64,000 nucleotides of DNA, taken from the NCBI RefSeq assembly GCF_037996645.1, contig NZ_JBBMXV010000004.1, positions 335,684 through 399,683 of the forward strand, in the 5' to 3' direction. The position numbers and the translations under genes are program-made. Source of the DNA: Halalkalicoccus tibetensis (GTDB lineage: Archaea; Halobacteriota; Halobacteria; Halobacteriales; Halalkalicoccaceae). The notes beneath the pieces are model-generated. The model ran no database searches. It was given only the letters and a program-made list of their open reading frames with translations, and was not told where the DNA came from. This document shows positions 1 to 64,000 of the stretch, one piece after another; positions within the stretch are counted from its first letter, which is position 1, and each line of letters starts with the position of its first letter.

Positions 1-2
1 TG

Positions 3-152
3 CTGTTACCGTGTCTCGTGACGGCGCTGACGGTCGCCAGGGAGGTCTCGGCCCGGTTCGTCGCGGGGATGCTCGCCCGGCAGGCCGCAGCCGCCTGTGC
101 CTTCGCCGCCGCAATCGCCCACGGCGGTGCGTTGCTGCTCGATCTGCTCTAA
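3..152 (+). CDS. C-terminal end of a membrane protein (partial)
   Basis: The frame is open from the left edge of the window to a TAA at 150-152, so only the last 49 residues are visible. They are alanine- and leucine-rich and hydrophobic, with one segment starting LLPCLVTALTVARE and another ending GGALLLDLL. This fits the end of an integral membrane protein. The PCLVTALTVARE stretch faintly resembles the C-terminal gate region of FeoB/nucleoside-recognition proteins, but that is only an impression. The stop lies 1 bp from the stop of the convergent rpo11. Function cannot be assigned without the upstream sequence. Confidence 0.5.
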   Translation: MLPCLVTALTVAREVSARFVAGMLARQAAAACAFAAAIAHGGALLLDLL

Positions 153-153
153 C

Positions 154-447
154 TCAGGCTGCCGCCGAGGCGTCGCGGAACGCGTCGCGGAAGGAGTCGG
201 TGGTCTCTTGGATCTCCGCCGCGGCCTCGCCGATCGCGTCGAGCGGGTCGACGCCCTCCTCGGTCGTGACGGTGAGCACGGGGTTCGTCTGGCCGCCCGA
301 CTGCTCGGGGTTGACGTCGTAGGTCGCTGCCGTGACGCCGTCGGCCTCGAGCAGCGCGCCCTTGAGGACGTTCATGAACGTGTGGTCCTCGCCGGCGATC
401 TCAAGCTCCAGCTCCCGGTCCTCGCGGGTGAGCACGCGTAGTTCCAT
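154..447 (-). CDS. rpo11: DNA-directed RNA polymerase subunit Rpo11 (RpoL)
   Basis: This is the small archaeal RNA polymerase subunit that pairs with Rpo3 in the assembly platform, equivalent to the N-terminal part of bacterial alpha and to eukaryotic Rpb11. The 97-residue product has the family hallmarks [10 protein letters not shown] and then [15 protein letters not shown], the helix that packs against Rpo3. Length is normal. I chose the ATG at 445-447. The frame stays open upstream, but that part reads through a structured repeat (484-631) and is not like the family. The gene is convergent with the partial membrane gene on the left. Its 5' side faces the repeat, which ends 36 nt before the start codon. 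Confidence 0.95.
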
Positions 448-483
448 GCGGTACGGTTGGCCTGTGGCGTGTTTCAAGGCTTC

Positions 484-631
484 GAAAGCCCTCGGAACGG
501 ACTGGCGTCCGTTCCTCGCCCTTTTCATTTCCACCAGGCCGCATTGCGAGCAGTTCGGGTCCGAACTGCTCGCTCAGGGTACCAGCCTTTCCCCGCCTTC
601 CTCGCGCGGGCGGCGTGAGTGCCGCCCGCGC
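484..631 (-). repeat. Structured 148-bp element, copy A (candidate ncRNA or leader)
   Basis: Read on the minus strand this matches 19041-19188 over exactly the same 148 nt. In order it has an 11-bp hairpin with a 6-nt loop (604-614/621-631), a 30-nt linker holding GGCGGGGAAAGGCTGG, a second 11-bp hairpin with a 6-nt loop (546-556/563-573), a nearly invariant 31-nt single-stranded block (515-545) containing CCTGGTGGAAATGAAAAGGG, a third hairpin built on GGAACGGA/TCCGTTCC around CGCCAG, and GGCTTTC. The first stem differs completely in sequence from copy B but keeps its size. The second has an A-T to G-C compensatory change. A further helix is possible between GGCCTG (about 535-540) and CAGGCC near 460. 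The element lies sense-oriented upstream of rpo11. It could be a structured RNA or a mobile repeat. Confidence 0.75.
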
Positions 632-683
632 TCACGGAACACTTCGTGTTCCGTTCGTGAGCGAGGTTGCAGAGCAACCTCGC
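632..683. repeat. Two further hairpins adjoining repeat copy A
   Basis: Directly beyond copy A lie two more perfect inverted repeats: CGGAACAC/GTGTTCCG with a TTC loop (635-642/646-653), and GCGAGGTTGC/GCAACCTCGC with an AGA loop (661-670/674-683). With the two stems inside copy A they give four closely packed hairpins between the divergent genes rpo11 and the rhomboid gene. Copy B lacks these two. They may be terminators, part of a longer RNA, or remnants of a mobile repeat. The rest of the 448-779 gap shows only the promoter region of the rhomboid gene. Confidence 0.5.
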
Positions 684-779
684 CACACTCGGACCGGCCA
701 CCGCCCCATTCCGCACCGAACCGCTACCGAGTGGATGAACGATCACAACCCTCAATTCGGCTCGCTCCCTGGAAGGGGT

Positions 780-2420
780 ATGGCGGTCGCGGACCTCCTC
801 GTGGTTCTCGGGTGGCAGCTGCTCGTCGTCGGCGCGCTGCTCGGCTCCGCCTGGGTCGCCCTCCGACTCGCGGCTCCCGAACGCGGGCCCCGCGCCGTGC
901 TCCGCGAGCGGTTCTATCTCGGGGTGCCGTGGGGCTCCCTGATCGTTTTCGGTTGGGTCCTCGCGGTCTACCTGTTCGTCCAGGGCGGGCTCTGGCACCC
1001 CGACGAGCCCCTCGCGGTCCCGTTCTCCGCGTGGTCGTACTTCTACCCGCTTGGAATGGCGTTCGCGGGCTTCGCCCACGTCGGCCCCGGCCACTTGATC
1101 GGCAACCTCACCACCGCACTCGTCTTCGCGCCGCTCGCGGAGTACGTCTGGGGGCACTTCCCCGAGAGCGAGGACGCGCGGATCGCCGACCCCCAGGTTC
1201 GGGCGTTCGTCGCCTTCCCCCTCGCCGTCCTCGCGGTCGGCATCGGGACCAGCCTCTTCTCATGGGGACCCGTGATCGGCTTCTCGGGCGTGGTCTTCGC
1301 GATGATCGGCTTCGTCCTCGTGCGCTACCCGATCCTCGCCGTGGTCGCGCTCGCGGCCAGGAGCGCCGTCAGAACCCTCTCGGACGCGCTGGCCGAACCC
1401 GTCGCCGTCGTCGAGGTGACCGCGAGCGTCTCCCCGCCGTGGTGGTACGGGATCGCCGTCCAGGGCCACGCGATCGGCTTCCTGACCGGCGTACTCCTGG
1501 GGGCGGCGTTGCTTCGCCACCGTCGGATCCGACCGGACCCCCGACGGCTCTGGTTCGGCACCCTGCTCGTGTCCCTCTCGCTGTCGCTGTGGGCCGTCTG
1601 GTGGGTTCGCGGCGAGGCGACCTACGTGCTCTTCCAGGCGCTCGGGCTCGTGCTGGTGTTCGCGCTGGCGGCCCTGGTCACCGCCGCGGTGACCGCGGAC
1701 GACCGGCCTCTCTCCCAGTCCCAGTTCGGAAACGTGGCCCGGAGACGGGCCGCGCTCGCCGCGCTCGCGCTCCCGCTGGTGGTCATGTGTCTGATCGGCG
1801 TCCCGCTGAACCTGGTGGCCGTCGACGAGGAGCCCCGCGAGGCGGCGCTCGACGCCGGCGATTACACCGTCTTCTACGACGAGGAGGTCGAGGACAGGAT
1901 GTTCTCGGTCGTCGAGGTCGAGGCGTTCGGTGAGACGACCGACGTCACTACCAGCGGCGTGATCGTCACTAGCCCCGAACGCAACGTCTGGGGCCAGGAG
2001 GTCCCCGCCGCGGAGCTCGAGACCCACGGCGATGCAACCGTTCGAATCGGCGGGCTGACCTGGAGCGAGACCGTCGAGGTCGAACGATCGGGCTGGGAGG
2101 TCGGCGACGAGGCGGTCTACGCCGTCTGGCTCGAAAACGACGGCGAGCGGGTCCACAGCTACGACTCCGAACCCGTCAGCCCCGACGTCCTCCTCGACGG
2201 CCGGACGATCACCCTCCATACCGAGTCGGGAACCTTCTACGTCGAGGTCGAGGGCGAGGGGGCGACCGAGTACGCCGAAGTACCCGATGAAGGCGAGGTC
2301 CGCGGGGTGAACGGCCTCGCGATCGGGAACGACGACGATCGACTCGTCGCGAGCGACGGCGCCAGCGCCGTCCCGATCGCCGAGGCGGAGCGCTACACCC
2401 CGCGCCAGGAGGACCTGTAA
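780..2420 (+). CDS. Rhomboid-family intramembrane serine protease with C-terminal beta domain
   Basis: Predicted polytopic protease of 546 aa that cleaves transmembrane helices inside the membrane. The N-terminal two thirds are hydrophobic with several membrane segments and carry the rhomboid signature: GHLIGN at 104-109, the catalytic serine in GFSG at S169, and the catalytic histidine in QGHAIGF at H230. After a last membrane segment around residue 340 there is an acidic extension of about 190 residues, rich in short beta-like stretches, probably an exported sensor or substrate-binding domain. I chose the ATG at 780 because the upstream extension is basic and runs into the hairpin array. 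The last 28 bp overlap the end of the convergent methyltransferase gene. The substrate is unknown. Confidence 0.85.
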   Translation: MAVADLLVVLGWQLLVVGALLGSAWVALRLAAPERGPRAVLRERFYLGVPWGSLIVFGWVLAVYLFVQGGLWHPDEPLAVPFSAWSYFYPLGMAFAGFAHVGPGHLIGNLTTALVFAPLAEYVWGHFPESEDARIADPQVRAFVAFPLAVLAVGIGTSLFSWGPVIGFSGVVFAMIGFVLVRYPILAVVALAARSAVRTLSDALAEPVAVVEVTASVSPPWWYGIAVQGHAIGFLTGVLLGAALLRHRRIRPDPRRLWFGTLLVSLSLSLWAVWWVRGEATYVLFQALGLVLVFALAALVTAAVTADDRPLSQSQFGNVARRRAALAALALPLVVMCLIGVPLNLVAVDEEPREAALDAGDYTVFYDEEVEDRMFSVVEVEAFGETTDVTTSGVIVTSPERNVWGQEVPAAELETHGDATVRIGGLTWSETVEVERSGWEVGDEAVYAVWLENDGERVHSYDSEPVSPDVLLDGRTITLHTESGTFYVEVEGEGATEYAEVPDEGEVRGVNGLAIGNDDDRLVASDGASAVPIAEAERYTPRQEDL

Positions 2421-3016
2421 CACTCCGCGCGGATCGTCCGCGATTCCTCGTCGTGGAAGTCGAACTGGCGATCGATCTCGAGGGCGAGCTCGTAGGCGTG
2501 GGTCACCCGTCCTCCGTTGTCGGCGACGAACGACTCGACGAACTCGCGGCTGCCGGCGTTGTGGATCGAGTAGACCACGTCCGCGATCTCCAGTGCTCCT
2601 TCGAGAAAGCGTTTGTCGGCACCCCGGTTGCCGTGCTGGGCGCCGAACGGCGGGTTCATGAGCACGGTCGCGCCCGAGAGCCGAAGCGGGAGGCGGCCGC
2701 CGTCGCCGAGCAGCCAGTCGGGCCCTTGAGAAGGATCGACCCGGCGTTCGTTTTCCTGGGCCGTCGCGAGCGCCCCGCGGTCGGCATCGAGCCCGACCAC
2801 CCGTTCGGGCGTCCGCAGCGCGGCCCCCAGCGCGAGCATTCCAGTTCCCGTTCCCAGGTCGACCACCGTCCCCTCGAGATCGCCCTGGAGATCGGCGAGG
2901 TGGACGAGCTGGGCGGCGACGTCGGCGGGCGTGGGGTACTGCTCCAGTTCGACGCGCGGCTCGTCGAACCCCCGAACGCGGGAGAGGCGCCGTTCGAGCG
3001 CCCGCTTGCTGTCCAT
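2393..3016 (-). CDS. METTL5-like SAM-dependent N6-adenine methyltransferase
   Basis: 207-residue class I methyltransferase. The SAM-binding motif I is VVDLGTGTGMLALG, followed by an acidic residue in VVGLDAD, and the catalytic NPPF motif appears as VLMNPPFGAQHG. This motif and size match the archaeal/eukaryotic METTL5 group, which makes m6A in small-subunit rRNA. The archaeal member is expected to act on 16S rRNA, but the target is inferred. The start at 3016 gives MDSKRALERRL, typical for the family. It lies 31 bp downstream of a small conserved gene (3048-3437) in the same direction, so the two are probably one transcript. Its 3' end overlaps the rhomboid gene by 28 bp. Confidence 0.85.
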   Translation of the reverse strand: MDSKRALERRLSRVRGFDEPRVELEQYPTPADVAAQLVHLADLQGDLEGTVVDLGTGTGMLALGAALRTPERVVGLDADRGALATAQENERRVDPSQGPDWLLGDGGRLPLRLSGATVLMNPPFGAQHGNRGADKRFLEGALEIADVVYSIHNAGSREFVESFVADNGGRVTHAYELALEIDRQFDFHDEESRTIRAECYRSSWRGV

Positions 3017-3047
3017 GCGGGGGCGAGGGGAGGAACGAAGAGAAAGC

Positions 3048-3437
3048 TTAGGGTTCGACCGAGAGCGGGCCGTCGATCTCGAGGACCACGCCGTCGCGCC
3101 GAGCACGCTCGGCGCAGGCGGCGAGTGCGGGGCGGACCTTCCGCTCGTCGGCGACGTCATCGAACGAGACCGTGAGCGTGCCGGCCCCGAGGAAGGCCGC
3201 GGCGCGGATGTGCTCGCGGATCCGTTCGGCCTCCTCCTGGGTCGACAGCGAGCAGTCCTCGTCGAAACAGGCCTCGACGGCCAGGTTGGCGGGGACGAGC
3301 CGGTCGGCGGCCAGCTCCTCCTTGAACTCGCGCAGGTAGTCGGGCGCGGTCGAGTCGAGCCCGTCCGCGTTCAGACGGACGGGGGTGGTCTCCTCGGATC
3401 GACACGGCTCGACCGCGGGACGCTGTAGCGTACTCAT
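3048..3437 (-). CDS. Small conserved haloarchaeal protein of unknown function
   Basis: 129 residues, acidic, apparently soluble, mixed alpha/beta. I do not recognise a characterised domain. It has two cysteines close together in EACFDEDCSLS (around residues 57-63), earlier a single CRSEE, and a later CAERARRDG. The C-terminal half reads like a small alpha/beta fold with a conserved-looking AAAFLGAGTLTVSFDDV. It is the first gene of a probable two-gene unit with the METTL5-like methyltransferase, so a link to rRNA or translation is possible but unproven. Upstream on the minus strand is an A/T-rich promoter (TTTTTGTATATCC, about 3457-3470) and beyond it a perfect 10-bp palindrome. Confidence 0.7.
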   Translation of the reverse strand: MSTLQRPAVEPCRSEETTPVRLNADGLDSTAPDYLREFKEELAADRLVPANLAVEACFDEDCSLSTQEEAERIREHIRAAAFLGAGTLTVSFDDVADERKVRPALAACAERARRDGVVLEIDGPLSVEP

Positions 3438-3456
3438 CTTGTACGCTCATACATAG

Positions 3457-3485
3457 TGGATATACAAAAACCTTTGTGCATGCAC
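3457..3485 (-). promoter_or_regulatory. TATA box and palindrome upstream of 3048-3437
   Basis: The divergent space between 3437 and 3549 contains a TATA-like stretch on the minus strand (TTTTTGTATATCC) about 20-35 bp before the start codon. Just outside it is the perfect palindrome GTGCATGCAC (3476-3485). The position upstream of the TATA element would suit an activator or a repressor site. No protein can be assigned to it. Confidence 0.4.
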
Positions 3486-3548
3486 AGCGGTAATTCCGAG
3501 GGCTCACCGAGGGCCGAACACTAAGCGGACGGGTCCCGAGCAACCGGT

Positions 3549-4487
3549 ATGGCCGAACTCGATCCACAGGCCGCGGCGTTGCTCGAGACGATGGACGCGA
3601 TGGGACAGCCGCCGGCGTACGCCCTCTCGGTCGAGAGCGCGCGCGACCGGCTCCGCGAGCTCATGGCGAACCAGGGCGAGGGCGAGCCCGTCGACCGCCT
3701 CGAGGAGTTCTCGATCGGCGGGCCCGAACGAGCGATCCCCGTCCGCCTCTACGCGCCCGCCGGCGACGACCACCCTCTCCTGATCTTCTATCACGGCGGG
3801 GGCTGGGCGGTCGGCGACCTCGAGACCCACGACCCGGTCTGTCGTCGTCTCGCGAACGCCGCCGACTGTGCGGTGCTGTCGGTCGACTACCGCCTCGCGC
3901 CCGAACACCCGTTCCCGGCGGCCGTCGAGGACGCCTACGCGGCCCTCGAGTGGGCCGCCGAGTACGCGGGTCGGATCAACTGCGATCCCTCCCGACTGGC
4001 CGTCGGCGGCGACAGCGCCGGGGGCAACCTCGCGGCGGCCGTCTCGCTGATGAGCCGGGACCGCGACGGCCCCGAGATCGCCCACCAGTCGCTGATCTAC
4101 CCCGCCGTCGCCTCGCCAGCCGTCCACGACTTTCCGAGCTACGAGGAGAACGCGGAGGGCTACATGCTCGAGGCCGCGAGCGTCGAGTGGTATCTCGAGC
4201 GCTACCTCCCCGATCCCGTGGACCACAGGAACGCCTACGCCGCGCCGCTGCTCGCGCGCGACTACTCGGAGCTGCCCTCGACGAGCGTCCTCACGGCGGG
4301 GTTCGACCCGATCCGCGACGAGGGCCGCGAGTACGCCGACCGGCTCGAATCGGCGGGCGTCGAGGTCGAACGCCACGAGTACGAGGGGATGATCCACGGG
4401 TTCGTGAACCTGCTCGACCACCTCGACGCCGCGGGCGAGGCGCTCGACGCGCTTGGGGCGGACCTCGACGACGCGTTCGAAAAGTAG
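3549..4487 (+). CDS. Alpha/beta hydrolase, hormone-sensitive-lipase family esterase
   Basis: 312-residue carboxylesterase/acylhydrolase of the HSL (bacterial lipase group IV) type, expected to cleave short-chain esters in the cytoplasm. The oxyanion-hole motif HGGGW starts at H82, the nucleophile elbow is GDSAGG with S156, and the other triad members are D253 (AGFDPIRDEG) and H283 (MIHGFVNL). Length is typical. The N-terminal 60-70 residues form the family's cap (DPQAAALLETM and onward). Just downstream is a strong hairpin followed by a T-run, so the gene is probably monocistronic. The natural substrate is unknown. Confidence 0.9.
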   Translation: MAELDPQAAALLETMDAMGQPPAYALSVESARDRLRELMANQGEGEPVDRLEEFSIGGPERAIPVRLYAPAGDDHPLLIFYHGGGWAVGDLETHDPVCRRLANAADCAVLSVDYRLAPEHPFPAAVEDAYAALEWAAEYAGRINCDPSRLAVGGDSAGGNLAAAVSLMSRDRDGPEIAHQSLIYPAVASPAVHDFPSYEENAEGYMLEAASVEWYLERYLPDPVDHRNAYAAPLLARDYSELPSTSVLTAGFDPIRDEGREYADRLESAGVEVERHEYEGMIHGFVNLLDHLDAAGEALDALGADLDDAFEK

Positions 4488-4527
4488 GTGCTGCTCGTAG
4501 ATCGAATGGAAAACGCTGCAGGGCGGA

Positions 4528-4557
4528 CCGGCGCGGCTTCGCCGCGCCGGCTTTTTA
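4528..4557 (+). terminator. Intrinsic-type terminator after the HSL hydrolase gene
   Basis: A perfect 10-bp stem CCGGCGCGGC/GCCGCGCCGG with a TTC loop (4528-4537/4541-4550) is followed by CTTTTT. It lies 40 bp after the stop of the hydrolase gene and before the convergent dph2. A second smaller hairpin, GGTACGC-GAA-GCGTACC (about 4579-4595), lies closer to dph2, whose own downstream strand also carries a T-run. Confidence 0.6.
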
Positions 4558-4617
4558 GTCCAGGTTTTTGTGGTGAGTGGTACGCGAAGCGTACCCGAGC
4601 CAGAAAAACGTGGGTTT

Positions 4618-5652
4618 CTACCAAGTACCGTGGAACGTGTCGAACTCCAGGGCGTCGAGCGGCTTGTTCCCGACCGCGATCTCGTACTCGCCGGGCGTGA
4701 GCATCGGCTTGTGGAACTGCGGGCCGTCGTCGGTGGTGATCCGGGGACAGCCGGTGTTGACGAACGCGTCCATGTCGAAGTTCCGCAGCCTGTCGGGGGT
4801 GACCTCGTCCATCGTGATCAGGTAGGCGTTCTCGTTCTCCTCGACGATCTCCTCGGCCTGATCCCAGCGACCCTGGCCGATCTTCGTACAGAAGATGACG
4901 CCCCACTTCTCGGCGTCCATCGCGCGGTGGACCGCGCCGTAGCGCTGTTTCATGAACTTCTCGGTATCAGCCACCGTCACGACGTTGTTGACGGGGTCGG
5001 CGATCACGACGTTCTTCTCGGGGTGTTCCATCGCCAAGCCGAGCGGGTGGAACTTCCCGCCGCCGACGTAGAGCACGTTGTCGGCGTCGATGTCCGCCGA
5101 GGCGTAGTTGCAGCCCAAGACCTGGCCCTCGTGGGTCAGCCGGTCGTCACCCTTGCGGGTGTGGACCTCGTAGCCCCGCGACTCGAGGAACTCGCGCATC
5201 TCCTCGAAGCGGTTCATGTGCTGGGCGGTCGTGACGAGCCCGACCTGGTCGCCCTCGATCTCCTCTAAGGACTCCTCGATGATCGGCAGTACCTCGACGT
5301 TCGAGAAGAGGGGAACGTAGATGATCTTCTCGGACTCCTTCATCGGGGAGTGGCCGAAGTGGACGAAGACGTCCGTGCGGCGCATCAGATAGGTGTCGAG
5401 GTCGCAGGCGCCGTAGCAGGGCTGGCCCGACATCATCACGGTGACGTCCTCGGGCAGGAGCTCCCGGAGGTCGTCGGTGACCTTCGGGCCGCGGCGTTTG
5501 AGCCCCTCGGGGAACTGCAGGCCGACCTTCTTCGCGTCGCGCTCGTCGACGGCCTCGACGATCCGCTCGAGCTCGTAGTCCCACTCCCGGTCGTGTTTCA
5601 GGGACATGCCCGTGTTCCGCAGATCGCCCTCGGAGAACTCGTTTCGGCTCAT
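4618..5652 (-). CDS. dph2: Diphthamide biosynthesis enzyme Dph2
   Basis: 344-residue archaeal Dph2. It transfers the 3-amino-3-carboxypropyl group of SAM to the histidine of elongation factor 2 in the first step of diphthamide synthesis. It is a non-canonical radical SAM enzyme whose 4Fe-4S cluster is held by three cysteines far apart in sequence. These are present here: C79 in GQPCYGACD, C181 in VLGCNYAS and C302 in VNTGCPRI. The start at 5652 (MSRNEFSEG) is supported by the short spacing to a promoter-like GTTAAACG. The gene is convergent with the hydrolase and divergent from the YlbF-type gene. Confidence 0.93.
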   Translation of the reverse strand: MSRNEFSEGDLRNTGMSLKHDREWDYELERIVEAVDERDAKKVGLQFPEGLKRRGPKVTDDLRELLPEDVTVMMSGQPCYGACDLDTYLMRRTDVFVHFGHSPMKESEKIIYVPLFSNVEVLPIIEESLEEIEGDQVGLVTTAQHMNRFEEMREFLESRGYEVHTRKGDDRLTHEGQVLGCNYASADIDADNVLYVGGGKFHPLGLAMEHPEKNVVIADPVNNVVTVADTEKFMKQRYGAVHRAMDAEKWGVIFCTKIGQGRWDQAEEIVEENENAYLITMDEVTPDRLRNFDMDAFVNTGCPRITTDDGPQFHKPMLTPGEYEIAVGNKPLDALEFDTFHGTW

Positions 5653-5742
5653 TACCCCGTATATCGGTCGTGGGCGTTTAACGTCGGCGCTTCGGGGGCG
5701 GGTTCCGGCAGGTTGAAACGGCCGGCGTCCCAAATATGGACG

Positions 5743-6135
5743 ATGAGCGTCGAAACCCAACCCAGCGCCGAGGAGACCGGCATCGAGGAGCTCGGCCGCG
5801 AGCTCGGCGAGGCGATCGCCCGGACCGAGGAGTACGCCGCCTACGAGGAGGCCCAGCGGGCGGTCAAGGAGAGCGAACACGCCCAGGGCAAGATCGACGA
5901 GTTCGAGTCGCTGCGCCAGGAGTTCATGCTCGCGCGCCAGACCGGCGACGCCACCCAGGAGGACCTCCAGCGCCTCCAGTCGGCCCAACAGGAGCTCCAC
6001 GAGATCCCCGTGATGGCCGACTACCTCGAGGCCCAGGCGGAGCTCGACGCGAAGCTCGAGGCCGTCAACGAGGCGATCTCCGCGCCCCTCGACGTCGACT
6101 TCGGCGAGCAGGCCGGCGGCTGCTGTCAGGACTAG
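5743..6135 (+). CDS. YlbF/YmcA-family regulator-like protein
   Basis: 130-residue, mostly helical acidic protein of the YlbF (DUF964) family. In Bacillus, YlbF/YmcA/YaaT proteins assist RNase Y and regulatory phosphotransfer. The haloarchaeal members have no assigned role. The central block (ESLRQEFMLARQTGD and the following QAELDAKLEAVNEAI) is typical. The C-terminus ends GGCCQD, with vicinal cysteines that could bind a metal or an Fe-S cluster, as reported for some bacterial relatives. The start is the ATG at 5743. The stop lies 1 bp from the stop of the convergent gene at 6137. Confidence 0.8.
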   Translation: MSVETQPSAEETGIEELGRELGEAIARTEEYAAYEEAQRAVKESEHAQGKIDEFESLRQEFMLARQTGDATQEDLQRLQSAQQELHEIPVMADYLEAQAELDAKLEAVNEAISAPLDVDFGEQAGGCCQD

Positions 6136-6136
6136 C

Positions 6137-6508
6137 TCACTCGCCGACGTAGCGCCAGCGCCGCTCTTCCTCCGTGGGCGCGGACACGCCCGGAAGCTCC
6201 TCGAGCGAGCCTGACCCCCGGACACAGTCCTCCCAGAACCCCTCCGCGGAGTCGTAGCCGACCTCGTCGGGATCGACCGTCGATCGGAGCTCCTCCTCGC
6301 TCGCGGTCCCGTTCTCGCGGAGGTACTCGTAGAGCGCGCTGATCTCGGCCTCTCGGCGTTCGAGGACTTCCCCCTCACCCGGCAGCTCCATCGCGTCGAT
6401 GAGGCTCGGGATCGTGGGGTCCTCCGGGATCTCCTCGGGCGTGGCGTCGGCCCCCTCGTGTGGCGTATCCGACGTCCGATCCCCTTCGTCCGTGTTTTCC
6501 GGACTCAT
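6137..6508 (-). CDS. Acidic haloarchaeal protein of unknown function
   Basis: 123 residues. The first 50 are very acidic and low in complexity (SPENTDEGDRTSDT). The rest looks like a small helical domain ending EEERRWRYVGE, with a middle segment (ALYEYLRENGTASEEELRS) that could be a winged-helix-like fold. No recognised domain or catalytic motif. A TATA-like TTTATG lies about 25-30 bp upstream of the ATG at 6506-6508. It is convergent with the YlbF-type gene and divergent from the MBL-fold gene. Confidence 0.7.
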   Translation of the reverse strand: MSPENTDEGDRTSDTPHEGADATPEEIPEDPTIPSLIDAMELPGEGEVLERREAEISALYEYLRENGTASEEELRSTVDPDEVGYDSAEGFWEDCVRGSGSLEELPGVSAPTEEERRWRYVGE

Positions 6509-6636
6509 GTCTACCCGAATGGGGATCTCGAGGCAACATAAATCACGGGGCGGGCCTGTCGTGATCGGACGTCCGCTTCGACGTCCCGCCGCGCGACAGC
6601 ACAACACTTACCCTCGTAGTGGTAGCACTCGGTCGT

Positions 6637-7467
6637 ATGTCACGGAGCGACTGGGGCGACTGGCTCGTCCGCGAGGTAGAGGAGAGTTCTCCCGACGGCG
6701 TCGCGGTCTGGTATCTCGGCTGCAACGGGTTCGTCCTGAAGGCGAGCGACGGGACCACCCTGTTCATCGACCCCTATCTGGGGACCGGCGACCCGCCGCG
6801 CACCGTGAGAATGATCCCGATCCCGTTCGATCCCGAGGACGTCTCGGAGGCCGACGCGCTGCTCGCGACCCACGAACACGTCGACCACGTCCACGGCGAG
6901 AGCCAGGCCCCGATCCTCGAGAACACCGGCGCGACCATGTACGGCCCCGAGGACAGCCTCGCGGTCGCCCGCGAGGAGGAGGCCTGGGGAGAGGCGTGGG
7001 ACCTCGACGACGACCAGTTCGTCGACGTCTACGAGGGCGAGACCCACGAGATCGGCTCCTTCACCGTGAACGTCGAACCCGCGAACGACCCCGACGCGAC
7101 CCAGCCCGTGAGCTACGTCATCGAACACGAGGCCGGCACCTTCTTCCACGGCGGCGACGCCCGCCCGGGCGAGTTCGAGTCCACCGGCGAGGACTACGAC
7201 ATCGACCTCGGGGTGCTGGCGTTCGGCACCGTCGGGACGATCCCCGACAAGGAGACCGGCGAGCCCCAGCGAACCAAGTGGTACAGCGACGAGACCCAGA
7301 TCATCGAGGCCGCGAACGACCTGGGGCTCGACCGGCTGCTGCCGAGCCACTGGGACATGTGGAAGGGCCTGACGGCCGACCCCAAGAACCTCCAGCACCA
7401 CGCGAAGGGCTTCGAGTACCCCCGACGGATCGAACCCGTCGAGATCGGCGACCGGGTCGACCTCTGA
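6637..7467 (+). CDS. MBL-fold metal-dependent hydrolase, UlaG-like
   Basis: 276-residue metallo-beta-lactamase fold protein related to UlaG (L-ascorbate-6-phosphate lactonase). The metal-binding motif is THEHVDH with H79, H81, D83 and H84. Further ligands are expected in FFHGGDARPG and LLPSHWDMW near the end. It begins like UlaG-type proteins with a WYLGCNGFVLK strand. The substrate is unknown: the family includes lactonases, phosphodiesterases and general hydrolases. The start at 6637 follows a plausible promoter. The next gene downstream has its own A/T-rich promoter, so this gene is probably transcribed alone. Confidence 0.85.
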   Translation: MSRSDWGDWLVREVEESSPDGVAVWYLGCNGFVLKASDGTTLFIDPYLGTGDPPRTVRMIPIPFDPEDVSEADALLATHEHVDHVHGESQAPILENTGATMYGPEDSLAVAREEEAWGEAWDLDDDQFVDVYEGETHEIGSFTVNVEPANDPDATQPVSYVIEHEAGTFFHGGDARPGEFESTGEDYDIDLGVLAFGTVGTIPDKETGEPQRTKWYSDETQIIEAANDLGLDRLLPSHWDMWKGLTADPKNLQHHAKGFEYPRRIEPVEIGDRVDL

Positions 7468-7484
7468 TCAGAGTTACCTACTAT

Positions 7485-7505
7485 TTTATATAATTTGAAT
7501 TATAT
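7485..7505 (+). promoter_or_regulatory. Palindromic TATA promoter of 7514-8458
   Basis: A very A/T-rich stretch contains the perfect inverted repeat ATATAATT-TG-AATTATAT (7488-7505), which includes the TATA box. The box centre is about 25 bp before the ATG at 7514, so the transcript is probably leaderless. A palindrome built on the TATA element would let a dimeric repressor compete with TBP. Confidence 0.55.
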
Positions 7506-7513
7506 GTAGTTGT

Positions 7514-8458
7514 ATGGAATCGAAAGAAACTCCCCGGATCGAGGCCGAGGGCGTGTCGGTCACGAAACGGTACGAGCCCGAGGAGTTCGCGGTCCCGACG
7601 ATCGCGTTCGAGATCCGCTCGACGCGATCGACTGCGGCCGAGGTCAGGATCGAGGAGCCGCTCCCCGAGGGATACCCCGTTGAGGGGGTCGGGTTTCACC
7701 CGAAGTACGACAGCGAGCGCTGGACGGCCCACCCCGACGGCCGGCTCGTCTTCGAGAGCCGGATCGAACCCGAGACGACGGTGGTGACCATCTATGGGCT
7801 CCGGATCGAGGACGACGAGGCAGCCGCCGCGTTCATGGCCGAACCCGACCTGACGGTTCGGGCCCGGTCGCCCGAACCGGACCCGGCGATCGAGGTCGTC
7901 GCCGACGGGACCGGCGAGACGCTGCCGGTCCCGGTCAGGCTCGTCGAGGACCGGGTGACCGAATCGCCGGCGACCCCTGGTGGGAGCGTCGCGGCGGCGC
8001 TGGCGGCCGAGCTCCGGGCCGGGGTCGTTTCGAGGGAGGACCGTGAGGCGCTTCGGGAAGCGCTCGATGCGGGGGGATCCGAGAGCGAGCGCGTCCGGGT
8101 CAGTCACCTGCAGGCGCGCGTGAGCGACCTCGAGGCCTACACCGCCGCCTTCGAGGGGTTCCTCGACGAGAACGGGATCGCCGAGGCGCTCGTCGAGGAG
8201 CTCCGGAACGGACTGGAGGAGCTCCGGGCGGACGTCGAGGAGTTCGGTACCGAGGTCCGCGCGCTCGCCGGCGAGCAGCGCTCGGCGCTCGACTCGGTGG
8301 CAGTCGAGATCGACGCCCTCGCCGCGGAGGTCGACGACCGCGGGGACGTCGCGGCCGACGTCGACGCCGTGAGCGACGACCTCGACGCCCTCTACAACCA
8401 GGTCGACGAGCTCCGGGCATGGCGCGAACAGATGGGTGCGGCCTTCGGCGGCAGATAG
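7514..8458 (+). CDS. Haloarchaeal protein with beta domain and coiled coil
   Basis: 314 residues, no family recognised. The first 130 residues look beta-rich (VTKRYEPEEFAVPTIAFEI, then VVTIYGLRIEDDE), similar to an immunoglobulin-like or adaptor domain. After an alanine-rich linker the second half, from about residue 195, is a long coiled coil with heptad-like hydrophobic spacing (LQARVSDLEAY, VEELRNGLEELRADVEEFG, VDDLDALYNQVDELRAW). There is no signal peptide or membrane segment. It lies 45 bp before the HisG-like gene in the same direction and may be co-transcribed with it. A structural or scaffolding role is plausible but not shown. Confidence 0.65.
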   Translation: MESKETPRIEAEGVSVTKRYEPEEFAVPTIAFEIRSTRSTAAEVRIEEPLPEGYPVEGVGFHPKYDSERWTAHPDGRLVFESRIEPETTVVTIYGLRIEDDEAAAAFMAEPDLTVRARSPEPDPAIEVVADGTGETLPVPVRLVEDRVTESPATPGGSVAAALAAELRAGVVSREDREALREALDAGGSESERVRVSHLQARVSDLEAYTAAFEGFLDENGIAEALVEELRNGLEELRADVEEFGTEVRALAGEQRSALDSVAVEIDALAAEVDDRGDVAADVDAVSDDLDALYNQVDELRAWREQMGAAFGGR

Positions 8459-8503
8459 CCCGGTGTCGTAACCCGTTTACCGGAGAACCCCGTTATAGGG
8501 ACA

Positions 8504-9394
8504 ATGACAGCGACGATCCCGGTAGCCGTCCCCCGCAAAGGTCGGCCGCTGGAGGCGGTGCTCGAACGGCTCGCCGCCCGGATGGACGCGACCGAGGTGG
8601 CCGACGAGATCTGTTCGACGCTCCGGTACGAGAAGGCGATCACGAAGGGCACACAGACGCCCGAACACGGCGTCTACGACCGACTCGCCGAGTACAGCGA
8701 CCTCTCGGACCCGACCCGCCCGGAGTACACCCTGCTTCGCGACGACCGCGAGGGCAACCCCCGGCGGGTGGTCTTCGACAGCCTCACCCTCGAGGACGGC
8801 GACCTCCGGCTCCAGCTGATCGGCCGCGAGGAGCCCTTCCGCGCGCTTCGAACCCACGAGTTCGCGCTGGGCTTCGACAGCGCCGACCTCGTCCTCGAGG
8901 AGGTCGTCGAGCTCCGGCCCGAGCCGGTTTCGACGATCAACGACATCAACGCCCGGATCGACCCCCGCGACACGGACGTGCGCGTCGTCACCGGCCTCGG
9001 CGACACGGTCCACCACACCCTGCTCGGGCGGCCCGACGTCGGCGAGGAGTTCACCCGCGAGTTCCTCGGCGGCTACGAGGGCCCGCTGTGTATCTCGCCG
9101 CGCTACGAGCGGCTCGTCCGGGCGGTCCTCGGCACCGACGTCCTCGAAGGGATCGAGTTCAAGTACCCGACCTCCGGGCGCGAGGAGGAGGCCGACATCG
9201 CCGACGTCGGCCTCGGCGTCTACCTCACCGTCACCGGCTCGACCGCCCGCGAGCACGGCCTCCGGGTGGGCGAGCGCCTCTTCCCCAGCGAGACCGTCCT
9301 CATGGAGAACACCCCCGAGGCCGACCGCGACGCGGTCCGGGACGTGAAGGCGCTGTTCGCCGAGGCGGAGTTCGAGACCGAACTCCGCGTCTGA
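8504..9394 (+). CDS. HisG-like (ATP phosphoribosyltransferase fold) paralogue
   Basis: 296 residues. The N-terminus IPVAVPRKGRPLEAVLERL matches the start of HisG (xxAxPxKGRLxExxLELL) with K12-G13-R14. The middle block RALRTHEFALGFDSADLVLEE lines up with the HisG DI-V--G-ADLGI-G-D strand and helix. The C-terminal ADVGLGVYLTVTGSTAREHG, with TGST at 244-247, matches the HisG phosphate-binding signature. The periplasmic-binding-protein-like fold therefore seems conserved over the full length. Identity to real HisG looks low and an extra block lies at residues 45-100, so it is probably not the histidine enzyme. No his genes surround it. It may bind a nucleotide or sugar phosphate. Confidence 0.6.
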   Translation: MTATIPVAVPRKGRPLEAVLERLAARMDATEVADEICSTLRYEKAITKGTQTPEHGVYDRLAEYSDLSDPTRPEYTLLRDDREGNPRRVVFDSLTLEDGDLRLQLIGREEPFRALRTHEFALGFDSADLVLEEVVELRPEPVSTINDINARIDPRDTDVRVVTGLGDTVHHTLLGRPDVGEEFTREFLGGYEGPLCISPRYERLVRAVLGTDVLEGIEFKYPTSGREEEADIADVGLGVYLTVTGSTAREHGLRVGERLFPSETVLMENTPEADRDAVRDVKALFAEAEFETELRV

Positions 9395-9434
9395 ACGGCC
9401 GATAGGAACACGACGATCGTCGAATTTGACGGTG

Positions 9435-9821
9435 CTACTCGCCCTCGTCGGGCGTCCACTCGCCGCCGACGCGGTCGACCCCCATCATCCCCTCGCCGGC
9501 GTGTTCGGTGAAGACGACCTTCATGTTCGGGTCGGGGATCGCCCAGGCGTCGTTCGCGAGCTCCATCACCGCGAGCGCGAACTCGCGCTTCGCCTCGAAC
9601 TCGCGCCCCCCGCGTATCTCGGCGTCCAGCACCAGCGCGGGCTGGTCGGGGTCGGCCCGGCCGATGGAGAGCTCGGCCTCGGTGCGCTCGCGGATCACCA
9701 CCGCGACGTGGTCGGTGCCGGTCTCCATCTGCTCGGCGTAGAGCTCGCGGACGCGGCGGGCGAAGGCGCGCTTCTCGCCGGCGGTCATCGCCGCGCTGGA
9801 GTCGAACTGAAGCAGCGGCAT
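9435..9821 (-). CDS. Tautomerase-superfamily protein
   Basis: 128 residues of the tautomerase/MIF superfamily. The catalytic proline is next to the initiator methionine (MPLLQFDSS), as needed for Pro-1 chemistry after Met removal. The size suits a fused or 5-carboxymethyl-2-hydroxymuconate isomerase-like subunit. Such enzymes interconvert keto and enol forms of 2-oxo acids. It is the last gene of the probable seven-gene operon running down from 17209, only 5 bp behind the FAD/Fe-S dehydrogenase, which makes a 2-oxo acid product. That context suits keto-enol isomerisation of the dehydrogenase product. The substrate is inferred. Confidence 0.75.
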   Translation of the reverse strand: MPLLQFDSSAAMTAGEKRAFARRVRELYAEQMETGTDHVAVVIRERTEAELSIGRADPDQPALVLDAEIRGGREFEAKREFALAVMELANDAWAIPDPNMKVVFTEHAGEGMMGVDRVGGEWTPDEGE

Positions 9822-9826
9822 CGGGA

Positions 9827-12800
9827 TCAGAGCCCCTCCGCGAGCACGCTGATCGGATGGGGTGGTTCCTCGTCGGCGAGGTCCTCGAGCTGGCTCCGAC
9901 AGGAGGCGCCGGGGGCGATGACGCGGTCGCCGTCGCTCTCCTCGACCTGCTCGACGAGGATCGAGCCGATCGCCTCGCTCATCGCGTAGTGGTCGTCTTC
10001 GTAGCCGAAGGAGCCCGCCATCCCACAGCAGCCCGAGTCCAGCGCGTCGACGTCGTAGCCCGCCCGCACGAGTACCGCCGCGGCGTGGACGTCCTTCTTC
10101 ATCGCCTTCTGGTGGCAGTGGCCGTGGTAGATCAACGACCCCTCGCCCTCGGGCACGTCCAGGTCGAGGGCGTTGACGTACTCCATGACGCCGAAGGTGT
10201 TGACCGCGACGCTCTCGACGGCGTCCCGCGGGGTGGAACGACCGCCTTCGCCCGCCCCGCTCGCCCGCCCGAGCAGCTCCCCCACCCGCTCGCGCCAGGA
10301 CTCCGAGAGGGGCTCGTCCTCGTGGCTCGAGTGGTCGCCGACGACCTCCGACTTGCGCTCGTCGCGCCCCGCGTCCTCGCCCGGGATCAGGTCGAGGTAG
10401 TCGTGCTGGAGCATCACCGCGTCGGAGGGCTCGGGGACGACGACGTCCCAGCCCTCCTCGATCCGGGGCGCGAGCGCCGCGACGTTGGTCTCCGCGCGCT
10501 CGCGGGCGAGGTCGAGAAAGCCCTTCGAGTAGGCGGGTCGGCCGCTGTCGACGACGCCCTCGGGGACCCGCACGTGGACCCCCGCGTTCTCGAGGACGCG
10601 CACGGCGTCCCGGCCGACTTCGGGATGGTTGTGGTTCGTGTAGGTATCGGGAAAGAGCAGGACCTTCCGGTCGGCCTCGCTTTCGCTCACCTCCGGGCCC
10701 CGGTCCTCGAACCAGTCGACGAACGTCTCGCCGTGGAACTCCGGCAGCGTGCGCTCGCGGGCGATCCCGATCGTCTTCTCCATCGCGAGGCGGGCGCCCG
10801 GGATCGCGGGCAGCCAGTTCGAGACGGGCGCGGTCGCGCTGCCCAGCTTCGAGAGGGTGTCGATGTTCGCGAACAGCCGTTCGCGGGGGCCGGCGCCGGT
10901 CCGCTGGTGGTGCTCGTGGGTCAGCTCGACCTTCAGCTTCGCCATGTCCACCTCGCTCGGGCAGTCCTTCGCACAGCCCTTACAGCCGATACAGAGGTCC
11001 ATCACCTCGGTGACGAACTCCTCGCTGAAGGCCTCGCCCTCGGGCATGTCGCCGCTCATCGCCTGGCGCAGCGCGTTCGCGCGGCCCCGCGTCGAGGTGA
11101 TCTCCTCCTCGCTCGCCCGGAACGTCGGGCACATCACGCCGCCGGTGGTCTCCTGGGGGCCACGACAGCCGCCACAGCCGTGACAGAGCTCGGCCATCCC
11201 CTGGAAGCCGTTCTCGTTCTCCCAGTTGAGCTCGGGCTCGAAGCCCATCTCGAACTCGTAATCGGGGTCGAACCGCAGGTTCTCGCTCATGTCGAAGTCG
11301 CCACAGACCGAGCCGGGATTGAGCAGCCAGTCGGGATCGAAGGCCGTCTTGAGGTCGCGGAAGACCTCCCACAGGTGCTCGCCGTAGAGCTTCCTGTTCC
11401 ACTGGGTTCTGGCCCTGCCGTCGCCGTGCTCGCCCGAAACCGACCCGCCGAGTCGAGCGACGGCGTCGGTCACCCGATCGGCGATGTCGACCATTCCGTC
11501 GACGCCGTCGACGTCCTTGGTGTTGATCAGCGGGCGGACGTGCAGCACGCCGGGGCCGGCGTGGGCGTAGATGCTCGCGAACGTGCCGTTGTCCTCGAGG
11601 ATCTCCTGGAACTCGCGGGCGTACTCCGGGAGGTGTTCCGGTGGTACGGCACAGTCCTCGATGAAGGAGATGTGTTTCTCGTCGGAGGTCCGCGAGAGCA
11701 GGATCGGCAGCCCGCTCTTTCGCATCTTCCAGAACAGCGCGCGCTCCTCGTGGTCGTGGGCCTCCATCGCCGCCGTCGCGTTGATCGGGGCGTCCGTTCC
11801 GACGGGGTCGTCGCCCGGCTCGCCCTCGCTGTCGGCCTCGGGCATCCGATCCGCCAGCAGGCCCGCGACCTTCTCCATCCCCTCGGGGTCGTCCTCGGCG
11901 TAGAACTCGACGAGCAACACGGAGGAAGCCTCGGGCGGCAGCATCGAGACGACGTCGGCGAACTCCTCGGTCTCGCGGGCCAGATCCAGAAGGACGTCGT
12001 CCATCACCTCGACGGCCGAGGGGTCGTGTTCGAGGATCGGCGCGACGTCCTCCATCGCCTCGATCAGCGTGTCGTAGGTCAACAACGCCATCGCCTTCGT
12101 CTCGGGCACGGGCTCGAGCGAGACCTCCGCCCGTGTGACGATCGCGAGCGTCCCCTCGCTTCCGGCGAGCAGGCGCGCGAGGTTGATCGATCCCTCGCTG
12201 ACGGCACCCTCCTCGTCGGTCGCGCGCTGGACCTCGCGGGCCTCGTCGATCAGCATGTCGAGGTTGTAGCCCGAGACGTTGCGCTTCAGGTCGGGGTAGG
12301 CCTCCTCGACGTTCTCGGCCTCCTCCTCGATGATCCGCTGGACCGCGGCGTGGATCCGCGCCCCGAGGTCTCCTTCCGGGTCGGCCCGCTCGTCGAGCTC
12401 CTCGGGGGTGATCTCGCCGAAGGTGGTGCGGGTGCCGTCCGCGAGCACCGCCTCCACCTCCTCGATGTAGGCGTCGGTCTTGCCGTACTTCAGCGAGTGC
12501 GAGCCCGTCGAGTTGTTGCCGATCGCACCCCCGAGCGCGCTCTTGTCGCCCCACGCGGGGTCGGGCGCGAACTTCAGGTCGTGGGGTGCGAGCGCCTCGT
12601 TGAGGTCGCCCAGGTAGACGCCGGCCTCGGCCGTGGCGCGCTTCGCGTCGGGATCGATCCCCACCACCTCGTCCATGTGGCGGGTGAAGTCGAGCACGAC
12701 CGCCTCGTTGACCGCCTGGCCCGCGAGGCTCGTGCCGCCGCCGCGGGGCAGCACGGGGATCCCGTGCTGCGCACAGTGGCGCATCACCGTCTGGACGTCG

Positions 12801-13027
12801 CGGGTCGAGGTGGGAAAGACCACGCCGATCGGCGTCATCTCGTAGGCGCTGGCGTCGGTCGCGTAGAGCTCCTTCGAGTACTCGTCGAAACGGACGTCGC
12901 CGCCGACGAGCCGCGGGAGCGCCGAGAGCGCCTCCGGAACCGCCTCGTCGTCGCGGGTGTAGTCGTACGTCGCGCGGCCGTCGCGCGCCGGGGGGGTGTC
13001 CGCCATCGGATCCGGGTTCGTCGCCAT
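9827..13027 (-). CDS. Fused FAD-linked/Fe-S 2-hydroxyacid dehydrogenase (GlcD-GlcF type), paralogue 1
   Basis: 1066-residue fusion of a GlcD/D-lactate dehydrogenase-type flavoprotein and a GlcF-type Fe-S protein. It is likely to oxidise D-lactate, glycolate or a related 2-hydroxyacid and pass electrons to the membrane chain. Residues about 50-290 are the FAD-binding PCMH domain (LPRGGGTSLAGQAV, GGAIGNNSTGSHS) and 300-590 the FAD-oxidase C domain. Two cysteine clusters follow: CHGCGGC from about 615, and CIGCKGCAKDCP from 679. The CCG module near residue 1000 carries [12 protein letters not shown]. Compared with the paralogue at 21219, it has about 45 extra residues of charged linker (RDERKSEVVGDHSS) before the CCG motif. 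It sits in the Tct operon, so its substrate may be the acid imported by that transporter. Confidence 0.85.
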   Translation of the reverse strand: MATNPDPMADTPPARDGRATYDYTRDDEAVPEALSALPRLVGGDVRFDEYSKELYATDASAYEMTPIGVVFPTSTRDVQTVMRHCAQHGIPVLPRGGGTSLAGQAVNEAVVLDFTRHMDEVVGIDPDAKRATAEAGVYLGDLNEALAPHDLKFAPDPAWGDKSALGGAIGNNSTGSHSLKYGKTDAYIEEVEAVLADGTRTTFGEITPEELDERADPEGDLGARIHAAVQRIIEEEAENVEEAYPDLKRNVSGYNLDMLIDEAREVQRATDEEGAVSEGSINLARLLAGSEGTLAIVTRAEVSLEPVPETKAMALLTYDTLIEAMEDVAPILEHDPSAVEVMDDVLLDLARETEEFADVVSMLPPEASSVLLVEFYAEDDPEGMEKVAGLLADRMPEADSEGEPGDDPVGTDAPINATAAMEAHDHEERALFWKMRKSGLPILLSRTSDEKHISFIEDCAVPPEHLPEYAREFQEILEDNGTFASIYAHAGPGVLHVRPLINTKDVDGVDGMVDIADRVTDAVARLGGSVSGEHGDGRARTQWNRKLYGEHLWEVFRDLKTAFDPDWLLNPGSVCGDFDMSENLRFDPDYEFEMGFEPELNWENENGFQGMAELCHGCGGCRGPQETTGGVMCPTFRASEEEITSTRGRANALRQAMSGDMPEGEAFSEEFVTEVMDLCIGCKGCAKDCPSEVDMAKLKVELTHEHHQRTGAGPRERLFANIDTLSKLGSATAPVSNWLPAIPGARLAMEKTIGIARERTLPEFHGETFVDWFEDRGPEVSESEADRKVLLFPDTYTNHNHPEVGRDAVRVLENAGVHVRVPEGVVDSGRPAYSKGFLDLARERAETNVAALAPRIEEGWDVVVPEPSDAVMLQHDYLDLIPGEDAGRDERKSEVVGDHSSHEDEPLSESWRERVGELLGRASGAGEGGRSTPRDAVESVAVNTFGVMEYVNALDLDVPEGEGSLIYHGHCHQKAMKKDVHAAAVLVRAGYDVDALDSGCCGMAGSFGYEDDHYAMSEAIGSILVEQVEESDGDRVIAPGASCRSQLEDLADEEPPHPISVLAEGL

Positions 13028-13036
13028 GTCGGGCGT

Positions 13037-13468
13037 TCACCCGCGACGGTCATTACTCTGTGGATCGTTCCCGGCGACCGCGTCGGTCGGCTCCAGCTGG
13101 TGGACCGGGTAGCGCCCGTCGGCGGGCCAGCCCACCGCGACGACCTTGCAGGGCTCCCCGAACGGGTTGTGGATCACGTGGGCGCCCGCCTTCCCCTTCT
13201 CGAAGGCCACCGCCTCGTCGACGCCCATCTCGAAGCCCTCCTCGGCCGTCTCGACGCGGCACCGCCCCTCGACGACGAGAAAGAGCTCTCGCTGGTTCTC
13301 GTGGTAGTGGAAGTGGTTCTGCGAGAGCCGGTCGTCGGGCTCGAGGACCGCGACGTTGAAGTTGAACGTCCCGATCCCGAGTTCCGGGGAGAGCTCCCAG
13401 CGCTCGCCGGGCTTCTCGGGGTTGGTCGCCGCTTTGGACAGTGTGACGTGGTGCCATCCATCAGCCAC
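13037..13468 (-). CDS. Cupin-domain protein
   Basis: 143-residue single-domain cupin. The metal-binding motif 1 is visible as FHYHENQRELFLVVEG (pattern H-x-H with a following Glu), and motif 2 as HVIHNPFGEP. It could be a small dioxygenase, isomerase or ligand sensor; cupins are too varied to say which. It lies 9 bp upstream of the FAD/Fe-S dehydrogenase and 23 bp downstream of the VOC gene in the same operon, so it probably acts on the same substrate. The start at 13468 (MADGWHHVTLS) is supported by the tight spacing. Confidence 0.8.
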   Translation of the reverse strand: MADGWHHVTLSKAATNPEKPGERWELSPELGIGTFNFNVAVLEPDDRLSQNHFHYHENQRELFLVVEGRCRVETAEEGFEMGVDEAVAFEKGKAGAHVIHNPFGEPCKVVAVGWPADGRYPVHQLEPTDAVAGNDPQSNDRRG

Positions 13469-13491
13469 ACCGGGTCCACGGGACCCGTCGG

Positions 13492-13884
13492 CTAATGGGT
13501 TTCCTCGTAGGAGGCGAGCTCGACGAGGTTCCCGTCCGGGTCGCGGACGTAGACCGACCGCATCGGCCCGCGCGCGCCGTACTTCTCGACGGGGCCGTGA
13601 ACGACCTCGACGCCGTGGTCTTCGAGTCGGGCCGTGATCTCCTCCACATCGAGTTCGGAGATCAGACAGAAGTCGCCCGAGCCCGGCGCCGGCGCGCGGG
13701 CGTGGGGATCGAACTCCCCGCCGGCCTCGTGGAGGTTGATCTTCTGGTCCCCGATCTCGAGTGCGGTCCGGTCCTCGGGGCCGAACGTGACGACGGTCGC
13801 GCCGAGGACGTCGCCGTAGAATTCGCAGGTCGCGTCGACGTCCTCAACGGTGAGGACGAGGTGGTCGATGCCGGTGAGCTGCAT
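13492..13884 (-). CDS. VOC-superfamily protein (glyoxalase/dioxygenase fold)
   Basis: 130-residue vicinal-oxygen-chelate protein with two beta-alpha-beta-beta-beta units. The family hallmarks are the opening IDHLVLTVEDVDATCEFY with a metal-binding histidine and the closing VYVRDPDGNLVELASY with the metal-binding glutamate. It could be a glyoxalase-type lyase, an extradiol dioxygenase or a binding protein. It lies between the TctA gene (37 bp) and the cupin gene (23 bp) on the same strand, so it belongs to the organic-acid operon. A specific reaction cannot be assigned from sequence alone. Confidence 0.8.
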   Translation of the reverse strand: MQLTGIDHLVLTVEDVDATCEFYGDVLGATVVTFGPEDRTALEIGDQKINLHEAGGEFDPHARAPAPGSGDFCLISELDVEEITARLEDHGVEVVHGPVEKYGARGPMRSVYVRDPDGNLVELASYEETH

Positions 13885-13921
13885 ACGTGGACCGCGACCC
13901 GAGGAGGGATAGCGCTGTGGG

Positions 13922-15421
13922 TCAGACCCGGTCGATCTTGCGCTCGAGATAGGGCTTGAGGAACGGCCCCACGAGGATGAGGAGGATCAGCACCGAGAGC
14001 AGGAACGACAGCGGGCGGTTGAGCGGGTCGACGAAGATCGCGTAGTCGCCGCCGGAGATCTGCAGCGACCGGAAGAAGTTCTCCTCGGCAATCGGCCCCA
14101 GCACGATCCCGAGGACGAACGCGATCACCGAGTAGTTGTACTGGACCATGTAGAAGCCGAGCACGCCGAGGACGACCACCGCCATCACGTCGAACCAGTT
14201 CTGGTTCAGCGTGTACGCGCCGGCAAAGGAGAGCACGACGACCGCCGGGATGATGACGTTGGTGTCGAGCTCGGTGAGCCGGCTCGCGTACGGGATGACC
14301 GTCAGCCCGACCGCGAGGATCAGGACGTTGCCGAGGAACAGCGAGATGAACAGCGCGTAGGTGATCTGGAGCTGCTCGTCGAACAGCACCGGCCCCGGCT
14401 GGAGGCCGTGCATGAGGATGCCCCCGAGCAACACCGCGGTCGAGCCGCTGCCCGGAATGCCGAACGAAAGGGTCGGGATGAGCGACCCACTCACAGTAGG
14501 GTTGTTCGCCGCCTCGGGGGCGATCACCCCGCGGGGGTCGCCCTCGCCGAACCGGCCGTCCTTCGCGGAGGAGCGGGCTTCCTCCGCGTAGGCGACGAAC
14601 GTCGAGGTCGTCGCGCCCGAGCCGGGGATCATCCCGATCCCCATGCCGATCAGCCCGGACTTGACCGTCGTCTTGGGGTACTTGAACACCGTCCGTACCC
14701 CCTCCTTAATGCTCCCGCCGAGGGAGACGTCGGCCTCGGCGATCTGGGACTTGGCGGCAAGCTTCATCATCTCCGCGAACGCGAACATCCCGATCAGGGC
14801 CGCGACGAAGTCGATCCCGTCATAGAGGCCGAACTGTCCGAACGTGTATCGGGGGCGCGGGCTCAGGATGCCGGTCCCGATCGTCGAGATCATGAAGCCG
14901 AGCGCGCCGGCGACCAGCCCTTTGACGATCGAGCCCTGGGTGACGATCGTGATCAGCGAGATGCCGAGGATCGCGAGCAGGAAGTACTCGGGCGATCCGA
15001 ATGCGAGGACGACCTGGATCAGGACCGGCGAGATCAGGAGGAGGATGATCGCCGCGAGGAAGCCGTTCAGCGCCGAGGCGGTCGTCGCGATCGCCAGCGC
15101 GTTCTTCGCGAGCCCGTTTTTCGACATCGGGTAGCCGTCGAGCGTGGTCGCGGCCGCCGACTCGGTGCCGGGGGCGTTGATCAGAATCGCGGCGATCGAT
15201 CCGCCGAACATCGCGCCGCTGTAGATGGCGATCAGCAGGATCAGCGCCATCGTCGACTCCAGGGGCAGCGTCAGCGGCAGGACGATCGCCATCCCGACGG
15301 GCGAGCCGATGCCCGGAAGCGCCCCGAGGACGATCCCGAGCAACAGCCCGACGGTGAGCCAGAGCAGCGCCTCCGGCCCGATCGCGATCGACAGCCCGTC
15401 GAAGAAGGCGTCGACCGCCAC
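13922..15421 (-). CDS. tctA: Tripartite tricarboxylate transporter large permease TctA
   Basis: 499-residue integral membrane protein, the large permease of a TTT (tripartite tricarboxylate) transporter, driving uptake of citrate or other carboxylates with an ion gradient. About a dozen hydrophobic segments are visible. The family's conserved glycine/proline loops appear as LGALPGIGSPVGM near residue 35 and IPGSGATTSTFVAYAEEA near 265, with TPTLSFGIPGSG-type sequence near 320. Length is standard. The start is 1 bp from the TctB stop, so the two are translationally linked. TctA proteins do not reveal their substrate. The neighbouring tartrate-type dehydrogenase and hydroxyacid oxidase point to a hydroxylated dicarboxylate or similar acid. 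Confidence 0.93.
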   Translation of the reverse strand: MAVDAFFDGLSIAIGPEALLWLTVGLLLGIVLGALPGIGSPVGMAIVLPLTLPLESTMALILLIAIYSGAMFGGSIAAILINAPGTESAAATTLDGYPMSKNGLAKNALAIATTASALNGFLAAIILLLISPVLIQVVLAFGSPEYFLLAILGISLITIVTQGSIVKGLVAGALGFMISTIGTGILSPRPRYTFGQFGLYDGIDFVAALIGMFAFAEMMKLAAKSQIAEADVSLGGSIKEGVRTVFKYPKTTVKSGLIGMGIGMIPGSGATTSTFVAYAEEARSSAKDGRFGEGDPRGVIAPEAANNPTVSGSLIPTLSFGIPGSGSTAVLLGGILMHGLQPGPVLFDEQLQITYALFISLFLGNVLILAVGLTVIPYASRLTELDTNVIIPAVVVLSFAGAYTLNQNWFDVMAVVVLGVLGFYMVQYNYSVIAFVLGIVLGPIAEENFFRSLQISGGDYAIFVDPLNRPLSFLLSVLILLILVGPFLKPYLERKIDRV

Positions 15422-15422
15422 G

Positions 15423-16082
15423 TCAGATCACCCTCGCGCGTACCGCCGCGACGGACCCGGCCAGTTCGGGCGAGACGAACCACAGCGCCTCGAGGACGAA
15501 CGGGAGGAACGGGCTGAAGTCGAAGATCTCACCCTGATCGAACGGGAGGATGAGGAACTCCATGAAGAACCAGACGATGGCAGTCGCGAACACCGCCAGC
15601 CCCAGCCCGACGTACCACCTGATGCGGAACCAGGTCGTGTACGCCCAGACGAACGGCAGGGTCACGAACAGGAAGCCGGCCGCCCAGCCGGCGGCGAGAT
15701 ACAACACCGACATCACGACCATGAACACGGTGTCGTTGACCCCGTAGCCGTACTCCTCGCCCAGTCTCGGCGGGCGCTCCTCGGTCGTCGTCTCCTCTTC
15801 CTCGACCGTCTCCTCCTGATCGTCGAGTATCGAGTCGTCCGCGGTCGTGACCGACATGTCCTCTGCGACGAACGTCCGGAGCGGGCCGGGGAGGTAGTCC
15901 TGGATCAGCAGCAACACGCAGCCGACGAACACGACCCCGGCCATCATCTGCGGGAAGACGCGCGCGTCGGCCGGGTAGTCCTGCACGATCGGTTCGATCA
16001 GGAAGACCGCGCTGAGCCCGATCAGAGCCAACAGCATCACCTGCTCCGCCGTTACCCCATCGAACCGCTCCTTTGTCGACAT
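15423..16082 (-). CDS. tctB: Tripartite tricarboxylate transporter small permease TctB
   Basis: 219-residue small membrane subunit of the TTT transporter. It has four hydrophobic segments, two near the N-terminus (LLALIGLSAVFLIEPIV, VVFVGCVLLLIQDYL) and two after a central acidic loop (VEEEETTTEERPP, roughly residues 85-105). TctB pairs with TctA, and its exact role is not well defined. The acidic loop is longer than in most bacterial TctB, an adaptation seen in other halophile membrane proteins. It sits between tctC (41 bp) and tctA (1 bp) in one operon. Confidence 0.88.
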   Translation of the reverse strand: MSTKERFDGVTAEQVMLLALIGLSAVFLIEPIVQDYPADARVFPQMMAGVVFVGCVLLLIQDYLPGPLRTFVAEDMSVTTADDSILDDQEETVEEEETTTEERPPRLGEEYGYGVNDTVFMVVMSVLYLAAGWAAGFLFVTLPFVWAYTTWFRIRWYVGLGLAVFATAIVWFFMEFLILPFDQGEIFDFSPFLPFVLEALWFVSPELAGSVAAVRARVI

Positions 16083-16123
16083 TGTTGATGTAAGTGAGAT
16101 GGACCGGTCGATGCCGGCGCTGC

Positions 16124-17209
16124 TCAGTTGTGCTCCTCGATGAGCTCGATCACGTCGAACTCCTCGTAGGAGTCGAACGCCTCCTCGACGATCTCCTCAG
16201 CCCGCTCGGGCCCCTCGTGGTAGACCGGATTGCCCGTCTCGTCGGACCACTCCTGGGTCCGGTCGTCCTCGACGGCCTCCTCGAAGGCGTCGGAGAGCCA
16301 CTCGTTTCGGCCCTCGGGGGTGCCCGGGGGCGTGTAGACGCCGCGGAACAGCCCGCCGACGAAGTCCATCTCGTCGCCCTCGACCTCGTCGACCGCCTCG
16401 TCGATGCCCGGGATGTCGGGATACACTTCGGTCCCCCCGCTGAGGAACGAGACGACCGGGAACGCGTTGCCGGCCTCGACCGTCGAGCGCGTCCCCGCGT
16501 CGGTCCCGATCCCACAGGGGACCTCGCCGCTCGCGACCGCCTCGGCGACCGGCCCCGTCCCCGTGTACTGGGGACGTTCCTCCCAGTCCCAGAACTCGTA
16601 CTCGTATCTCGCGAGCAGCGTGATGATGTCCTGCGGGCTGCCGGGCTCCTGGATGCCGACCGAGGACATCTCGCCGGCCTCGAACAGGTCGAGGACGTCC
16701 TGGAACGAGTCGACCTGGTCCTCCCACTCCTCGTTGACGATCAGACACCACGCCGACTCGCCGAACACACAGACGCCCTCGGGATCCCGGATGTCGAACC
16801 CGGGGTCGTCGAGCAGCTGCGGGGCGACCTCCAGCGGCGTCGCGCTCCCGAGGATCGTATGGCCGTCGGTGTCGGCACCCATCAGGTCGCCGTAGCCGTT
16901 GAGCCCGCCGGCGCCCGGCACGTTGTCGATCTGGATGTTCTCGCCGACGGAGTCCGTCAGCGCCTCGACGATCCCGCGCGCGTAGACATCGGTACCGCCC
17001 CCCTGGTCGTAGGGGACGATATAGCGGATGTTCTGTGAGGCTTCCCAGTCCTCGTCCTCGTCCTCGCCACCCCCATCGTCGTCGGCCAGACAGCCGGCGA
17101 GGGTCGCTACCGATCCCGCGCCGGCCAACTGGAGAAACCGGCGTCGTCCCGGCCGTACCGTGCTCCTTGTCTGTTCGCCCGCCGTCGGTTCGTGCTGTCG
17201 TTCGCTCAT
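16124..17209 (-). CDS. tctC: TctC-type periplasmic-binding lipoprotein of the TTT transporter
   Basis: 361-residue extracellular solute-binding protein. The N-terminus has a twin-arginine signal (RRRF at 22-25) and a lipobox ending LAGC with the lipidated cysteine at C40, followed by an acidic tether DDDGGGEDEDED. The mature part has the TctC/BugT fold hallmarks IRYIVPYDQGGGTDVYAR and NVPGAGGLNGYGDLMGA, which bind the carboxylates of the ligand. I chose the ATG at 17209 because it directly precedes the signal peptide. It is the first gene of the probable operon tctC-tctB-tctA-VOC-cupin-FAD/Fe-S-tautomerase. Confidence 0.92.
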   Translation of the reverse strand: MSERQHEPTAGEQTRSTVRPGRRRFLQLAGAGSVATLAGCLADDDGGGEDEDEDWEASQNIRYIVPYDQGGGTDVYARGIVEALTDSVGENIQIDNVPGAGGLNGYGDLMGADTDGHTILGSATPLEVAPQLLDDPGFDIRDPEGVCVFGESAWCLIVNEEWEDQVDSFQDVLDLFEAGEMSSVGIQEPGSPQDIITLLARYEYEFWDWEERPQYTGTGPVAEAVASGEVPCGIGTDAGTRSTVEAGNAFPVVSFLSGGTEVYPDIPGIDEAVDEVEGDEMDFVGGLFRGVYTPPGTPEGRNEWLSDAFEEAVEDDRTQEWSDETGNPVYHEGPERAEEIVEEAFDSYEEFDVIELIEEHN

Positions 17210-17294
17210 GGTTCTGTAGCACCCGACCCTGTCTTGCCATCTACCCTCCCCGGCCGCGCGCCGATCGTCCGGCGCCACGTCCTTGTGTTCCGGT

Positions 17295-17456
17295 AACGCA
17301 CGTCAGGGTCTCACTATCACGATTATAGACGGACAATATAAAACTTTCTACAAGGATTCGGCGCTGGGATCGGTGGTGCGTCTCGTCGGCGGTTCAGTCG
17401 CCCGAGCTCCCCGATCCGAGCGGGTTCGGACGCAGCTTTATATGCAACGCACGTCA
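17295..17456. promoter_or_regulatory. Divergent promoter region of tctC and usp with an 11-bp direct repeat
   Basis: The 256-bp divergent space has a minus-strand TATA box (TTTTATATTG, about 17335-17343) for the tct operon and a plus-strand TATA box (CTTTATATG, about 17436-17444) for usp, the latter giving a leaderless message. The 11-mer AACGCACGTCA occurs twice in the same orientation, at 17295-17305 and 17446-17456. Each copy lies on the downstream side of one of the two TATA boxes. This arrangement would suit a shared regulator. Confidence 0.5.
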
Positions 17457-17465
17457 ACACGGACC

Positions 17466-17906
17466 ATGGTGATCGTCGCAGCGATCGACAGAAGCGATAG
17501 ATCGAACGCCATCGTTCGGGAGGCAGCCAGGCTGGGCGAGGCGTTCGACGAGCCCGTCGAGGTCGTTCACGTCCTCACGCGCGAGGAGTTCGTCTCCCTC
17601 GAACGGACGAACGTCAGCGAGACCGGCGAGGCGGTGCCCGTCGAGGGGGTCGTCGAGACCGCCGAGGGGATCGCCGAGGAGGCGATCGGCCGGGCCGGCG
17701 TTACGGCGACCGCCGTGGGCCTCCTCGGCGATCCGGCCGATGAGATCGTCGAGCACGCCCACGATCGCGACGCCCGGTACGTCGTCGTCGCCGGGCGGAA
17801 ACGCTCCCCGGTCGGGAAGGCGCTGTTCGGCAGCGTCGTCCAGTCCGTGCTGCTGGGTGCGGAGTGTCCGGTCGTCTCGCTGCGCACCGAGGCGGACGAG
17901 GACTAG
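17466..17906 (+). CDS. Universal stress protein (UspA family)
   Basis: 146-residue single-domain Usp with the nucleotide-binding alpha/beta fold. It opens VIVAAIDRSDRSNAIVREA and closes with the ATP-binding-type motif AGRKRSPVGKALFGSVVQSV, that is G-x2-x9-G-S/T. Haloarchaea carry many Usp genes whose individual roles are unknown. It is divergent from the tct operon and its last 4 bp (CTAG, 17903-17906) are shared with the stop codon of the convergent dehydrogenase gene. I chose the ATG at 17466, 22-30 bp after a TATA box. Confidence 0.88.
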   Translation: MVIVAAIDRSDRSNAIVREAARLGEAFDEPVEVVHVLTREEFVSLERTNVSETGEAVPVEGVVETAEGIAEEAIGRAGVTATAVGLLGDPADEIVEHAHDRDARYVVVAGRKRSPVGKALFGSVVQSVLLGAECPVVSLRTEADED

Positions 17907-18958
17907 AGCCGTTCTGAGAGCGCGTCGACCATTTCTTCGGTTCCTGCCGACCCACCGAGGTCCGGCGGCGTCGGTGCCGAATCGTCGGCCAGCACCTCCC
18001 GAACTACTTCCCAGAGGTCCTCCGAGACCCCCTCCTCGCCGACGTTCTCGAACAGCATCGCCCCCGAGAGCACCGTCGCGATCGGATTGGCGACCCCCTC
18101 GCCGGTGATGTCGGGAGCGCTTCCGTGGACCGGCTCGAACATCGAGGGGTACTCGCCCGAGCGGTTGACGTTTCCGGAGGGTGCGAGGCCCATGCTGCCC
18201 GTGACGATCGCGCCGATGTCGGTCAGGATGTCCCCGAAGAGGTTCGAGGCGACGACCACGTCGAACTCCTCGGGCCGGCGGATGAAGTCCATCGACGCGG
18301 CGTCGACCAGCAGGCTCTCGACCTCGACGTCGGGGTAGTCCTCGCGGACCTCTTCTACTAACTCGTCCCAGAACACCATGCTGTAGGCCTGGGCGTTCGA
18401 CTTGGTGATGCTCGTGAGGTGGCCCTCGCGTTCCTGAGCGGCCTCGAATGCCGCCCGGAGGATCGCCTCGGTTCCCTGGCGGGTGAACACCGAGGTCTGG
18501 ATCGCGATCTCGTGGTCGAAGCCGACGTGTTCGCGCCCGCCGACGTCGGAGTACTCGCCCTCGGTGTTCTCGCGGAAGACGACGAAGTCGACGTCGCCGC
18601 CCTCGTAGCCCGCAAGCGGGCTCTCGACGCCCTCGAAGAGGATCGACGGGCGCTCGCAGACCTGCTGGTTGAACTCCTTGCGGATGGGCAGGAGCAGGCC
18701 GTGGAGGGTGACGTGGTCGGGGACCTCCGGATGGCCGACGGCACCCAGGAGGATTGCGTCGCTTTTCTCCAGTCGATCGAGCGCGTCGTCGGGCATCATC
18801 GCGCCCTCATCGAGGTAGCGGTCGCTGCCCCAGTCGTATTCGGTGAACTCTACCTCGACGCCGTGGCTCTCCGCGACCTCCTCGAACAGCGGCAGGGTCG
18901 CCTCGACGACTTCCGGCCCGATCCCGTCGCCGGGGATCGTGGCGATCTCGTAAGACAT
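17903..18958 (-). CDS. Tartrate/D-malate dehydrogenase-type member of the isopropylmalate dehydrogenase family
   Basis: 351-residue NAD(P)-dependent beta-decarboxylating dehydrogenase. The start ATIPGDGIGPEV, the substrate loop LLPIRKEFNQQVCERPS, the motif VVFRENTEGEYSDVGG and the end PVHGSAPDITG are typical. The RENTEGEYSDVGGR form and the VGHPEVPDHVTLHGLLLPIR loop fit the tartrate dehydrogenase/D-malate dehydrogenase branch better than isocitrate or leucine-pathway enzymes. It would turn D-malate or tartrate into pyruvate- or glycerate-level products. Its place next to a TTT transporter supports organic-acid catabolism. LeuB activity cannot be excluded. A TATA-like CTTAATCC lies about 25-30 bp upstream. 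Confidence 0.8.
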   Translation of the reverse strand: MSYEIATIPGDGIGPEVVEATLPLFEEVAESHGVEVEFTEYDWGSDRYLDEGAMMPDDALDRLEKSDAILLGAVGHPEVPDHVTLHGLLLPIRKEFNQQVCERPSILFEGVESPLAGYEGGDVDFVVFRENTEGEYSDVGGREHVGFDHEIAIQTSVFTRQGTEAILRAAFEAAQEREGHLTSITKSNAQAYSMVFWDELVEEVREDYPDVEVESLLVDAASMDFIRRPEEFDVVVASNLFGDILTDIGAIVTGSMGLAPSGNVNRSGEYPSMFEPVHGSAPDITGEGVANPIATVLSGAMLFENVGEEGVSEDLWEVVREVLADDSAPTPPDLGGSAGTEEMVDALSERL

Positions 18959-19040
18959 GTACTCGCATACTCCCGGGGAGAGGATTAAGCCGTTACGGAG
19001 TCGGAGCGCGAGGAATCAACCGTTGCGGCGGCCGGCGCGA

Positions 19041-19188
19041 GGGCGGTCGCCATTCCCGGCGACCGCCCGAGCGGGGCGGGGAAAGGCTGGCGTCCCGAGC
19101 GAGCGGTTCTGACCTGAACCGCTCGCAATGCGGCCTGGTGGAAATGAAAAGGGCGAGCGAGGAACGCCAGTTCCGAGCGAGGGCTTTC
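19041..19188 (+). repeat. Structured 148-bp element, copy B (candidate ncRNA or leader)
   Basis: Matches the element at 484-631 in the same total length and internal spacing. Stem 1 is GGGCGGTCGCC/GGCGACCGCCC (19041-19051/19058-19068) with a 6-nt loop. The 30-nt linker again contains GGCGGGGAAAGGCTGG. Stem 2 is GCGAGCGGTTC/GAACCGCTCGC (19099-19109/19116-19126), where the G-C pair replaces the A-T pair of copy A. The 31-nt block 19127-19157 is nearly identical to copy A. Stem 3 is GGAAC/GTTCC around GCCA, flanked by CGA and GAG that can form tandem G-A pairs. It ends 39 nt before the crotonase start, in sense orientation, with a T-rich stretch (GGTTTTTC) between. Confidence 0.75.
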
Positions 19189-19227
19189 TTGAGGAAGGTT
19201 TTTCAACGGGCCATGCGGTGTACTGCC

Positions 19228-20010
19228 ATGGCAAGCCACACGGCCTACGAGAGCATCAGCGTCGACGTCGAGGACCGGGTCGCCATGATCGAGTTCCACC
19301 GCCCTGAGGTGTACAACGCGCTGAACGACGCGGTGATGCTCGACCTCTCCAGGGCCTTCGACGAGATCCAACTCGACAGGGAGATCGACGCGGTCGTCGT
19401 CACCGGCGAGGGCGAGGACGCCTTCTCTGCTGGCGCCGACATCACCGAGTACGCCGGCCCTGCGGAGGAACACGCCCACCAGGAGGACCGCCAGGAGCTG
19501 TTCTACGAGATGTACCGGAAACCCCTCGAGTGCCACGCGCCCGTGATCGCGAAGGTCAACGGGTACTGTGTGGGTGGCGGGCTGATCTTCGCGATGTTCT
19601 GTGACATGCGCGTCGCCGTCGAAGGGGCGAAGTTCGGCGTGCCGACCGCGAACATCGGCCAGATCCCCACCGGAGGATCGAACAAGCGCGCGATCGAGCT
19701 CGTCGGGGAGGCGAAGGCGAAGGAGATCGTCTTCACCGCGGGGTTCATCGACGCCGCGGAGGCCGAACGGATCGGCCTGGTCAACCACGCTGTCCCGCGC
19801 GAGGAGCTCGATTCGACGGTCGAGGGGATCGTCGAGGGCATCCAGAGTACGGGTCGAAAGGCCGTGAAGAACTCCAAGCGCGCGCTCAACTACGCCGCGG
19901 AGGCGCCCGACGCCGAGACCGCCCGCGAGTTCGAGGCCGAGCTCTGGTGGGAGCAGTTCGCCAGCGACGAACGGCGCGAGCTGGTCGACGAGTTCAACGA
20001 GGGTGAGTGA
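19228..20010 (+). CDS. Enoyl-CoA hydratase/isomerase (crotonase) family protein lacking both canonical glutamates
   Basis: 260 residues with the crotonase fold: N-terminal substrate motif FHRPEVYNALND and oxyanion-hole strand FSAGADITEY. In classical enoyl-CoA hydratase the two catalytic glutamates lie in GGGCELAMMCD and PEILLGTIPGAGG. Here the same places read GGGLIFAMFCD and PTANIGQIPTGG, so neither glutamate is present. The enzyme is therefore probably not a simple hydratase; crotonase relatives include lyases, decarboxylases, thioesterases and isomerases. It is followed 2 bp later by a CaiB-type CoA-transferase, which would make its CoA substrate. The ATG at 19228 is preferred over the one at 19213 by position relative to a TATA-like TTTTTCAA. 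Confidence 0.8.
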   Translation: MASHTAYESISVDVEDRVAMIEFHRPEVYNALNDAVMLDLSRAFDEIQLDREIDAVVVTGEGEDAFSAGADITEYAGPAEEHAHQEDRQELFYEMYRKPLECHAPVIAKVNGYCVGGGLIFAMFCDMRVAVEGAKFGVPTANIGQIPTGGSNKRAIELVGEAKAKEIVFTAGFIDAAEAERIGLVNHAVPREELDSTVEGIVEGIQSTGRKAVKNSKRALNYAAEAPDAETAREFEAELWWEQFASDERRELVDEFNEGE

Positions 20011-20012
20011 CC

Positions 20013-21218
20013 ATGGCCGGGAACCGGGGTCCGCTCTCGGGAGTTTCGGTCGTCGAGATGACCGCCCACCGCGCGGGTCCGTTCTGTGGCGCGCTGCTCG
20101 CGGACATGGGCGCGGAGGTCGTGAAGATCGAACGCCCCGGCGTCGGCGACCCCGCGCGCTCCCAGGGCGTCGGCCCCGAGGGCAAATCGGGCTACTTCAT
20201 GGCCAATAATAGAAACAAGAAGTCGGTGACGCTCGATCTCAAGAGCGAGGCGGGCGTCGAGGCCGCCCGGCCCCTGCTGGAGGCGACCGACGTCTTCGTC
20301 GAAAATTTTGGATATGGTGTCACCGACAAGCTCGGCATCGGCTACGAGGATCTCCGCGAACGCAATCCCGAGCTCGTCTACGCGAGCATCAAGGGCTATG
20401 GCGAGAGCGGGCCGTATAAGGAAAAGCCGGGCCTCGACCTGATCCTCCAGGCCGAGGGCGGGATCATGAGCGTCACCGGGCCCGAGGGCGGCCAGCCCGT
20501 GAAGGTCGGGCAGGCGATCGGCGACCTGACGACGGGGATGTTCGCGGCGATGGGCGTGCTCGCCAGGCTCTACGAACGCGAACGCGTCGACGAGAGGAGC
20601 GACGAGTTCGTCGGGAAGTTCGACGTCGGGCTGTTCGACTCCATCGTGACGCTCATGAACGAGTACCTGACCGAGTACTCGATGGACGGATCGGTTCCGG
20701 GCCCGCAGGGAACGAGCCACCAGACGCTCGTGCCCTACCAGCGCTTCGAGACCTCGAATGGGGCGCTCGTCACGGGCGTCCCGAGCGACGACCGCTGGGA
20801 CGACTTTGCCGAGCTGCTGGGCCGCGAGGAGCTCCTCGAATACCCGACCAACGACGACCGCCAGGAGCACGCCGAGGAGGTACTGGAGATCATCGAGGCG
20901 GAGTTCGAGATGGAGAGCACGGAGCACTGGCTCGACGCGCTCACGGAGTACGGCTTTCCCTGCGGGCCGATCAACGACGTCGAGGGCGTCGTCGAGCACG
21001 AACAGACCGCGGCGCGCGACCTGACGATCCCCCACGAGGACCCCGACTGGGGCGAGTGTCTGCTGCCGGGCCACCCGATCGACTTCGCGGGCTACGAGCC
21101 CGAGATCCGCGAGCCGGCGCCGCGGCTCGGCGAGCACACCGAGGAGGTCTTCGAGGACGTTGCGGGCGACCAGACGACGCTGGAGGAGTGGACCGCGGGC
21201 GGGGCGTTCGGCGACTGA
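20013..21218 (+). CDS. CaiB/BaiF-type (class III) CoA-transferase 1
   Basis: About 401 residues. Class III CoA-transferases move CoA from one acid to another through an aspartyl-CoA intermediate. The opening SGVSVVEMTAHRAGPFCGALLADMG, the motif VVKIERPGVGD and the region VGQAIGDLTTGMFAAMG, holding the likely catalytic aspartate, fit the family. The ATG at 20013 has a GGTGA ribosome-binding-like sequence 7 nt upstream. A GTG at 20007 overlapping the crotonase stop is the alternative. With the preceding crotonase it forms a two-gene unit, the same pairing as CaiD/CaiB of carnitine metabolism. The acid is unknown. The stop abuts the stop of the convergent FAD/Fe-S gene. Confidence 0.87.
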   Translation: MAGNRGPLSGVSVVEMTAHRAGPFCGALLADMGAEVVKIERPGVGDPARSQGVGPEGKSGYFMANNRNKKSVTLDLKSEAGVEAARPLLEATDVFVENFGYGVTDKLGIGYEDLRERNPELVYASIKGYGESGPYKEKPGLDLILQAEGGIMSVTGPEGGQPVKVGQAIGDLTTGMFAAMGVLARLYERERVDERSDEFVGKFDVGLFDSIVTLMNEYLTEYSMDGSVPGPQGTSHQTLVPYQRFETSNGALVTGVPSDDRWDDFAELLGREELLEYPTNDDRQEHAEEVLEIIEAEFEMESTEHWLDALTEYGFPCGPINDVEGVVEHEQTAARDLTIPHEDPDWGECLLPGHPIDFAGYEPEIREPAPRLGEHTEEVFEDVAGDQTTLEEWTAGGAFGD

Positions 21219-24200
21219 TCAGACCAACGCCGCTTCGAGCTTCCTGACCGGATGGGGCGGCTTTTCTCCATACTCGTCGCCGATCTGGCTGCGACACGAC
21301 GAGCCGGGAGCGACGACGCTTTCTCCAGTGCTCTCCTCGATCTGTCCGAAGAGGATCGAGCCGACCGCCTGGCTCATCGAGTAGTGTTCGGCCTCGTAGC
21401 CGAACGAGCCGGCCATCCCACAGCAGCCCGAATCGAGCGGATCGACCCGGTAGCCGGCTCGTCTGAGCACGCCGACGGTGTGGTGGTCCTTCTTGACCGC
21501 CTTCTGGTGGCAGTGGCCGTGATACGTGAGCGACTCGTCGAGCGCGCCGAAGCGCATCGCCTCGTCGAGGCGGAACCGATCGACGTACTCCATGACGCCG
21601 TAGGTGTTCTCGGCGATCCGCTCGACTGCGTCACCTGAAAGGAGGTCCAGGTAGTCGAGCTGGAACATCACCGCATCCGAGGGCTCGACGACGACCACGT
21701 CCCAGCCCGCGTTGACGTCGGGTGCGAGCGCGGTGACGTTGCGGTCGGCCTTCTCCTTCGCGAGGTCGATCAGCCCCTTCGAGTGGGCGGGCCGGCCGCT
21801 GCCGGTCACACCTTCGGGAATCCTCACGTGGACGTTCGCGGCTTCGAGCACGCGGATCGCGGCCTTCCCCGCCTTCGTGTTGTTGTGGTCGGTGAACGTA
21901 TCGGGAAAGAGGAGGACCCTCCGGTCGGCCTCCGTTTCGCTCACCTGCGGGCCGCGTTTCTCGTACCACTCGGTGAGCGTCTCGGGCTCGAAGGCCGGCA
22001 GGGTGCGCTCGCGGGCGATCCCCAGCACCTTCTCGGTGACGAGCCCAGAGCCGGGAAGCGAGCTCGCGAGGTTCGAGACCGGCGCGGTCGCGCTCCCGAG
22101 GTCCGAGAGCCAGTCGATCCGCGCGAAGACGCGCGATCGGAGGTCGACCCCGTGGCGCTTCAGGTACTCGTGTTCGACCTCGACCTTCATCTTCGCCATG
22201 TCGACCTCGGAGGGACAGTCCCGTGCACAGCCCTTACAGCCCACACAGAGGTCCATCACCTCGTGCATGAACTCGACGTCGAACTGCTCTTCCTCAGGGA
22301 GGTCGCCGCTCATCGCCTGGCGCAGCATGTTCCCCCGGCCCCGCGTGCTCGTGATCTCCTCCTGGGAGGCCCGATACGTGGGACACATCACGCCGCCCGC
22401 GCCGTCCTGGCTGGTGCGACAGCCGCCACAGCCGTGACAGAGCTCGGCCATCCCCTGAAAGCCGTTCTCGTTCTCCCAGTTGAGCTCGGGATCGAAGCCC
22501 GCCTCGAACTCGTAGTCGGGCCCGAAGCGGAGGTTCTCGCTCATGTCGAAGTCCCCACAGACGGAGCCCGGATTCAAGAGCCAGTCGGGGTCGAACGCCG
22601 TCTTGAGGTCGCGAAAGACCTCCCAGAGGTGCTCGCCGTAGAGCTTCCTGTTCCATTGGGTTCTGGCCCTGCCGTCGCCGTGCTCGCCCGAGACCGACCC
22701 GCCGTATTTCACCGCGAGGTCGGTCGCCGCGTCCGAGATCGAGACCATCGTCTCGACACCCTCGGCGGTCTTGGTGTCGATCAGCGGGCGGACGTGCATA
22801 CAGCCCGGACCGGCGTGAGCGTAGAAGCTCCCGAACGTGTCGTGCTCCTCGAAGACCTCTTGGAAGTCGGCGGTGTACTCCGGGAGGTGTTCGGGCGGGA
22901 TCGCGACGTCCTCGATGAAGGCGATGTGTTTCTCGTCGCCGGTTCGCGAGAGGAGGATCGGCGTCGAGGCTTTCCGCATCTTCCAGAACTCCTTTCGGGT
23001 CTCCTCGTCGTAGGCCTCGTAGCCGTCGAAGGCGATCTCGCCGACCCGATCCTCTAGCAGCCCCTCGACCTTCTCGCGGCGCTCCTCGTCGGAGTCGGCG
23101 TAGAACTCGACCAGCAGGAACGTGTCCGTCTCGTCGGGCAGGATCCCGATCACGTCCTTGAACTCGTCGAGCCCGCGCGCGAGGTCGACGAGCACGCCGT
23201 CGAGCACCTCGAGGGCGGCGGGCTCGTGTTCGAGGATCGGGCCGACGTCCTCCATCGCCTCGAGTAGGCTGTGGTAGGTGAGCAGTCCGATCGATTTGGT
23301 CTCGGGGATCGGCTCCAGGCTCACCTCGGCCTCGGTGACGATGGCGAGGGTGCCCTCGCTGCCGACGAGCAGGCGTGCGAGGTTGACGACGCCCGCTTCG
23401 GTACTTCCCTCCCCACTACTCGCGGTTACACCGCTCGTGTCCTCCGAGGCGCGTTGCGCCTCGCTTGCCTCCTCGACCAGCACGTCGAGGTTGTAGCCCG
23501 AGACGTTGCGCTTCATGCTCGGGTAGCGCTCGGCGACGGCGTCGCTCTCCTCGTCGATGATCCGCACCACTTCGGCGTAGATTCGCTCGATCAGCTCGCC
23601 GTCGGGATCGGACCGCTCGCGGAGCTCGTCAATCCCGATCTCGCCGAAGGTGTGGACCGACCCGTCCGAGAGAACGGCCTCGCACTCCTCGACGTAGGCG
23701 TCGGTCTTCCCGTACAGAAGCGAGTGTGCGCCGGTCGTGTTGTTGCCGATCGCACCCCCCAAGGCGCTGCGGTCGGCCGTGGAGGGGTCGGGCGCGAACT
23801 TGATCCCCTCGGGTTCGAGCGTGCGGTTGAGCTCGCCCAGCGTGACCCCCGTCTGGGCGCGTGCGCGAATCGCGTCGGGGTCCACGTCGGTGATCCCGTT
23901 CATGTACCGCGAGAGGTCGAGCACGACCGCCTCGTTGACCGCCTGGCCCGCGAGGCTCGTGCCGCCGCCCCGCGGGAGCACGGGGATCTCGCGTCCGGCA
24001 CAGTAGGTCATCACCGCGGCGATGTCCTCCGTCGAGGTCGGGAACACCACGCCGATGGGCGTGACCTCGTAGGCGCTGGCGTCGGTCGCGTACAGCTCCC
24101 TGGAGTACTCGTCGAAGCGGACGTCGCCCTCGACGCGCGCCTCGAGATCCGAGACGAGGTCGGGTCGCTCGACGTCGCCGTTCGTGTAGTCGTAGTTCGC

Positions 24201-24242
24201 TCGGTCGTCGGTCGCGGGGTCGTTTCGGTCGCTCGTAGCCAT
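21219..24242 (-). CDS. Fused FAD-linked/Fe-S 2-hydroxyacid dehydrogenase, paralogue 2
   Basis: 1007-residue protein with the same order as the other two fusions in the window. The FAD-binding domain has LPRGGGTSLAGQAV and GGAIGNNTTGAHS, then the FAD-oxidase C domain. The first Fe-S cluster CHGCGGC starts near 602, the second CVGCKGCARDCP near 666, and the C-terminal module carries [13 protein letters not shown] near 940. It is closest in visible sequence to paralogue 1, sharing long stretches such as WLLNPGSVCGDFDMSENLRF. Likely a membrane-associated D-lactate/glycolate-type dehydrogenase. A short low-complexity insert (ASSGEGSTEAG) sits in the FAD domain. It lies 124 bp downstream of the CaiB 2 gene and has its own upstream A/T element. 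The ATG at 24242 is chosen because the upstream extension is basic. Confidence 0.85.
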   Translation of the reverse strand: MATSDRNDPATDDRANYDYTNGDVERPDLVSDLEARVEGDVRFDEYSRELYATDASAYEVTPIGVVFPTSTEDIAAVMTYCAGREIPVLPRGGGTSLAGQAVNEAVVLDLSRYMNGITDVDPDAIRARAQTGVTLGELNRTLEPEGIKFAPDPSTADRSALGGAIGNNTTGAHSLLYGKTDAYVEECEAVLSDGSVHTFGEIGIDELRERSDPDGELIERIYAEVVRIIDEESDAVAERYPSMKRNVSGYNLDVLVEEASEAQRASEDTSGVTASSGEGSTEAGVVNLARLLVGSEGTLAIVTEAEVSLEPIPETKSIGLLTYHSLLEAMEDVGPILEHEPAALEVLDGVLVDLARGLDEFKDVIGILPDETDTFLLVEFYADSDEERREKVEGLLEDRVGEIAFDGYEAYDEETRKEFWKMRKASTPILLSRTGDEKHIAFIEDVAIPPEHLPEYTADFQEVFEEHDTFGSFYAHAGPGCMHVRPLIDTKTAEGVETMVSISDAATDLAVKYGGSVSGEHGDGRARTQWNRKLYGEHLWEVFRDLKTAFDPDWLLNPGSVCGDFDMSENLRFGPDYEFEAGFDPELNWENENGFQGMAELCHGCGGCRTSQDGAGGVMCPTYRASQEEITSTRGRGNMLRQAMSGDLPEEEQFDVEFMHEVMDLCVGCKGCARDCPSEVDMAKMKVEVEHEYLKRHGVDLRSRVFARIDWLSDLGSATAPVSNLASSLPGSGLVTEKVLGIARERTLPAFEPETLTEWYEKRGPQVSETEADRRVLLFPDTFTDHNNTKAGKAAIRVLEAANVHVRIPEGVTGSGRPAHSKGLIDLAKEKADRNVTALAPDVNAGWDVVVVEPSDAVMFQLDYLDLLSGDAVERIAENTYGVMEYVDRFRLDEAMRFGALDESLTYHGHCHQKAVKKDHHTVGVLRRAGYRVDPLDSGCCGMAGSFGYEAEHYSMSQAVGSILFGQIEESTGESVVAPGSSCRSQIGDEYGEKPPHPVRKLEAALV

Positions 24243-24329
24243 TGTGAACTGTGTCTCGTTGTGGTCCTCGCCGCGTTCCGTCCGGCGTCCGCTCCGGTGG
24301 CGCCGGTCCGATCTCGAACGTGAAGTGGT

Positions 24330-24349
24330 AACACGCAGGTAAATGTGTT
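24330..24349 (-). promoter_or_regulatory. Inverted repeat around a TATA-like element upstream of 21219-24242
   Basis: AACAC and GTGTT arms with a 10-bp spacer (24330-24349) enclose an A/T-rich CATTTACC on the minus strand, about 90-100 bp before the start of the FAD/Fe-S gene. If this is the promoter the message has a leader of roughly 70 nt. The arms suit a dimeric regulator, but the evidence is only this symmetry. Confidence 0.35.
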
Positions 24350-24366
24350 GCGCCCCGCTTCTTCGC

Positions 24367-25626
24367 CTACGCGTCGGGGATCGCGCCCGCCTCGCGCAGC
24401 TCCTCGATCCGCTCCTCGTCGTAGCCCAGCCGATCGAGGATCGCCTCGGTGTCCTCGCCCAGCAGCGGCGGCGCGTCGTCGAACCCGCTGTCGGCACCCT
24501 CGAAGTTCAGCGGGTGGTCGAGGCTCGGGATCTCGCCCGCCGCGGAATGCTCGAGCGATCCCACCATCTCGCGGGCCTCGATCTGCTCGCTTTCGAGCGC
24601 CTCGCTCACCTCGTAGACCGGGCCGACGGGCAGGCCCGCCCCCTCGGCGAGTTCCTCGACCCACTCGTCGGTGGGTCGCTCGGTCAACGTCTCCGACAGT
24701 TCGACCTCTAGCTCGTCCATGTGTTCGACCCGGTCGGCGTTGGAGTCGAACCGCGGATCGTCGAGGAGGTCCTCGCGGCCGATCTCGGTGCAGAACGCCT
24801 CCCAGAGCTTCTGGTTGCCGCAGGCGACGTTCAGATATCCGTCACTGGTGGGGTAGCTCTGATACGGCGCGAGCACGGGGTCCTTGGTGCCCATCCTGCT
24901 CGTCTCCTCGCCGACGAACGCCTTCGCGGCCTGTTTCGTGAGCCACGGCAGTGCCGCATCCAGCATCCCGAGCTCGACGCGCTCGCCCTCACCTGTTCGC
25001 TCGCGCCGGAAGAGAGCGCCCACGATCCCGAAGGCCGCCCACATCGCCGTGATGAGGTCGGTCTGGGGCAGGCCGACCTTCGCCGGGTCGCCCCCCTCCT
25101 CGCCGGTGACACTCATGATCCCGCTCATGCCCTGGACGAGCAGGTCGTAGCCCGGCCGGTCGCTCCAGGGGCCGGTCTCGCCGAAGGCGGAGATCGAACA
25201 GTAGACGAGCCCGGGGTTCAGCTCCCGGAGGTCGTCGTAGCCGAGCCCGAGCCGTTCGGCGGTGCCGGGACGGAAGTTCTCGACGACGACGTCCGCCTCC
25301 TCGATCAGCTCCTTGCAGATCGCGAGCCCCTCCTCGCTCTTGAGGTTGAGCTCGACGCTCCGCTTGTCGTAGTTGACCGTCCAGAAGTAGGGCGATTCGC
25401 CCTGTTCTGCGGCCGACCTCCCTGGGCCCTCGTATCCCTCCGTCGAGACGAACGGCGGGCCCGAGTGGCGGCTGTCGTCGCCCAGCTCGGGCCGTTCGAC
25501 CTTGATCACCTCCGCGCCCTGGTTCGCGAGCATCAGCGTCGCGAAGCCGCCGGTGACGAAGGTCGTGAGATCGACGACGGTGATCCCCTCCAGTATCTGC
25601 TCCTGGCTCGTGTTATCGGGTTCCAT
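24367..25626 (-). CDS. CaiB/BaiF-type (class III) CoA-transferase 2
   Basis: 419 residues. The family features are the start EGITVVDLTTFVTGGFATLMLA-type nucleotide-binding strand, VIKVERPELGDDSR, and VGLPQTDLITAMWAAFG with the expected catalytic aspartate. It differs clearly from CaiB 1 in sequence, so the pair is not a recent duplication. It is 52 bp downstream of a thiamine-diphosphate enzyme in the same direction. A class III CoA-transferase next to such an enzyme is the arrangement of formyl-CoA:oxalate CoA-transferase with oxalyl-CoA decarboxylase, so an oxalate-like or 2-hydroxyacyl-CoA route is plausible but not proven. Confidence 0.87.
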   Translation of the reverse strand: MEPDNTSQEQILEGITVVDLTTFVTGGFATLMLANQGAEVIKVERPELGDDSRHSGPPFVSTEGYEGPGRSAAEQGESPYFWTVNYDKRSVELNLKSEEGLAICKELIEEADVVVENFRPGTAERLGLGYDDLRELNPGLVYCSISAFGETGPWSDRPGYDLLVQGMSGIMSVTGEEGGDPAKVGLPQTDLITAMWAAFGIVGALFRRERTGEGERVELGMLDAALPWLTKQAAKAFVGEETSRMGTKDPVLAPYQSYPTSDGYLNVACGNQKLWEAFCTEIGREDLLDDPRFDSNADRVEHMDELEVELSETLTERPTDEWVEELAEGAGLPVGPVYEVSEALESEQIEAREMVGSLEHSAAGEIPSLDHPLNFEGADSGFDDAPPLLGEDTEAILDRLGYDEERIEELREAGAIPDA

Positions 25627-25678
25627 GATGTAGTGGTTTCCGCTCGCGGTGTTAAACGTTCCCGTCGCTTCTAGGGAC

Positions 25679-27289
25679 TTATTCGAGGTCCGGCCGCGAG
25701 AGCTCGGTCTCCTTCGAGGTGATGACCTCGATCAGTGCGGGCGTTCCCTCCTCGGTCTTCTCGATGCCGCGTTCGATGGCCGCACCCAGCTCGTCGGGGT
25801 CCTCGACGCGCTCGCCGTAGCAACCCAAGCCGTCCGCGACGTCCGCCCAGTGCCCGCCGAAGGGCGTGTCGTAGGAGGCCATCTCGAAGTTGCTCAGGTG
25901 GATCGAGAGGATCGGGATCTCCTCTCGGGCCGCGGTTTCCAGATCGAGGGCGGTCATCCCGATCGCGCCGTCGCCCCAGACGTTGATACAGAGCTTTTCG
26001 GAGTGAACGAGCTTCGCGCCCATCGTCAGGCCGAGCCCGTAGCCCAGCTGGGTGGTCTTGCCCCAGCCAATGTACGAGAGGGGCTCGGTCACCTCGAAGA
26101 AAGGCGCGAGGAAATCTCGGGGATTGCCCGCGTCGTGGGTGATGACGACCTCCTCCTTGTCGACGATCTCGTCGAGCTCGCGGATCACGCGGTAGGGGTT
26201 GATCGGGGTGTCCTCCGAGGTGAGTTTGGGCTCCCAGTCGGCGAGCCATTCTTCCCGAACGTCCTCGATCTCGCTGGCGACGTCGTCGGCCTGCCCGCGG
26301 TCCTCGTCGACCCGCTCGCCGAGCGCCTCGACCAGCGCCTCGAGGGTGAGCTTGGCGTCGCCGACCAGCGAGTGCGACGAGACCTCGTCCTTGTCGATGT
26401 CCGTGGGGTCGAGCGTCGAGTGGACGATCTCGGGGCCGTCGGGCACCGTCAGCCCGTAGGCGGTGTCGGTGAACGAGCAGCCGATACCGAAGAGCACGTC
26501 GGCCTCGCGCATGAAGTGCGAGAGCTGGCCGGGCTCGCTCTTGCTCGCGGCGCCCAGCGAGAGCGGGTGGTCCTCGGGGAACGCGCTCTTTCCATTGAGA
26601 CTCGTCGCCACGGGGGCTTCGAGGGTCTCGGCGAACTCCACGAGCGAGTCCCACCCCTTCGCGTAGTGGACGCCCTGGCCGGCGAAGATCACCGGGCGCT
26701 CGGCCTCGGCGAGGATCTCCGCGGCCGTCTCGACGTCCTCGGGGTCCGGCCCCGAGCGGCGCGCCTTCGAGGGGGTGTACTCGAACTCCCCCTCGAGATC
26801 CGTGTAGAAGACGTCCTTGGGGACCTCGACCACGGAGGGCCGGGGTCGACCGTTGCGAGCGTTGCTGAACGCCCGGCGCATCGTCTCGCCGACGGCCTCG
26901 GGGTCGGCGAGCTGCTCGCAGGACTTGCTCACCGACTGGTAGCTCACCAGCGAGTTGAACTTCGGGTCCACGTCGGTCTTCGCGAGGTCGTAACCCGCGG
27001 GGATCGCGACGATCGGCGCGGACTCGCCGTAGGCCTGGGCGACGGCGCCGATCGAGTTCTCGGTGCCCGGCCCGTGCTGGCAGGCGAACGCGCCGACCTG
27101 CTCGCCGGCGGTCAGCCGGCCGACGGCGTCGGCCATGTGGACCGCCGTTCGTTCCTGTCTGGTGATGATCGACCGGATCCCGGCCTCCTCCGCCGAATCC
27201 GTGTCGAACAGCGGGTTGCTCGGGAACCCGAACAGGTACTCTACACCCTCCTCTCGTAGCGTCTCCGCGATCGCTTCGTTGACGTCCAT
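25679..27289 (-). CDS. Thiamine-diphosphate-dependent enzyme (acetolactate synthase/oxalyl-CoA decarboxylase/2-hydroxyacyl-CoA lyase group)
   Basis: 536-residue three-domain ThDP enzyme. The catalytic glutamate that activates ThDP is E46 in IITRQERTAV. The central domain spans roughly residues 190-320. The ThDP/Mg motif is GDGAIG near residue 440, ending with a single N in HLSNFEM about 28 residues later. It is shorter than typical acetolactate synthase and has no regulatory-subunit gene nearby. The next gene encodes a class III CoA-transferase, which favours a CoA-thioester substrate such as oxalyl-CoA or a 2-hydroxyacyl-CoA. Glyoxylate carboligase or benzoylformate decarboxylase-like activity remain possible. 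The promoter region is shared with the divergent 2-hydroxyacid dehydrogenase and contains TCACCG-GTA-CGGTGA (27296-27310). Confidence 0.75.
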   Translation of the reverse strand: MDVNEAIAETLREEGVEYLFGFPSNPLFDTDSAEEAGIRSIITRQERTAVHMADAVGRLTAGEQVGAFACQHGPGTENSIGAVAQAYGESAPIVAIPAGYDLAKTDVDPKFNSLVSYQSVSKSCEQLADPEAVGETMRRAFSNARNGRPRPSVVEVPKDVFYTDLEGEFEYTPSKARRSGPDPEDVETAAEILAEAERPVIFAGQGVHYAKGWDSLVEFAETLEAPVATSLNGKSAFPEDHPLSLGAASKSEPGQLSHFMREADVLFGIGCSFTDTAYGLTVPDGPEIVHSTLDPTDIDKDEVSSHSLVGDAKLTLEALVEALGERVDEDRGQADDVASEIEDVREEWLADWEPKLTSEDTPINPYRVIRELDEIVDKEEVVITHDAGNPRDFLAPFFEVTEPLSYIGWGKTTQLGYGLGLTMGAKLVHSEKLCINVWGDGAIGMTALDLETAAREEIPILSIHLSNFEMASYDTPFGGHWADVADGLGCYGERVEDPDELGAAIERGIEKTEEGTPALIEVITSKETELSRPDLE

Positions 27290-27295
27290 GGTTCT

Positions 27296-27310
27296 TCACC
27301 GGTACGGTGA
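27296..27310. promoter_or_regulatory. Palindrome in the TPP-enzyme/2-hydroxyacid dehydrogenase divergent region
   Basis: TCACCG-GTA-CGGTGA is a perfect 6-bp inverted repeat 7 bp upstream of the thiamine-diphosphate enzyme start codon, in the 138-bp space it shares with the divergent dehydrogenase. A minus-strand TATA-like TCTTATC lies farther out, around 27337-27345. The palindrome would fall in the early transcribed region of the minus-strand gene, a place that suits a repressor. Confidence 0.35.
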
Positions 27311-27427
27311 CTACCCCATATGCCGTCCGACGATGTGATAAGAGTTACCAATTCTGTCAGTCCGGTGGGGATCCGGCCCGCGGCGCGTTCCGAAACGTTC
27401 AACCTGGGTTGTGACACAGTGACGCAC

Positions 27428-28363
27428 ATGGCCGAGCCCGACCTCGAACAGCTGTACGTCCACGAATCCGTCGAGAACGTGATCCCCGCGAAGGCGTTCG
27501 TCGACGCGTTCTCCGACCTCCCGGTCCCCGCCGAGCTCGTCGGCGACGACGAGGAGTACGACGCGAGCGACGGGGTCGTCACCTACGCCCCCCGCGAGGA
27601 GTTCCTCGACGCCGGCTGGGTCCACTGCGCCCGGGCGGGCTACGACGCCTTCGACACCGAGGCCTACGCCGAGGCCGACGTCCCGCTAACCAACAGCTCG
27701 GGCATCCACGGCGCGACCGTCGGGGAGGTCGCGATCGGCTGTATGCTCTCGCTGGCGCGCCTGCTGCACGTCTATCGGGACCACCAGAACGAGACCGAGT
27801 GGTACACCCCCGAGTACGAGCGCCCCTTCACCGTCGAGAACGAGCGCCTCTGCGTTCTGGGGCTCGGCACCATCGGCGAGGGGATCGCCACGCGCGCCAA
27901 CGGGCTGGGCATGGACGTCGACGGCGTGCGCCGATCGGACGAGCCCGTCCCCGGCGTCTCCGAGATCTACGACCCCGACGAGCTCCACGAGGCGATCTCG
28001 GAGGCCCGGTTCGTCGCGATCACCCTGCCCCACACCGAGGAGACCGACGGCCTGCTCTCGACGGCGGAGTTCGAGGCGATGCGCGAGGACTCGTATCTCG
28101 TGAACGTCGCCCGGGGCCCGATCGTCGACGAGGAGGCGCTCGTCGCGGCGATCGAGGACGGCGAGATCGCGGGCGCGGCGCTCGACGTCTTCGAGACTGA
28201 GCCGCTGCTCGAGGAGTCGCCGCTATGGGAGATGGAGGAGGTCATCGTCATGCCGCATAAGGGCTCGGCGACCAACCGCTACCACCTTGACATCGCGGAG
28301 CTGGTGAGCGAGAACGTCGAACGCTACCGAGCGGGCGAGGAGCTGCGAAACCGCGTCGCCTGA
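27428..28363 (+). CDS. D-isomer-specific 2-hydroxyacid dehydrogenase (NAD(P)-dependent)
   Basis: 311 residues. It interconverts a 2-oxoacid and a D-2-hydroxyacid in the cytoplasm, for example glyoxylate/hydroxypyruvate reductase. The Rossmann motif is VLGLGTIGEGIATRANGLG around residue 143. The catalytic residues are the arginine in VNVARGPIVDEE, the glutamate in VFETEPLLEESP and the histidine in VMPHKGSATNRY. I chose the ATG at 27428; the upstream in-frame part crosses the divergent promoter. With three FAD-linked hydroxyacid oxidases in the window it could complete an interconversion between hydroxy and oxo acids. Specific substrate unknown. Confidence 0.88.
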   Translation: MAEPDLEQLYVHESVENVIPAKAFVDAFSDLPVPAELVGDDEEYDASDGVVTYAPREEFLDAGWVHCARAGYDAFDTEAYAEADVPLTNSSGIHGATVGEVAIGCMLSLARLLHVYRDHQNETEWYTPEYERPFTVENERLCVLGLGTIGEGIATRANGLGMDVDGVRRSDEPVPGVSEIYDPDELHEAISEARFVAITLPHTEETDGLLSTAEFEAMREDSYLVNVARGPIVDEEALVAAIEDGEIAGAALDVFETEPLLEESPLWEMEEVIVMPHKGSATNRYHLDIAELVSENVERYRAGEELRNRVA

Positions 28364-28371
28364 GCCCCTTT

Positions 28372-29628
28372 TCAGACGAACTTAACGATGACCACCACGA
28401 GCCCCGCGGCGACGAGCGCGATCGCCCCGAGGGTTCCGAGCAGGACGGAGGCGCTGAAGTACGTCAACAGCGCGCCCGCGAGCGCCGCACCGCCCGCGCC
28501 GATCCCGAACATCCCGAGGTAGGTGTAGCCGTAGGAGAGCCCGTGGACGTCCTCGGCGGCGTACTCGGCGATGACGACCTGATAGATGGGTGCGGTCGCG
28601 TAGAGACAGAAGCCGAGCACCGCACAGACCAGCAGGAAGGGGACGACGCCGACGCTCGCGGCCGGCAGGAAGAGCACCGCGAGGACGGCGAGCGCCGTCA
28701 GCGTCGACAGCAGCGCGTACTCGGTCTTGACGTGATCGGTGACCCGCCCGCCGGCGTACTGGCCGAGGATGCCGACCATCAACAGACCGGTGTAGATGTA
28801 CTGGGCGGGCTCGGCCGACTGACCCATGATCATGTAGGTGCCGAACTGCGGGAGGTCCGCGATCATGTCGGGCATGAACGTCAGCAGCCCGCGGTAGTAG
28901 GTACCGTACAGCAGGACGACGACGAACGTGAGGGCGAAGCCCGTGGTGAACAGCAGCCGGGAGTCGTCGACGAGCCCTCGGAGGTCGAAGCCGTCGTCCG
29001 CGTCATCAGCCGAACCTTCCGGTTCGGATTCGCCGACCTCCTCCCCCCCGTCGGTCGCGGTCGCGGCGGTCTCGTCGAACTCCATCGAGGAGCCGAGGAG
29101 CACGACGGCCACGGCGGGAAGCGCGAGGGCGACGATCACGAGCCGCCAGTCGAGGAAGATCAGGAGCAGGGCGGCCAGCAGCGGCCCGAAGGCGGTGCCG
29201 ACGTTGCCGCCGACGCCGTGGTAGGCGAAGACGGTCCCGCGCTCCTCGGCGCCGCGACTGATCAGCGAGAGCCCGGCGGGGTGGTAGACGCTCGCCGCGG
29301 CCCCCCAGACGACGATCGCCGCACAGAGCGTGTAGATGTTGGGCGCCAGCGCGAGCAGGAAGAACCCCCCGCCCATCCCGACCACGGAGCCGACGATCAG
29401 CCGGCGCGAGCCGTAGCTGTCCGCGAGCACGCCGCTGGGAAGCGCGCCGACCCCGATCAGCCCGTAGCCGAGGCTCACGACGACGCCGAGGACGAACGCC
29501 GAGACGTCGAAGACGTCGAGCCAGATCACGACGAACAGCGGGATCGACAGCTCGTAGGTGTGGAAGGTCCCGTGAGCGAGCATCGTGAACCCCGTTATCG
29601 ATCGGTCGTTATCGTTCATCCCTGTCAC
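28372..29628 (-). CDS. MFS transporter, 12 transmembrane segments
   Basis: 418-residue major facilitator superfamily carrier. Two six-helix halves flank an acidic cytoplasmic loop (EEVGESEPEGSADDADD, about residues 195-215). The loop 2-3 motif appears as GVLADSYGSRRLIVG. The protein resembles organic-acid or drug-type carriers but the substrate is not clear. It may start at 29628 or at the next ATG (29619). It is separated from the malic enzyme gene upstream on the same strand by 112 bp that contain a TATA-like CAATTAAGAG (29688-29697), so it probably has its own promoter. Confidence 0.85.
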   Translation of the reverse strand: MTGMNDNDRSITGFTMLAHGTFHTYELSIPLFVVIWLDVFDVSAFVLGVVVSLGYGLIGVGALPSGVLADSYGSRRLIVGSVVGMGGGFFLLALAPNIYTLCAAIVVWGAAASVYHPAGLSLISRGAEERGTVFAYHGVGGNVGTAFGPLLAALLLIFLDWRLVIVALALPAVAVVLLGSSMEFDETAATATDGGEEVGESEPEGSADDADDGFDLRGLVDDSRLLFTTGFALTFVVVLLYGTYYRGLLTFMPDMIADLPQFGTYMIMGQSAEPAQYIYTGLLMVGILGQYAGGRVTDHVKTEYALLSTLTALAVLAVLFLPAASVGVVPFLLVCAVLGFCLYATAPIYQVVIAEYAAEDVHGLSYGYTYLGMFGIGAGGAALAGALLTYFSASVLLGTLGAIALVAAGLVVVIVKFV

Positions 29629-29740
29629 CTCGGCCCGTCTCGGGCGTCTGCTCGATCCATGATACCGAACGGACTGTCGTGAACCCTCTTAATTGATCGT
29701 GTTCATGCAGGAATTCGCCGTTCCGAGCGGGGAGCGGGAG

Positions 29741-31993
<2,253 letters not shown>

Positions 31994-32109
31994 ACCGGGG
32001 ACTCGGTACGCGAAGTGAAAAACCACCCGACACACCGATCACGTATCGGACAGAACCACCCCGCATTAGCGACCGTTTGGGAACGGCACCGTGGAAAATC
32101 GGAACGAAG

Positions 32110-34359
32110 CTACTGTTCTTGAGCGTCGACGACCGCCACGGCCGCGAGGTTGACGATGTCCTTGACCTCGTCGCCGCGCTGGAGGACGTGGACTGGCTTG
32201 TCCATGCCCACGAGCATCGGCCCGATCGCCTCCGCACCGCCGAGGCGCTGGAGGAGCTTGTAGCCGATGTTGCCCGCCTCCAGGTTGGGGAAGACCAGCA
32301 CGTTCGCGGGCTCCTCGAGCTCCGCGAAGTCGTAGGTACCCCCGAGGATCTCCTCGACGACGGCGGTGTCGGCCTGCATCTCCCCGTCGACCGGGAAGTC
32401 GACGTCGGGGTCGCGTCGGAGCATGCGCGCCGCGTCGCGCGGCTTTCGCGTCCCCTCGTTGTCGACCGACCCGAAGTTCGAGTACGAGAGCATCGCCGCG
32501 CGCGGCTCGACGTTGAACCGCCGGGCGAGCTCCGCGGTGTGGCGGGTGACCTCCGCGAGCACCTCCTCGTCGGGGTTCTGGTTGACGGTGGCGTCGACGC
32601 AGAAGACGATGCGGTCCTTGAACGCGAGCAGATAGACGCCGGCCGCGTAGTTGGCGTTCTCCGCCGTGCCGATGGTCTGGAGCGGCGGGCGCAGCGCCGA
32701 GGGGTAGTGGTGGGTCAGCCCCGTCAGCATCGCGTCGGCGTCACCCATCTCGACCATCACGCTGCCGATGTAGTTCGAGTCCCGGCGCACCAGGTCGGCG
32801 GCCTCGCTCCGGGTGAACCCTTTGCGCTGGCGGAGCTCGTAGAGGCGCTCTGCGTACTCGTCGAGCTCGGCCTCCGAGAGGTCGACCACGTGCGGCTCGA
32901 ACTCCAGGCCGAGGTCCTCGACCGTTTCCTCGATCGACTCGCGGTTCCCGATCAGCAGGGGCTCCGCGATCCCCTCCTCGCGCATCTGTACCGCCGCGCG
33001 GATCATCTTCTCGTCCTCGCCCTCCGCGAGCGCCACCCGCTTGGGGTCGCTCTTCGCCTTGTTGAGGATGACCCGCATCATCTCGCGGGACTTGCCCAGC
33101 CGAGCCTCGAGGCGCTCGCGGTATTCGTCGAGTTCGACCTCGTCGCGGGCTGCACCACTAGATATCGCCGCCTGCGCGACCGCCGGCGCGACCTCGAACA
33201 GCACCCGCGGGTCGACCGGCTTCGGGAGGATGTACTCCGAGCCGAACTGGAGCGGCTGGTCGCCGTAGGCCTTGACGACGGCGTCGGGGACGTCCTGTTT
33301 TGCGAGGTCGGCGAGTGCCTCGGCGCAGGCGACTTTCATCTCCTCGTTGATCTCCGTGGCACGGACGTCAAGCGCCCCCCGGAAGATGAACGGGAATCCC
33401 AGTACGTTGTTGACCTGGTTGGGGTAGTCGGAGCGCCCGGTCGCCATGATAACCGTGTCCTCCCTCGCGCTCTTGGCGGCCTCGTAGTCGATCTCGGGGT
33501 CGGGGTTCGCCATCGCGAAGACGATGGGGTCGGCGGCCATCGAGCGGATCATCTCCGGGGAGACGATCCCGCCGATCGAGAGCCCGACGAGCACGTCCGC
33601 ACCCTCCATCGCGTCCGCCAGGTCGCCCTCGGGGACGTCGCTCGCGAACTCGCGTTTGAACTCGTTGACCTCGTCGGCGCGCGATTCGGTGATGATTCCC
33701 GAGGAGTCACACATCGTGATGTTCTCCTTTCTGACCCCCAGCGAGACGTAGAAGCGCGCGCTCGCGATCGCGCTCGCTCCCGCCCCCGAGAAGACGACGT
33801 CGAGGTCGGCGACGTCCTTTCCGGCGACCTCCGCGGCGTTCAACAGCGCGGCACCGCTGATGATGGCGGTACCGTGCTGGTCGTCGTGGAAGACGGGGAT
33901 CGACATCTCCTCGCGGAGCGTCTCCTCGATCTGGAAACACTCGGGGGCCTTGATGTCCTCGAGGTTGATCCCGCCGAATGTGGGCTCCATGGCCTTCGTC
34001 GCGGCGATCATCGACTCGGGGTCGTCGAGGTCGAGCTCGATGTCGAAGACGTCGATGTCGGCGAACCGTTTGAACAGGACTCCTTTCCCCTCCATGACGG
34101 GTTTCGAGGCCTGAGCGCCGATGTCGCCCAGCCCCAGCACGGCCGAGCCGTTGGAGATCACGCCGACGAGGTTGCCCTTGGCGGTGTACTGGTACGCTTC
34201 CCCGGGGTCCTCGTCGATCGCGCGACAGGGGCCGGCGACGCCGGGCGAGTAGGCGAGCGAGAGGTCCCGTTGGGTGTTGGTCGGTTTGGTGGTCGCGATC
34301 TCGATCTTCCCCGGCGGGTCGGCCTCGTGGTACTCCAGGGAGTCGTCCTCCAGTGACAT
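32110..34359 (-). CDS. maeB: NAD(P)-dependent malic enzyme with phosphotransacetylase-like domain (MaeB type), copy 2
   Basis: 749 residues, the same domain order as copy 1: malic enzyme domain ([32 protein letters not shown]) then a phosphotransacetylase-like regulatory domain. The two copies differ mostly on the surface and at the linker, so the duplication is not fresh. The pair may differ in cofactor or allosteric control. The ATG at 34359 lies 23-30 bp after CCTTTTTACTCG, so the message is probably leaderless. It is divergent from the lutC-lutB operon, and a long palindrome lies between them. Confidence 0.92.
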
Positions 34360-34411
34360 ACCTGACCGTCCACGGATACGAGTAAAAAGGTATCGACGGA
34401 GGCGGGTTACG

Positions 34412-34433
34412 CGGTTCGACGATCGACGAACCG
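34412..34433. promoter_or_regulatory. 22-bp near-perfect palindrome between maeB copy 2 and lutC
   Basis: The 22 bp read CGGTTCG, A, CGATCG, A, CGAACCG. Twenty of 22 positions are symmetric. It lies between the minus-strand TATA box of maeB (34382-34389) and the plus-strand lutC promoter, so one dimeric regulator could control malate and lactate oxidation together. The regulator is not identified. Confidence 0.5.
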
Positions 34434-34476
34434 AATGCATGAAAACACCCATGTCGTTGGGGACGAACCACACGGT

Positions 34477-34977
34477 ATGTCCGCCACCGACACGTTCGAA
34501 GACTCCCTCGACGGACTTGCCGTCGGGACGACGCGCCTCTCGCCGGAGGCGTTCGAGGAGACCGTCGCGGAGGCCATCGACGAGCCGGCGATCGGCACGC
34601 CGCTCGGGATCGAGGGGCTCTCCCTCGATGGCACCTCGGTCGTTACCGACCCGACGCCCAACCAGCTCACCGAGGCGACCACCGGCGTCACGGGCGCCTC
34701 GCTGGGGATCGCCGACTACGGCTCGGTCGTCCTGCCCTCGACGCCCGAAGGAGCGGAGCCGGTGAGCCTCTTCTGTGACCTGCACGTCGTCGTGCTCGAC
34801 GCCGACGACATCGTCCCCGACATGCCGACGGCGATCGGGGAGATGGCGACGACCGTCGGCGACGACCGCGGGAGCGCGATCATCGCGACCGGCCCGAGCG
34901 CCACGGCCGACATGGGCGCGCTGGTGCGGGGCGCCCACGGCCCGAAACGAGTCCACGCCCTCATCGTCGAACAATGA
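34477..34977 (+). CDS. lutC: LUD-domain lactate utilisation protein LutC
   Basis: 166 residues of the LUD/LutC family, one of three proteins of the LutABC L-lactate oxidation complex. The typical strand and loop are [21 protein letters not shown], then [16 protein letters not shown], and the end [22 protein letters not shown] matches LutC. I chose the ATG at 34477 because the earlier in-frame ATG falls in the promoter area. The stop overlaps the start of the next gene by 4 bp (ATGA), so the two are translationally coupled. Confidence 0.9.
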
Positions 34978-37175
34978 GCGCCGACGACGAGGCGGCCCAT
35001 ATCCGCCGCCTGCTCGACACCGAGGGCGACAGCGTCCAGGGGAACACCCGCGTGTTCAACCAGGGCCGCTACGCCGCCGTCGAGGACCTCGACGACTACA
35101 AGGGGCTGAAGGATCGGGCCCGCGAGCTCAAGGAGGACGCCATCGAGCGCCTGCCCGAGCTGATCGACGAGCTGACCGAGACCGTCGAGGAGAACGGCGG
35201 GCACGTCTACCTCGCGAGCGACGCCGAGGACGCGAACCGCTACATCACCGACGTGGCCGAGGACGGCGGCGCCGAGACGCTCGTCAAGAGCAAGTCGATG
35301 ACCAGCGAGGAGATCGACGTCAACGACGCGCTCGAAGCAGCAGGAGTGGACGTCTACGAGACCGACCTCGGGGAGTTCGTCATCCAGATCGCAGACGAGG
35401 CGCCCTCCCACATCGTCGGGCCGGCGATCCACAAATCGCGCGAGGAGATCGCCGAGCTGTTCAACCACGAGTTCGATCCCGACGAGCCCCTCGAGACCGC
35501 GGAGGAGCTCACCCACTTCGCCCGCGAGTACCTCGGCGAGCGCGTCGAGGAGGCCGACGTCGGGATGACCGGCGCGAACTTCCTGGTCGCCGAAAGCGGG
35601 ACCCTGCTGCTGGTCACCAGCGAGGGCAACGCGAGGAAATGTGCGGTCGCGCCCGACACCCACGTCGCGGTGGCGGGCGTCGAGAAGATCCTCCCGCGCT
35701 TCGAGGACCTCCAACCATTTATCGAGCTCATCGCGCGCTCGAGCACGGGCCAGGACCTCACCTCGTACATGTCGCTGCTCACGCCGCCGGTCGACTCGCC
35801 GACCATCGAGTTCGGCAGCGACGAACCGCTCGCCGGGGGCGCGGACGACCGGGAGTTCCACCTCGTGTTGATCGACAACGGCCGGATGGCGATGCGCGAG
35901 GACCCCGAGCTCAAGGAGACGCTCTACTGCATCCGCTGTGGGGCGTGTGCGAACGTCTGTGCGAACTTCCAGCACGTCGGGGGCCACGCCTTCGGCGGCG
36001 AGACCTACTCGGGCGGGATCGGGACCGGCTGGGAGGCCGGCGTCCACGGCCAGGAGAGCGCCGAGGAGTTCAACGACCTCTGTACGGGCTGTTCGCGCTG
36101 TGTCAACCAGTGTCCCGTGAAGATCGACATCCCGTGGATCAACGAGGTCGTCAGGGACCGGATCAACCGCGGCGAGGAGCCCAGCGAGTTCGAGTTCCTC
36201 GTCGAGGGGCTGACCCCGGACGCCGAGTCCGGCGGGGTCCCCCTCCAGAAACGCTTCTTCGGCAACTTCGGGACGGTCGCGAAGCTCGGCAGCGCGACCG
36301 CGCCGGTCTCGAACTGGCTCGCCGAACTGCCGCCGAGCCGGTGGGCGATGGAGCGCGTGCTGGGAATCGACAGACGTCGTGACCTCCCGACGTTCGCCGG
36401 CGAGACGCTCTCCGAGTGGTTCCTCGCACACGAGGGGCTCGCGCCCGCGGAGGCCGAGCGCGAAGTCGTCCTCTATCCCGACACCTACACGAACTACGTC
36501 AGCCCCGAGCGCGGGAAGGCGGCCGTCCGCACGCTGGAGGCACTGGGCGTGCGGGTCCTGCTGCCCGACCTGCCCGAGAGCGGACGCGCGCCGCTCAGCC
36601 AGGGGATGCTCTCGACGGCGGGCGAGCAGGCCCACGACCTGTACGGCGGGGTCGCCGAACACCTCGACGCCGGCCGGGACGTGGTCGCCATCGAGCCCAG
36701 CGACCTCGCGATGTTCCGCGGCGAGTACGAGAAGTTCCTGCCCGAGGCGTCCTACGACCGGCTCTCGGGGGCGAGCTACGAGGTCGTCGAGTACGTCTAC
36801 GGGCTGGTCGCGAACGACCCCGAGAAGATCGAGATCCTCTCGGACGGCCCCGGCCGCGTGGCGTATCACAGCCACTGTCAGCAGCGGACGATGGGCCTCG
36901 AGGAGTACACCGAGGCGCTGCTCGAGGAGCTCGAATACGACGTGCTCACCTCGACCGTCGAGTGCTGTGGGATGGCGGGGTCGTTCGGCTACAAGGAGCA
37001 GTACTACGAGCTCGCGATGGACGTCGGCTACGAGCTGGAGGACGAGTTCGAGCAGCCGGGCGAGCGCGACCGGACCGTGCTCGCGAGCGGCACCTCCTGT
37101 ACCGATCAGCTTGACGCGTTACTGGAACGGAAACCGCGACACCCGATCGAGTTCATCGCGCCCGACCCCCTGTAA
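34974..37175 (+). CDS. lutB: LutB fused to a LutA/GlcF-like CCG module
   Basis: 733 residues. The first 430 or so are LutB: a LUD domain ([20 protein letters not shown]) and two 4Fe-4S motifs, [11 protein letters not shown] from C319 and [16 protein letters not shown] from C370. The rest is a CCG-type module like LutA or the C-terminus of GlcF, ending with [17 protein letters not shown] (C664-C665). LutABC oxidises L-lactate to pyruvate and is normally three separate proteins. Here LutA appears to be supplied by the fusion. The module strongly resembles the C-terminal third of the three FAD/Fe-S dehydrogenases in this window (shared block [13 protein letters not shown]). It is convergent with the lactate permease. 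Confidence 0.88.
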
Positions 37176-37190
37176 GGGGGGGGACCACCC

Positions 37191-38945
37191 TCAGAAGACG
37201 TCGAAGACGTCGGGCCAGACGCCGGGCATCACGTAGACGAACAGCATCGCCCAGAGCCCGACCATCAGCGCGTAGTACAGCAGCGGGATGAGGTTGAGCC
37301 GAATGACCCGGCCCTCCTGGCCGACCAGGCCGACGGTCGCGAGCGCCGCGACGATGTTGTGAATGGCCACGAGGTTGCCGATCGCGCCGCCGACGGCCTG
37401 CGTGCCGACGATGATCTGGCGGGGCAGGTCGAGCTGGGTCGCGGCCTCGAACTGGAACGCCCCGAACGTGATGTTCGAGACGGTGTTCGAGCCGGCCATC
37501 GCCGCCGCGAGCGCGCCGATCAGCGCGGCCACGGCGGGGTAGGCGGGCCCGAAGAGGTCCGCGGTCGCCTGTGCGAGCACGACGATCATGCTGTCGATCT
37601 CGGCGTGGGCGCCCGACTGGAGCATCACCTGCACCATCGCGATGACGAACACGAGCGCGATCAGCGGCGCGACGAGCTTCTCGCCGGCCTCGCGCCACGC
37701 GGCGGTGACCTGGCTACCGGCCATGCCGAACAGCGGGATCGCGAGCAGCGCGCTGACGATCAGCCACATCCCGGGGACGAACGCCCACTCGATCTCGCTT
37801 GCGAGCGTCGTTCCGAGGATCTCGGTCCACTCGATGATGAACAGCGGCCCCTGAAGGAACTCCGCGATCGGGTCGATCACGCGCGTGACGACCAGCAGCA
37901 CGACGAGGATCACGTACGGCGACCACGCCTTCAGAAGCGACATCGACTGGCCGCCGTCGGCGACGGTCGCCTCCTCGGGGCCGCCGCCGCTACCGCCATT
38001 GCCGCCGTTGCCGCCCTCGCCGGGCTCGATCGTGCCGACCCAGTGGTCGGGCCACTCCTCGCGGGGCGGGAACTCCCACTCGTCCTCGGGGACGAAGTAG
38101 CCCGCCTTGAGCGCGCCGACGACGATCGCGCCGCCGACCATCGATCCGATCAGTGCCGGGAACTCGGGGGTGATGAACCACGCGGAGACCCAGTACGGGA
38201 TCGCGAAGGCGATCCCCGCGAACAGACACAGCGGCGCGACCTCCCAGGCGGGCGCGAGCGAGCGCTCCTCCTCCGGCGAGAAGAAGTAGACGATCATCCC
38301 GACCGCAAAGAGCGGCATGACGAAACCCACGAGCGCGTGGTAGGTCGCCGCCCACGCGGCGACCTCGGTCGCGAACTCGTAGACGGTCATGCCCTCGTCC
38401 TGGATCGCCTGTTGGGTGAACGCCACGTCCTCGAGCGGCGTCTGGATCCCGACGATGATCGGCGTGCCGACCGCGCCGTAGGTGACGGCGATGATATGGC
38501 CGATCAGCGCGGCGATGACGGCGGCGAGCGCCGGAAAGCCGAGTCCCAGAAGCAGCGGCGCGACGACCGCCGCGGGGGTCCCGAAGCCCGCCGCGCCCTC
38601 GATGAACGTCGCGAGCAGGAATCCCAAGAGAACGATCTGCACCCGCCGGTCGTCGGAAAGGGCGGCAAAGCCCTGGTTGATCCGGTCGAACGCGCCCGCC
38701 TGCATCAGCGTATACAGCAGGACGAGCGCGCCGAAGACGATCCAGAGGATCTCCAGGGCGGTCATCACCCCGACGATCGAGGCTGCCGCGAGCCACTCGG
38801 GCGGCATGTTCCAGGCGAAGAAACCGACCCCGAGCGCGGCGATCCACGCGATCGGCATCGCCCGCGTCGCCGGCCACAGCAGCCCGACCAGCAACACGGC
38901 CACGACCAACAGCGGCAACGCGGCCAGAACGATCTCCATCACCAT
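37191..38945 (-). CDS. lctP: L-lactate permease (LctP/LldP family)
   Basis: 584-residue lactate permease family symporter with 12 or more membrane segments. Family signatures include FIEGAAGFGTPAAVVAPLLLG near residue 113, GHIIAVTYGAVGTPIIVG, and a C-terminal half with AAAMAGSNTVSNITFGAFQ. A glycine-rich loop (GEGGNGGNGGSGGG) lies in the central cytoplasmic region. It imports lactate or glycolate for the Lut proteins and FAD-linked dehydrogenases on either side. The start could be 38945 or 38939. A TATA-like ATTTATTACG lies about 70 bp upstream, giving a leader of around 45 nt that contains dyad symmetry. Confidence 0.92.
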   Translation of the reverse strand: MVMEIVLAALPLLVVAVLLVGLLWPATRAMPIAWIAALGVGFFAWNMPPEWLAAASIVGVMTALEILWIVFGALVLLYTLMQAGAFDRINQGFAALSDDRRVQIVLLGFLLATFIEGAAGFGTPAAVVAPLLLGLGFPALAAVIAALIGHIIAVTYGAVGTPIIVGIQTPLEDVAFTQQAIQDEGMTVYEFATEVAAWAATYHALVGFVMPLFAVGMIVYFFSPEEERSLAPAWEVAPLCLFAGIAFAIPYWVSAWFITPEFPALIGSMVGGAIVVGALKAGYFVPEDEWEFPPREEWPDHWVGTIEPGEGGNGGNGGSGGGPEEATVADGGQSMSLLKAWSPYVILVVLLVVTRVIDPIAEFLQGPLFIIEWTEILGTTLASEIEWAFVPGMWLIVSALLAIPLFGMAGSQVTAAWREAGEKLVAPLIALVFVIAMVQVMLQSGAHAEIDSMIVVLAQATADLFGPAYPAVAALIGALAAAMAGSNTVSNITFGAFQFEAATQLDLPRQIIVGTQAVGGAIGNLVAIHNIVAALATVGLVGQEGRVIRLNLIPLLYYALMVGLWAMLFVYVMPGVWPDVFDVF

Positions 38946-38980
38946 GCCCGATCACCGATCTCCCTAATCCTCATGATCAT

Positions 38981-39026
38981 TGTGAACGCTCACGCCTACG
39001 TGTTCAACGTTACGTAATAAATATGA
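38981..39026 (-). promoter_or_regulatory. lctP promoter with dyad elements
   Basis: On the minus strand ATATTTATTACG (39015-39026) is a good TATA box. Between it and the start codon are the imperfect palindrome GTGAACGCTCAC (38982-38993) and a TGAAC/GTTCA pair 14 bp apart. These would cover the transcription start, a repressor-like position. Confidence 0.4.
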
Positions 39027-39079
39027 TGGTTTATGTCATTGGCATGCGATAGCAAATATCGTCAGCGGGAGCCGCGCCG

Positions 39080-42000
39080 TCAGGGCGCGAGGGCGGCCTC
39101 GACCTTCTCGATGGGGTGGGGCGGGTTCTCCGCGCGCTCGTCGCGGTCGCCGATCTGGCTCCGACAGGACGCGCCCGGTGCGACGACCTCCTCGCCGTCG
39201 CTGCGGTCGATCTTCTCGAACAGCAGCGACGCGATCGACTTCGAGAGGTCGTAGTGCTCGGCCTCGTAGCCGAACGAACCGGCCATCCCACAGCAGCCCG
39301 AGTCCAGCGGGTCGACGTCGTAACCCGCCCGGCGCAGGACGCCGACCGCGTGGTGGTCCTTCGCGGTCGCCTTCTGGTGGCAGTGGCCGTGGTAGGTGAG
39401 CGCCCCGCCGGCGCCGTCCAGCCGCCCGGCCTCGGTGAGCCCGTCGATCAGCCGGTGGGTGTCGAGGTACTCCATGACGCCGTAGGCGTGCTCGGCGACG
39501 CGGTCGGCACCCTCGCCGGGCACGAGGTCGCGGTACTCGTCCTGGAAGACGACGGCGTCGGAGGGCTCGATCGCGACGACCTCCCAGCCGTCGTCGAGGT
39601 ACTCCGAGAAGACCCCGATGTTCGTCCGCGCGCGCTCCTCGGCGGCGTCGAGCATGCCCGTCGAGTAGGCCGCCCGCCCGCTTGCCGCGCAGTCGTCGGG
39701 GATCCGCACGTGGACGCCCGCGGCCTCGAGCACCCGGATCGCGGCCTTGCCCGGCTCGGGGTAGCTGTAGTTCGTGAACGTATCCGGGAACAGCAGCACC
39801 TTTCGGTCGGCCTCGGCCTCGCTGATTCGCGGGCCGCGCGCCTCGTACCACTCCTCGAGCGACTCGCTCTCGAAGTAGGGCAGTTTCCGGTCGCTCGCGA
39901 TGCCGACGGCCTTCTCCATCACCAGCCGCGATCCCGGTATCTTCGGGCCGACGTTCGAGAGCGGCGCGAGCTTGCTCCCGAGCCACGAGAGCCGATCGAT
40001 GTTCCCGAACACCCGCGTGCGGAGGCTCGGGTCCTCGCGCTGGTGGTACTGGTGTTTGACCTCCGTCTTGAGCTTCGCCATGTCGACGCCGGTGGGACAG
40101 TCGTTCTTACAGCCCTTACAGCCCACACAGAGGTCGAGCACCTCCTCCTGGAACTGCTTCGAGTACATCTCCTCCTCGTCGATCTCGCCGGAAATAGCGG
40201 CCCGGAGCATGTTCGCCCGGCCGCGCGTGGTCTCGATCTCGTCCTTCGAGCCCCGGTAGGTCGGACACATCACGTCATCGGTCTGCCGGCAGGTCCCACA
40301 GCCGTTACAGAGCTCGACGAGCTGGGAGAACCCGCCCTCCTCCGAGAAGTCGAGCTTCGTCTGGGGCTCGACCGAGCTGTACTCGGCGCCGTAGCGGAGG
40401 TTCTCGCGCATGTCCGTCGGGTCGTCCTCCCGATGGACGACCTTCCCGGGGTTCATCCGCCAGTCGGGGTCGAACGTCTCCTTGATCTCGAGGAAGGCCC
40501 CCCAGAGGTCCTCGCCGTACATCTTGCGGTTGAACTGGGTGCGCGCGAGCCCGTCGCCGTGCTCGCCCGAGAAGGAGCCGTGGCGCTCCTTCACGAGGTC
40601 GGTGACGTCCTCGGCGATCGAGAGCATCTTCTGGATGTCCCCGTTCTCCTTGAGGTTGAGGATCGGCCGGATGTGGAGCGTCCCGCTGCCCGCGTGCGCG
40701 AAGTACGCGGCGGAGGTGTCGTGGTCCTCGAGGATCTCCATGAACTCCTGGACGTATTCGGCGAGCTCCTCCGGCGGGACCGTCGCGTCCTCGATGAACG
40801 GGTAGGGCTTCGGGTCGCCCTCGAGGCTCATCAGCAGCGGGATCGCCGCCTTGCGGAGCTTCCAGATCATCGCCTGGTCCTCCTCGGTGTACGCCTCCAG
40901 CACGTCGAAGGCGTCGCCCTCCCCGACGAAGTGTTCGTTGGTCGCCTGGATGGGCGCCTCGAGGTCGTCGTGGAGCTCCGAGTCGAACTCCAGCATGATC
41001 GCCGCCTCGGTCCCCTCGGGGATCGGCTCCTCGTACTGGGCGAACTCCTCGTTGTTGCGCGCGAGGCGGAACACCTCGCTGTCCATCAGCTCGACCGCGC
41101 TGGTCTCGAACTCCAGGGCCTCGGGGACGGCCCGCAGCGCGTCGATCAGGTCGTCGAAACAGTAGAGCGCGAGCGAGGTCTTCTCGGGCAGGGTCACCAG
41201 GCTGATCTCGGCCTCGACGATCACGCCAAGCGAGGACTCCGAGCCCACGAGCAGCTTCGAGAGGTTGATCACGCGCTCGCCGTCGTCGTTTTCATAGATC
41301 ACGCGATCGAGGTTGTAGCCCGAGACGTTTCGCTTGAGGTCGGGATAGCGCTCCTCGATCTCCTCCTCGTGCTCCTCGACCAGTCCCCGAACGGTCTCGT
41401 AGATCTCCGCCTCGCGGTCGTCCTTCGAGACGATCTCCTCGTACTCCGGCGAGTCGAGGACGACCTCGCGGGTGTGGATCAGCGAGCCATCGGGGAGGAC
41501 GACCCGAAGCTCCTCAGTGTAGGCGTCGGTGATGCCGTAGCGCACCGAGTGGGCGCCCGTCGAGTTGTTGCCCATGCCCCCGCCGATGGTCGCGCGGTTC
41601 GAGGAGGCGGGGTCCGGCGCGAACTTCAGCCCCCACTGACCGGCGTACTCGTCGAAGTGGTCCTGGACGACGCCGGGCTGAACGCGCGCGCGTTTCTCGT
41701 CGGGTCGGAGGTCCAGGATGTCGTCCATGTAGACGCTCATGTCGAGCACCACACAGCCCGGCCCGACCGTCTGGCCGCCCAGCGACGACCCCGCGCCGCG
41801 GGCGATGATCGGGACCTCGTGTGCGTCGGCGACCTGCACCGCCGCCCGGACGTCCTCGACGTCACGCGGGAAGACCGCGCCCGCGGGCCGGGCCTGGTAG
41901 ATACTGCCGTCGGTCGCGTACAGCACCTGGCTGTACTCGTCGAAGCGCACCTCGCCGGCGACGGCCCCGCGGAGGTCCTCGGCGAGCGCGACGTACTCCT

Positions 42001-42187
42001 CGGCGTCGGGGTGGTCGTGGCCCTGGGCCTCGCGGTAGGTCTCGAAATCGCTCATGTCTCCCTGGGGCTTGTGCAACGTCGAGGGCTCGGTGATCTCCTC
42101 GACGGTCGCGGCCTCCATCATCTCCTGGGAGTGGTCCGCATCGCCCGCGGGCTCGATCGGGGTCTCGTCCACTGGAGTCTCGGCCAT
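39080..42187 (-). CDS. Fused FAD-linked/Fe-S 2-hydroxyacid dehydrogenase, paralogue 3
   Basis: 1035 residues, the most divergent of the three fusions. It has an N-terminal extension of about 55 acidic residues (ETPVDETPIEPAGDADHSQEM) before the FAD domain. The FAD motifs are IARGAGSSLGGQTVG and GGGMGNNSTGAHS. The first cluster reads CNGCGTCRQTDDVMCP near 630 and the second CVGCKGCKNDCPTG near 688. The C-terminus has [21 protein letters not shown] near 965. It lies 134 bp upstream of lctP on the same strand, so it is the best candidate in the window for D-lactate oxidation. A minus-strand TATA element TATTTATCAC lies about 20-30 bp before the ATG at 42187. Confidence 0.86.
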   Translation of the reverse strand: MAETPVDETPIEPAGDADHSQEMMEAATVEEITEPSTLHKPQGDMSDFETYREAQGHDHPDAEEYVALAEDLRGAVAGEVRFDEYSQVLYATDGSIYQARPAGAVFPRDVEDVRAAVQVADAHEVPIIARGAGSSLGGQTVGPGCVVLDMSVYMDDILDLRPDEKRARVQPGVVQDHFDEYAGQWGLKFAPDPASSNRATIGGGMGNNSTGAHSVRYGITDAYTEELRVVLPDGSLIHTREVVLDSPEYEEIVSKDDREAEIYETVRGLVEEHEEEIEERYPDLKRNVSGYNLDRVIYENDDGERVINLSKLLVGSESSLGVIVEAEISLVTLPEKTSLALYCFDDLIDALRAVPEALEFETSAVELMDSEVFRLARNNEEFAQYEEPIPEGTEAAIMLEFDSELHDDLEAPIQATNEHFVGEGDAFDVLEAYTEEDQAMIWKLRKAAIPLLMSLEGDPKPYPFIEDATVPPEELAEYVQEFMEILEDHDTSAAYFAHAGSGTLHIRPILNLKENGDIQKMLSIAEDVTDLVKERHGSFSGEHGDGLARTQFNRKMYGEDLWGAFLEIKETFDPDWRMNPGKVVHREDDPTDMRENLRYGAEYSSVEPQTKLDFSEEGGFSQLVELCNGCGTCRQTDDVMCPTYRGSKDEIETTRGRANMLRAAISGEIDEEEMYSKQFQEEVLDLCVGCKGCKNDCPTGVDMAKLKTEVKHQYHQREDPSLRTRVFGNIDRLSWLGSKLAPLSNVGPKIPGSRLVMEKAVGIASDRKLPYFESESLEEWYEARGPRISEAEADRKVLLFPDTFTNYSYPEPGKAAIRVLEAAGVHVRIPDDCAASGRAAYSTGMLDAAEERARTNIGVFSEYLDDGWEVVAIEPSDAVVFQDEYRDLVPGEGADRVAEHAYGVMEYLDTHRLIDGLTEAGRLDGAGGALTYHGHCHQKATAKDHHAVGVLRRAGYDVDPLDSGCCGMAGSFGYEAEHYDLSKSIASLLFEKIDRSDGEEVVAPGASCRSQIGDRDERAENPPHPIEKVEAALAP

Positions 42188-42291
42188 CACATCCTCGTCG
42201 GGGGTTGATCGTGATAAATACTGTGTTCGATGAACCCACACATGGCCCGCCGACCCACGGTTTTAAGGGGGCGCTGGTCGGGAGTGAACCC

Positions 42292-42660
42292 ATGGAACTC
42301 ATCCATGTGAACGTCAACGTCGCGGACGCCGAGGAGACGATCGCCTTCTACGAGCAGCTGGGCTTCGAGGAGTCCTGGGAGTTCGAGACGCCCGATGGCG
42401 AGACCCAGAACCGATACATCGCCGACGAGAACGGGATCGAGCTCCAGCTCTCGGACACCAACGGCGAGGAGGAGTTCGAGCCGGGCAGCGCGTGGGACCA
42501 CCTCGCGATCGGGGTCGACGACGTCGACGCGGTCTTCGAGGAGATCGACCACCACGGCGTCGACAAGGAACCCGGCGACCAGCCTGAAGCGGGGGCCCGC
42601 ACCGCGTTCGTGCGCGACCCCGACGGCCGACGCGTCGAGCTCGTCGAGTCGCTCGACTAG
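42292..42660 (+). CDS. VOC-superfamily protein, glyoxalase I-like
   Basis: 122 residues. It opens MELIHVNVNVADAEETIAFYE and closes AFVRDPDGRRVELVES, the paired-repeat VOC fold with metal ligands H4 and the late glutamate. The size and the NRYIADENGIELQLS middle fit lactoylglutathione lyase-like members. Haloarchaea lack glutathione as main thiol, so an alternative thiol or another substrate would be needed. It is divergent from the D-lactate-type dehydrogenase, and D-lactate is the end product of glyoxalase pathways, which gives a tentative link. A TTTTAAGG lies about 26-30 bp before the ATG. Confidence 0.8.
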   Translation: MELIHVNVNVADAEETIAFYEQLGFEESWEFETPDGETQNRYIADENGIELQLSDTNGEEEFEPGSAWDHLAIGVDDVDAVFEEIDHHGVDKEPGDQPEAGARTAFVRDPDGRRVELVESLD

Positions 42661-42694
42661 CGGGACGGCAAAAAGACGAACGGGAACTGCCTTT

Positions 42695-43606
42695 TCAGAG
42701 GATGTCGGCGGCTTCCGCTTTGTCGACGATGTCCTGGGCCATCTTGTTGGTCGCCTCGTCGACCATCTGGCCGTCGACCTTCACCGCGCCCTTGCCCTCC
42801 TCCATCGCCTGGGCGTACTCCTCGACGATGCGCTGGGCGCGTTCGGCGGTCTCCGGGTCGGGCGCGAAGATCTCGTTGGCGATCTCGATCTGGCTGGGGT
42901 GGATCGCCCACTTGCCGTCGCAGCCGATCATATTCGCGTTGTTACACGAGTCGCGGAAGCCCTGCTCGTCCTCGATGTCGGCGTACGGACCATCGAGACA
43001 GGGGATTCCGGCGCTCTTCGCGGCAGCGTTGCACTCCGAGAGCGCGTGGTGCCAGTAGTGGCCGGGGTAGTCGGGGAACTGCCCGATGTCCAGTCCCGGA
43101 GTTCCCATCGCCGCCGAGTAGTCGCCGGGCCCGAAGATGATGCTCGAGAGGCGATCGCTCGCGTGGGCGATCTCATGGACGTTGTGCATCCCCTCGCCGT
43201 CCTCGATCTGCGGTTCGAGGCCGATCGCGCCGACCTCGAGGCCGGCGTTCTCCTCGACTTGGGTCAGGAGGTTCTCGACGGTGTGGACGTCGCTTGCGCC
43301 CTTGACCTTCGGGATGATGATGTCGTCGATGTGTTCGCCGGCGGCACTCACGACGTCGATGACGTCGTCGTACCACCACTCGGTGTCGATGCCGTTCATC
43401 CGGAAGGAAAGCACCTTGCCGCTCCAGTCGTGGCTCTGGGCGGCGTCGATCAGCGGCTCGCGGGCGTCGGGCTTCGAGTTCGGCGCGACGCTGTCCTCCA
43501 GATCGAGGAACACCTCGTCGGCGGCGCTGTTCGAGGCGCTCTCCATGAAGTTCTCGTCGCTCGCCGGCGTCGCCAGTTGTGTCCGTCGTAGTGTCACGTC
43601 GCTCAT
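42695..43606 (-). CDS. CitE-like lyase (HpcH/HpaI aldolase/citrate lyase beta family)
   Basis: 303-residue TIM-barrel Mg-dependent C-C lyase of the CitE group, close to L-malyl-CoA/beta-methylmalyl-CoA lyases. Visible features are VFLDLEDSVAPNSK near residue 31 and the conserved IIFGPGDYSAAMG with GKWAIHPSQIE near the end. In haloarchaea related proteins make glyoxylate plus acyl-CoA in the methylaspartate cycle or hydrolyse malyl-CoA. Which of these applies is open, since the other cycle genes are not in the window. The ATG at 43606 is favoured over an upstream one because the TATA box TTTATAGGG (43642-43650) lies 37-44 bp before it. Confidence 0.85.
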   Translation of the reverse strand: MSDVTLRRTQLATPASDENFMESASNSAADEVFLDLEDSVAPNSKPDAREPLIDAAQSHDWSGKVLSFRMNGIDTEWWYDDVIDVVSAAGEHIDDIIIPKVKGASDVHTVENLLTQVEENAGLEVGAIGLEPQIEDGEGMHNVHEIAHASDRLSSIIFGPGDYSAAMGTPGLDIGQFPDYPGHYWHHALSECNAAAKSAGIPCLDGPYADIEDEQGFRDSCNNANMIGCDGKWAIHPSQIEIANEIFAPDPETAERAQRIVEEYAQAMEEGKGAVKVDGQMVDEATNKMAQDIVDKAEAADIL

Positions 43607-44042
43607 AGCTGGTTCACTCCGTTCGCTACTGAACGAGGACACCCTATAAAGATATCCCTAGAAACCACACGAAGGGCGAAACACCTCCCGTACCGATCCC
43701 CTATTCACAGGAGTAGAACGCCTTTCATACGGACGAATGGTCGTTTCATCGCGAAATAGTGTTAACAACGATGTGGATACGGCCGGGATACGACACGACA
43801 TATCACTCACCGGGCGTCGACGACGCGATACGTCGGGTGTCCTGCGTTCGACTCTGCTGAACAAAAAATCCTCTAGACCGGAAATAAATCCTCTCGGGGC
43901 GAACGACTCGCCACGAGAACCGCCGACCGGGTGTTTCGGGACCGGGACCAGTGTGTCGTCCCTTCGGATTGCTCCACTGTTCAGTATAGGTGAACACCCA
44001 TCCGACCTGTAGAACTATTACGCTCGGCGCGGTAGGCGGGGT
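43607..44042. promoter_or_regulatory. 436-bp divergent regulatory region of citE-like and iclR1 genes
   Basis: More A/T-rich than its surroundings and without a credible gene. It holds the citE-side TATA box (43642-43650) with a GTTCA-N13-TGAAC dyad at 43612-43634 covering the probable transcription start. On the other side are GTTCA-N7-TGAAC at 43979-43995 and the iclR1 TATA-like ACTATTA (44014-44020), 23-29 bp from its ATG. The two dyads share half-sites and are candidate sites for the IclR regulator itself. The middle 300 bp show no further structure that I can support. Confidence 0.5.
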
Positions 44043-44804
44043 ATGGCCACGGACGAGCCGGTGACGGTGCGGGCGACCGAGACGAGCTTCCGGATCCTGG
44101 ACGCGCTTCGCGCGCTCGAGGGTGCCGGGGTGACGGAGCTCGCGAGCCACCTCGACCTCCCGAAGAGCACCGTCCACAACCACCTCCAGACCCTCCGGCG
44201 CAACGAGTACGTCACCAAACACGGCTCGGCGTACGACGTCGGGCTGCGGTTCCTCCAGCTGGGCGAGTACGCGCGCGACCGGCGGGGGATCGCGACCATC
44301 GGCCCCCCGGAGATCGACAAGCTCGCCGAGGAGACCCGCGAGATGGCGAACCTGCTGGTCGAGGAGCACGGCCGCGGCGTCTTCCTCTACCGGGCGAAGG
44401 GCGCCGACGCCGTCCACATGGATACCCATGCCGGAAAGCGCGTCCATCTCCACACCACCGGCTTCGGCAAGTCGATCCTCGCCCACCTCCCGGCGGCGCG
44501 CGTCGAGGCGATCCTCGACCGCCACGGCCTCCCGAGCGCCACTCCGAACACCATCACCGACCGGGACCGACTCATGGACGAGCTCGAGACGATCCGCGAG
44601 CGGGGCTATGCCTACGACGACGAGGAGCGCCTCGAGGGGCTGCGGTGTGTCGCCGCGCCCATCGTCGTCGACGGCACAGTGCTCGGCGCGGTGAGCGTCT
44701 CGGGACCGAAAAGCCGGATGTCCAGCGAGTGGTACACCGAGGAGCTCCCCGGACTGACGATGAGCACGGCCAACGTCATCGAGATCAACAGCACGTACGC
44801 CTGA
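44043..44804 (+). CDS. IclR-family transcriptional regulator 1
   Basis: 253 residues. The N-terminal winged helix-turn-helix spans roughly residues 8-65 (SFRILDALRALEGAGVTELASHL, then LPKSTVHNHLQTL as recognition helix). The C-terminal effector domain contains the family stretch VHLHTTGFGKSILAHLP and ERLEGLRCVAAPIVVDG. IclR proteins sense small acids such as glyoxylate, pyruvate or aromatic acids. It is divergent from the CitE-like lyase, so autoregulation and control of that gene are likely. A TTACAT-N8-ATGTAA palindrome begins 1 bp after its stop codon. Confidence 0.92.
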   Translation: MATDEPVTVRATETSFRILDALRALEGAGVTELASHLDLPKSTVHNHLQTLRRNEYVTKHGSAYDVGLRFLQLGEYARDRRGIATIGPPEIDKLAEETREMANLLVEEHGRGVFLYRAKGADAVHMDTHAGKRVHLHTTGFGKSILAHLPAARVEAILDRHGLPSATPNTITDRDRLMDELETIRERGYAYDDEERLEGLRCVAAPIVVDGTVLGAVSVSGPKSRMSSEWYTEELPGLTMSTANVIEINSTYA

Positions 44805-44824
44805 TTACATGAGTACAGATGTAA
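44805..44824. promoter_or_regulatory. TTACAT-N8-ATGTAA palindrome (copy 1)
   Basis: A 20-bp inverted repeat TTACAT/ATGTAA directly after the iclR1 stop. The string GATTACATGAGTA and the terminal TGTAA recur at the same spacing at 49582-49603, next to the second IclR gene. The identical length and sequence make it a candidate site for one regulator. Its place between iclR1 and the convergent DUF5828 gene is unusual for an operator. Confidence 0.45.
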
Positions 44825-44935
44825 CGAACAGCCGGCCGGTACGGCCGTCGCGGCAACCGAACCGGTCCCGCAACGCCTCGAGCGATCGGCGTCCCCCTCG
44901 TCGCTCGTCCGCTCGATCGGTTCCCGGCCGTCCGG

Positions 44936-45595
44936 CTACGGCGTGGGGTTCCGCGAGCCGATACCCTCGGCGGCTGCGGAGTTCGCCGTTTTCGGGTCCG
45001 TCTCGATGTGCCAGCGGTCGATCTCGTCGTCGTACTCGGCGAGCAGCTCGCTGATCTCCTCCTTCAGCTCGTCGTCGTTGATGTCCACCTCGAGGACGAA
45101 CTCGTCGCTCCCCCCGAATCGGCTCACCTCGGCGACGTTCGCGCTGACGAGCTCGCCGTCGAAGTAGTACGGCGCGACCTCCGTCATCGCCCCTTGGTAG
45201 ACCGTGTCCTCGACCGCCCGAAGGACCTTCCGGCCGGCGGTGTCCGCGGCCCGCGTCGCGTGGTCGACCGAGTCGTGGACCGCCTCCTGGGCGTCCCCCT
45301 CTTCGCCCATCCGTTCGTACGACTCACTCAGCTTCTCGCCTGCCGCCCGGAGGTCCTCCTCGGCGGTCCGCCCGACCCGCTCGCCGCGTCCCTCGTCGAC
45401 GCTCGCCTGCTCGGACGTCCGTCGGCTTATCTCGTCGTCGAGCCGATCGTCCGCCTTGGGACGCCATTCGTCCCACGCCTCGAACTCCTCGCTGTCCGCA
45501 TCGGTCGCTTCGAGCGCCGCGGTGATTCGTTCGCCGTGCTCGACGATGTCGCCCCAGGTTCCCGTGACTTCGAATCCTGACACGCTTTCCTCCAT
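44936..45595 (-). CDS. DUF5828-type haloarchaeal protein
   Basis: 219 residues, acidic, mostly helical. The opening EESVSGFEVTGTWGDIVEHG and the stretch PYYFDGELVSANVAEVSR match what I know of the haloarchaeal DUF5828 family. Function is unknown; there is no catalytic motif, signal peptide or membrane segment. The C-terminal part (FVLEVDINDDELKEEISELLAEYD) looks like a small alpha/beta domain. The start at 45595 is favoured over 45604 by similarity of the family N-terminus. A TATA-like ACGATAAGGA lies about 30-40 bp upstream. It is convergent with iclR1. Confidence 0.75.
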   Translation of the reverse strand: MEESVSGFEVTGTWGDIVEHGERITAALEATDADSEEFEAWDEWRPKADDRLDDEISRRTSEQASVDEGRGERVGRTAEEDLRAAGEKLSESYERMGEEGDAQEAVHDSVDHATRAADTAGRKVLRAVEDTVYQGAMTEVAPYYFDGELVSANVAEVSRFGGSDEFVLEVDINDDELKEEISELLAEYDDEIDRWHIETDPKTANSAAAEGIGSRNPTP

Positions 45596-45774
45596 TCCGA
45601 TCACCTCCGTCGTGTTCCGTGTAATCCTTATCGTGCAAACCGCTTGAGCTTTTTGGCACCCGCTATCCCCTCACGGAGCTACCGTGGCCCGGAGAACCGG
45701 TGGAATGAGACTCTGGGATCGGGTGCGATTCCCCCTCCTCCTCCAATTTCGTATATCAGTATGAGATTTATGTC

Positions 45775-46806
45775 CTACAGGAGGCGATAGATGTTCGCCT
45801 CGTAGGTCTCGCGCACGCGGTCGCCCCAGTTGTGAGTGTAGGTGTCGATGACGTCGTCGGCGACGTCGCCGCGGAGGTACTTGACGATCCCGCGCTCCCC
45901 GGTCTGTCCTCGGAGGTAGGTCGTGAAGAAGTGTCGGAAGTAGTGTGGCGTGACGTTCTCGCTTGCGCCCCCGCCGGTCCGGTACCAGCCCCGATCACGG
46001 GCGTGACGCTCGACGGTGTGGTGGACCGTCTGGGGCGTGACCCGTTCGCCCCACTGACCCGCCGTGCTACAGAAGAACGGCTCGGCGGACGAGCGAGGAT
46101 CGGGGCGGACCGCGAGCCATCGGACCAGGGTCTCGCGGAGCTCGTCGTCGACGGGGATCACCGTCGGACGACGGCGCTTGTTCGAAGCGGTGCGTTCCTC
46201 GCCGTTGACGACCGTTCCGCGGGCGGGCTCGGGCGAGACGTAGATCGAATCGGGCTTGCCGTGGAGCTGTGGCCGGGGGTCGACCCCGATCTCGATCGCG
46301 TCGGTCGTGAGATGGACGTCACGGAGGTCGAGGTTGCACAGCTCGCCGGCGCGCATTCCGGTCTTCAGAAGGGCGACGATCATCGCCCGCGAGAGCGGGT
46401 GGCCGATCCCGGCGACGAACGCCTGCATCTCCTCGATGCCGATCTCTCGACGCGTCGGATCGACGTCGATGGACTCGTCCATCTGCTCGACGACGAGCGC
46501 CATCGGGTTCTCCTCGAACTCGCCGACCTGGGTCATGTAGGCGTAAAAGCGGTGGAGGTACGACGCGTAGGTCGCGAGGGTGCTCTCTGCGACCTCGCCG
46601 CGCTGGCCGTGGATCCAGGCCATACACCCCCGGTGTGAGACCGCCGAAAGGGTGTCCGCATGCGGATACTCGGTCTCGATGAACGACTCGAAGTCCCGCA
46701 ACACGCGCTCGTAGGCCGATCGCGTACGTTCGGTCTTGCCCTGATACTCGATGTCCTGGAGGAAGTACGCGACCGGGTCCTCGGCCCCCGAACCGTCGGC
46801 GTTCAT
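45775..46806 (-). CDS. Tyrosine recombinase (XerC/D-like integrase)
   Basis: 343 residues. An N-terminal SAM-like core-binding domain spans about 15-110 (YFLQDIEYQGKTERTRSAYE). The catalytic domain has R152 in KTGMRAGELCNL, H288-x2-R291 in TPHYFRHFF and the nucleophile Y323 in DTYTHNWGD. All main catalytic residues are present, so it should be active. It could be a chromosomal Xer-type resolvase or the integrase of an old element. I see no tRNA or duplicated attachment core beside it. It overlaps the preceding DUF5805-type gene by 4 bp (ATGA), so the two are co-expressed. It has no sign of truncation. Confidence 0.88.
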   Translation of the reverse strand: MNADGSGAEDPVAYFLQDIEYQGKTERTRSAYERVLRDFESFIETEYPHADTLSAVSHRGCMAWIHGQRGEVAESTLATYASYLHRFYAYMTQVGEFEENPMALVVEQMDESIDVDPTRREIGIEEMQAFVAGIGHPLSRAMIVALLKTGMRAGELCNLDLRDVHLTTDAIEIGVDPRPQLHGKPDSIYVSPEPARGTVVNGEERTASNKRRRPTVIPVDDELRETLVRWLAVRPDPRSSAEPFFCSTAGQWGERVTPQTVHHTVERHARDRGWYRTGGGASENVTPHYFRHFFTTYLRGQTGERGIVKYLRGDVADDVIDTYTHNWGDRVRETYEANIYRLL

Positions 46807-47204
46807 GACTGTTCGGCCAGCGTGTAGCCTCCGTCCCGGCCGCTGTAACGGACGCGGTTCTCCTCCTGAAGGGACTGGAGCGCCTCGTCCAGACGGTCCT
46901 CGAGGTTGTCGGTCAGTGTCTCCACGAGCTGATCCCACGAGAGCGGACCCGAGCCAGCTAGGGCCGATTCCACCCGGGACTCGAGATCGGCGCCGTCCTC
47001 TCCCGCACCGGGTTTCGAGGTTCCGGTCTCGGTGTCCGGACCCTCCGCCGGTTCGAAGCCCTTGCGACCCGCTTGGACCATCGTCCGGAGGAACTCGCTC
47101 TGGCTCATCTCGAGCTCCTCGGCGTGGTCGACCCAGATGCGTTTCTGGTACGCGGGGACGTGTGTCTTCACGAGCGTCCGTTCGGTGTCGTCTCCGTCCG
47201 CCAT
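46803..47204 (-). CDS. DUF5805-type protein, partner of the integrase
   Basis: 133 residues. The N-terminus ERTLVKTHVPAYQKRIWVDHAEELEMSQSEFLRTMVQ looks like a ribbon-helix-helix or related DNA-binding segment, and the C-terminal 60 residues a small winged helix (LSWDQLVETLTDNLEDRL). It matches my knowledge of the haloarchaeal DUF5805 family, commonly found beside Xer-like integrases. It may be an accessory or regulatory factor of the recombinase. The start at 47204 is followed upstream by an A/T-rich region with inverted and direct repeats that could be its binding sites. Confidence 0.75.
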   Translation of the reverse strand: MADGDDTERTLVKTHVPAYQKRIWVDHAEELEMSQSEFLRTMVQAGRKGFEPAEGPDTETGTSKPGAGEDGADLESRVESALAGSGPLSWDQLVETLTDNLEDRLDEALQSLQEENRVRYSGRDGGYTLAEQS

Positions 47205-47234
47205 ACCGACCCTTCGCGGCCCACCCTCTTCAAT

Positions 47235-47357
47235 GTACCAGATAAGAAAATAACTCCTCTTATCTTCCTCCATGGACCTTAGTTGACGGCCGGAATTCCG
47301 ACTTATATTCTCATTTGGTACTACCAGACGCACTATCTAGTACCAGAAAAGAAGATA
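47235..47357. promoter_or_regulatory. Repeat-rich control region upstream of the DUF5805-integrase operon
   Basis: Two 18-bp direct repeats differing at two positions, GTACCAGATAAGAAAATA (47235-47252) and GTACCAGAAAAGAAGATA (47340-47357), lie 88 bp apart. Inside are two inverted repeats: GATAAGA/TCTTATC with a 10-bp spacer (47241-47264), and GGTACTA/TAGTACC with a 14-bp spacer (47317-47344). The region is much more A/T-rich than its surroundings. It may hold the operon promoter with operators, or recombinase/accessory protein binding sites. Confidence 0.55.
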
Positions 47358-47890
47358 ATGATTTCACTACAGACGTCGACTCGGAGCGGCCGGGAGAAGC
47401 GAGTGATTTCCGCAGCCCCTTCTTCGGGCTACTACCCCTTGGGGTAAAGGGGCGCGAACACCTCTCGCCGTAGCGGCACGATAGGTTGGCCATGTATCAC
47501 TTACTCCTCTTCCGAGCGCTCGTTGACGAGAGTCGATCAATGGAGTTCGACTCAACGTCGATCGGCGATTTCGTTCCATGGCGACCCGTGCGCTTTGGGC
47601 TCCGAACGGTTCATCGGCGATGGTGCCTCCGCGAGACGCATCGATCACACCTCCGATGGACGAACCTATCGGATGGGGACTGCCGATCACTCCTCGGAGG
47701 CGATCGCTCGCCCGGTCGGTTCCTCTACTGATGAGACGCCGTTCTCTGCCGATCACGTGTGAGATCATTCCTCTCCTGACCAACTGTACGTCTGATTGAA
47801 ACATCGACGCCCCGAACCGATCGGTATTGTCCCGTTCAGGGGAACATAAATCTCATGTTGATATACCCAGATAGGGCGGATCGGCCCGGC
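47358..47890. other. Non-coding stretch between integrase operon and zinc-finger gene
   Basis: About 530 bp without a credible gene. Open frames exist on both strands but their products are basic and compositionally unlike haloarchaeal proteins. Short GC stems occur at GCCCCTTCTTCGGGC and ACCCCTTGGGGT (about 47416-47450). Near the right end ACATAAATCTCATGTTGATATACCC suggests promoter-like A/T elements, but the gene at 47891 points the other way. Possibly decayed sequence. Confidence 0.4.
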
Positions 47891-48247
47891 TCACGTCACC
47901 CGGAGGTGATCGTCCCGGGGTTCGTACAGCTTCCCCTCCATGCGCAGCTCACGCACCGCGTCGAGCGTCTCGCCGATCGTCATGCCCCGCTCGCCCATCG
48001 CCACGGTCACGAGGCCGAGCGGGACGCCACCCTCGACTCGAGCCTCCAGTTCGGCGATGACCGATCGGAGGTCCTCGCCCGGGATCGAGGCCCCCTCGAG
48101 TTCCGCGCGTTCCCACTCGACGTCGTGGCCGGTGATCGCGCGATGTCGCCGGTGGAAGGCGACCGCCTCGTTGACGTCGTCGATCGCCTTGCGGACCGCA
48201 CAGTCCGGGCAGGTGACGACGAGCCGAGCACGTTCGCGCTGGTTCAT
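47891..48247 (-). CDS. Small C2H2-type zinc-finger-like protein behind the Rieske gene
   Basis: 118 residues. Near the N-terminus VVTCPDC is followed by FHRRHRAITGH, giving a CxxC plus histidine pattern typical of small haloarchaeal zinc fingers. The C-terminal half looks like a winged helix (GVPLGLVTVAMGERGMTIGETLDAVREL). It lies 12 bp downstream of the Rieske oxygenase gene and is surely co-transcribed. A role as regulator or assembly factor for the oxygenase is possible. It has too few cysteines to be the missing ferredoxin or reductase. Confidence 0.7.
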   Translation of the reverse strand: MNQRERARLVVTCPDCAVRKAIDDVNEAVAFHRRHRAITGHDVEWERAELEGASIPGEDLRSVIAELEARVEGGVPLGLVTVAMGERGMTIGETLDAVRELRMEGKLYEPRDDHLRVT

Positions 48248-48259
48248 GGAATCGGCCGC

Positions 48260-49396
48260 TCACGCATCGTAGGCCTCCTGTGCGAGCAGGTGCAGCCGGT
48301 GGACCGTGTGTTCGTTCGGGCCGAGCTGGGCCTGGGCGAGCGCGTCCGATTTCAGCCCCTCGTACTGGCGCTCGACGAGCTCGAAGTCCTCCTCCTGAAG
48401 CTTGCGGCTCAGCTGGACGAACTCTTTCTCTTCGTCGCTCAGTTCGGCGTCCTTGAAGTAGTAGTCGGCGATCAGCTGAAAACGTCCCTCGTCGATCGGA
48501 TCGATGATGTAGGTGCCGTAGCCGTCGGCGTTGCCGTACATGTTGAGCGTGAAGTTCGGCCAGAAGTAGTAGAACCGTGCCTCGCCCTCGATGAGCGATT
48601 CGGCGGCCTCGACGCCCTCGTCGTGGGTGTAATGCAGCACCCAGTAGTGGTCGTCGACGACGAGCTCGGACTCGGAAAGCGAGATCCCCTCGATCCAGTC
48701 CTGGTGGTTGGCCTGGCAGTGGTCGCACTCGGAGTAGTTGCCGCTGAAGGTCTTCCAGTTGCACTCGACCTCCGAGACGTACCGCCGGGCGAGCTCGTAG
48801 TCCTCCAGGGGGAACGACTCGAGCTCTTCTTTGAGGGTCCCGGCCTGCTCGGCCAGCGACATCGGGTCGTCGTCGAGGTTGACGAACAGCAGGGGGCCGA
48901 TCGAGTCGAGATGGACCTCCCGCAGTCCGTTCTCCTCCGGGTCGAGCCGGGGGACGTCCTCGTCCTCGAGATCGGGGTTCATCCCCGCCTCCTCGAAGCT
49001 CCGGGGCGTGCTCCGGAGGTCCCCGTCGAGCTCGTAGGTCCAGAGGTGATACGGACACCGGATCCCGTTTGCGTTGCCCGGATCGGTCATCGGGGTGTCG
49101 TCGACCATCTTCGAGCCCCGATGGGCACAGACGTTGTAGAACGCCCGCATCCCTCGGTCCTTGTCGCGGACGACGATGACCTGCCTGTCGCCGACGGTCC
49201 GCGTGAAGTAATCCCCCGGCTCCCGGATGGCGTTCTCGTGGCCGGCGTAGACCCAGTACCGCGAGAACACCGTCTCCTGTTCCATCTCGTGGACCGCCGG
49301 GTCCGTGAAGTACTTCGCCGGCAGCGCGTTCGTCTCGTCGGTTATGTCGGGACTGACCGACGCAGTCGCGTCTGTCCCGTCGTTCCACCGCGTCAT
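48260..49396 (-). CDS. Rieske-type non-heme iron oxygenase alpha subunit (glycine betaine monooxygenase-like)
   Basis: 378 residues. The Rieske 2Fe-2S ligands are C90-x-H92 and C114-x2-H117, with 21 residues between H92 and C114, a little longer than the usual 15-17. The mononuclear iron site is in NYSECDHCQANH with H226 and H231. This motif and the length fit the betaine/choline/carnitine/stachydrine demethylase branch of ring-hydroxylating oxygenases. The context (dimethylglycine dehydrogenase, sarcosine oxidase, BCCT carrier) suggests N-demethylation of glycine betaine to dimethylglycine plus formaldehyde. No reductase partner is in the window. A TATA element CATTTATGGG lies about 27-36 bp upstream. 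Confidence 0.82.
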   Translation of the reverse strand: MTRWNDGTDATASVSPDITDETNALPAKYFTDPAVHEMEQETVFSRYWVYAGHENAIREPGDYFTRTVGDRQVIVVRDKDRGMRAFYNVCAHRGSKMVDDTPMTDPGNANGIRCPYHLWTYELDGDLRSTPRSFEEAGMNPDLEDEDVPRLDPEENGLREVHLDSIGPLLFVNLDDDPMSLAEQAGTLKEELESFPLEDYELARRYVSEVECNWKTFSGNYSECDHCQANHQDWIEGISLSESELVVDDHYWVLHYTHDEGVEAAESLIEGEARFYYFWPNFTLNMYGNADGYGTYIIDPIDEGRFQLIADYYFKDAELSDEEKEFVQLSRKLQEEDFELVERQYEGLKSDALAQAQLGPNEHTVHRLHLLAQEAYDA

Positions 49397-49802
49397 GTAC
49401 CCGTTCGTAATCCGCCGAGCCCCATAAATGTTGGCGGCACGCTACCGTCCCTCACCACCCGCCGTACACGGGCCCGTGGACGCTGCAAAGGATCGATCAC
49501 GATCTAGTTCGGAATGTTCGAACCGGCGTTTTCCCCGCAGCGAGCCGGTATTCCGTATCGGCCGATCGGGCGAGGCCATCGGATTACATGAGTATGATTG
49601 TAATATTTCGGCTCCGTTCGCCAGGTGACCATGTCGCTGGGGCTCCGAGCCCCGGTGCCGTTCATGCATTTCGAACCGAGCTCGCCGATCCGGGATGGAC
49701 GCCCGTCTGGGCGGACGGTGGGTCTTACCGTTGACTCGCCGAGCGGGGCTGTCGGTTCGGCGTACCCGAACCCTTTTGTAGCTGTTCCTTGCAGACAGTA
49801 CC
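49397..49802. promoter_or_regulatory. 406-bp divergent regulatory region of the Rieske and iclR2 genes
   Basis: It contains the Rieske TATA box (49423-49432, minus strand), the dyad GTTCG-N7-CGAAC (49507-49523), the TTACA-N10-TGTAA palindrome (49584-49603), and an iclR2 promoter-like CCTTTTGTAG about 27-35 bp before its ATG. The 160 bp between the palindrome and iclR2 show no gene I can support. Confidence 0.5.
49584..49603. promoter_or_regulatory. TTACA-N10-TGTAA palindrome (copy 2)
   Basis: The 20-bp site shares GATTACATGAGTA and the final TGTAA with the palindrome at 44805-44824, at identical spacing. It lies in the divergent region of the Rieske oxygenase and IclR regulator 2, a good position for an operator of either gene. 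An IclR-type dimer or tetramer is the natural candidate binder. Confidence 0.5.
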
Positions 49803-50618
49803 ATGACAACGGATCACGTTCAGGACGGGGTGAAGACGACCGAGCGCTCGCTCGCGCTGGTCGGCTTCATCCAGCGTCGGGACGGGGCGACCCTCTCGGA
49901 ACTCGTCACGGAGCTCGGGCTCGCGAAGAGCACCGTCCACAAGCACCTCTCGACCCTCGAGAGCCACGGCTACCTCGTCAAGGAGGGCGAGCAGTACCAC
50001 ATCGGGCTGAAGTTCCACCACCACGGCGAGTACGCCCGCCTCCGAAAACGTGGCTATCGCCTCGCCGGGCGGACGGTTCGCGACCTCGCCGAACGGACGG
50101 ACGAGGAGGCGGACTTCGTCGTCGAGAACGACGGGCGGACGATCACGATCTACGAGTCCTACCACCCCCAGAACAGCTACCGGGACGACCTATTCGACAC
50201 TACCAGCGACCTCTCGCACTCGGGGACCTACTACCACATGCACTGTACGGCCGGCGGGAAGGCCCTGCTCGCGGCGCTGCCCGACGAGCGCGTCGAGGCG
50301 ATCCTCGACCGATGGGGGCTTCCCGAGCGGACGGAGAACACGATCACCGACCGCGAGACCCTCTTCGAGGAACTCTCGCGCACGCGTGAGCGCGGGTACG
50401 CCGTCGCCGACGAGGAGTACGTCGACGGGCTGTGTGCGGTCGGCGTCGCCGTCAGGAACCCGGACGGCTCGATCCTCGGCGGGCTGGCGATGTCGGTCCC
50501 GACCTACCGCCGTGGGAGCGAGGGGTTCGAGTCCGAGGCGCCGCGGATCGTCCTCGAAGCCGGCCGAGAGCTCGAGGAGGCCCTCGCGGAACCGGCGGAC
50601 TCCGAGCCGATCGTGTGA
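49803..50618 (+). CDS. IclR-family transcriptional regulator 2
   Basis: 271 residues, paralogous to regulator 1. The helix-turn-helix is GATLSELVTELGLAKSTVHKHLSTL and the effector domain has YYHMHCTAGGKALLAALPDERV and EYVDGLCAVGVAVRNPDG. It lies between the divergent Rieske gene and the downstream dimethylglycine dehydrogenase (54 bp on the same strand), so it most likely controls the betaine genes. The inducer could be betaine, dimethylglycine or a breakdown acid. The TATA-like CTTTTGTAG suggests a leaderless message. Confidence 0.92.
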   Translation: MTTDHVQDGVKTTERSLALVGFIQRRDGATLSELVTELGLAKSTVHKHLSTLESHGYLVKEGEQYHIGLKFHHHGEYARLRKRGYRLAGRTVRDLAERTDEEADFVVENDGRTITIYESYHPQNSYRDDLFDTTSDLSHSGTYYHMHCTAGGKALLAALPDERVEAILDRWGLPERTENTITDRETLFEELSRTRERGYAVADEEYVDGLCAVGVAVRNPDGSILGGLAMSVPTYRRGSEGFESEAPRIVLEAGRELEEALAEPADSEPIV

Positions 50619-50672
50619 CGCATGTGACCGTGACACTTAATGCGGTGGTCCGACGATGGCAGTACGAACGAC

Positions 50673-53171
50673 ATGAGCGCCGAGACACTCCCGCGAAAGG
50701 CGGGGACCGTCATCGTCGGAGCCGGCTGTGTCGGCTGTAGCGCGGCCTACCACCTCGCCGAACGGGGCCGCGAGGATATCGTCGTCGTCGATCAGGGGCC
50801 GCTGTTCGAGACCGGCGGATCGACCTCCCACGCCCCGGGGCTGGTCTTCCAGACGACCGAGAACGAGCTGATGAGCCGGCTCGCACAGTACACCGTCGAC
50901 CTCTACGGCGACCTCGACGCCTTCGCGGACTGTGGCGGTATCGAGGTCGCCTACACCGAGGAGCGCTGGGAATACCTCGAGCGAAAGCGCGAGTACGGCC
51001 GCTCGTGGGGGGTTGAGGGCGGCGAGCTGCTCTCGCCCGACGAGGTCGCCGACCGGATCCCCCAGATCGACCCCTCGACCATCCACGGCGGCTACCACGT
51101 CCCCGGCGACGGGAAGGCCCATGCGGTCGACGCCTCCGCGGCAATGGCCCGCGCGGCCGAGGACCGAGGGGCCGCGGAGTTCTACGGCCACACCACCGTC
51201 ACCGACGTCGAGACCGACGGCGGGGAGGTCCGTGCGGTCGTCACCGACGACGGGCGCATCGAGTGCGAGGAGGTGCTCGTGGCGACGAACATCTGGGGGC
51301 CCCTGTTCGGCGAGATGGTCGACGTCGACATTCCCCTCGTTCCCTGCGCCCACCAGTACCTCGTGAGCGAACCCATGGAGGAACTGGCCGGCGCGAGCGA
51401 GGAACTCGAACAGCCGATCCTGCGCCACCAGGACTACTCGCTCTACTTCCGCCAGCACGGCGAGTCCTACGGCATCGGTTCGTACGACCACGAATCCTTA
51501 CTCGTGGATCCCGAGGACATCCGCGCGCCCGAGGAAGCCGAGGAGATGCCCTCGATCCGGGAGTTCACCGAGGAGCATTTTTATGAACCGACCCATCCCG
51601 ACATCGACAAATCCGCCTACGACGCCGCCCGCGAGCTCGTGCCCGCCTTCGAGGACGGCGGGTTCGAGCGCGCGTTCAACGGGATGTTCTCCTTTACCCC
51701 CGACGGCATGCCAATCCTCGGGGAAACCGAGGGTATCGACGGGCTGTGGTGGGCGCTCGCGGTCTGGGTCACCCAGTCTGGCGGGGTCGGCAGCGTGGTC
51801 GCCTCGTGGATGGAGGAGGGCGTTCCCCGGCTCGGAAACGAAAAAGTCGACGTCAGCGGCGCGCACCTCGAACGGTTCCAGCCCCACTCGGGCAGTCGAG
51901 CCTTCTCCTATGCTCGTGGCGGCCAGCAGTACCGGGAAGTGTATCAGCTGACCCACCCGAACGAGCAGCCCGTCGAGCAACGCGGGCTGCGCCGGAGCCC
52001 CTTCTACGAGCGCCAGAAGGAGTTGGGTGCCCAGTTCCACGAATCGGGCGGCTGGGAGGTGCCCCAGTGGTACGAGGCCAATGAACCCCTTCTCGAAACC
52101 TACGACGTGCCCGAGCGCTCGGGCTGGCTCGCGGAGGGCTGGTCGCCGATCCAGGGTGCCGAGCACCAGGCAGTTCGAGAAGGCGTCGGGATCTACGACC
52201 TCTCGCGCTATACGGGGATCGAGATCACGGGCGAAAACGCGCTCGAGTTCGTCCAGCGGCTGTTCGCGAACGACCTCGACAGCGAGGTCGGCCAGGTGCG
52301 CTACAGCCCGATGCTCGATCACGACGGCGGGGTGCTGGCGGACATGGCCGTCACCCGGCTGGGCGAGAACCGATTCATCGCGACCACCGGCGGGGGCGCC
52401 TCGGCGACCGAGCACGCCCGCTGGATCCGCGAGCACGCGCCCGAGGAGGGGGTCGACATCGACGCCCACGTCTCGGATCAGTGCGGGCTCGGCGTCTGGG
52501 GGCCGAAGGCGAGGGAGGTGCTCCAACCACTCACGGAGGAGGACCTCTCGAACGACGCCTTCGGCTACTTCCGCGCGAAGGAGTTCTACCTCGACTCCAT
52601 CCCGGTGCTCGCGCTGCGGGTCTCGTACGTCGGTGAACTCGGCTGGGAGCTCTACGCACCCACGGAGTACGGCGGACGGCTCTGGGACCTGATCTGGGAG
52701 CAAGGGCAGGACCACGACATGGTCGCGCTGGGCAACGGCGCGTTCCTCGGCTCCCTTCGATTGGAGAAGGGCTACCGGCTCTGGGGGACCGACCTCACGC
52801 CCGAGCACGACCCATACGAGGCGGGGATCGGCTTCGCGGTCGATACCGACACCGAGTTCATCGGTCGGGATGCACTGCTGGAGGCAAGGGAGTCGGGCCC
52901 CGACCGGGAGATCGTCCCGCTGACGCTCGACGACTCGGGCGAAACCGTCGACGGCGGGAAACCGATCCTCGACGGCGAGGAGGTCGTCGGCCACGTGAAG
53001 GCCGCAGATTACGGCTACAGCATCGACGCCGGCATCGCCTACGGCTACCTTCCGACGGAGCGCGCCGAACCCGGCGTCTCGCTCGAGATCGAGTTCGGGG
53101 GCGAGCGCTACCCCGCCACGGTCGCCGAGGAGCCGCTGTTCGACCCCGATCGGGAGAAGATCATCCGCTGA
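50673..53171 (+). CDS. Dimethylglycine/sarcosine dehydrogenase family flavoprotein with GcvT domains
   Basis: 832 residues. The N-terminal FAD domain has VIVGAGCVGCSAAYHLAERG, and the covalent-FAD histidine of the family is H53 in GGSTSHAPGL. From about residue 440 the C-terminal half is GcvT-like (aminomethyltransferase fold; LANDLDSEVGQVRYSPML and ELGWELYAPTEYGG regions), which binds tetrahydrofolate and captures formaldehyde as methylene-THF. It would demethylate dimethylglycine to sarcosine, or sarcosine to glycine. The ATG at 50673 directly precedes the FAD strand. Its stop overlaps the start of the ammonia-lyase gene by 1 bp. It is the centre of the proposed betaine cluster. Confidence 0.88.
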   Translation: MSAETLPRKAGTVIVGAGCVGCSAAYHLAERGREDIVVVDQGPLFETGGSTSHAPGLVFQTTENELMSRLAQYTVDLYGDLDAFADCGGIEVAYTEERWEYLERKREYGRSWGVEGGELLSPDEVADRIPQIDPSTIHGGYHVPGDGKAHAVDASAAMARAAEDRGAAEFYGHTTVTDVETDGGEVRAVVTDDGRIECEEVLVATNIWGPLFGEMVDVDIPLVPCAHQYLVSEPMEELAGASEELEQPILRHQDYSLYFRQHGESYGIGSYDHESLLVDPEDIRAPEEAEEMPSIREFTEEHFYEPTHPDIDKSAYDAARELVPAFEDGGFERAFNGMFSFTPDGMPILGETEGIDGLWWALAVWVTQSGGVGSVVASWMEEGVPRLGNEKVDVSGAHLERFQPHSGSRAFSYARGGQQYREVYQLTHPNEQPVEQRGLRRSPFYERQKELGAQFHESGGWEVPQWYEANEPLLETYDVPERSGWLAEGWSPIQGAEHQAVREGVGIYDLSRYTGIEITGENALEFVQRLFANDLDSEVGQVRYSPMLDHDGGVLADMAVTRLGENRFIATTGGGASATEHARWIREHAPEEGVDIDAHVSDQCGLGVWGPKAREVLQPLTEEDLSNDAFGYFRAKEFYLDSIPVLALRVSYVGELGWELYAPTEYGGRLWDLIWEQGQDHDMVALGNGAFLGSLRLEKGYRLWGTDLTPEHDPYEAGIGFAVDTDTEFIGRDALLEARESGPDREIVPLTLDDSGETVDGGKPILDGEEVVGHVKAADYGYSIDAGIAYGYLPTERAEPGVSLEIEFGGERYPATVAEEPLFDPDREKIIR

Positions 53172-54397
53172 TGGTGGGTGTCAGCTTCGCGGACATCGAG
53201 GCCGCCGGGGACCGACTCGACGACGAGAGCGTCGTCAAGCGCACGCCCGTCGAGCGAAGCACGTCGTTGGGCGGGATGGTCGACGCCGACGTCCGCCTGA
53301 AGATGGAGCACCTCCAGTGGACGGGCTCGTTCAAGACCCGCGGCGCGTACAACAAGCTCGCCCGCGAGGCCGGCGAGGGACGGATCGAACACGCGGTCGC
53401 CGCGAGCGCGGGCAACCACGCCCAGGGGGTCGCGCTGGCGGCCACAACGTTGGGAATCGACTCGACGATCGTCATGCCGAAGACCGCCCCCCAGACGAAG
53501 ATCGACGCCACTCGAGGGTATGGCGCGACCGTCGAGCTCCGCGGGACGGACTTCCGGGAAGCGATGGCTCACGCGAAGGAGCTCGCCAACGACGGCGATT
53601 CGACGTTCGTCCACGCCTACGACGACCCCGACATCGTCGCCGGGCAAGGTACTCTAGGAGTCGAGATGGTCGAGGACTGTCCCGACGTCGACACCGTCGT
53701 CGTCCCCATCGGCGGCGGCGGGCTGATCAGTGGGATCTCGCTGGCGTTCGCGGAGCTCGCGCCCGACGTCCGGGTCGTCGGCGTTCAGGCCGAGGAAGCC
53801 GCGACCGTCCCCGAGAGCCTCGATAAGGGTGTCCCACAGACGCTCGATTCGGTCGACACCATCGCCGACGGGATCGCCACGGGCGGCGTCTCCGAACTCA
53901 CCCTCGGGATCATCGAGGAGCACGTCGACCGGGTGATCACCGTCTCCGACGGCCAGATCGCGCGTGCAGTCCTGCTGTTGCTCGAGCGCGCGAAACAGCT
54001 CGTCGAGGGCGCGGGCGCCGCGGGGGTCGCGGCAATGCTCTCGGACGAACTCGACGTGCGCGGCGAGACCGTGATGCCGCTTCTGTGTGGCGGGAACCTC
54101 GATATGACGATGCTCCAGACGGTGCTCGTCCACGCGCTGACCGATCGCCAGCAGCTGCTGCACCTCCGGGTACGGATCGACGACGTGCCCGGGCGCATGG
54201 CCGAGCTCTCGACGCTGATCTCCGAGCACGACGCCAACATCCGGACGGTGCGTCACGAGCGCTCCGTCGCGGACCTCGACGTCGGCGAGGCCTACCTCGT
54301 CTTTCGGATCGAGACCAGCGGCGCCGAGCACTCCCGGTCCATCACCGAATCGATCACCGACCGCGGCTACGACGTCGCGATCGTGAACCGCACGTAG
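53171..54397 (+). CDS. Threonine/serine ammonia-lyase with C-terminal ACT domain
   Basis: 408-residue PLP enzyme that deaminates threonine or serine to a 2-oxo acid. The PLP lysine is K55 in TGSFKTRGAYNKL, followed by SAGNHAQGVAL and the glycine loop VPIGGGGLISGISLA that holds the phosphate. The last 80 residues (LHLRVRIDDVPGRMAELSTL) are a regulatory ACT domain. The family covers both IlvA/TdcB-type threonine deaminases and serine deaminases. Coupled by overlap to dimethylglycine dehydrogenase, the likely role here is serine to pyruvate plus ammonia, finishing betaine breakdown. Threonine use is equally possible biochemically. Confidence 0.88.
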   Translation: MVGVSFADIEAAGDRLDDESVVKRTPVERSTSLGGMVDADVRLKMEHLQWTGSFKTRGAYNKLAREAGEGRIEHAVAASAGNHAQGVALAATTLGIDSTIVMPKTAPQTKIDATRGYGATVELRGTDFREAMAHAKELANDGDSTFVHAYDDPDIVAGQGTLGVEMVEDCPDVDTVVVPIGGGGLISGISLAFAELAPDVRVVGVQAEEAATVPESLDKGVPQTLDSVDTIADGIATGGVSELTLGIIEEHVDRVITVSDGQIARAVLLLLERAKQLVEGAGAAGVAAMLSDELDVRGETVMPLLCGGNLDMTMLQTVLVHALTDRQQLLHLRVRIDDVPGRMAELSTLISEHDANIRTVRHERSVADLDVGEAYLVFRIETSGAEHSRSITESITDRGYDVAIVNRT

Positions 54398-54473
54398 CGA
54401 TCGTCACCGTTTCGTTGTCCTCAATTCCGGATCGGGTCGACACTACCGAAAGGTATTAGGAAGACTGTTATAG

Positions 54474-54493
54474 ACATGAGTCAACATGAGTCA
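54474..54493 (+). repeat. Tandem 10-bp duplication at the BCCT start codon
   Basis: ACATGAGTCA is repeated head to tail at 54474-54483 and 54484-54493. Both copies contain an ATG, but only the second (54486) is in frame with the transporter. The first leads to a frame whose product is arginine-rich and not credible. The duplication may affect initiation or mark a recent slip. Confidence 0.8.
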
Positions 54494-56159
54494 ATCAGAC
54501 GGGCGGGGAGCGATCGGCCGGTTCGTCGACGAGCTCGACGTCACCGTTTTCGGGGTGGGGTTCGCCATCGCGGCCGTCGCGGTCGTGGGGTTCCTGCTCA
54601 GTCCCGATCGAACCGCCGAGGTCATGCAGGGTACCAACGAGTACCTCTGGAGCACCTTCGGCTGGGCCTATCTGCTGGTGATGTTCACCCTGGTCGCGTT
54701 CGTCTTCTTCCTGATCTTCAGCCCCTGGGGCAACATCAAGCTCGGCGGGCCCGACGAGGAGCCCGAGTTCACCTTCCTCGCGTACTTCTCGATGATCTAT
54801 TCGGCGGGGATCGCGGCGGGGATCGTCTTCTGGGGACCCGCGGAGGCCATCTTCTACTTCGGCGACGTGCCGCCGCTGGTCGGCGCCGAGGCCGAAACCA
54901 CCGGGGCGGCGGTCGGCGCGATCCGATACACGTTCTTCCACTGGGGCGTCTCGGCGTGGTGTGCCTATACGATCATGGCGCTGCCGATCGCCTACTACGC
55001 CTACCGCCACGACGCGCCCATCCGCATCTCGACGGTGATCGCGCCGTTCGTCGGGCTCGACAACCTCGAGAGCCCGTGGGCGAAGGCGATCGACGTGCTG
55101 GCGGTGTTCGCGACGATCGGCGGGGTCGCCGCGACGCTCGGGTTCGTCGGGAGCCAGTTCCTCGTCGGCATCGAGTACACCACCGGGACGGGCGTCACCG
55201 ACCTCGGGACGATCCTCGTGATCACGGGGCTGACGGTCGCCTTTACGATCTCGGTCGCCCTCGGCGTACGAAAGGGGATCCGCCGGCTCTCCTACTTCAA
55301 CATGATGCTGTTCGGGCTGCTCACGATTCTGACCTTCCTTCTGGGCCCGACGAGCTACATCATGAGCGTCGGCACCGAGGCCCTCGGGGGCTACATCAAC
55401 CAGTTCATCGAGATGAGCTTCCACACGGGCGCGGCGACCGGCCAGGAGGAGTGGGTCGGCACGTGGACGATCTTCTACTGGGCGTGGTGGTTCTCCTGGA
55501 CGCCGTTCGTCGGGCTGTTCATCGCGCGGATCTCCCGCGGGCGCACCGTCCGCCAGGTCGCGGCGACCGGCGTGCTCGCCTCGACCGCGGTGACCCTGCC
55601 GTGGTTCGCGACGATGGGCGCGACCTCCATCTTCCTGCAGGACGCCGGCCAGGCGGACGTCCTCGGGACGATCGAGGCGTTCGGCGGCGACGAGGCCGCG
55701 GCGGGCTACCCGATGTTCGAGGCGCTCCCGGTCGGGTTCGAGGCGCCGCTTTTGGGCTCGCTGCTCATGCTGCTGTTCATCGTCCTCATCACGACGTTCT
55801 TCATCACCTCGGCGGACTCCTCGACGCTCGCGCTGGGGATGCTGACCACCGGCGGGGTCGAGCAGCCCTCGACGATCAACCGCGTGATCTGGGGCGGGTT
55901 CATCGGCGCGCTGGCCTCCCTCCTGTTGGTCACCGGCGGGACCGACGCGCTCCAGCAGGCCGCGATCATCACCGGCGGGCCGTTCGCGCTCATCACGCTG
56001 CTGGCCGTCGGCGTGATGATCCTCACGTTCGGCAAACACCACCCGCTGTTCATGCGCGAGGAGAACGAAGCGCCGATCCCGTCGGTCGAACCCGACGTCG
56101 GCGACGGCGCGGCGGTCGAGACCGACGGCGCCGGCGAGGCCGAGGACGGGGACGACTGA
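54486..56159 (+). CDS. BCCT-family transporter (betaine/choline/carnitine type)
   Basis: 557 residues with about 12 membrane helices. The BCCT signature is YWAWWFSWTPFVGLFIARIS with the following SRGRTVRQV near residue 340, and the glycine-rich helix reads IYSAGIAAGIVFWGPAEA, like the ion-binding region of BetP. It should import glycine betaine or a related quaternary amine with Na+ or H+. The acidic tail (VETDGAGEAEDGDD) is typical of halophiles. BCCT carriers serve both osmoprotection and catabolism; here the position directly after the betaine-breakdown genes favours supply of substrate. A promoter-like GTATTAGG or TGTTATAG lies 15-35 bp upstream. Confidence 0.93.
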   Translation: MSQSDGRGAIGRFVDELDVTVFGVGFAIAAVAVVGFLLSPDRTAEVMQGTNEYLWSTFGWAYLLVMFTLVAFVFFLIFSPWGNIKLGGPDEEPEFTFLAYFSMIYSAGIAAGIVFWGPAEAIFYFGDVPPLVGAEAETTGAAVGAIRYTFFHWGVSAWCAYTIMALPIAYYAYRHDAPIRISTVIAPFVGLDNLESPWAKAIDVLAVFATIGGVAATLGFVGSQFLVGIEYTTGTGVTDLGTILVITGLTVAFTISVALGVRKGIRRLSYFNMMLFGLLTILTFLLGPTSYIMSVGTEALGGYINQFIEMSFHTGAATGQEEWVGTWTIFYWAWWFSWTPFVGLFIARISRGRTVRQVAATGVLASTAVTLPWFATMGATSIFLQDAGQADVLGTIEAFGGDEAAAGYPMFEALPVGFEAPLLGSLLMLLFIVLITTFFITSADSSTLALGMLTTGGVEQPSTINRVIWGGFIGALASLLLVTGGTDALQQAAIITGGPFALITLLAVGVMILTFGKHHPLFMREENEAPIPSVEPDVGDGAAVETDGAGEAEDGDD

Positions 56160-56168
56160 GCGACTGAA

Positions 56169-56609
56169 CTACTCCAGCTTGCTTCGTCTGACGGTCGTCA
56201 CGGGGGCGTTGGCCGTTCTGACGACCCGTTCGGCGACGCTGCCGAGGATGACGTCCTCGACCCCGTCGCGCCCGTGGGTGCCCATGACGATGCAGTCGAT
56301 TCCGTTCCGGTCGGCGTACTCGACGATCTCCTCGTGGGCCTTCCCGCTCTCGACGGCGGTGGTGCTCGAGAGCCCTCGCCTCTCGGCCTCGACCGAGACC
56401 TCCTCGGTGATCTCCCGGCCGTACTCGACCCAGTCGTCGCGCTCGTCGGCCTGGCGCATCGAGCCCGACGGGATCGTCACCAGTCGCGACTCGACGACGT
56501 AGAGCGCGTGGACCGTCGCATCGAACGCCTCGGCGAGGTCGATCCCGTGTTCGACCGCCTTGCGCGCGTCCTTGCTCCCGTCGGTCGGGATGAGGATATC
56601 GTGGTACAT
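56169..56609 (-). CDS. Universal stress protein (UspA family)
   Basis: 146-residue Usp domain: MYHDILIPTDGSKDARKAVEHG at the start and MGTHGRDGVEDVILGSVAERVV near the end, the latter being the G-x2-G-x9-G-S ATP-binding motif. It is therefore of the nucleotide-binding class. It lies convergent with the BCCT gene (9 bp apart) and divergent from the sarcosine oxidase gene. A regulatory or protective role at high flux of formaldehyde or peroxide is speculation. The start is the ATG at 56607-56609. Confidence 0.9.
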   Translation of the reverse strand: MYHDILIPTDGSKDARKAVEHGIDLAEAFDATVHALYVVESRLVTIPSGSMRQADERDDWVEYGREITEEVSVEAERRGLSSTTAVESGKAHEEIVEYADRNGIDCIVMGTHGRDGVEDVILGSVAERVVRTANAPVTTVRRSKLE

Positions 56610-56719
56610 GTCAGCCCCTTCGAGAACGCCGACCAAATCGTTTTCGACCGTTCGGACCCCGCCCGCCGAGCGCCAAGGTTTATGCCGACGCTCCGGCTTT
56701 GAACGCCCGGGAGAACGGA

Positions 56720-57850
56720 ATGGCGACTCACTACGACGACATCGTTATCGGCGTCGGCGGTATGGGCAGCGCGACCAGCTACCGGCTCGCACAGCGCGGC
56801 CGGGACGTCCTCGGGCTCGAACGCTACGACGTCCCCCACGCGATGGGTTCCTCGCACGGGGTCTCGCGGATCATCCGGCTCGCGTACTACGAACACCCCT
56901 CGTACGTTCCGCTGATCCGCCGGGCCTACGAGCTCTGGGACGAGGTCCAGACCCGCCACGGCGAGCAGCTGCTGTTCGAGACGGGCTCGATCGACGCCGC
57001 TCCTGAGGACGACCCGCTCTTTCGGGGGTCGCTTCGCTCCTGCGAGGAGTACGACATCGACCACGAGGTGCTCTCGGGTACCGAGATCAACGAGCGGTAT
57101 CCGGGCTACGACCTTCCGGAGGATCACATGGCGGTCTACCAGCCCAACGGCGGCTACGTCCTCTCCGAGCGGGCGATCGTCGCCCACGTCACGCAGGCCC
57201 AGCGCGAGGGCGCGCGGATCCAAGCCCGCGAGCGCGCCACGGGCTGGGAGCCCGAGGGCGATGGGGTGCGTGTCACGACCGACCGCGGGGAGTACACTGC
57301 CGACGATCTCGTGATCGCCTCGGGCGCGTGGGCGGGCAAACATATCGACGCCCTCGACGGGATCGCGGTTCCCCAACGCCAGGTGCTCGCCTGGCTCCAG
57401 CCCCGGGAGCCCGAGCGGTTCATGCCCCGGAACTTCCCAGTCTGGAACCTCCAGGTCGAGGAGGGCCGGTTCTACGGGCTGCCGATCGTCAAGGTGCCGG
57501 GGTTCAAGTTCGGCCGATACATGCATCGCGAGGAGGACGTCGACCCCGACGCGATGAACCGCGATCCGGAACCCGAGGACGAGTGGCTCCTCCGGGAGTT
57601 CGCGGAGAACCACTTCCCGCAGGGGACGGGTCCGACGATGCAGCTGGCGACCTGCATGTTCACGAACACCCCCGACGAACACTTCGTCATCGACCGGCAC
57701 CACGAGCACCCGCAGGTCGTCTTCGGCGCCGGGTTCTCGGGCCACGGCTACAAGTTCGCGAGCGTCATCGGCGAGGTCCTCGCGGACCTGGCGAGCGAGG
57801 GCCACACCGACCACCCGATCGACTTCCTCTCGCTCGACCGGTTCGATTGA
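56720..57850 (+). CDS. Monomeric sarcosine oxidase/N-methyl amino acid oxidase
   Basis: 376-residue flavoenzyme of the MSOX/SolA family. It oxidises the N-methyl group of sarcosine (or related N-methyl amino acids) to formaldehyde, glycine and hydrogen peroxide. The FAD strand is DIVIGVGGMGSATSYRLAQRG at residues 7-27. The covalent FAD cysteine is C312 in LATCMFTNTPDEHFVID, matching the CMYTxTPDxxF motif of MSOX. The substrate loop HAMGSSHGVSRIIRLAYYE is also characteristic. It completes the step from sarcosine to glycine in the proposed betaine pathway. The TATA-like GGTTTATGCC is 35-45 bp before the ATG. Confidence 0.87.
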   Translation: MATHYDDIVIGVGGMGSATSYRLAQRGRDVLGLERYDVPHAMGSSHGVSRIIRLAYYEHPSYVPLIRRAYELWDEVQTRHGEQLLFETGSIDAAPEDDPLFRGSLRSCEEYDIDHEVLSGTEINERYPGYDLPEDHMAVYQPNGGYVLSERAIVAHVTQAQREGARIQARERATGWEPEGDGVRVTTDRGEYTADDLVIASGAWAGKHIDALDGIAVPQRQVLAWLQPREPERFMPRNFPVWNLQVEEGRFYGLPIVKVPGFKFGRYMHREEDVDPDAMNRDPEPEDEWLLREFAENHFPQGTGPTMQLATCMFTNTPDEHFVIDRHHEHPQVVFGAGFSGHGYKFASVIGEVLADLASEGHTDHPIDFLSLDRFD

Positions 57851-57913
57851 GCTCCCAACGCGCCCTTCGCGCCGCGTTCCCGGAACGCCGCGATCGTTTC
57901 CCTGGTTGGGAGC
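57851..57913. terminator. Large inverted-repeat structure between convergent genes
   Basis: GCTCCCAAC (57851-57859) pairs with GTTGGGAGC (57905-57913). Inside, GCGTTCC/GGAACGC forms a tight stem (57874-57880/57882-57888) and GCGC stretches allow another small one. It starts immediately after the sarcosine oxidase stop and ends about 50 bp before the mannonate dehydratase stop. It may terminate transcription from one or both sides, though it lacks a long T-run. Confidence 0.45.
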
Positions 57914-57964
57914 CGGCACGGGGGAACCTATCTATCGAACCGACGATATCGTGACAGAGAGTCG

Positions 57965-58933
57965 CTACTTCGGGTCCGACCGCGATCGTTCGAGCAGCCC
58001 CGTCATGTAGCCGATGGCGAACAGTCGACCCTTCGTCTCGTAGCCGGGCTTGGTGTTCTGTTCGCCGGCCATCGTCGGGACGTGGTCCGGGCGCATCGGC
58101 CCCTCGAAGCCGACCTCCCGATAGGCCCGCATCGCCGCGAGCATGTCGGTCGGGCCGTCGTCGTGCCAGGTCTCGACGAAGCTATCGGCCGTCCCCTCGA
58201 CGTCGCGGAAGTGGACGAAATTGATCCTCTCGCCGAAGTGGCGGATCGTCTCGGGGACGTCGACGCCCATCGCCGCGAAGTTGCCCTGACAGAAGGTCAC
58301 GCCGTTGTGCTCGCTGTCGACGACGTCGAGCACCCGCTCGTAGGCCTCGACGCCGTTGACGATCCGCGGGATCCCCCGGACCGACTCGCGCGGCGGGTCG
58401 TCGGGGTGGAGCCCGAGCTTGACGCCGGCCTCCTCGGCGACGGGGACCACCTCCCGGAGGAAGTGCTCGAGGTTCCCCCAGAGCTCCTCGCGGGTGACAT
58501 CGATGCCCTCCGGCGGGGGGCCGTCGCCCGTCTTCGCGGCGTCGAACGCGGTGGTCAGCGACCCGCCGCGGGCCTCGACGTGGACGTCGGTTCGCGCCCA
58601 TCGGATCCCGCCCATCCAGTCGTAACAGACGACGGGGATCCCGAGGCGACCGGCGTCCCGGAGGAACCGCTTGAACGCCGCGATCTCCTCGTCGCGTCCC
58701 TCGAGGCCGAACCGCGTGACGTCAGTAAGGGGAACGCTGCCCTCGACGACGTCGAGGTCGATCCCCGCGCCCTCGAACCAGTTCTTCAGCCTCGATAGCT
58801 CGTCGTAGCTCCAGAACCGCTTTCCATCGCCGATCTCGAGCGAGTGGAGCACCGCGCTGGTGACTCCCATCTGTTTCGCCAGCTCCCACCGCCGATCAGG
58901 CTCCGGCGGGAGGACGAGCGATAGTTCGACCAT
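57965..58933 (-). CDS. uxuA: Mannonate dehydratase (UxuA family)
   Basis: 322-residue TIM-barrel enzyme that dehydrates D-mannonate to 2-keto-3-deoxygluconate in hexuronate breakdown. Family motifs are LGLHPDDPPRESVRG with metal ligands, VTFCQGNFAAMGVDV, NFVHFRDVEG and the late MRPDHVPTMAGEQ. These match the Mn/Fe-binding Cys-His-His-Asp set of UxuA (cysteine in FCQGN, histidines in LHPDD and HFRDV, aspartate in RPDHVP). It is slightly shorter than E. coli UxuA, as in other archaeal and Gram-positive members. It opens the sugar-acid block that continues to the end of the window. A promoter-like GTACTAAGCC lies about 25 bp upstream. Confidence 0.88.
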   Translation of the reverse strand: MVELSLVLPPEPDRRWELAKQMGVTSAVLHSLEIGDGKRFWSYDELSRLKNWFEGAGIDLDVVEGSVPLTDVTRFGLEGRDEEIAAFKRFLRDAGRLGIPVVCYDWMGGIRWARTDVHVEARGGSLTTAFDAAKTGDGPPPEGIDVTREELWGNLEHFLREVVPVAEEAGVKLGLHPDDPPRESVRGIPRIVNGVEAYERVLDVVDSEHNGVTFCQGNFAAMGVDVPETIRHFGERINFVHFRDVEGTADSFVETWHDDGPTDMLAAMRAYREVGFEGPMRPDHVPTMAGEQNTKPGYETKGRLFAIGYMTGLLERSRSDPK

Positions 58934-59271
58934 GCCACCAGGATCGGTTCGTGCCGGCTTAGTACGTTTGCTTCCTCCCGAAGCGATCGGCGAGGAGGAT
59001 ATCGGAGACGCCAGCAGTGCCGGCCGTATCGGCCCGAAAGAACGACCACGATCTCACGACCGTCGGCCGTTCGGGACGGGAGAACGCAAACGGATCGTCG
59101 GAAACGGGCCCTCTCCGGATCCACCTCCAACGAACGCCGTTCTCCGTCGTTACTGGCGTACCCACGTAACGACGAGGGCCGGGGCTCGGGAGTGCGGACG
59201 AGCAGCACGAACGGCCGCTCGCCCGCCGGAGGTCGACGGGATCCGCGGTGGGAAGCGGGTGGATCGCGGCG
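58934..59271. other. 338-bp intergenic region upstream of uxuA
   Basis: No gene is credible here. Apart from the uxuA promoter-like element near 58956-58965, I see no long inverted or direct repeats. The length suggests uxuA is transcribed separately from the SDR gene behind it. Confidence 0.4.
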
Positions 59272-60279
59272 TTACTCCCGGCCGGCGGCCGCCTCGAACC
59301 CCGCGCTCGCCTCGCGCCAGGCGGCGATCAGCGCGTCGTCGTCCTCGCTGTCCCACGGCTCGATTTTTCCGTTCGCCTCGAGCCACTCGACGGTCCGGCG
59401 AACCCCCTCCTCGAAGGGGATCGTGTACTCGAAGTCCAGATCCCGCCGTGCCTTCGCGTTGTCGAAGACGGTGCTGTACCGGAAGTGATCCTCGAGCATC
59501 CCCGTTCGGTCGGGGACGGCGGCGACGAGCTGCTCGGTCGGGACGTGGACGAGCTCCGGGTCGGGCGCGTCGAGCGCGCGGGCGACCCGGCGGTGGTACT
59601 GGTTCCAGCTGATGACCTCCTCGCTGGTGACGTGGTAGGCCTCGCCGTAGGCGGCGGGGTTGCCGACGGCGTTCACGAACGCCCGGGCGACGTCCTCGCG
59701 GTGGCAGGGCCCCCACAGCGAGGAGCCGTCGCCGTGGACGACGATCGGCTTTCCCTTTCTGATGCGATCTATGTAGTAGGTCCCGGTCCCGAGCGTGTGG
59801 AGCACGGGCCCGCCCTCGCCGTAGGTGCTCCAGGGTCGGATGACCGTGCTCTCGAAGGCCTCGCCGTGGGCCTCGAGGAGGACGTCCTCGGCGGCGGCCT
59901 TCCTCGCGCCGTACTCGCTGACCGCGGGCTCGCGGGCGGCGTTCTCCGTAACGGGATTTCGCTCGGGCGGGCGATGGTAGACGTCGACCGTCGAGCAGAA
60001 GACGTACTGCTCGATCGCGCCCTCGAACGCCGAGACCGCCTCCTCGGCCTGCTCGGGGGTGAAACAGACCATGTCGATCACGCAGTCAGCGTCGAGCGCT
60101 TGGAGCTCCCGGAGCCGGTCGCGGTCGTTGCGGTCGCCGTGGACGAACTCGACGGAGTCGGGAACGTCGGCGTCGGACTCGCCGCGGGTGAAACAGACGA
60201 CGCTATGGCCCGCGGCGACGAGCTCCCGGGTGATCGCCGTGCTGATGAGCCCCGTCCCGCCGATGATGAGTACGCGCAT
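59272..60279 (-). CDS. NAD-dependent epimerase/dehydratase (extended SDR)
   Basis: 335 residues of the extended short-chain dehydrogenase fold. The Rossmann motif is VLIIGGTGLISTAITRELV at the N-terminus, TYGEGGP and the YxxxK-like motif SEYGARKAAAEDVL in the middle, with serine in VFCSTVDVYH. The size suits sugar nucleotide epimerases or uronate/sugar dehydrogenases. It is 57 bp downstream of the Gfo/Idh/MocA gene on the same strand, so the two form a unit, probably in sugar or sugar-acid conversion. The substrate is unknown. Confidence 0.83.
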   Translation of the reverse strand: MRVLIIGGTGLISTAITRELVAAGHSVVCFTRGESDADVPDSVEFVHGDRNDRDRLRELQALDADCVIDMVCFTPEQAEEAVSAFEGAIEQYVFCSTVDVYHRPPERNPVTENAAREPAVSEYGARKAAAEDVLLEAHGEAFESTVIRPWSTYGEGGPVLHTLGTGTYYIDRIRKGKPIVVHGDGSSLWGPCHREDVARAFVNAVGNPAAYGEAYHVTSEEVISWNQYHRRVARALDAPDPELVHVPTEQLVAAVPDRTGMLEDHFRYSTVFDNAKARRDLDFEYTIPFEEGVRRTVEWLEANGKIEPWDSEDDDALIAAWREASAGFEAAAGRE

Positions 60280-60336
60280 GGCTCGGAGGTCGCGCTCGAC
60301 CGGTATAACTCGGCGGGTCGGAGTTCGTGAGGGCGC

Positions 60337-61437
60337 TCAGTCCTCGTCCTCGACCGGTTCGGGCGAGAGCGCGCCCGAGTCGACCATCGCCTCGAGCGGG
60401 TTGTCGGCGACGTCGAGCGGGAGATCGACCCGGCCGCGCCGGCGAACCGACTCGTAGCCGCCGAAGAGGATCTCGGCGGTGTTGAGACCGATCCGGCCGC
60501 TCAGGCCCGACTCCTCGCCGGTCTCCAGGCTCTCGATCACGGCGGCGACCGATCGGTTCTGGAACAGTGAGCCGAAGCGTCCCTCCTCGGTGCCGGCCAT
60601 ATGCATGTCCTCGCCAGCGACGTCGACCGGCTCGCGGCTCCCCCCGCGTTCGAGCTCGAGCATCGGGCCGTCCTCGACGTCGATCTGGATCGCGCCCTCG
60701 GTCCCCCGCAGCAGGAACGCGGCGTCGATCAGGCCGCTTCCGGCTCCCGTCGAGAGGACGCCATGAACGCCGTTGCCGTAGCGCCACTGGGCGAACATCT
60801 GGTTCTCCTGGTGGGCGCCGAAGCGGACGTCCTCCTCGCGGTAGTCCAGTTGGGCGATGACCCACTCGGCGGGCCGGTCGTCGTTGAACATCCCCGCGAG
60901 GTCGACGGTGTGGGCGCCCAGATCGTAGAAGTCGCCCCAGCCGATCGTCACGCGCTCGAGCTCGCCGATCTCGCCGGCATCGAGGAGGCGTTTGGCCTCG
61001 GTGAAGGGGCGGGCGAACCGGCGCTGACGGTTGAAGGTGAGCTGGACGCCGTGGCGCCAGCAGGTCTGGACGAGCCGCTGGGCGCTCTCCCAGGTGTGGG
61101 CGATCGGCTTCTCGCAGTGGATCGCCCCCACGCCGGCGCGGGCGCAGCCGACGACGACCGGCTCGTGGATCGCGGGCGGGACGGCCACGCTGACGACGTC
61201 GGGCTCGGCGCCCGCGAGCATCGCCTCGAACCCCTCGTAGATCCCCTCGTCGTCGATCCCGAACTCCTCGGCGAACGCCCGGGCGTTCTCCGGGACGACG
61301 TCGGCACACGCGACGATCCGACACTGGTCGTGCTCCCGATACGCCTCGGCGTGCCGATAGCCCATCGCGAACCCCTCGACGGTCGGGTTCGCCGGGTCCG
61401 GGCCGGTTCCGATGATAGCGATATCGTACTGGCTCAT
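60337..61437 (-). CDS. Gfo/Idh/MocA-family oxidoreductase
   Basis: 366 residues. The N-terminal Rossmann domain opens SQYDIAIIGTGPDPANP, with a short insert after the glycine motif, and contains the family motif VGAIHCEKPIAHTWESA, whose lysine and proline are part of the active site. The C-terminal alpha/beta domain (GDFYDLGAHTVDLAGMF) carries the D-x3-H region. Such enzymes oxidise or reduce sugars, inositols and sugar acids with NAD(P). It leads the two-gene unit with the SDR gene. The start at 61437 is favoured because upstream sequence is basic. Confidence 0.85.
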   Translation of the reverse strand: MSQYDIAIIGTGPDPANPTVEGFAMGYRHAEAYREHDQCRIVACADVVPENARAFAEEFGIDDEGIYEGFEAMLAGAEPDVVSVAVPPAIHEPVVVGCARAGVGAIHCEKPIAHTWESAQRLVQTCWRHGVQLTFNRQRRFARPFTEAKRLLDAGEIGELERVTIGWGDFYDLGAHTVDLAGMFNDDRPAEWVIAQLDYREEDVRFGAHQENQMFAQWRYGNGVHGVLSTGAGSGLIDAAFLLRGTEGAIQIDVEDGPMLELERGGSREPVDVAGEDMHMAGTEEGRFGSLFQNRSVAAVIESLETGEESGLSGRIGLNTAEILFGGYESVRRRGRVDLPLDVADNPLEAMVDSGALSPEPVEDED

Positions 61438-61526
61438 TCGCTGGAGGGACCATCGGGCAACCCCGAGATATGGTTTTCGGTCGTGACACACGTACATTGA
61501 TATACTCCGGCCGGCAGTAGAGGGGT

Positions 61527-61976
61527 ATGCATCGCGCACTCGTCGCCGTCGACGGCACCGAACGCGACCGCGAGCTGCTGAGCGAGGCGGCCGACTACGC
61601 CGCCGGGACGGACGCGGAACTCCTGCTTCTGGTGACGGTCCCCGAGGAGACGATCGAGGCCAACAGCGAGACGATCGACCGGATCGCCGAGGTCGAACAC
61701 ACCTCCTACAGCTCCGATACCGTGCTCGCGTCGGTCGAGAACCCGGTCCGCGAGACCGCCGAGGCGGTGATCGGGAACGGAGTCGACTACGAGATCCGAA
61801 CGGGGGTGACCGACGAACGGGTCGACGCGATCCTCCAGGTCGCCGAGGAGGCCGGTTGCGATCACCTGTTCATGCTGGGCCGGCGCCGTTCGCCGACCGG
61901 CAAGGCGGTCTTCGGCGACGAGACCCAGCGCGCGATCCTGAACTTCGAGGGCTACGTCACCGTCTCGTTCGATTAA
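61527..61976 (+). CDS. Universal stress protein-like (UspA family)
   Basis: 149 residues with the Usp fold (ALVAVDGTERDRELLSEAADYA at the start, MLGRRRSPTGKAVFGDETQRAIL near the end). The C-terminal motif is of the G-R-R-R-S-P-T-G-K type seen in several haloarchaeal Usp proteins, and the usual glycine-serine after it is replaced by GDETQ, so ATP binding may be altered. It is divergent from the Gfo/Idh gene. Its stop codon shares TTAA (61973-61976) with the convergent isomerase gene. A TATA-like TGATATACTCC lies about 21-31 bp upstream. Confidence 0.82.
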   Translation: MHRALVAVDGTERDRELLSEAADYAAGTDAELLLLVTVPEETIEANSETIDRIAEVEHTSYSSDTVLASVENPVRETAEAVIGNGVDYEIRTGVTDERVDAILQVAEEAGCDHLFMLGRRRSPTGKAVFGDETQRAILNFEGYVTVSFD

Positions 61977-62710
61977 CGGAACGGATCGAGGGTCTCGGCG
62001 CCGTACGAGAGCGATTCGTGGGGGTCGGCCGGCTCGTCGTGTTCGTATATGTACCACTCGACGCCCGCCGACCGGGCGGCCTCGGCGCAGGCCTCGAGAT
62101 CGAGGTCGCCCTCGCCGAGCTCGGTCGGGGAGGCCGACGCCGCGTCGGCGTCCGCGAAGTGGACGTGCGAGATCCGCTCGCCGTAGCGATCGAGGAGGGC
62201 GACCGGATCCGCGCCGCCGGCGTTCGCCCAGCCCAGATCGAGCTCGAAGCCGATCGACCCGTCGGTTCGTTCGAGCAGCTCGTCCATCGCGCTGTGTCCG
62301 CCACAGTCGACGAACTCCTGGTCGTGGTTGTGGTAGTGCAGCGTGAAACCGTCGTCTGCGAGCCGCCCCGCGACGTCGTTTAGGCGTTCCGCGATCTCGG
62401 CGACGGCCGCCTCGCTCTCGAAGTGCGGGGGGTCGAGCCACGGGACGACGAGGTCCTCCGCGCCCAGTTCGTCGTAGAGCGCCGTCGTCTCCCCGTAGTC
62501 GTCCTCGAGCGCGTCGAGGCCGACGTGGGCCGCGGCGACCTCCAAGCCCGTCCCCTCGAGGGTCGCGAGGACTTCGTTCGTGTCGGCCCCGGCCACCCGG
62601 TGGGCGAACTCGACGCCGTCGAGGGACGTCTCGGCGACCGATTCGAGGACGGCCGGGAGGGGGTCGTCGATCCCGCGGAGCGTGTACAGCTGGACGGCGG
62701 TCCGTGCCAT
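61973..62710 (-). CDS. Sugar phosphate isomerase/epimerase-like TIM barrel (AP endonuclease 2 family)
   Basis: 245 residues of the xylose isomerase-like/IolE superfamily. Visible features are TAVQLYTLRGIDDPL at the start, FTLHYHNHDQEF (metal-binding histidines and glutamate) near 125, GFELDLGWANAGG, and HVHFADADA. These enzymes handle inositol- or sugar-derived ketones. The neighbours on both sides belong to sugar-acid metabolism, so a role there is likely. The start at 62710 (MARTAVQLYT) is favoured over 62734. Substrate unknown. Confidence 0.83.
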   Translation of the reverse strand: MARTAVQLYTLRGIDDPLPAVLESVAETSLDGVEFAHRVAGADTNEVLATLEGTGLEVAAAHVGLDALEDDYGETTALYDELGAEDLVVPWLDPPHFESEAAVAEIAERLNDVAGRLADDGFTLHYHNHDQEFVDCGGHSAMDELLERTDGSIGFELDLGWANAGGADPVALLDRYGERISHVHFADADAASASPTELGEGDLDLEACAEAARSAGVEWYIYEHDEPADPHESLSYGAETLDPFR

Positions 62711-62806
62711 ACCCTGACTCCCACGGCGAGCCACGGTAAAGCTGTCGCGTCGCGACCGGGACCCGCCACTCGAAAGTCATTTGTCGCTGTGTCGACGCCA
62801 TCGGGT

Positions 62807-63226
62807 ATGGCATCCACGCGCGCACACCACGTCGGCGTGACGGTCGCGGACCTCGAAGGAGCCGTCGAGTTCTACCGGGACGTCCTCGGGCTCGACGTGC
62901 TGGATCGGTTCACGGTCTCCGGGGAGGCGTTCGCGTCGGCGGTCGGCGTCGAGGGGGCGACCGGGGAGTTCGTCCATCTCGACGCCGACGGCGCTCGGAT
63001 AGAACTGATCGAATACGAGCCCGAGGGCGAGGAGCGAACGGTCCCGAGCGTGAACCAGCCGGGCGCGACCCACGTCGGGCTCGCCGTCTCGGACCTCGAC
63101 GGGTTCCACAAGTCGCTCCCCGACGGCGTCGGGACCCTGAGCGAACCCCGAACGACGGACACCGGATCCCGGATCCTGTTCGTCCGCGACCCCGAGGACA
63201 ACCTCGTCGAGCTCATCGAAGCCTGA
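62807..63226 (+). CDS. VOC-superfamily protein, glyoxalase-like
   Basis: 139 residues with the paired-repeat VOC fold. It opens AHHVGVTVADLEGAVEFYRDVLGLD and ends ILFVRDPEDNLVELIEA, giving metal ligands from the early histidine and the late glutamate. A middle histidine lies in ATHVGLAVSDLDGFH. It resembles methylmalonyl-CoA epimerase/glyoxalase-type members of this superfamily; those differ in substrate more than in visible sequence. It is divergent from the isomerase gene. No clear operon partner; the next gene is 237 bp downstream on the same strand. Confidence 0.8.
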   Translation: MASTRAHHVGVTVADLEGAVEFYRDVLGLDVLDRFTVSGEAFASAVGVEGATGEFVHLDADGARIELIEYEPEGEERTVPSVNQPGATHVGLAVSDLDGFHKSLPDGVGTLSEPRTTDTGSRILFVRDPEDNLVELIEA

Positions 63227-63463
63227 CCGAAGCCGGCGATCGGCCAACCGCCACCGGTAGTTTCATGGTGTAAGGCCGTCAGATCACGTCGAGAGCTGCT
63301 GCTCGGGGATCAGTCGTCTCGGGCCTGAAGGGAGGGAGCGTTCGGTCGTTACCACGCCATCGGCAAGCGGCCGGGCTCGACCTACTGGCCACGACCCTCG
63401 CGGAAACCACGGGACGACCGAAGGACTCATCGAAGCGAAGCGAGAACGCCTCCTCGAGCTCGA

Positions 63464-64000
63464 ATGACCGAACTCGTCGACTACGACCTGTACGAAGTAC
63501 CGCCGCGGTGGCTCTTCCTCCGCCTCGAGACCAGCGACGGCCTGGTCGGCTGGGGCGAACCCGTCGTCGAGGGTCGCGCCAAGACCGTCCGCGCGGCCGT
63601 CGAGGAGCTGCTCGATAGCTACCTGCTCGGCGAGGACCCCTCGCGGATCGAGGACCACTGGCAGACGATGTACCGCGGCGGGTTCTACAGGGGTGGTCCG
63701 ATCCTCATGAGCGCGATCGCCGGGATCGACCAGGCGCTCTGGGACATCAAGGGCAAGCGCTTCGGCGCGCCGGTCCACGAACTGCTGGGCGGCCGCGCCC
63801 GTGATCGAATCAGGGTCTATCAGTGGATCGGCGGCGACCGACCTGGCGAAGTCGGCGAAGCCGCGGCGGAAAAGGTCTCGGAGGGCTTTACGGGCCTGAA
63901 GATGAACGCGACCAGCGAGCTCCGGCGGGTCGACACCCCCGCCGCGGTCCGGGAGGCCGAGGAGCGCCTCGGCGAGGTCCGCGAGGCGGTCGGCCCCGAG
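63464..64000 (+). CDS. dgoD: Galactonate dehydratase-like enolase-superfamily enzyme (partial)
   Basis: The first 179 residues of a mandelate racemase/muconate lactonizing enzyme-type protein, running off the window edge. Features of the D-galactonate/related acid dehydratases are LFLRLETSDGLVGWGEPVVEGR, the capping-domain stretch YRGGFYRGGPILMSAIAGIDQALWDIKGK and VHELLGGRARDRIRVYQWIGG. The catalytic residues of the barrel lie beyond the edge. It would dehydrate galactonate or a similar sugar acid to a 2-keto-3-deoxy acid, the same product class as UxuA. The ATG at 63464 is chosen because the protein starts at the expected first strand. Confidence 0.85.
   Translation, partial: MTELVDYDLYEVPPRWLFLRLETSDGLVGWGEPVVEGRAKTVRAAVEELLDSYLLGEDPSRIEDHWQTMYRGGFYRGGPILMSAIAGIDQALWDIKGKRFGAPVHELLGGRARDRIRVYQWIGGDRPGEVGEAAAEKVSEGFTGLKMNATSELRRVDTPAAVREAEERLGEVREAVGPE

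Follow-up and report, generated by a model that had tools for sequence, protein, structure and literature searches.

The seven genes at positions 9435-17209 of the window, which is the whole 64,000-nucleotide stretch of Halalkalicoccus tibetensis DNA analysed here, form a real operon on the minus strand, but this operon makes up just one edge, and a variable one, of a larger gene island conserved in haloarchaea. Tentatively, and with slightly less than even confidence, we read the island as serving the catabolism of a C4-C6 hydroxylated di- or tricarboxylate, with the operon covering uptake and first oxidation; tartrate or D-malate are the best guesses at a single substrate. The seven intact genes are as follows (bit scores are given with Pfam gathering scores):

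16124-17209, minus: tctC, TTT solute receptor with a predicted Tat-type lipoprotein signal (PF03401, 30.9 against 27)
15423-16082, minus: tctB, small TTT membrane subunit (PF07331, 30.9 against 29.1)
13922-15421, minus: tctA, large TTT membrane subunit (PF01970, 447.6 against 28.9)
13492-13884, minus: lineage-variable VOC protein of the STM3117/GLOD5 branch (Glyoxalase Pfam, 63.4 against 20.6)
13037-13468, minus: single-domain cupin of the metal type (PF07883, Cupin_2, 38.1 against 27.2)
9827-13027, minus: FAD/Fe-S D-2-hydroxy-acid-type dehydrogenase copy 1, a GlcD-like and GlpC-like fusion (Pfam domains)
9435-9821, minus: lineage-variable tautomerase-superfamily protein whose start Met is immediately followed by Pro (PF01361, 31.8 against 22)

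All seven reading frames are open and in frame, and the gaps between them are short (tctC-tctB 41 bp, tctB-tctA 1 bp, tctA-VOC 37 bp, VOC-cupin 23 bp, cupin-FAD/Fe-S 9 bp and FAD/Fe-S-tautomerase 5 bp). Same-strand neighbours lie 41 bp or less apart in 6/6 pairs within the operon, compared with 6/43 elsewhere in the window, as counted on a mechanically picked list of 50 genes that includes some doubtful ORFs. Furthermore, congeners repeat the order tctCBA-(VOC)-cupin-FAD/Fe-S, which excludes chance adjacency. The operon proposed by the sequence-only reading is thus borne out.

The adjacent TctC, TctB and TctA, in the order C-B-A and all above their gathering scores, make up a complete TTT. Twin arginines and a lipobox can be read at the N-terminus of TctC and are kept across a 20-row alignment, while the structure model of this protein (pLDDT 49) is too poor for reading a pocket. 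For tctA, 15 orthologues at 73% identity or more were found among 291 other genomes. The same three subunits occur in bacterial TTTs (TctCBA for citrate, SlcHFG for sulfolactate, and a TTT for alginate oligosaccharides), whereas the Halalkalicoccus TTT is archaeal, has a predicted Tat-type lipoprotein receptor and has other partner enzymes. Known TTTs adjoin catabolic genes for their own substrate, according to two reports (PMC5812351; PMC13390454), and the arrangement here looks the same. Our literature search found no paper naming the substrate of a haloarchaeal TTT.

Beyond tctC, the following genes were identified:

17466-17906, plus: universal stress protein, divergent from tctC (PF00582, 77.4 bits)
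17903-18958, minus: TDH, tartrate/D-malate-type decarboxylating dehydrogenase (TIGR02089; 3flk; 16/16 loci)
19138-20010, plus, real start probably 19228: ECH, crotonase homologue without two catalytic glutamates (PF00378, 194.7 bits against 27)
20007-21218, plus: CaiB1, class III CoA-transferase, overlapping ECH by 4 bp (PF02515, 386 bits)
21219-24314, minus: FAD/Fe-S dehydrogenase copy 2 (Pfam domains; 63% identical to copy 1)
24367-25626, minus: CaiB2, second class III CoA-transferase (PF02515, 408.9 bits)
25679-27289, minus: TPP enzyme of family NF004807/PRK06154 (863.5 bits, cut-off 607)
27320-28363, plus: ddh, haloarchaeal NAD(P) D-2-hydroxyacid dehydrogenase (NF041369, 502.9 bits against 400)

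Partner genes were counted in ~20 kb around 16 orthologous TctA genes, with 20 non-orthologous TctA genes as the control. TDH, ECH and CaiB1 are each present at 16/16 orthologous loci, FAD/Fe-S at 15/16 (the 16th copy lies in the adjoining stretch, L077), the cupin at 13/16, VOC at 7/16 and the tautomerase at 3/16, and each of these genes is found at 0/20 of the control loci. The constant partners of this TctA orthologue group are therefore TDH, CaiB1, ECH and FAD/Fe-S, while VOC and the tautomerase are lineage-variable add-ons. CaiB2 and the TPP enzyme occur at no fewer than 7/16 and 5/16 orthologous loci, respectively; both are lower bounds, as several stretches, our own included, end before or inside the gene. 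The earlier link of acid uptake to 2-hydroxy-acid oxidation is supported, and TDH belongs to it by the counts above, but that reading had missed more constant partners. These are CaiB1 with its crotonase and FAD/Fe-S copy 2, as well as the more distant TPP enzyme and CaiB2. The universal stress protein is also present at 16/16 orthologous loci (60-81% identity), and because one of 46-56% identity occurs at 13/20 control loci too, it is a general TTT companion.

The nearby tartrate/D-malate-type dehydrogenase that had been mentioned proved to be TDH, which lies outside the operon since the stress gene stands on the opposite strand between it and tctC. TDH missed the curated TIGR02089 tartrate dehydrogenase cut-off by 4 bits (466.4 against 470.4; L132 scored 457.5), and its closest solved structure is the Pseudomonas tartrate dehydrogenase/decarboxylase 3flk (residues 2-350 of 351, E 4.3e-100). 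Enzymes of this type also accept D-malate and 3-alkylmalates. Unlike 3flk, TDH has a CoA-transferase/crotonase module and a TTT as its partners in this island.

FAD/Fe-S copy 1 carries PF01565 (FAD_binding_4), PF02913 (FAD-oxidase_C), PF13183 (Fer4_8) and PF02754 (CCG) in one chain, all above gathering, and so falls within the broad definition of FAD/Fe-S 2-hydroxy-acid dehydrogenases (FAD-oxidase, Fe-S and CCG in one chain). YdiJ and GlcD/GlpC-type enzymes share these four domains in a single chain. However, identity with YdiJ (D-2-hydroxyglutarate dehydrogenase, NF049975) was rejected (492.3 bits for copy 1 and 514.9 for copy 2, cut-off 1350), and copy 1 missed the cut-offs of both curated GlcD and curated GlpC. 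In the tree, copy 1 falls among sequences from the Halalkalicoccus family (a clade with 8 rows, support 100/99), and copy 2 groups with TTT/TPP/ddh-linked copies from other families (19 rows, support 96/95). A relative in Haloarcula hispanica, 61% identical to both copies, adjoins a lactate permease, so the FAD/Fe-S enzyme alone is no pointer to a dicarboxylate.

The ECH_1 domain places ECH in the crotonase superfamily. Both catalytic glutamates of enoyl-CoA hydratase (Glu144 and Glu164 in rat numbering), located with the help of an alignment to 5z7r, are missing from 41/41 ECH rows, the two columns holding Ile/Val and Thr/Val, which rules out an ordinary enoyl-CoA hydratase. The closest NCBIfam model to CaiB1 is the succinyl-CoA:mesaconate CoA-transferase, known from the methylaspartate cycle of Haloarcula and likewise of class III, but CaiB1 falls far under its cut-off (280.9 bits against 700). 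The Haloarcula enzyme is partnered by a MaoC-type hydratase, whereas the partner of CaiB1 is the crotonase homologue.

The cupin has H54, H56, E61 and H97 invariant in a 20-row alignment. The ligand motif of metal-dependent cupins is His-x-His-x4-Glu ... His, so this protein is predicted to bind metal. Its AF2 model (pLDDT 77) shows a cupin fold, the solved structures matched being 3i7d (Z 15.4) and KdgF (5fpx, Z 12.6; 5fq0, Z 12.5) among many cupins. The VOC protein matched 3huh (E 1.1e-36), 3zw5 (6e-35) and 3hnq over nearly its full length, in keeping with the STM3117/GLOD5 family, from which it differs in standing beside a TTT; it is no established ring-cleaving dioxygenase. The tautomerase was rejected as a 2-hydroxymuconate tautomerase (TIGR00013, 21.7 bits, cut-off 56.9) and as DmpI (29.9, cut-off 70). 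This family is present in 103/292 haloarchaeal genomes, with only 3/103 at the present locus by coordinates. Keto-enol isomerisation and further cleavage, both previously proposed, find no support as core steps given the lineage-variable occurrence of the tautomerase and VOC, and there is little support for hydroxylated aromatic acids as substrate.

A route consistent with the gene families would run as follows. TctC, as an outer-face lipoprotein, would bind the acid and TctAB would import it. In the cell, the FAD/Fe-S enzyme, judging from its domains, may turn a D-2-hydroxy acid into the 2-oxo acid while passing electrons to the quinone pool, and TDH, under its own promoter next door, may oxidise and decarboxylate a malate- or tartrate-type acid, as its closest relative suggests. 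CaiB1 would convert a carboxylate to a CoA ester for the Glu-less crotonase, which would rearrange, decarboxylate or cleave it. The cupin, together with VOC and the tautomerase in some lineages, might handle reactive oxo/enol intermediates. Of all this, what is directly observed is which genes are present, how closely they are spaced, how constant the partners are and that the crotonase has lost its catalytic glutamates.

Related islands add further context. In favour of our reading, four ECH-bearing loci (L131-L134) have a distant TTT instead (tctA 32-35% identical), with ECH, CaiB1 and CaiB2 in 4/4, FAD/Fe-S in 3/4 and TDH in 1/4. Against it, a fifth distant-TTT locus (L144) lacks ECH, CaiB1 and TDH in its stretch and carries genes for FAD/Fe-S, TPP and ddh, and two genomes (G220 and G080) have ECH, with CaiB1, TDH and TTT absent in the examined part of the stretch. 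Again in its favour, in TTT-less islands TDH, CaiB1, ECH and CaiB2 stand beside MmgE/PrpD, a mandelate-racemase-type gene, TcuA, MaoC or malate synthase, companions mostly from hydroxy-acid or di/tricarboxylate families. The Natronococcus occultus island adds genes for malate synthase, D-2-hydroxyacid dehydrogenase and a glycerate-2-kinase-type DUF4147/MOFRL protein, which is consistent with conversion of tartrate to glycerate; against this, the single DUF4147 match in Halalkalicoccus tibetensis is on another contig. Some islands also contain genes better suited to other acids, for a phosphonoacetate-hydrolase-like protein, a thiolase or a quinone reductase of the zinc type.

To our knowledge, a pure tartrate route needs neither CoA-transferase nor crotonase, although no partners are more constant than these two, which counts against our preferred reading. 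It is possible, though doubtful, that the island encodes an undescribed haloarchaeal CoA-dependent hydroxy-dicarboxylate route, in which a class III CoA-transferase would supply the CoA ester and the Glu-less crotonase would decarboxylate it, split it by retro-aldol cleavage or isomerise it instead of hydrating it, together with TDH-type and quinone-linked D-2-hydroxy-acid dehydrogenases. Import would depend on the lineage, through the TTT described here, a more distant one, or carriers of the ABC or MFS type.

We consider it unlikely that the substrate is a C5-C6 dicarboxylate with a branch or a double bond (itaconate, mesaconate, citramalate, 3-methylmalate or methylsuccinate type). In this reading CaiB1 and the crotonase would form the main route, and a 3-alkylmalate would be the substrate of TDH. 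The best NCBIfam relative of CaiB1 agrees with it despite the low score, as do a RipB/Ich-like hydratase in L129 (187.1 bits, cut-off 340), MmgE/PrpD and PrpB-like genes in related islands, and the STM3117-branch VOC, a glyoxalase-family gene being part of the Pseudomonas itaconate cluster according to a passage of one report (PMC12290011). However, the crotonase lacks the hydratase glutamates, and no MaoC-type hydratase was seen among the TTT-island genes that were labelled or read, or in the Pfam-scanned subset of window proteins. A CitE-type lyase at 42695-43642 fits, but it lies ~21 kb from CaiB1, outside the conserved set, and scores 154.7 bits against 375 for RipC; on the window proteins scanned by Pfam, the itaconate degradation set (Ict/Ich/Ccl), which combines a CoA-transferase, a MaoC-type hydratase and a C-C lyase, was thus rejected.

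It is improbable that the operon is a side branch of the lactate cluster found at 34974-42241 and handles a monocarboxylic 2-hydroxy acid such as D-lactate or glycolate. That cluster, ~18 kb or more away, holds a lactate permease (PF02652, 331.8 bits), an LUD/Fe-S protein and a third FAD/Fe-S paralogue, and the permease-adjoining Haloarcula hispanica relative is closer to copies 1 and 2 than to this lactate-linked copy 3 (only 50%). Copy 3 itself, however, shares just 47-48% identity with copies 1 and 2 and sits at a distance from both in the tree, where its long branch makes the placement unsure, and TDH and CoA-transferases are, as far as we know, unnecessary for lactate use.

A sugar acid or uronate-derived compound, with a KdgF-like cupin and an aldonate/aldarate dehydratase role for the mandelate-racemase-type enzyme, is similarly improbable, given that the best cupin match is 3i7d rather than KdgF, that neither an aldolase nor a kinase nor a uronate isomerase was among the constant partners seen, and that we know of no uronate route that includes TDH and CoA-transferases. 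Pointing towards it are the resemblance of the cupin model to KdgF, cupins adjoining carbohydrate-type ABC transporters in some islands, and a mandelate-racemase-superfamily gene at 2/16 TTT loci (between the stress gene and tctC in G201, of the same genus, and G256, of the same family; nearest named solved relative galactonate dehydratase, NCBIfam cut-offs missed), besides the alginate-oligosaccharide-specific TTT described in PMC13390454. The same mandelate-racemase-superfamily gene also counts in favour of our preferred reading.

Complete three-part TTTs are present in archaea, with TctA, TctB and TctC all named in present-day annotation of haloarchaeal genomes, whereas a passage of a 2018 review (PMC5812351) still repeats that archaeal sequences lack TctB and TctC homologues. 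A single transporter lineage accompanied by almost the same enzymes throughout is a bounded, testable unit, and the island could yield the substrate of a haloarchaeal TTT and a function for a crotonase branch unfit as a normal hydratase.

The genome carrying the window is haloarchaeal and 3.6 Mb in size. A seven-gene operon on the minus strand at 9435-17209, proposed in the sequence-only reading, was borne out: the genes for the tripartite tricarboxylate transporter (TTT; tctC, tctB, tctA), a VOC protein, a cupin, a FAD/Fe-S dehydrogenase and a tautomerase follow one another in this order. All seven are intact and recognised by Pfam, and the gaps from tctC to the tautomerase gene are 41, 1, 37, 23, 9 and 5 bp. 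All neighbour pairs within the operon (6/6) share a strand and are at most 41 bp apart, versus 6/43 neighbour pairs elsewhere in the window. The synteny is repeated in Halalkalicoccus paucihalophilus (contig NZ_LTAZ01000005.1), and TATA-like stretches were read by eye in the 250 bp 5' of tctC. A conserved haloarchaeal protein encoded at 8504-9394 (no Pfam family at E 1e-5) is syntenic beside the operon in Halalkalicoccus. Two genes lie beyond tctC:

17466-17906, plus strand, universal stress protein (USP) gene (PF00582), between tctC and TDH
17903-18958, TDH, tartrate/D-malate-type dehydrogenase

Because the plus-strand USP gene separates TDH from tctC, TDH is a neighbour of the operon and not a member.

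TctA was searched in 292 haloarchaeal genomes, a sample of the class (limit E 1e-150, at most five candidates per genome scored), and at least 71 places in 46 genomes passed. Sixteen places, our own included, were at least 74% identical (at least 73% by later tblastn), and the next place was 62% identical. These 16 loci, with about 20 kb around each, were taken as the orthologous set; they are related by descent and span the families coded f1, f3, f4 and f5, and since six come from the same genus as the window they are not 16 independent events. TDH, a crotonase homologue (ECH) and a class III CoA-transferase (CaiB1) were each present at 16/16 loci, and FAD/Fe-S at 15/16, the sixteenth genome (G278) having it in an adjoining stretch (L077). 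The cupin was found at 13/16, VOC at 7/16 and the tautomerase at 3/16 loci. The second class III CoA-transferase, CaiB2, was found at at least seven loci and the TPP enzyme (25679-27289) at at least five, both counts being lower bounds because our own and other same-genus stretches end before or inside these genes; the TPP gene of G278 sits in L077. Each of these genes was absent (0/20) around the control loci, which were the first 20 of 55 non-orthologous TctA places listed and include the two other TctA genes of the same genome passing E 1e-150. The genes and spacing of the earlier reading are real and its interpretation is right in part; a single invariant pathway made up of all seven genes was rejected on the VOC and tautomerase counts. 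The USP gene was present at 16/16 orthologous loci with a weaker relative at 13/20 control loci, and therefore accompanies TTTs in general; most of the haloarchaeal TTTs compared have a USP gene close by (17466-17906 in the window, L109-L125 among the controls).

Within the genus itself the operon takes the form tctCBA-(VOC)-cupin-FAD/Fe-S-(tautomerase); the family relative G256 has tctCBA-cupin-FAD/Fe-S-acetate-CoA-ligase-like, and Natronococcus and Natrialba have tctCBA-cupin-...-FAD/Fe-S. Tautomerase homologues occur in 103/292 genomes and at the operon locus in three; a comparison with PDB gave nothing significant (best E 0.09). The four metal-ligand residues of the cupin are invariant in a 20-row alignment. 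Its predicted fold is a plain monocupin (pLDDT 77) nearest to 3i7d (Z 15.4, rmsd 2.2, 121 aligned), whose 'sugar phosphate isomerase' is an annotation name, and a fold search with the model returned generic cupins only. The AlphaFold model of TctC had a pLDDT of 49.1. The cupin is also found without a TTT, beside TRAP-type transporters or directly behind a MmgE/PrpD gene. At L068:14637-16483 and L143:22146-23932 the cupin gene overlaps the MmgE/PrpD end and TcuA comes next, possibly forming a small tricarballylate-type operon.

The ECH and CaiB1 genes overlap by 4 bp. Both catalytic Glu columns, which hold Glu in 5z7r, are Ile/Val and Thr/Val in 41/41 rows of the ECH branch, seven of which repeat a gene present under two loci. 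With both glutamates gone, normal hydration of enoyl-CoA is not expected of ECH, and its identity as an ordinary enoyl-CoA hydratase was rejected. ECH at 61% identity or more was found in 24 genomes, with CaiB1 nearby in 22. Sixteen are the orthologous TctA loci, four have a distant TTT (tctA 32-35% identical; L131-L134), and in two (G063 and G131) ECH is accompanied by CaiB1, CaiB2 and a gene of the mandelate-racemase type; G220 and G080 have no CaiB1, TDH or TTT within the displayed part of the stretch. The Glu-less branch (window 19228-20010 and 40 related rows) includes versions of 46-54% identity (L137-L142) apart from the island genes.

FAD/Fe-S copy 1, in the operon (9827-13027), and copy 2 (21219-24314) are 63% identical, and copy 3, beside a lactate permease, shares 47-48% identity with each of them. 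In a 30-row tree with an uncertain root and an uncertain long lactate branch, copy 1 belongs to a clade of the Halalkalicoccus family (8 rows, 100/99) and copy 2 clusters with the copies of other families linked to TTT, TPP enzyme or ddh, the NAD(P) D-2-hydroxyacid dehydrogenase (19 rows, 96/95). Given this split, copy 1 appears to be an additional, lineage-specific copy, and copy 2 would be the one that is widely shared. The nearest solved structures of the TPP enzyme are mixed (BbmA, glyoxylate carboligase and acetolactate synthase). Two bacterial plasmid loci of its family had no pathway in common when compared; one is near a TTT and 2-hydroxy-acid oxidases.

Other clusters were also observed in the window. 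Two tandem malic-enzyme and phosphotransacetylase fusion genes, close paralogues, lie on the minus strand at 29741-34900, the upstream one placed inside ORF 32110-34974 by reading alone. A lactate cluster (34974-42241) holds a LUD/Fe-S protein, the lactate permease and the third FAD/Fe-S paralogue. A betaine-type catabolic cluster (48260-57850) comprises a Rieske oxygenase (closest NCBIfam model GbcA, whose cut-off it does not reach), a DAO/GcvT fusion, a PALP enzyme, a BCCT transporter, a second DAO enzyme and an IclR regulator. A possible sugar-acid cluster at 57965-62734 and just past the window end encodes UxuA-like, epimerase-family, GFO/IDH and xylose-isomerase-like proteins and includes a MR/MLE match that spans the right edge of the window (G000:C4:399534).

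Halorussus, Haladaptatus and Halomarina plasmids carry relatives of TDH, CaiB1, ECH, CaiB2 and the cupin without a TTT. Their companions are MmgE/PrpD, a gene of the mandelate-racemase type, TcuA (450.9 bits, above its cut-off of 369), a phosphonoacetate-hydrolase-like gene, MaoC, Fe-ADH and ABC/MFS transporters, with the full set in no single record. Hydroxy-acids or di/tricarboxylates are the substrates of most of these companion families, and the substrate class proposed below rests chiefly on this. Phosphonoacetate-hydrolase-like genes occur in the related islands L068, L143, L148, L130 and L056 (three scanned: 213-242 bits against a cut-off of 408), some of which also have a PEP-mutase/methylisocitrate-lyase family gene.

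The best overall reading, to which we give slightly under an even chance, is that the island takes up and breaks down a small hydroxylated di/tricarboxylate. TctCBA would bind and import the acid, FAD/Fe-S would oxidise its D-2-hydroxy group with a quinone receiving the electrons, and TDH would carry out an oxidative decarboxylation; CaiB1 and ECH may form a CoA branch, and the cupin, VOC and tautomerase may handle oxo/enol forms. The gene content, the spacing, the constancy of the partners and the residue loss are observed, and the chemical steps are inferred. If one acid had to be picked, it would be tartrate or D-malate, because TDH is nearest to the tartrate dehydrogenase 3flk and because Natronococcus occultus adds a D-2-hydroxyacid dehydrogenase, a malate synthase and a DUF4147/MOFRL gene that comes closest to glycerate-2-kinase models without reaching their cut-offs. 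Against this choice, TDH scores 4 bits too low for the curated tartrate model, and tartrate does not account for the CoA branch.

A FAD/Fe-S relative adjoining a lactate permease in Haloarcula hispanica shows 61% identity with copies 1 and 2 but 50% with copy 3, which makes a monocarboxylate conceivable as the substrate of copies 1 and 2. This slightly raised the weight of an operon serving lactate or another monocarboxylic 2-hydroxy acid, which we still consider improbable, and lowered that of the di/tricarboxylate reading and of a sugar acid as the substrate, the latter being marginally less probable than lactate. Ring cleavage of an aromatic acid was rejected as weak, because VOC belongs to the STM3117/GLOD5 branch and extradiol dioxygenase models scored far below cut-off.

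One article names TTTs with citrate, sulfolactate, amino acids, terephthalate and other substrates, and repeats that TctB and TctC were absent from archaea (PMC5812351). Other reports describe a TTT for alginate oligosaccharides (PMC13390454), a functionally uncharacterised TTT receptor in the vicinity of an itaconate cluster (PMC12290011) and TTTs of two nanohaloarchaeal strains named as likely citrate/isocitrate carriers (PMC10266531). No description of this gene set in haloarchaea was found in the literature searched, with most subscription papers outside its scope. The island is best read as a TTT-fed carboxylate catabolic island, and its main interest lies in the invariant pair of a CoA-transferase and an odd crotonase.
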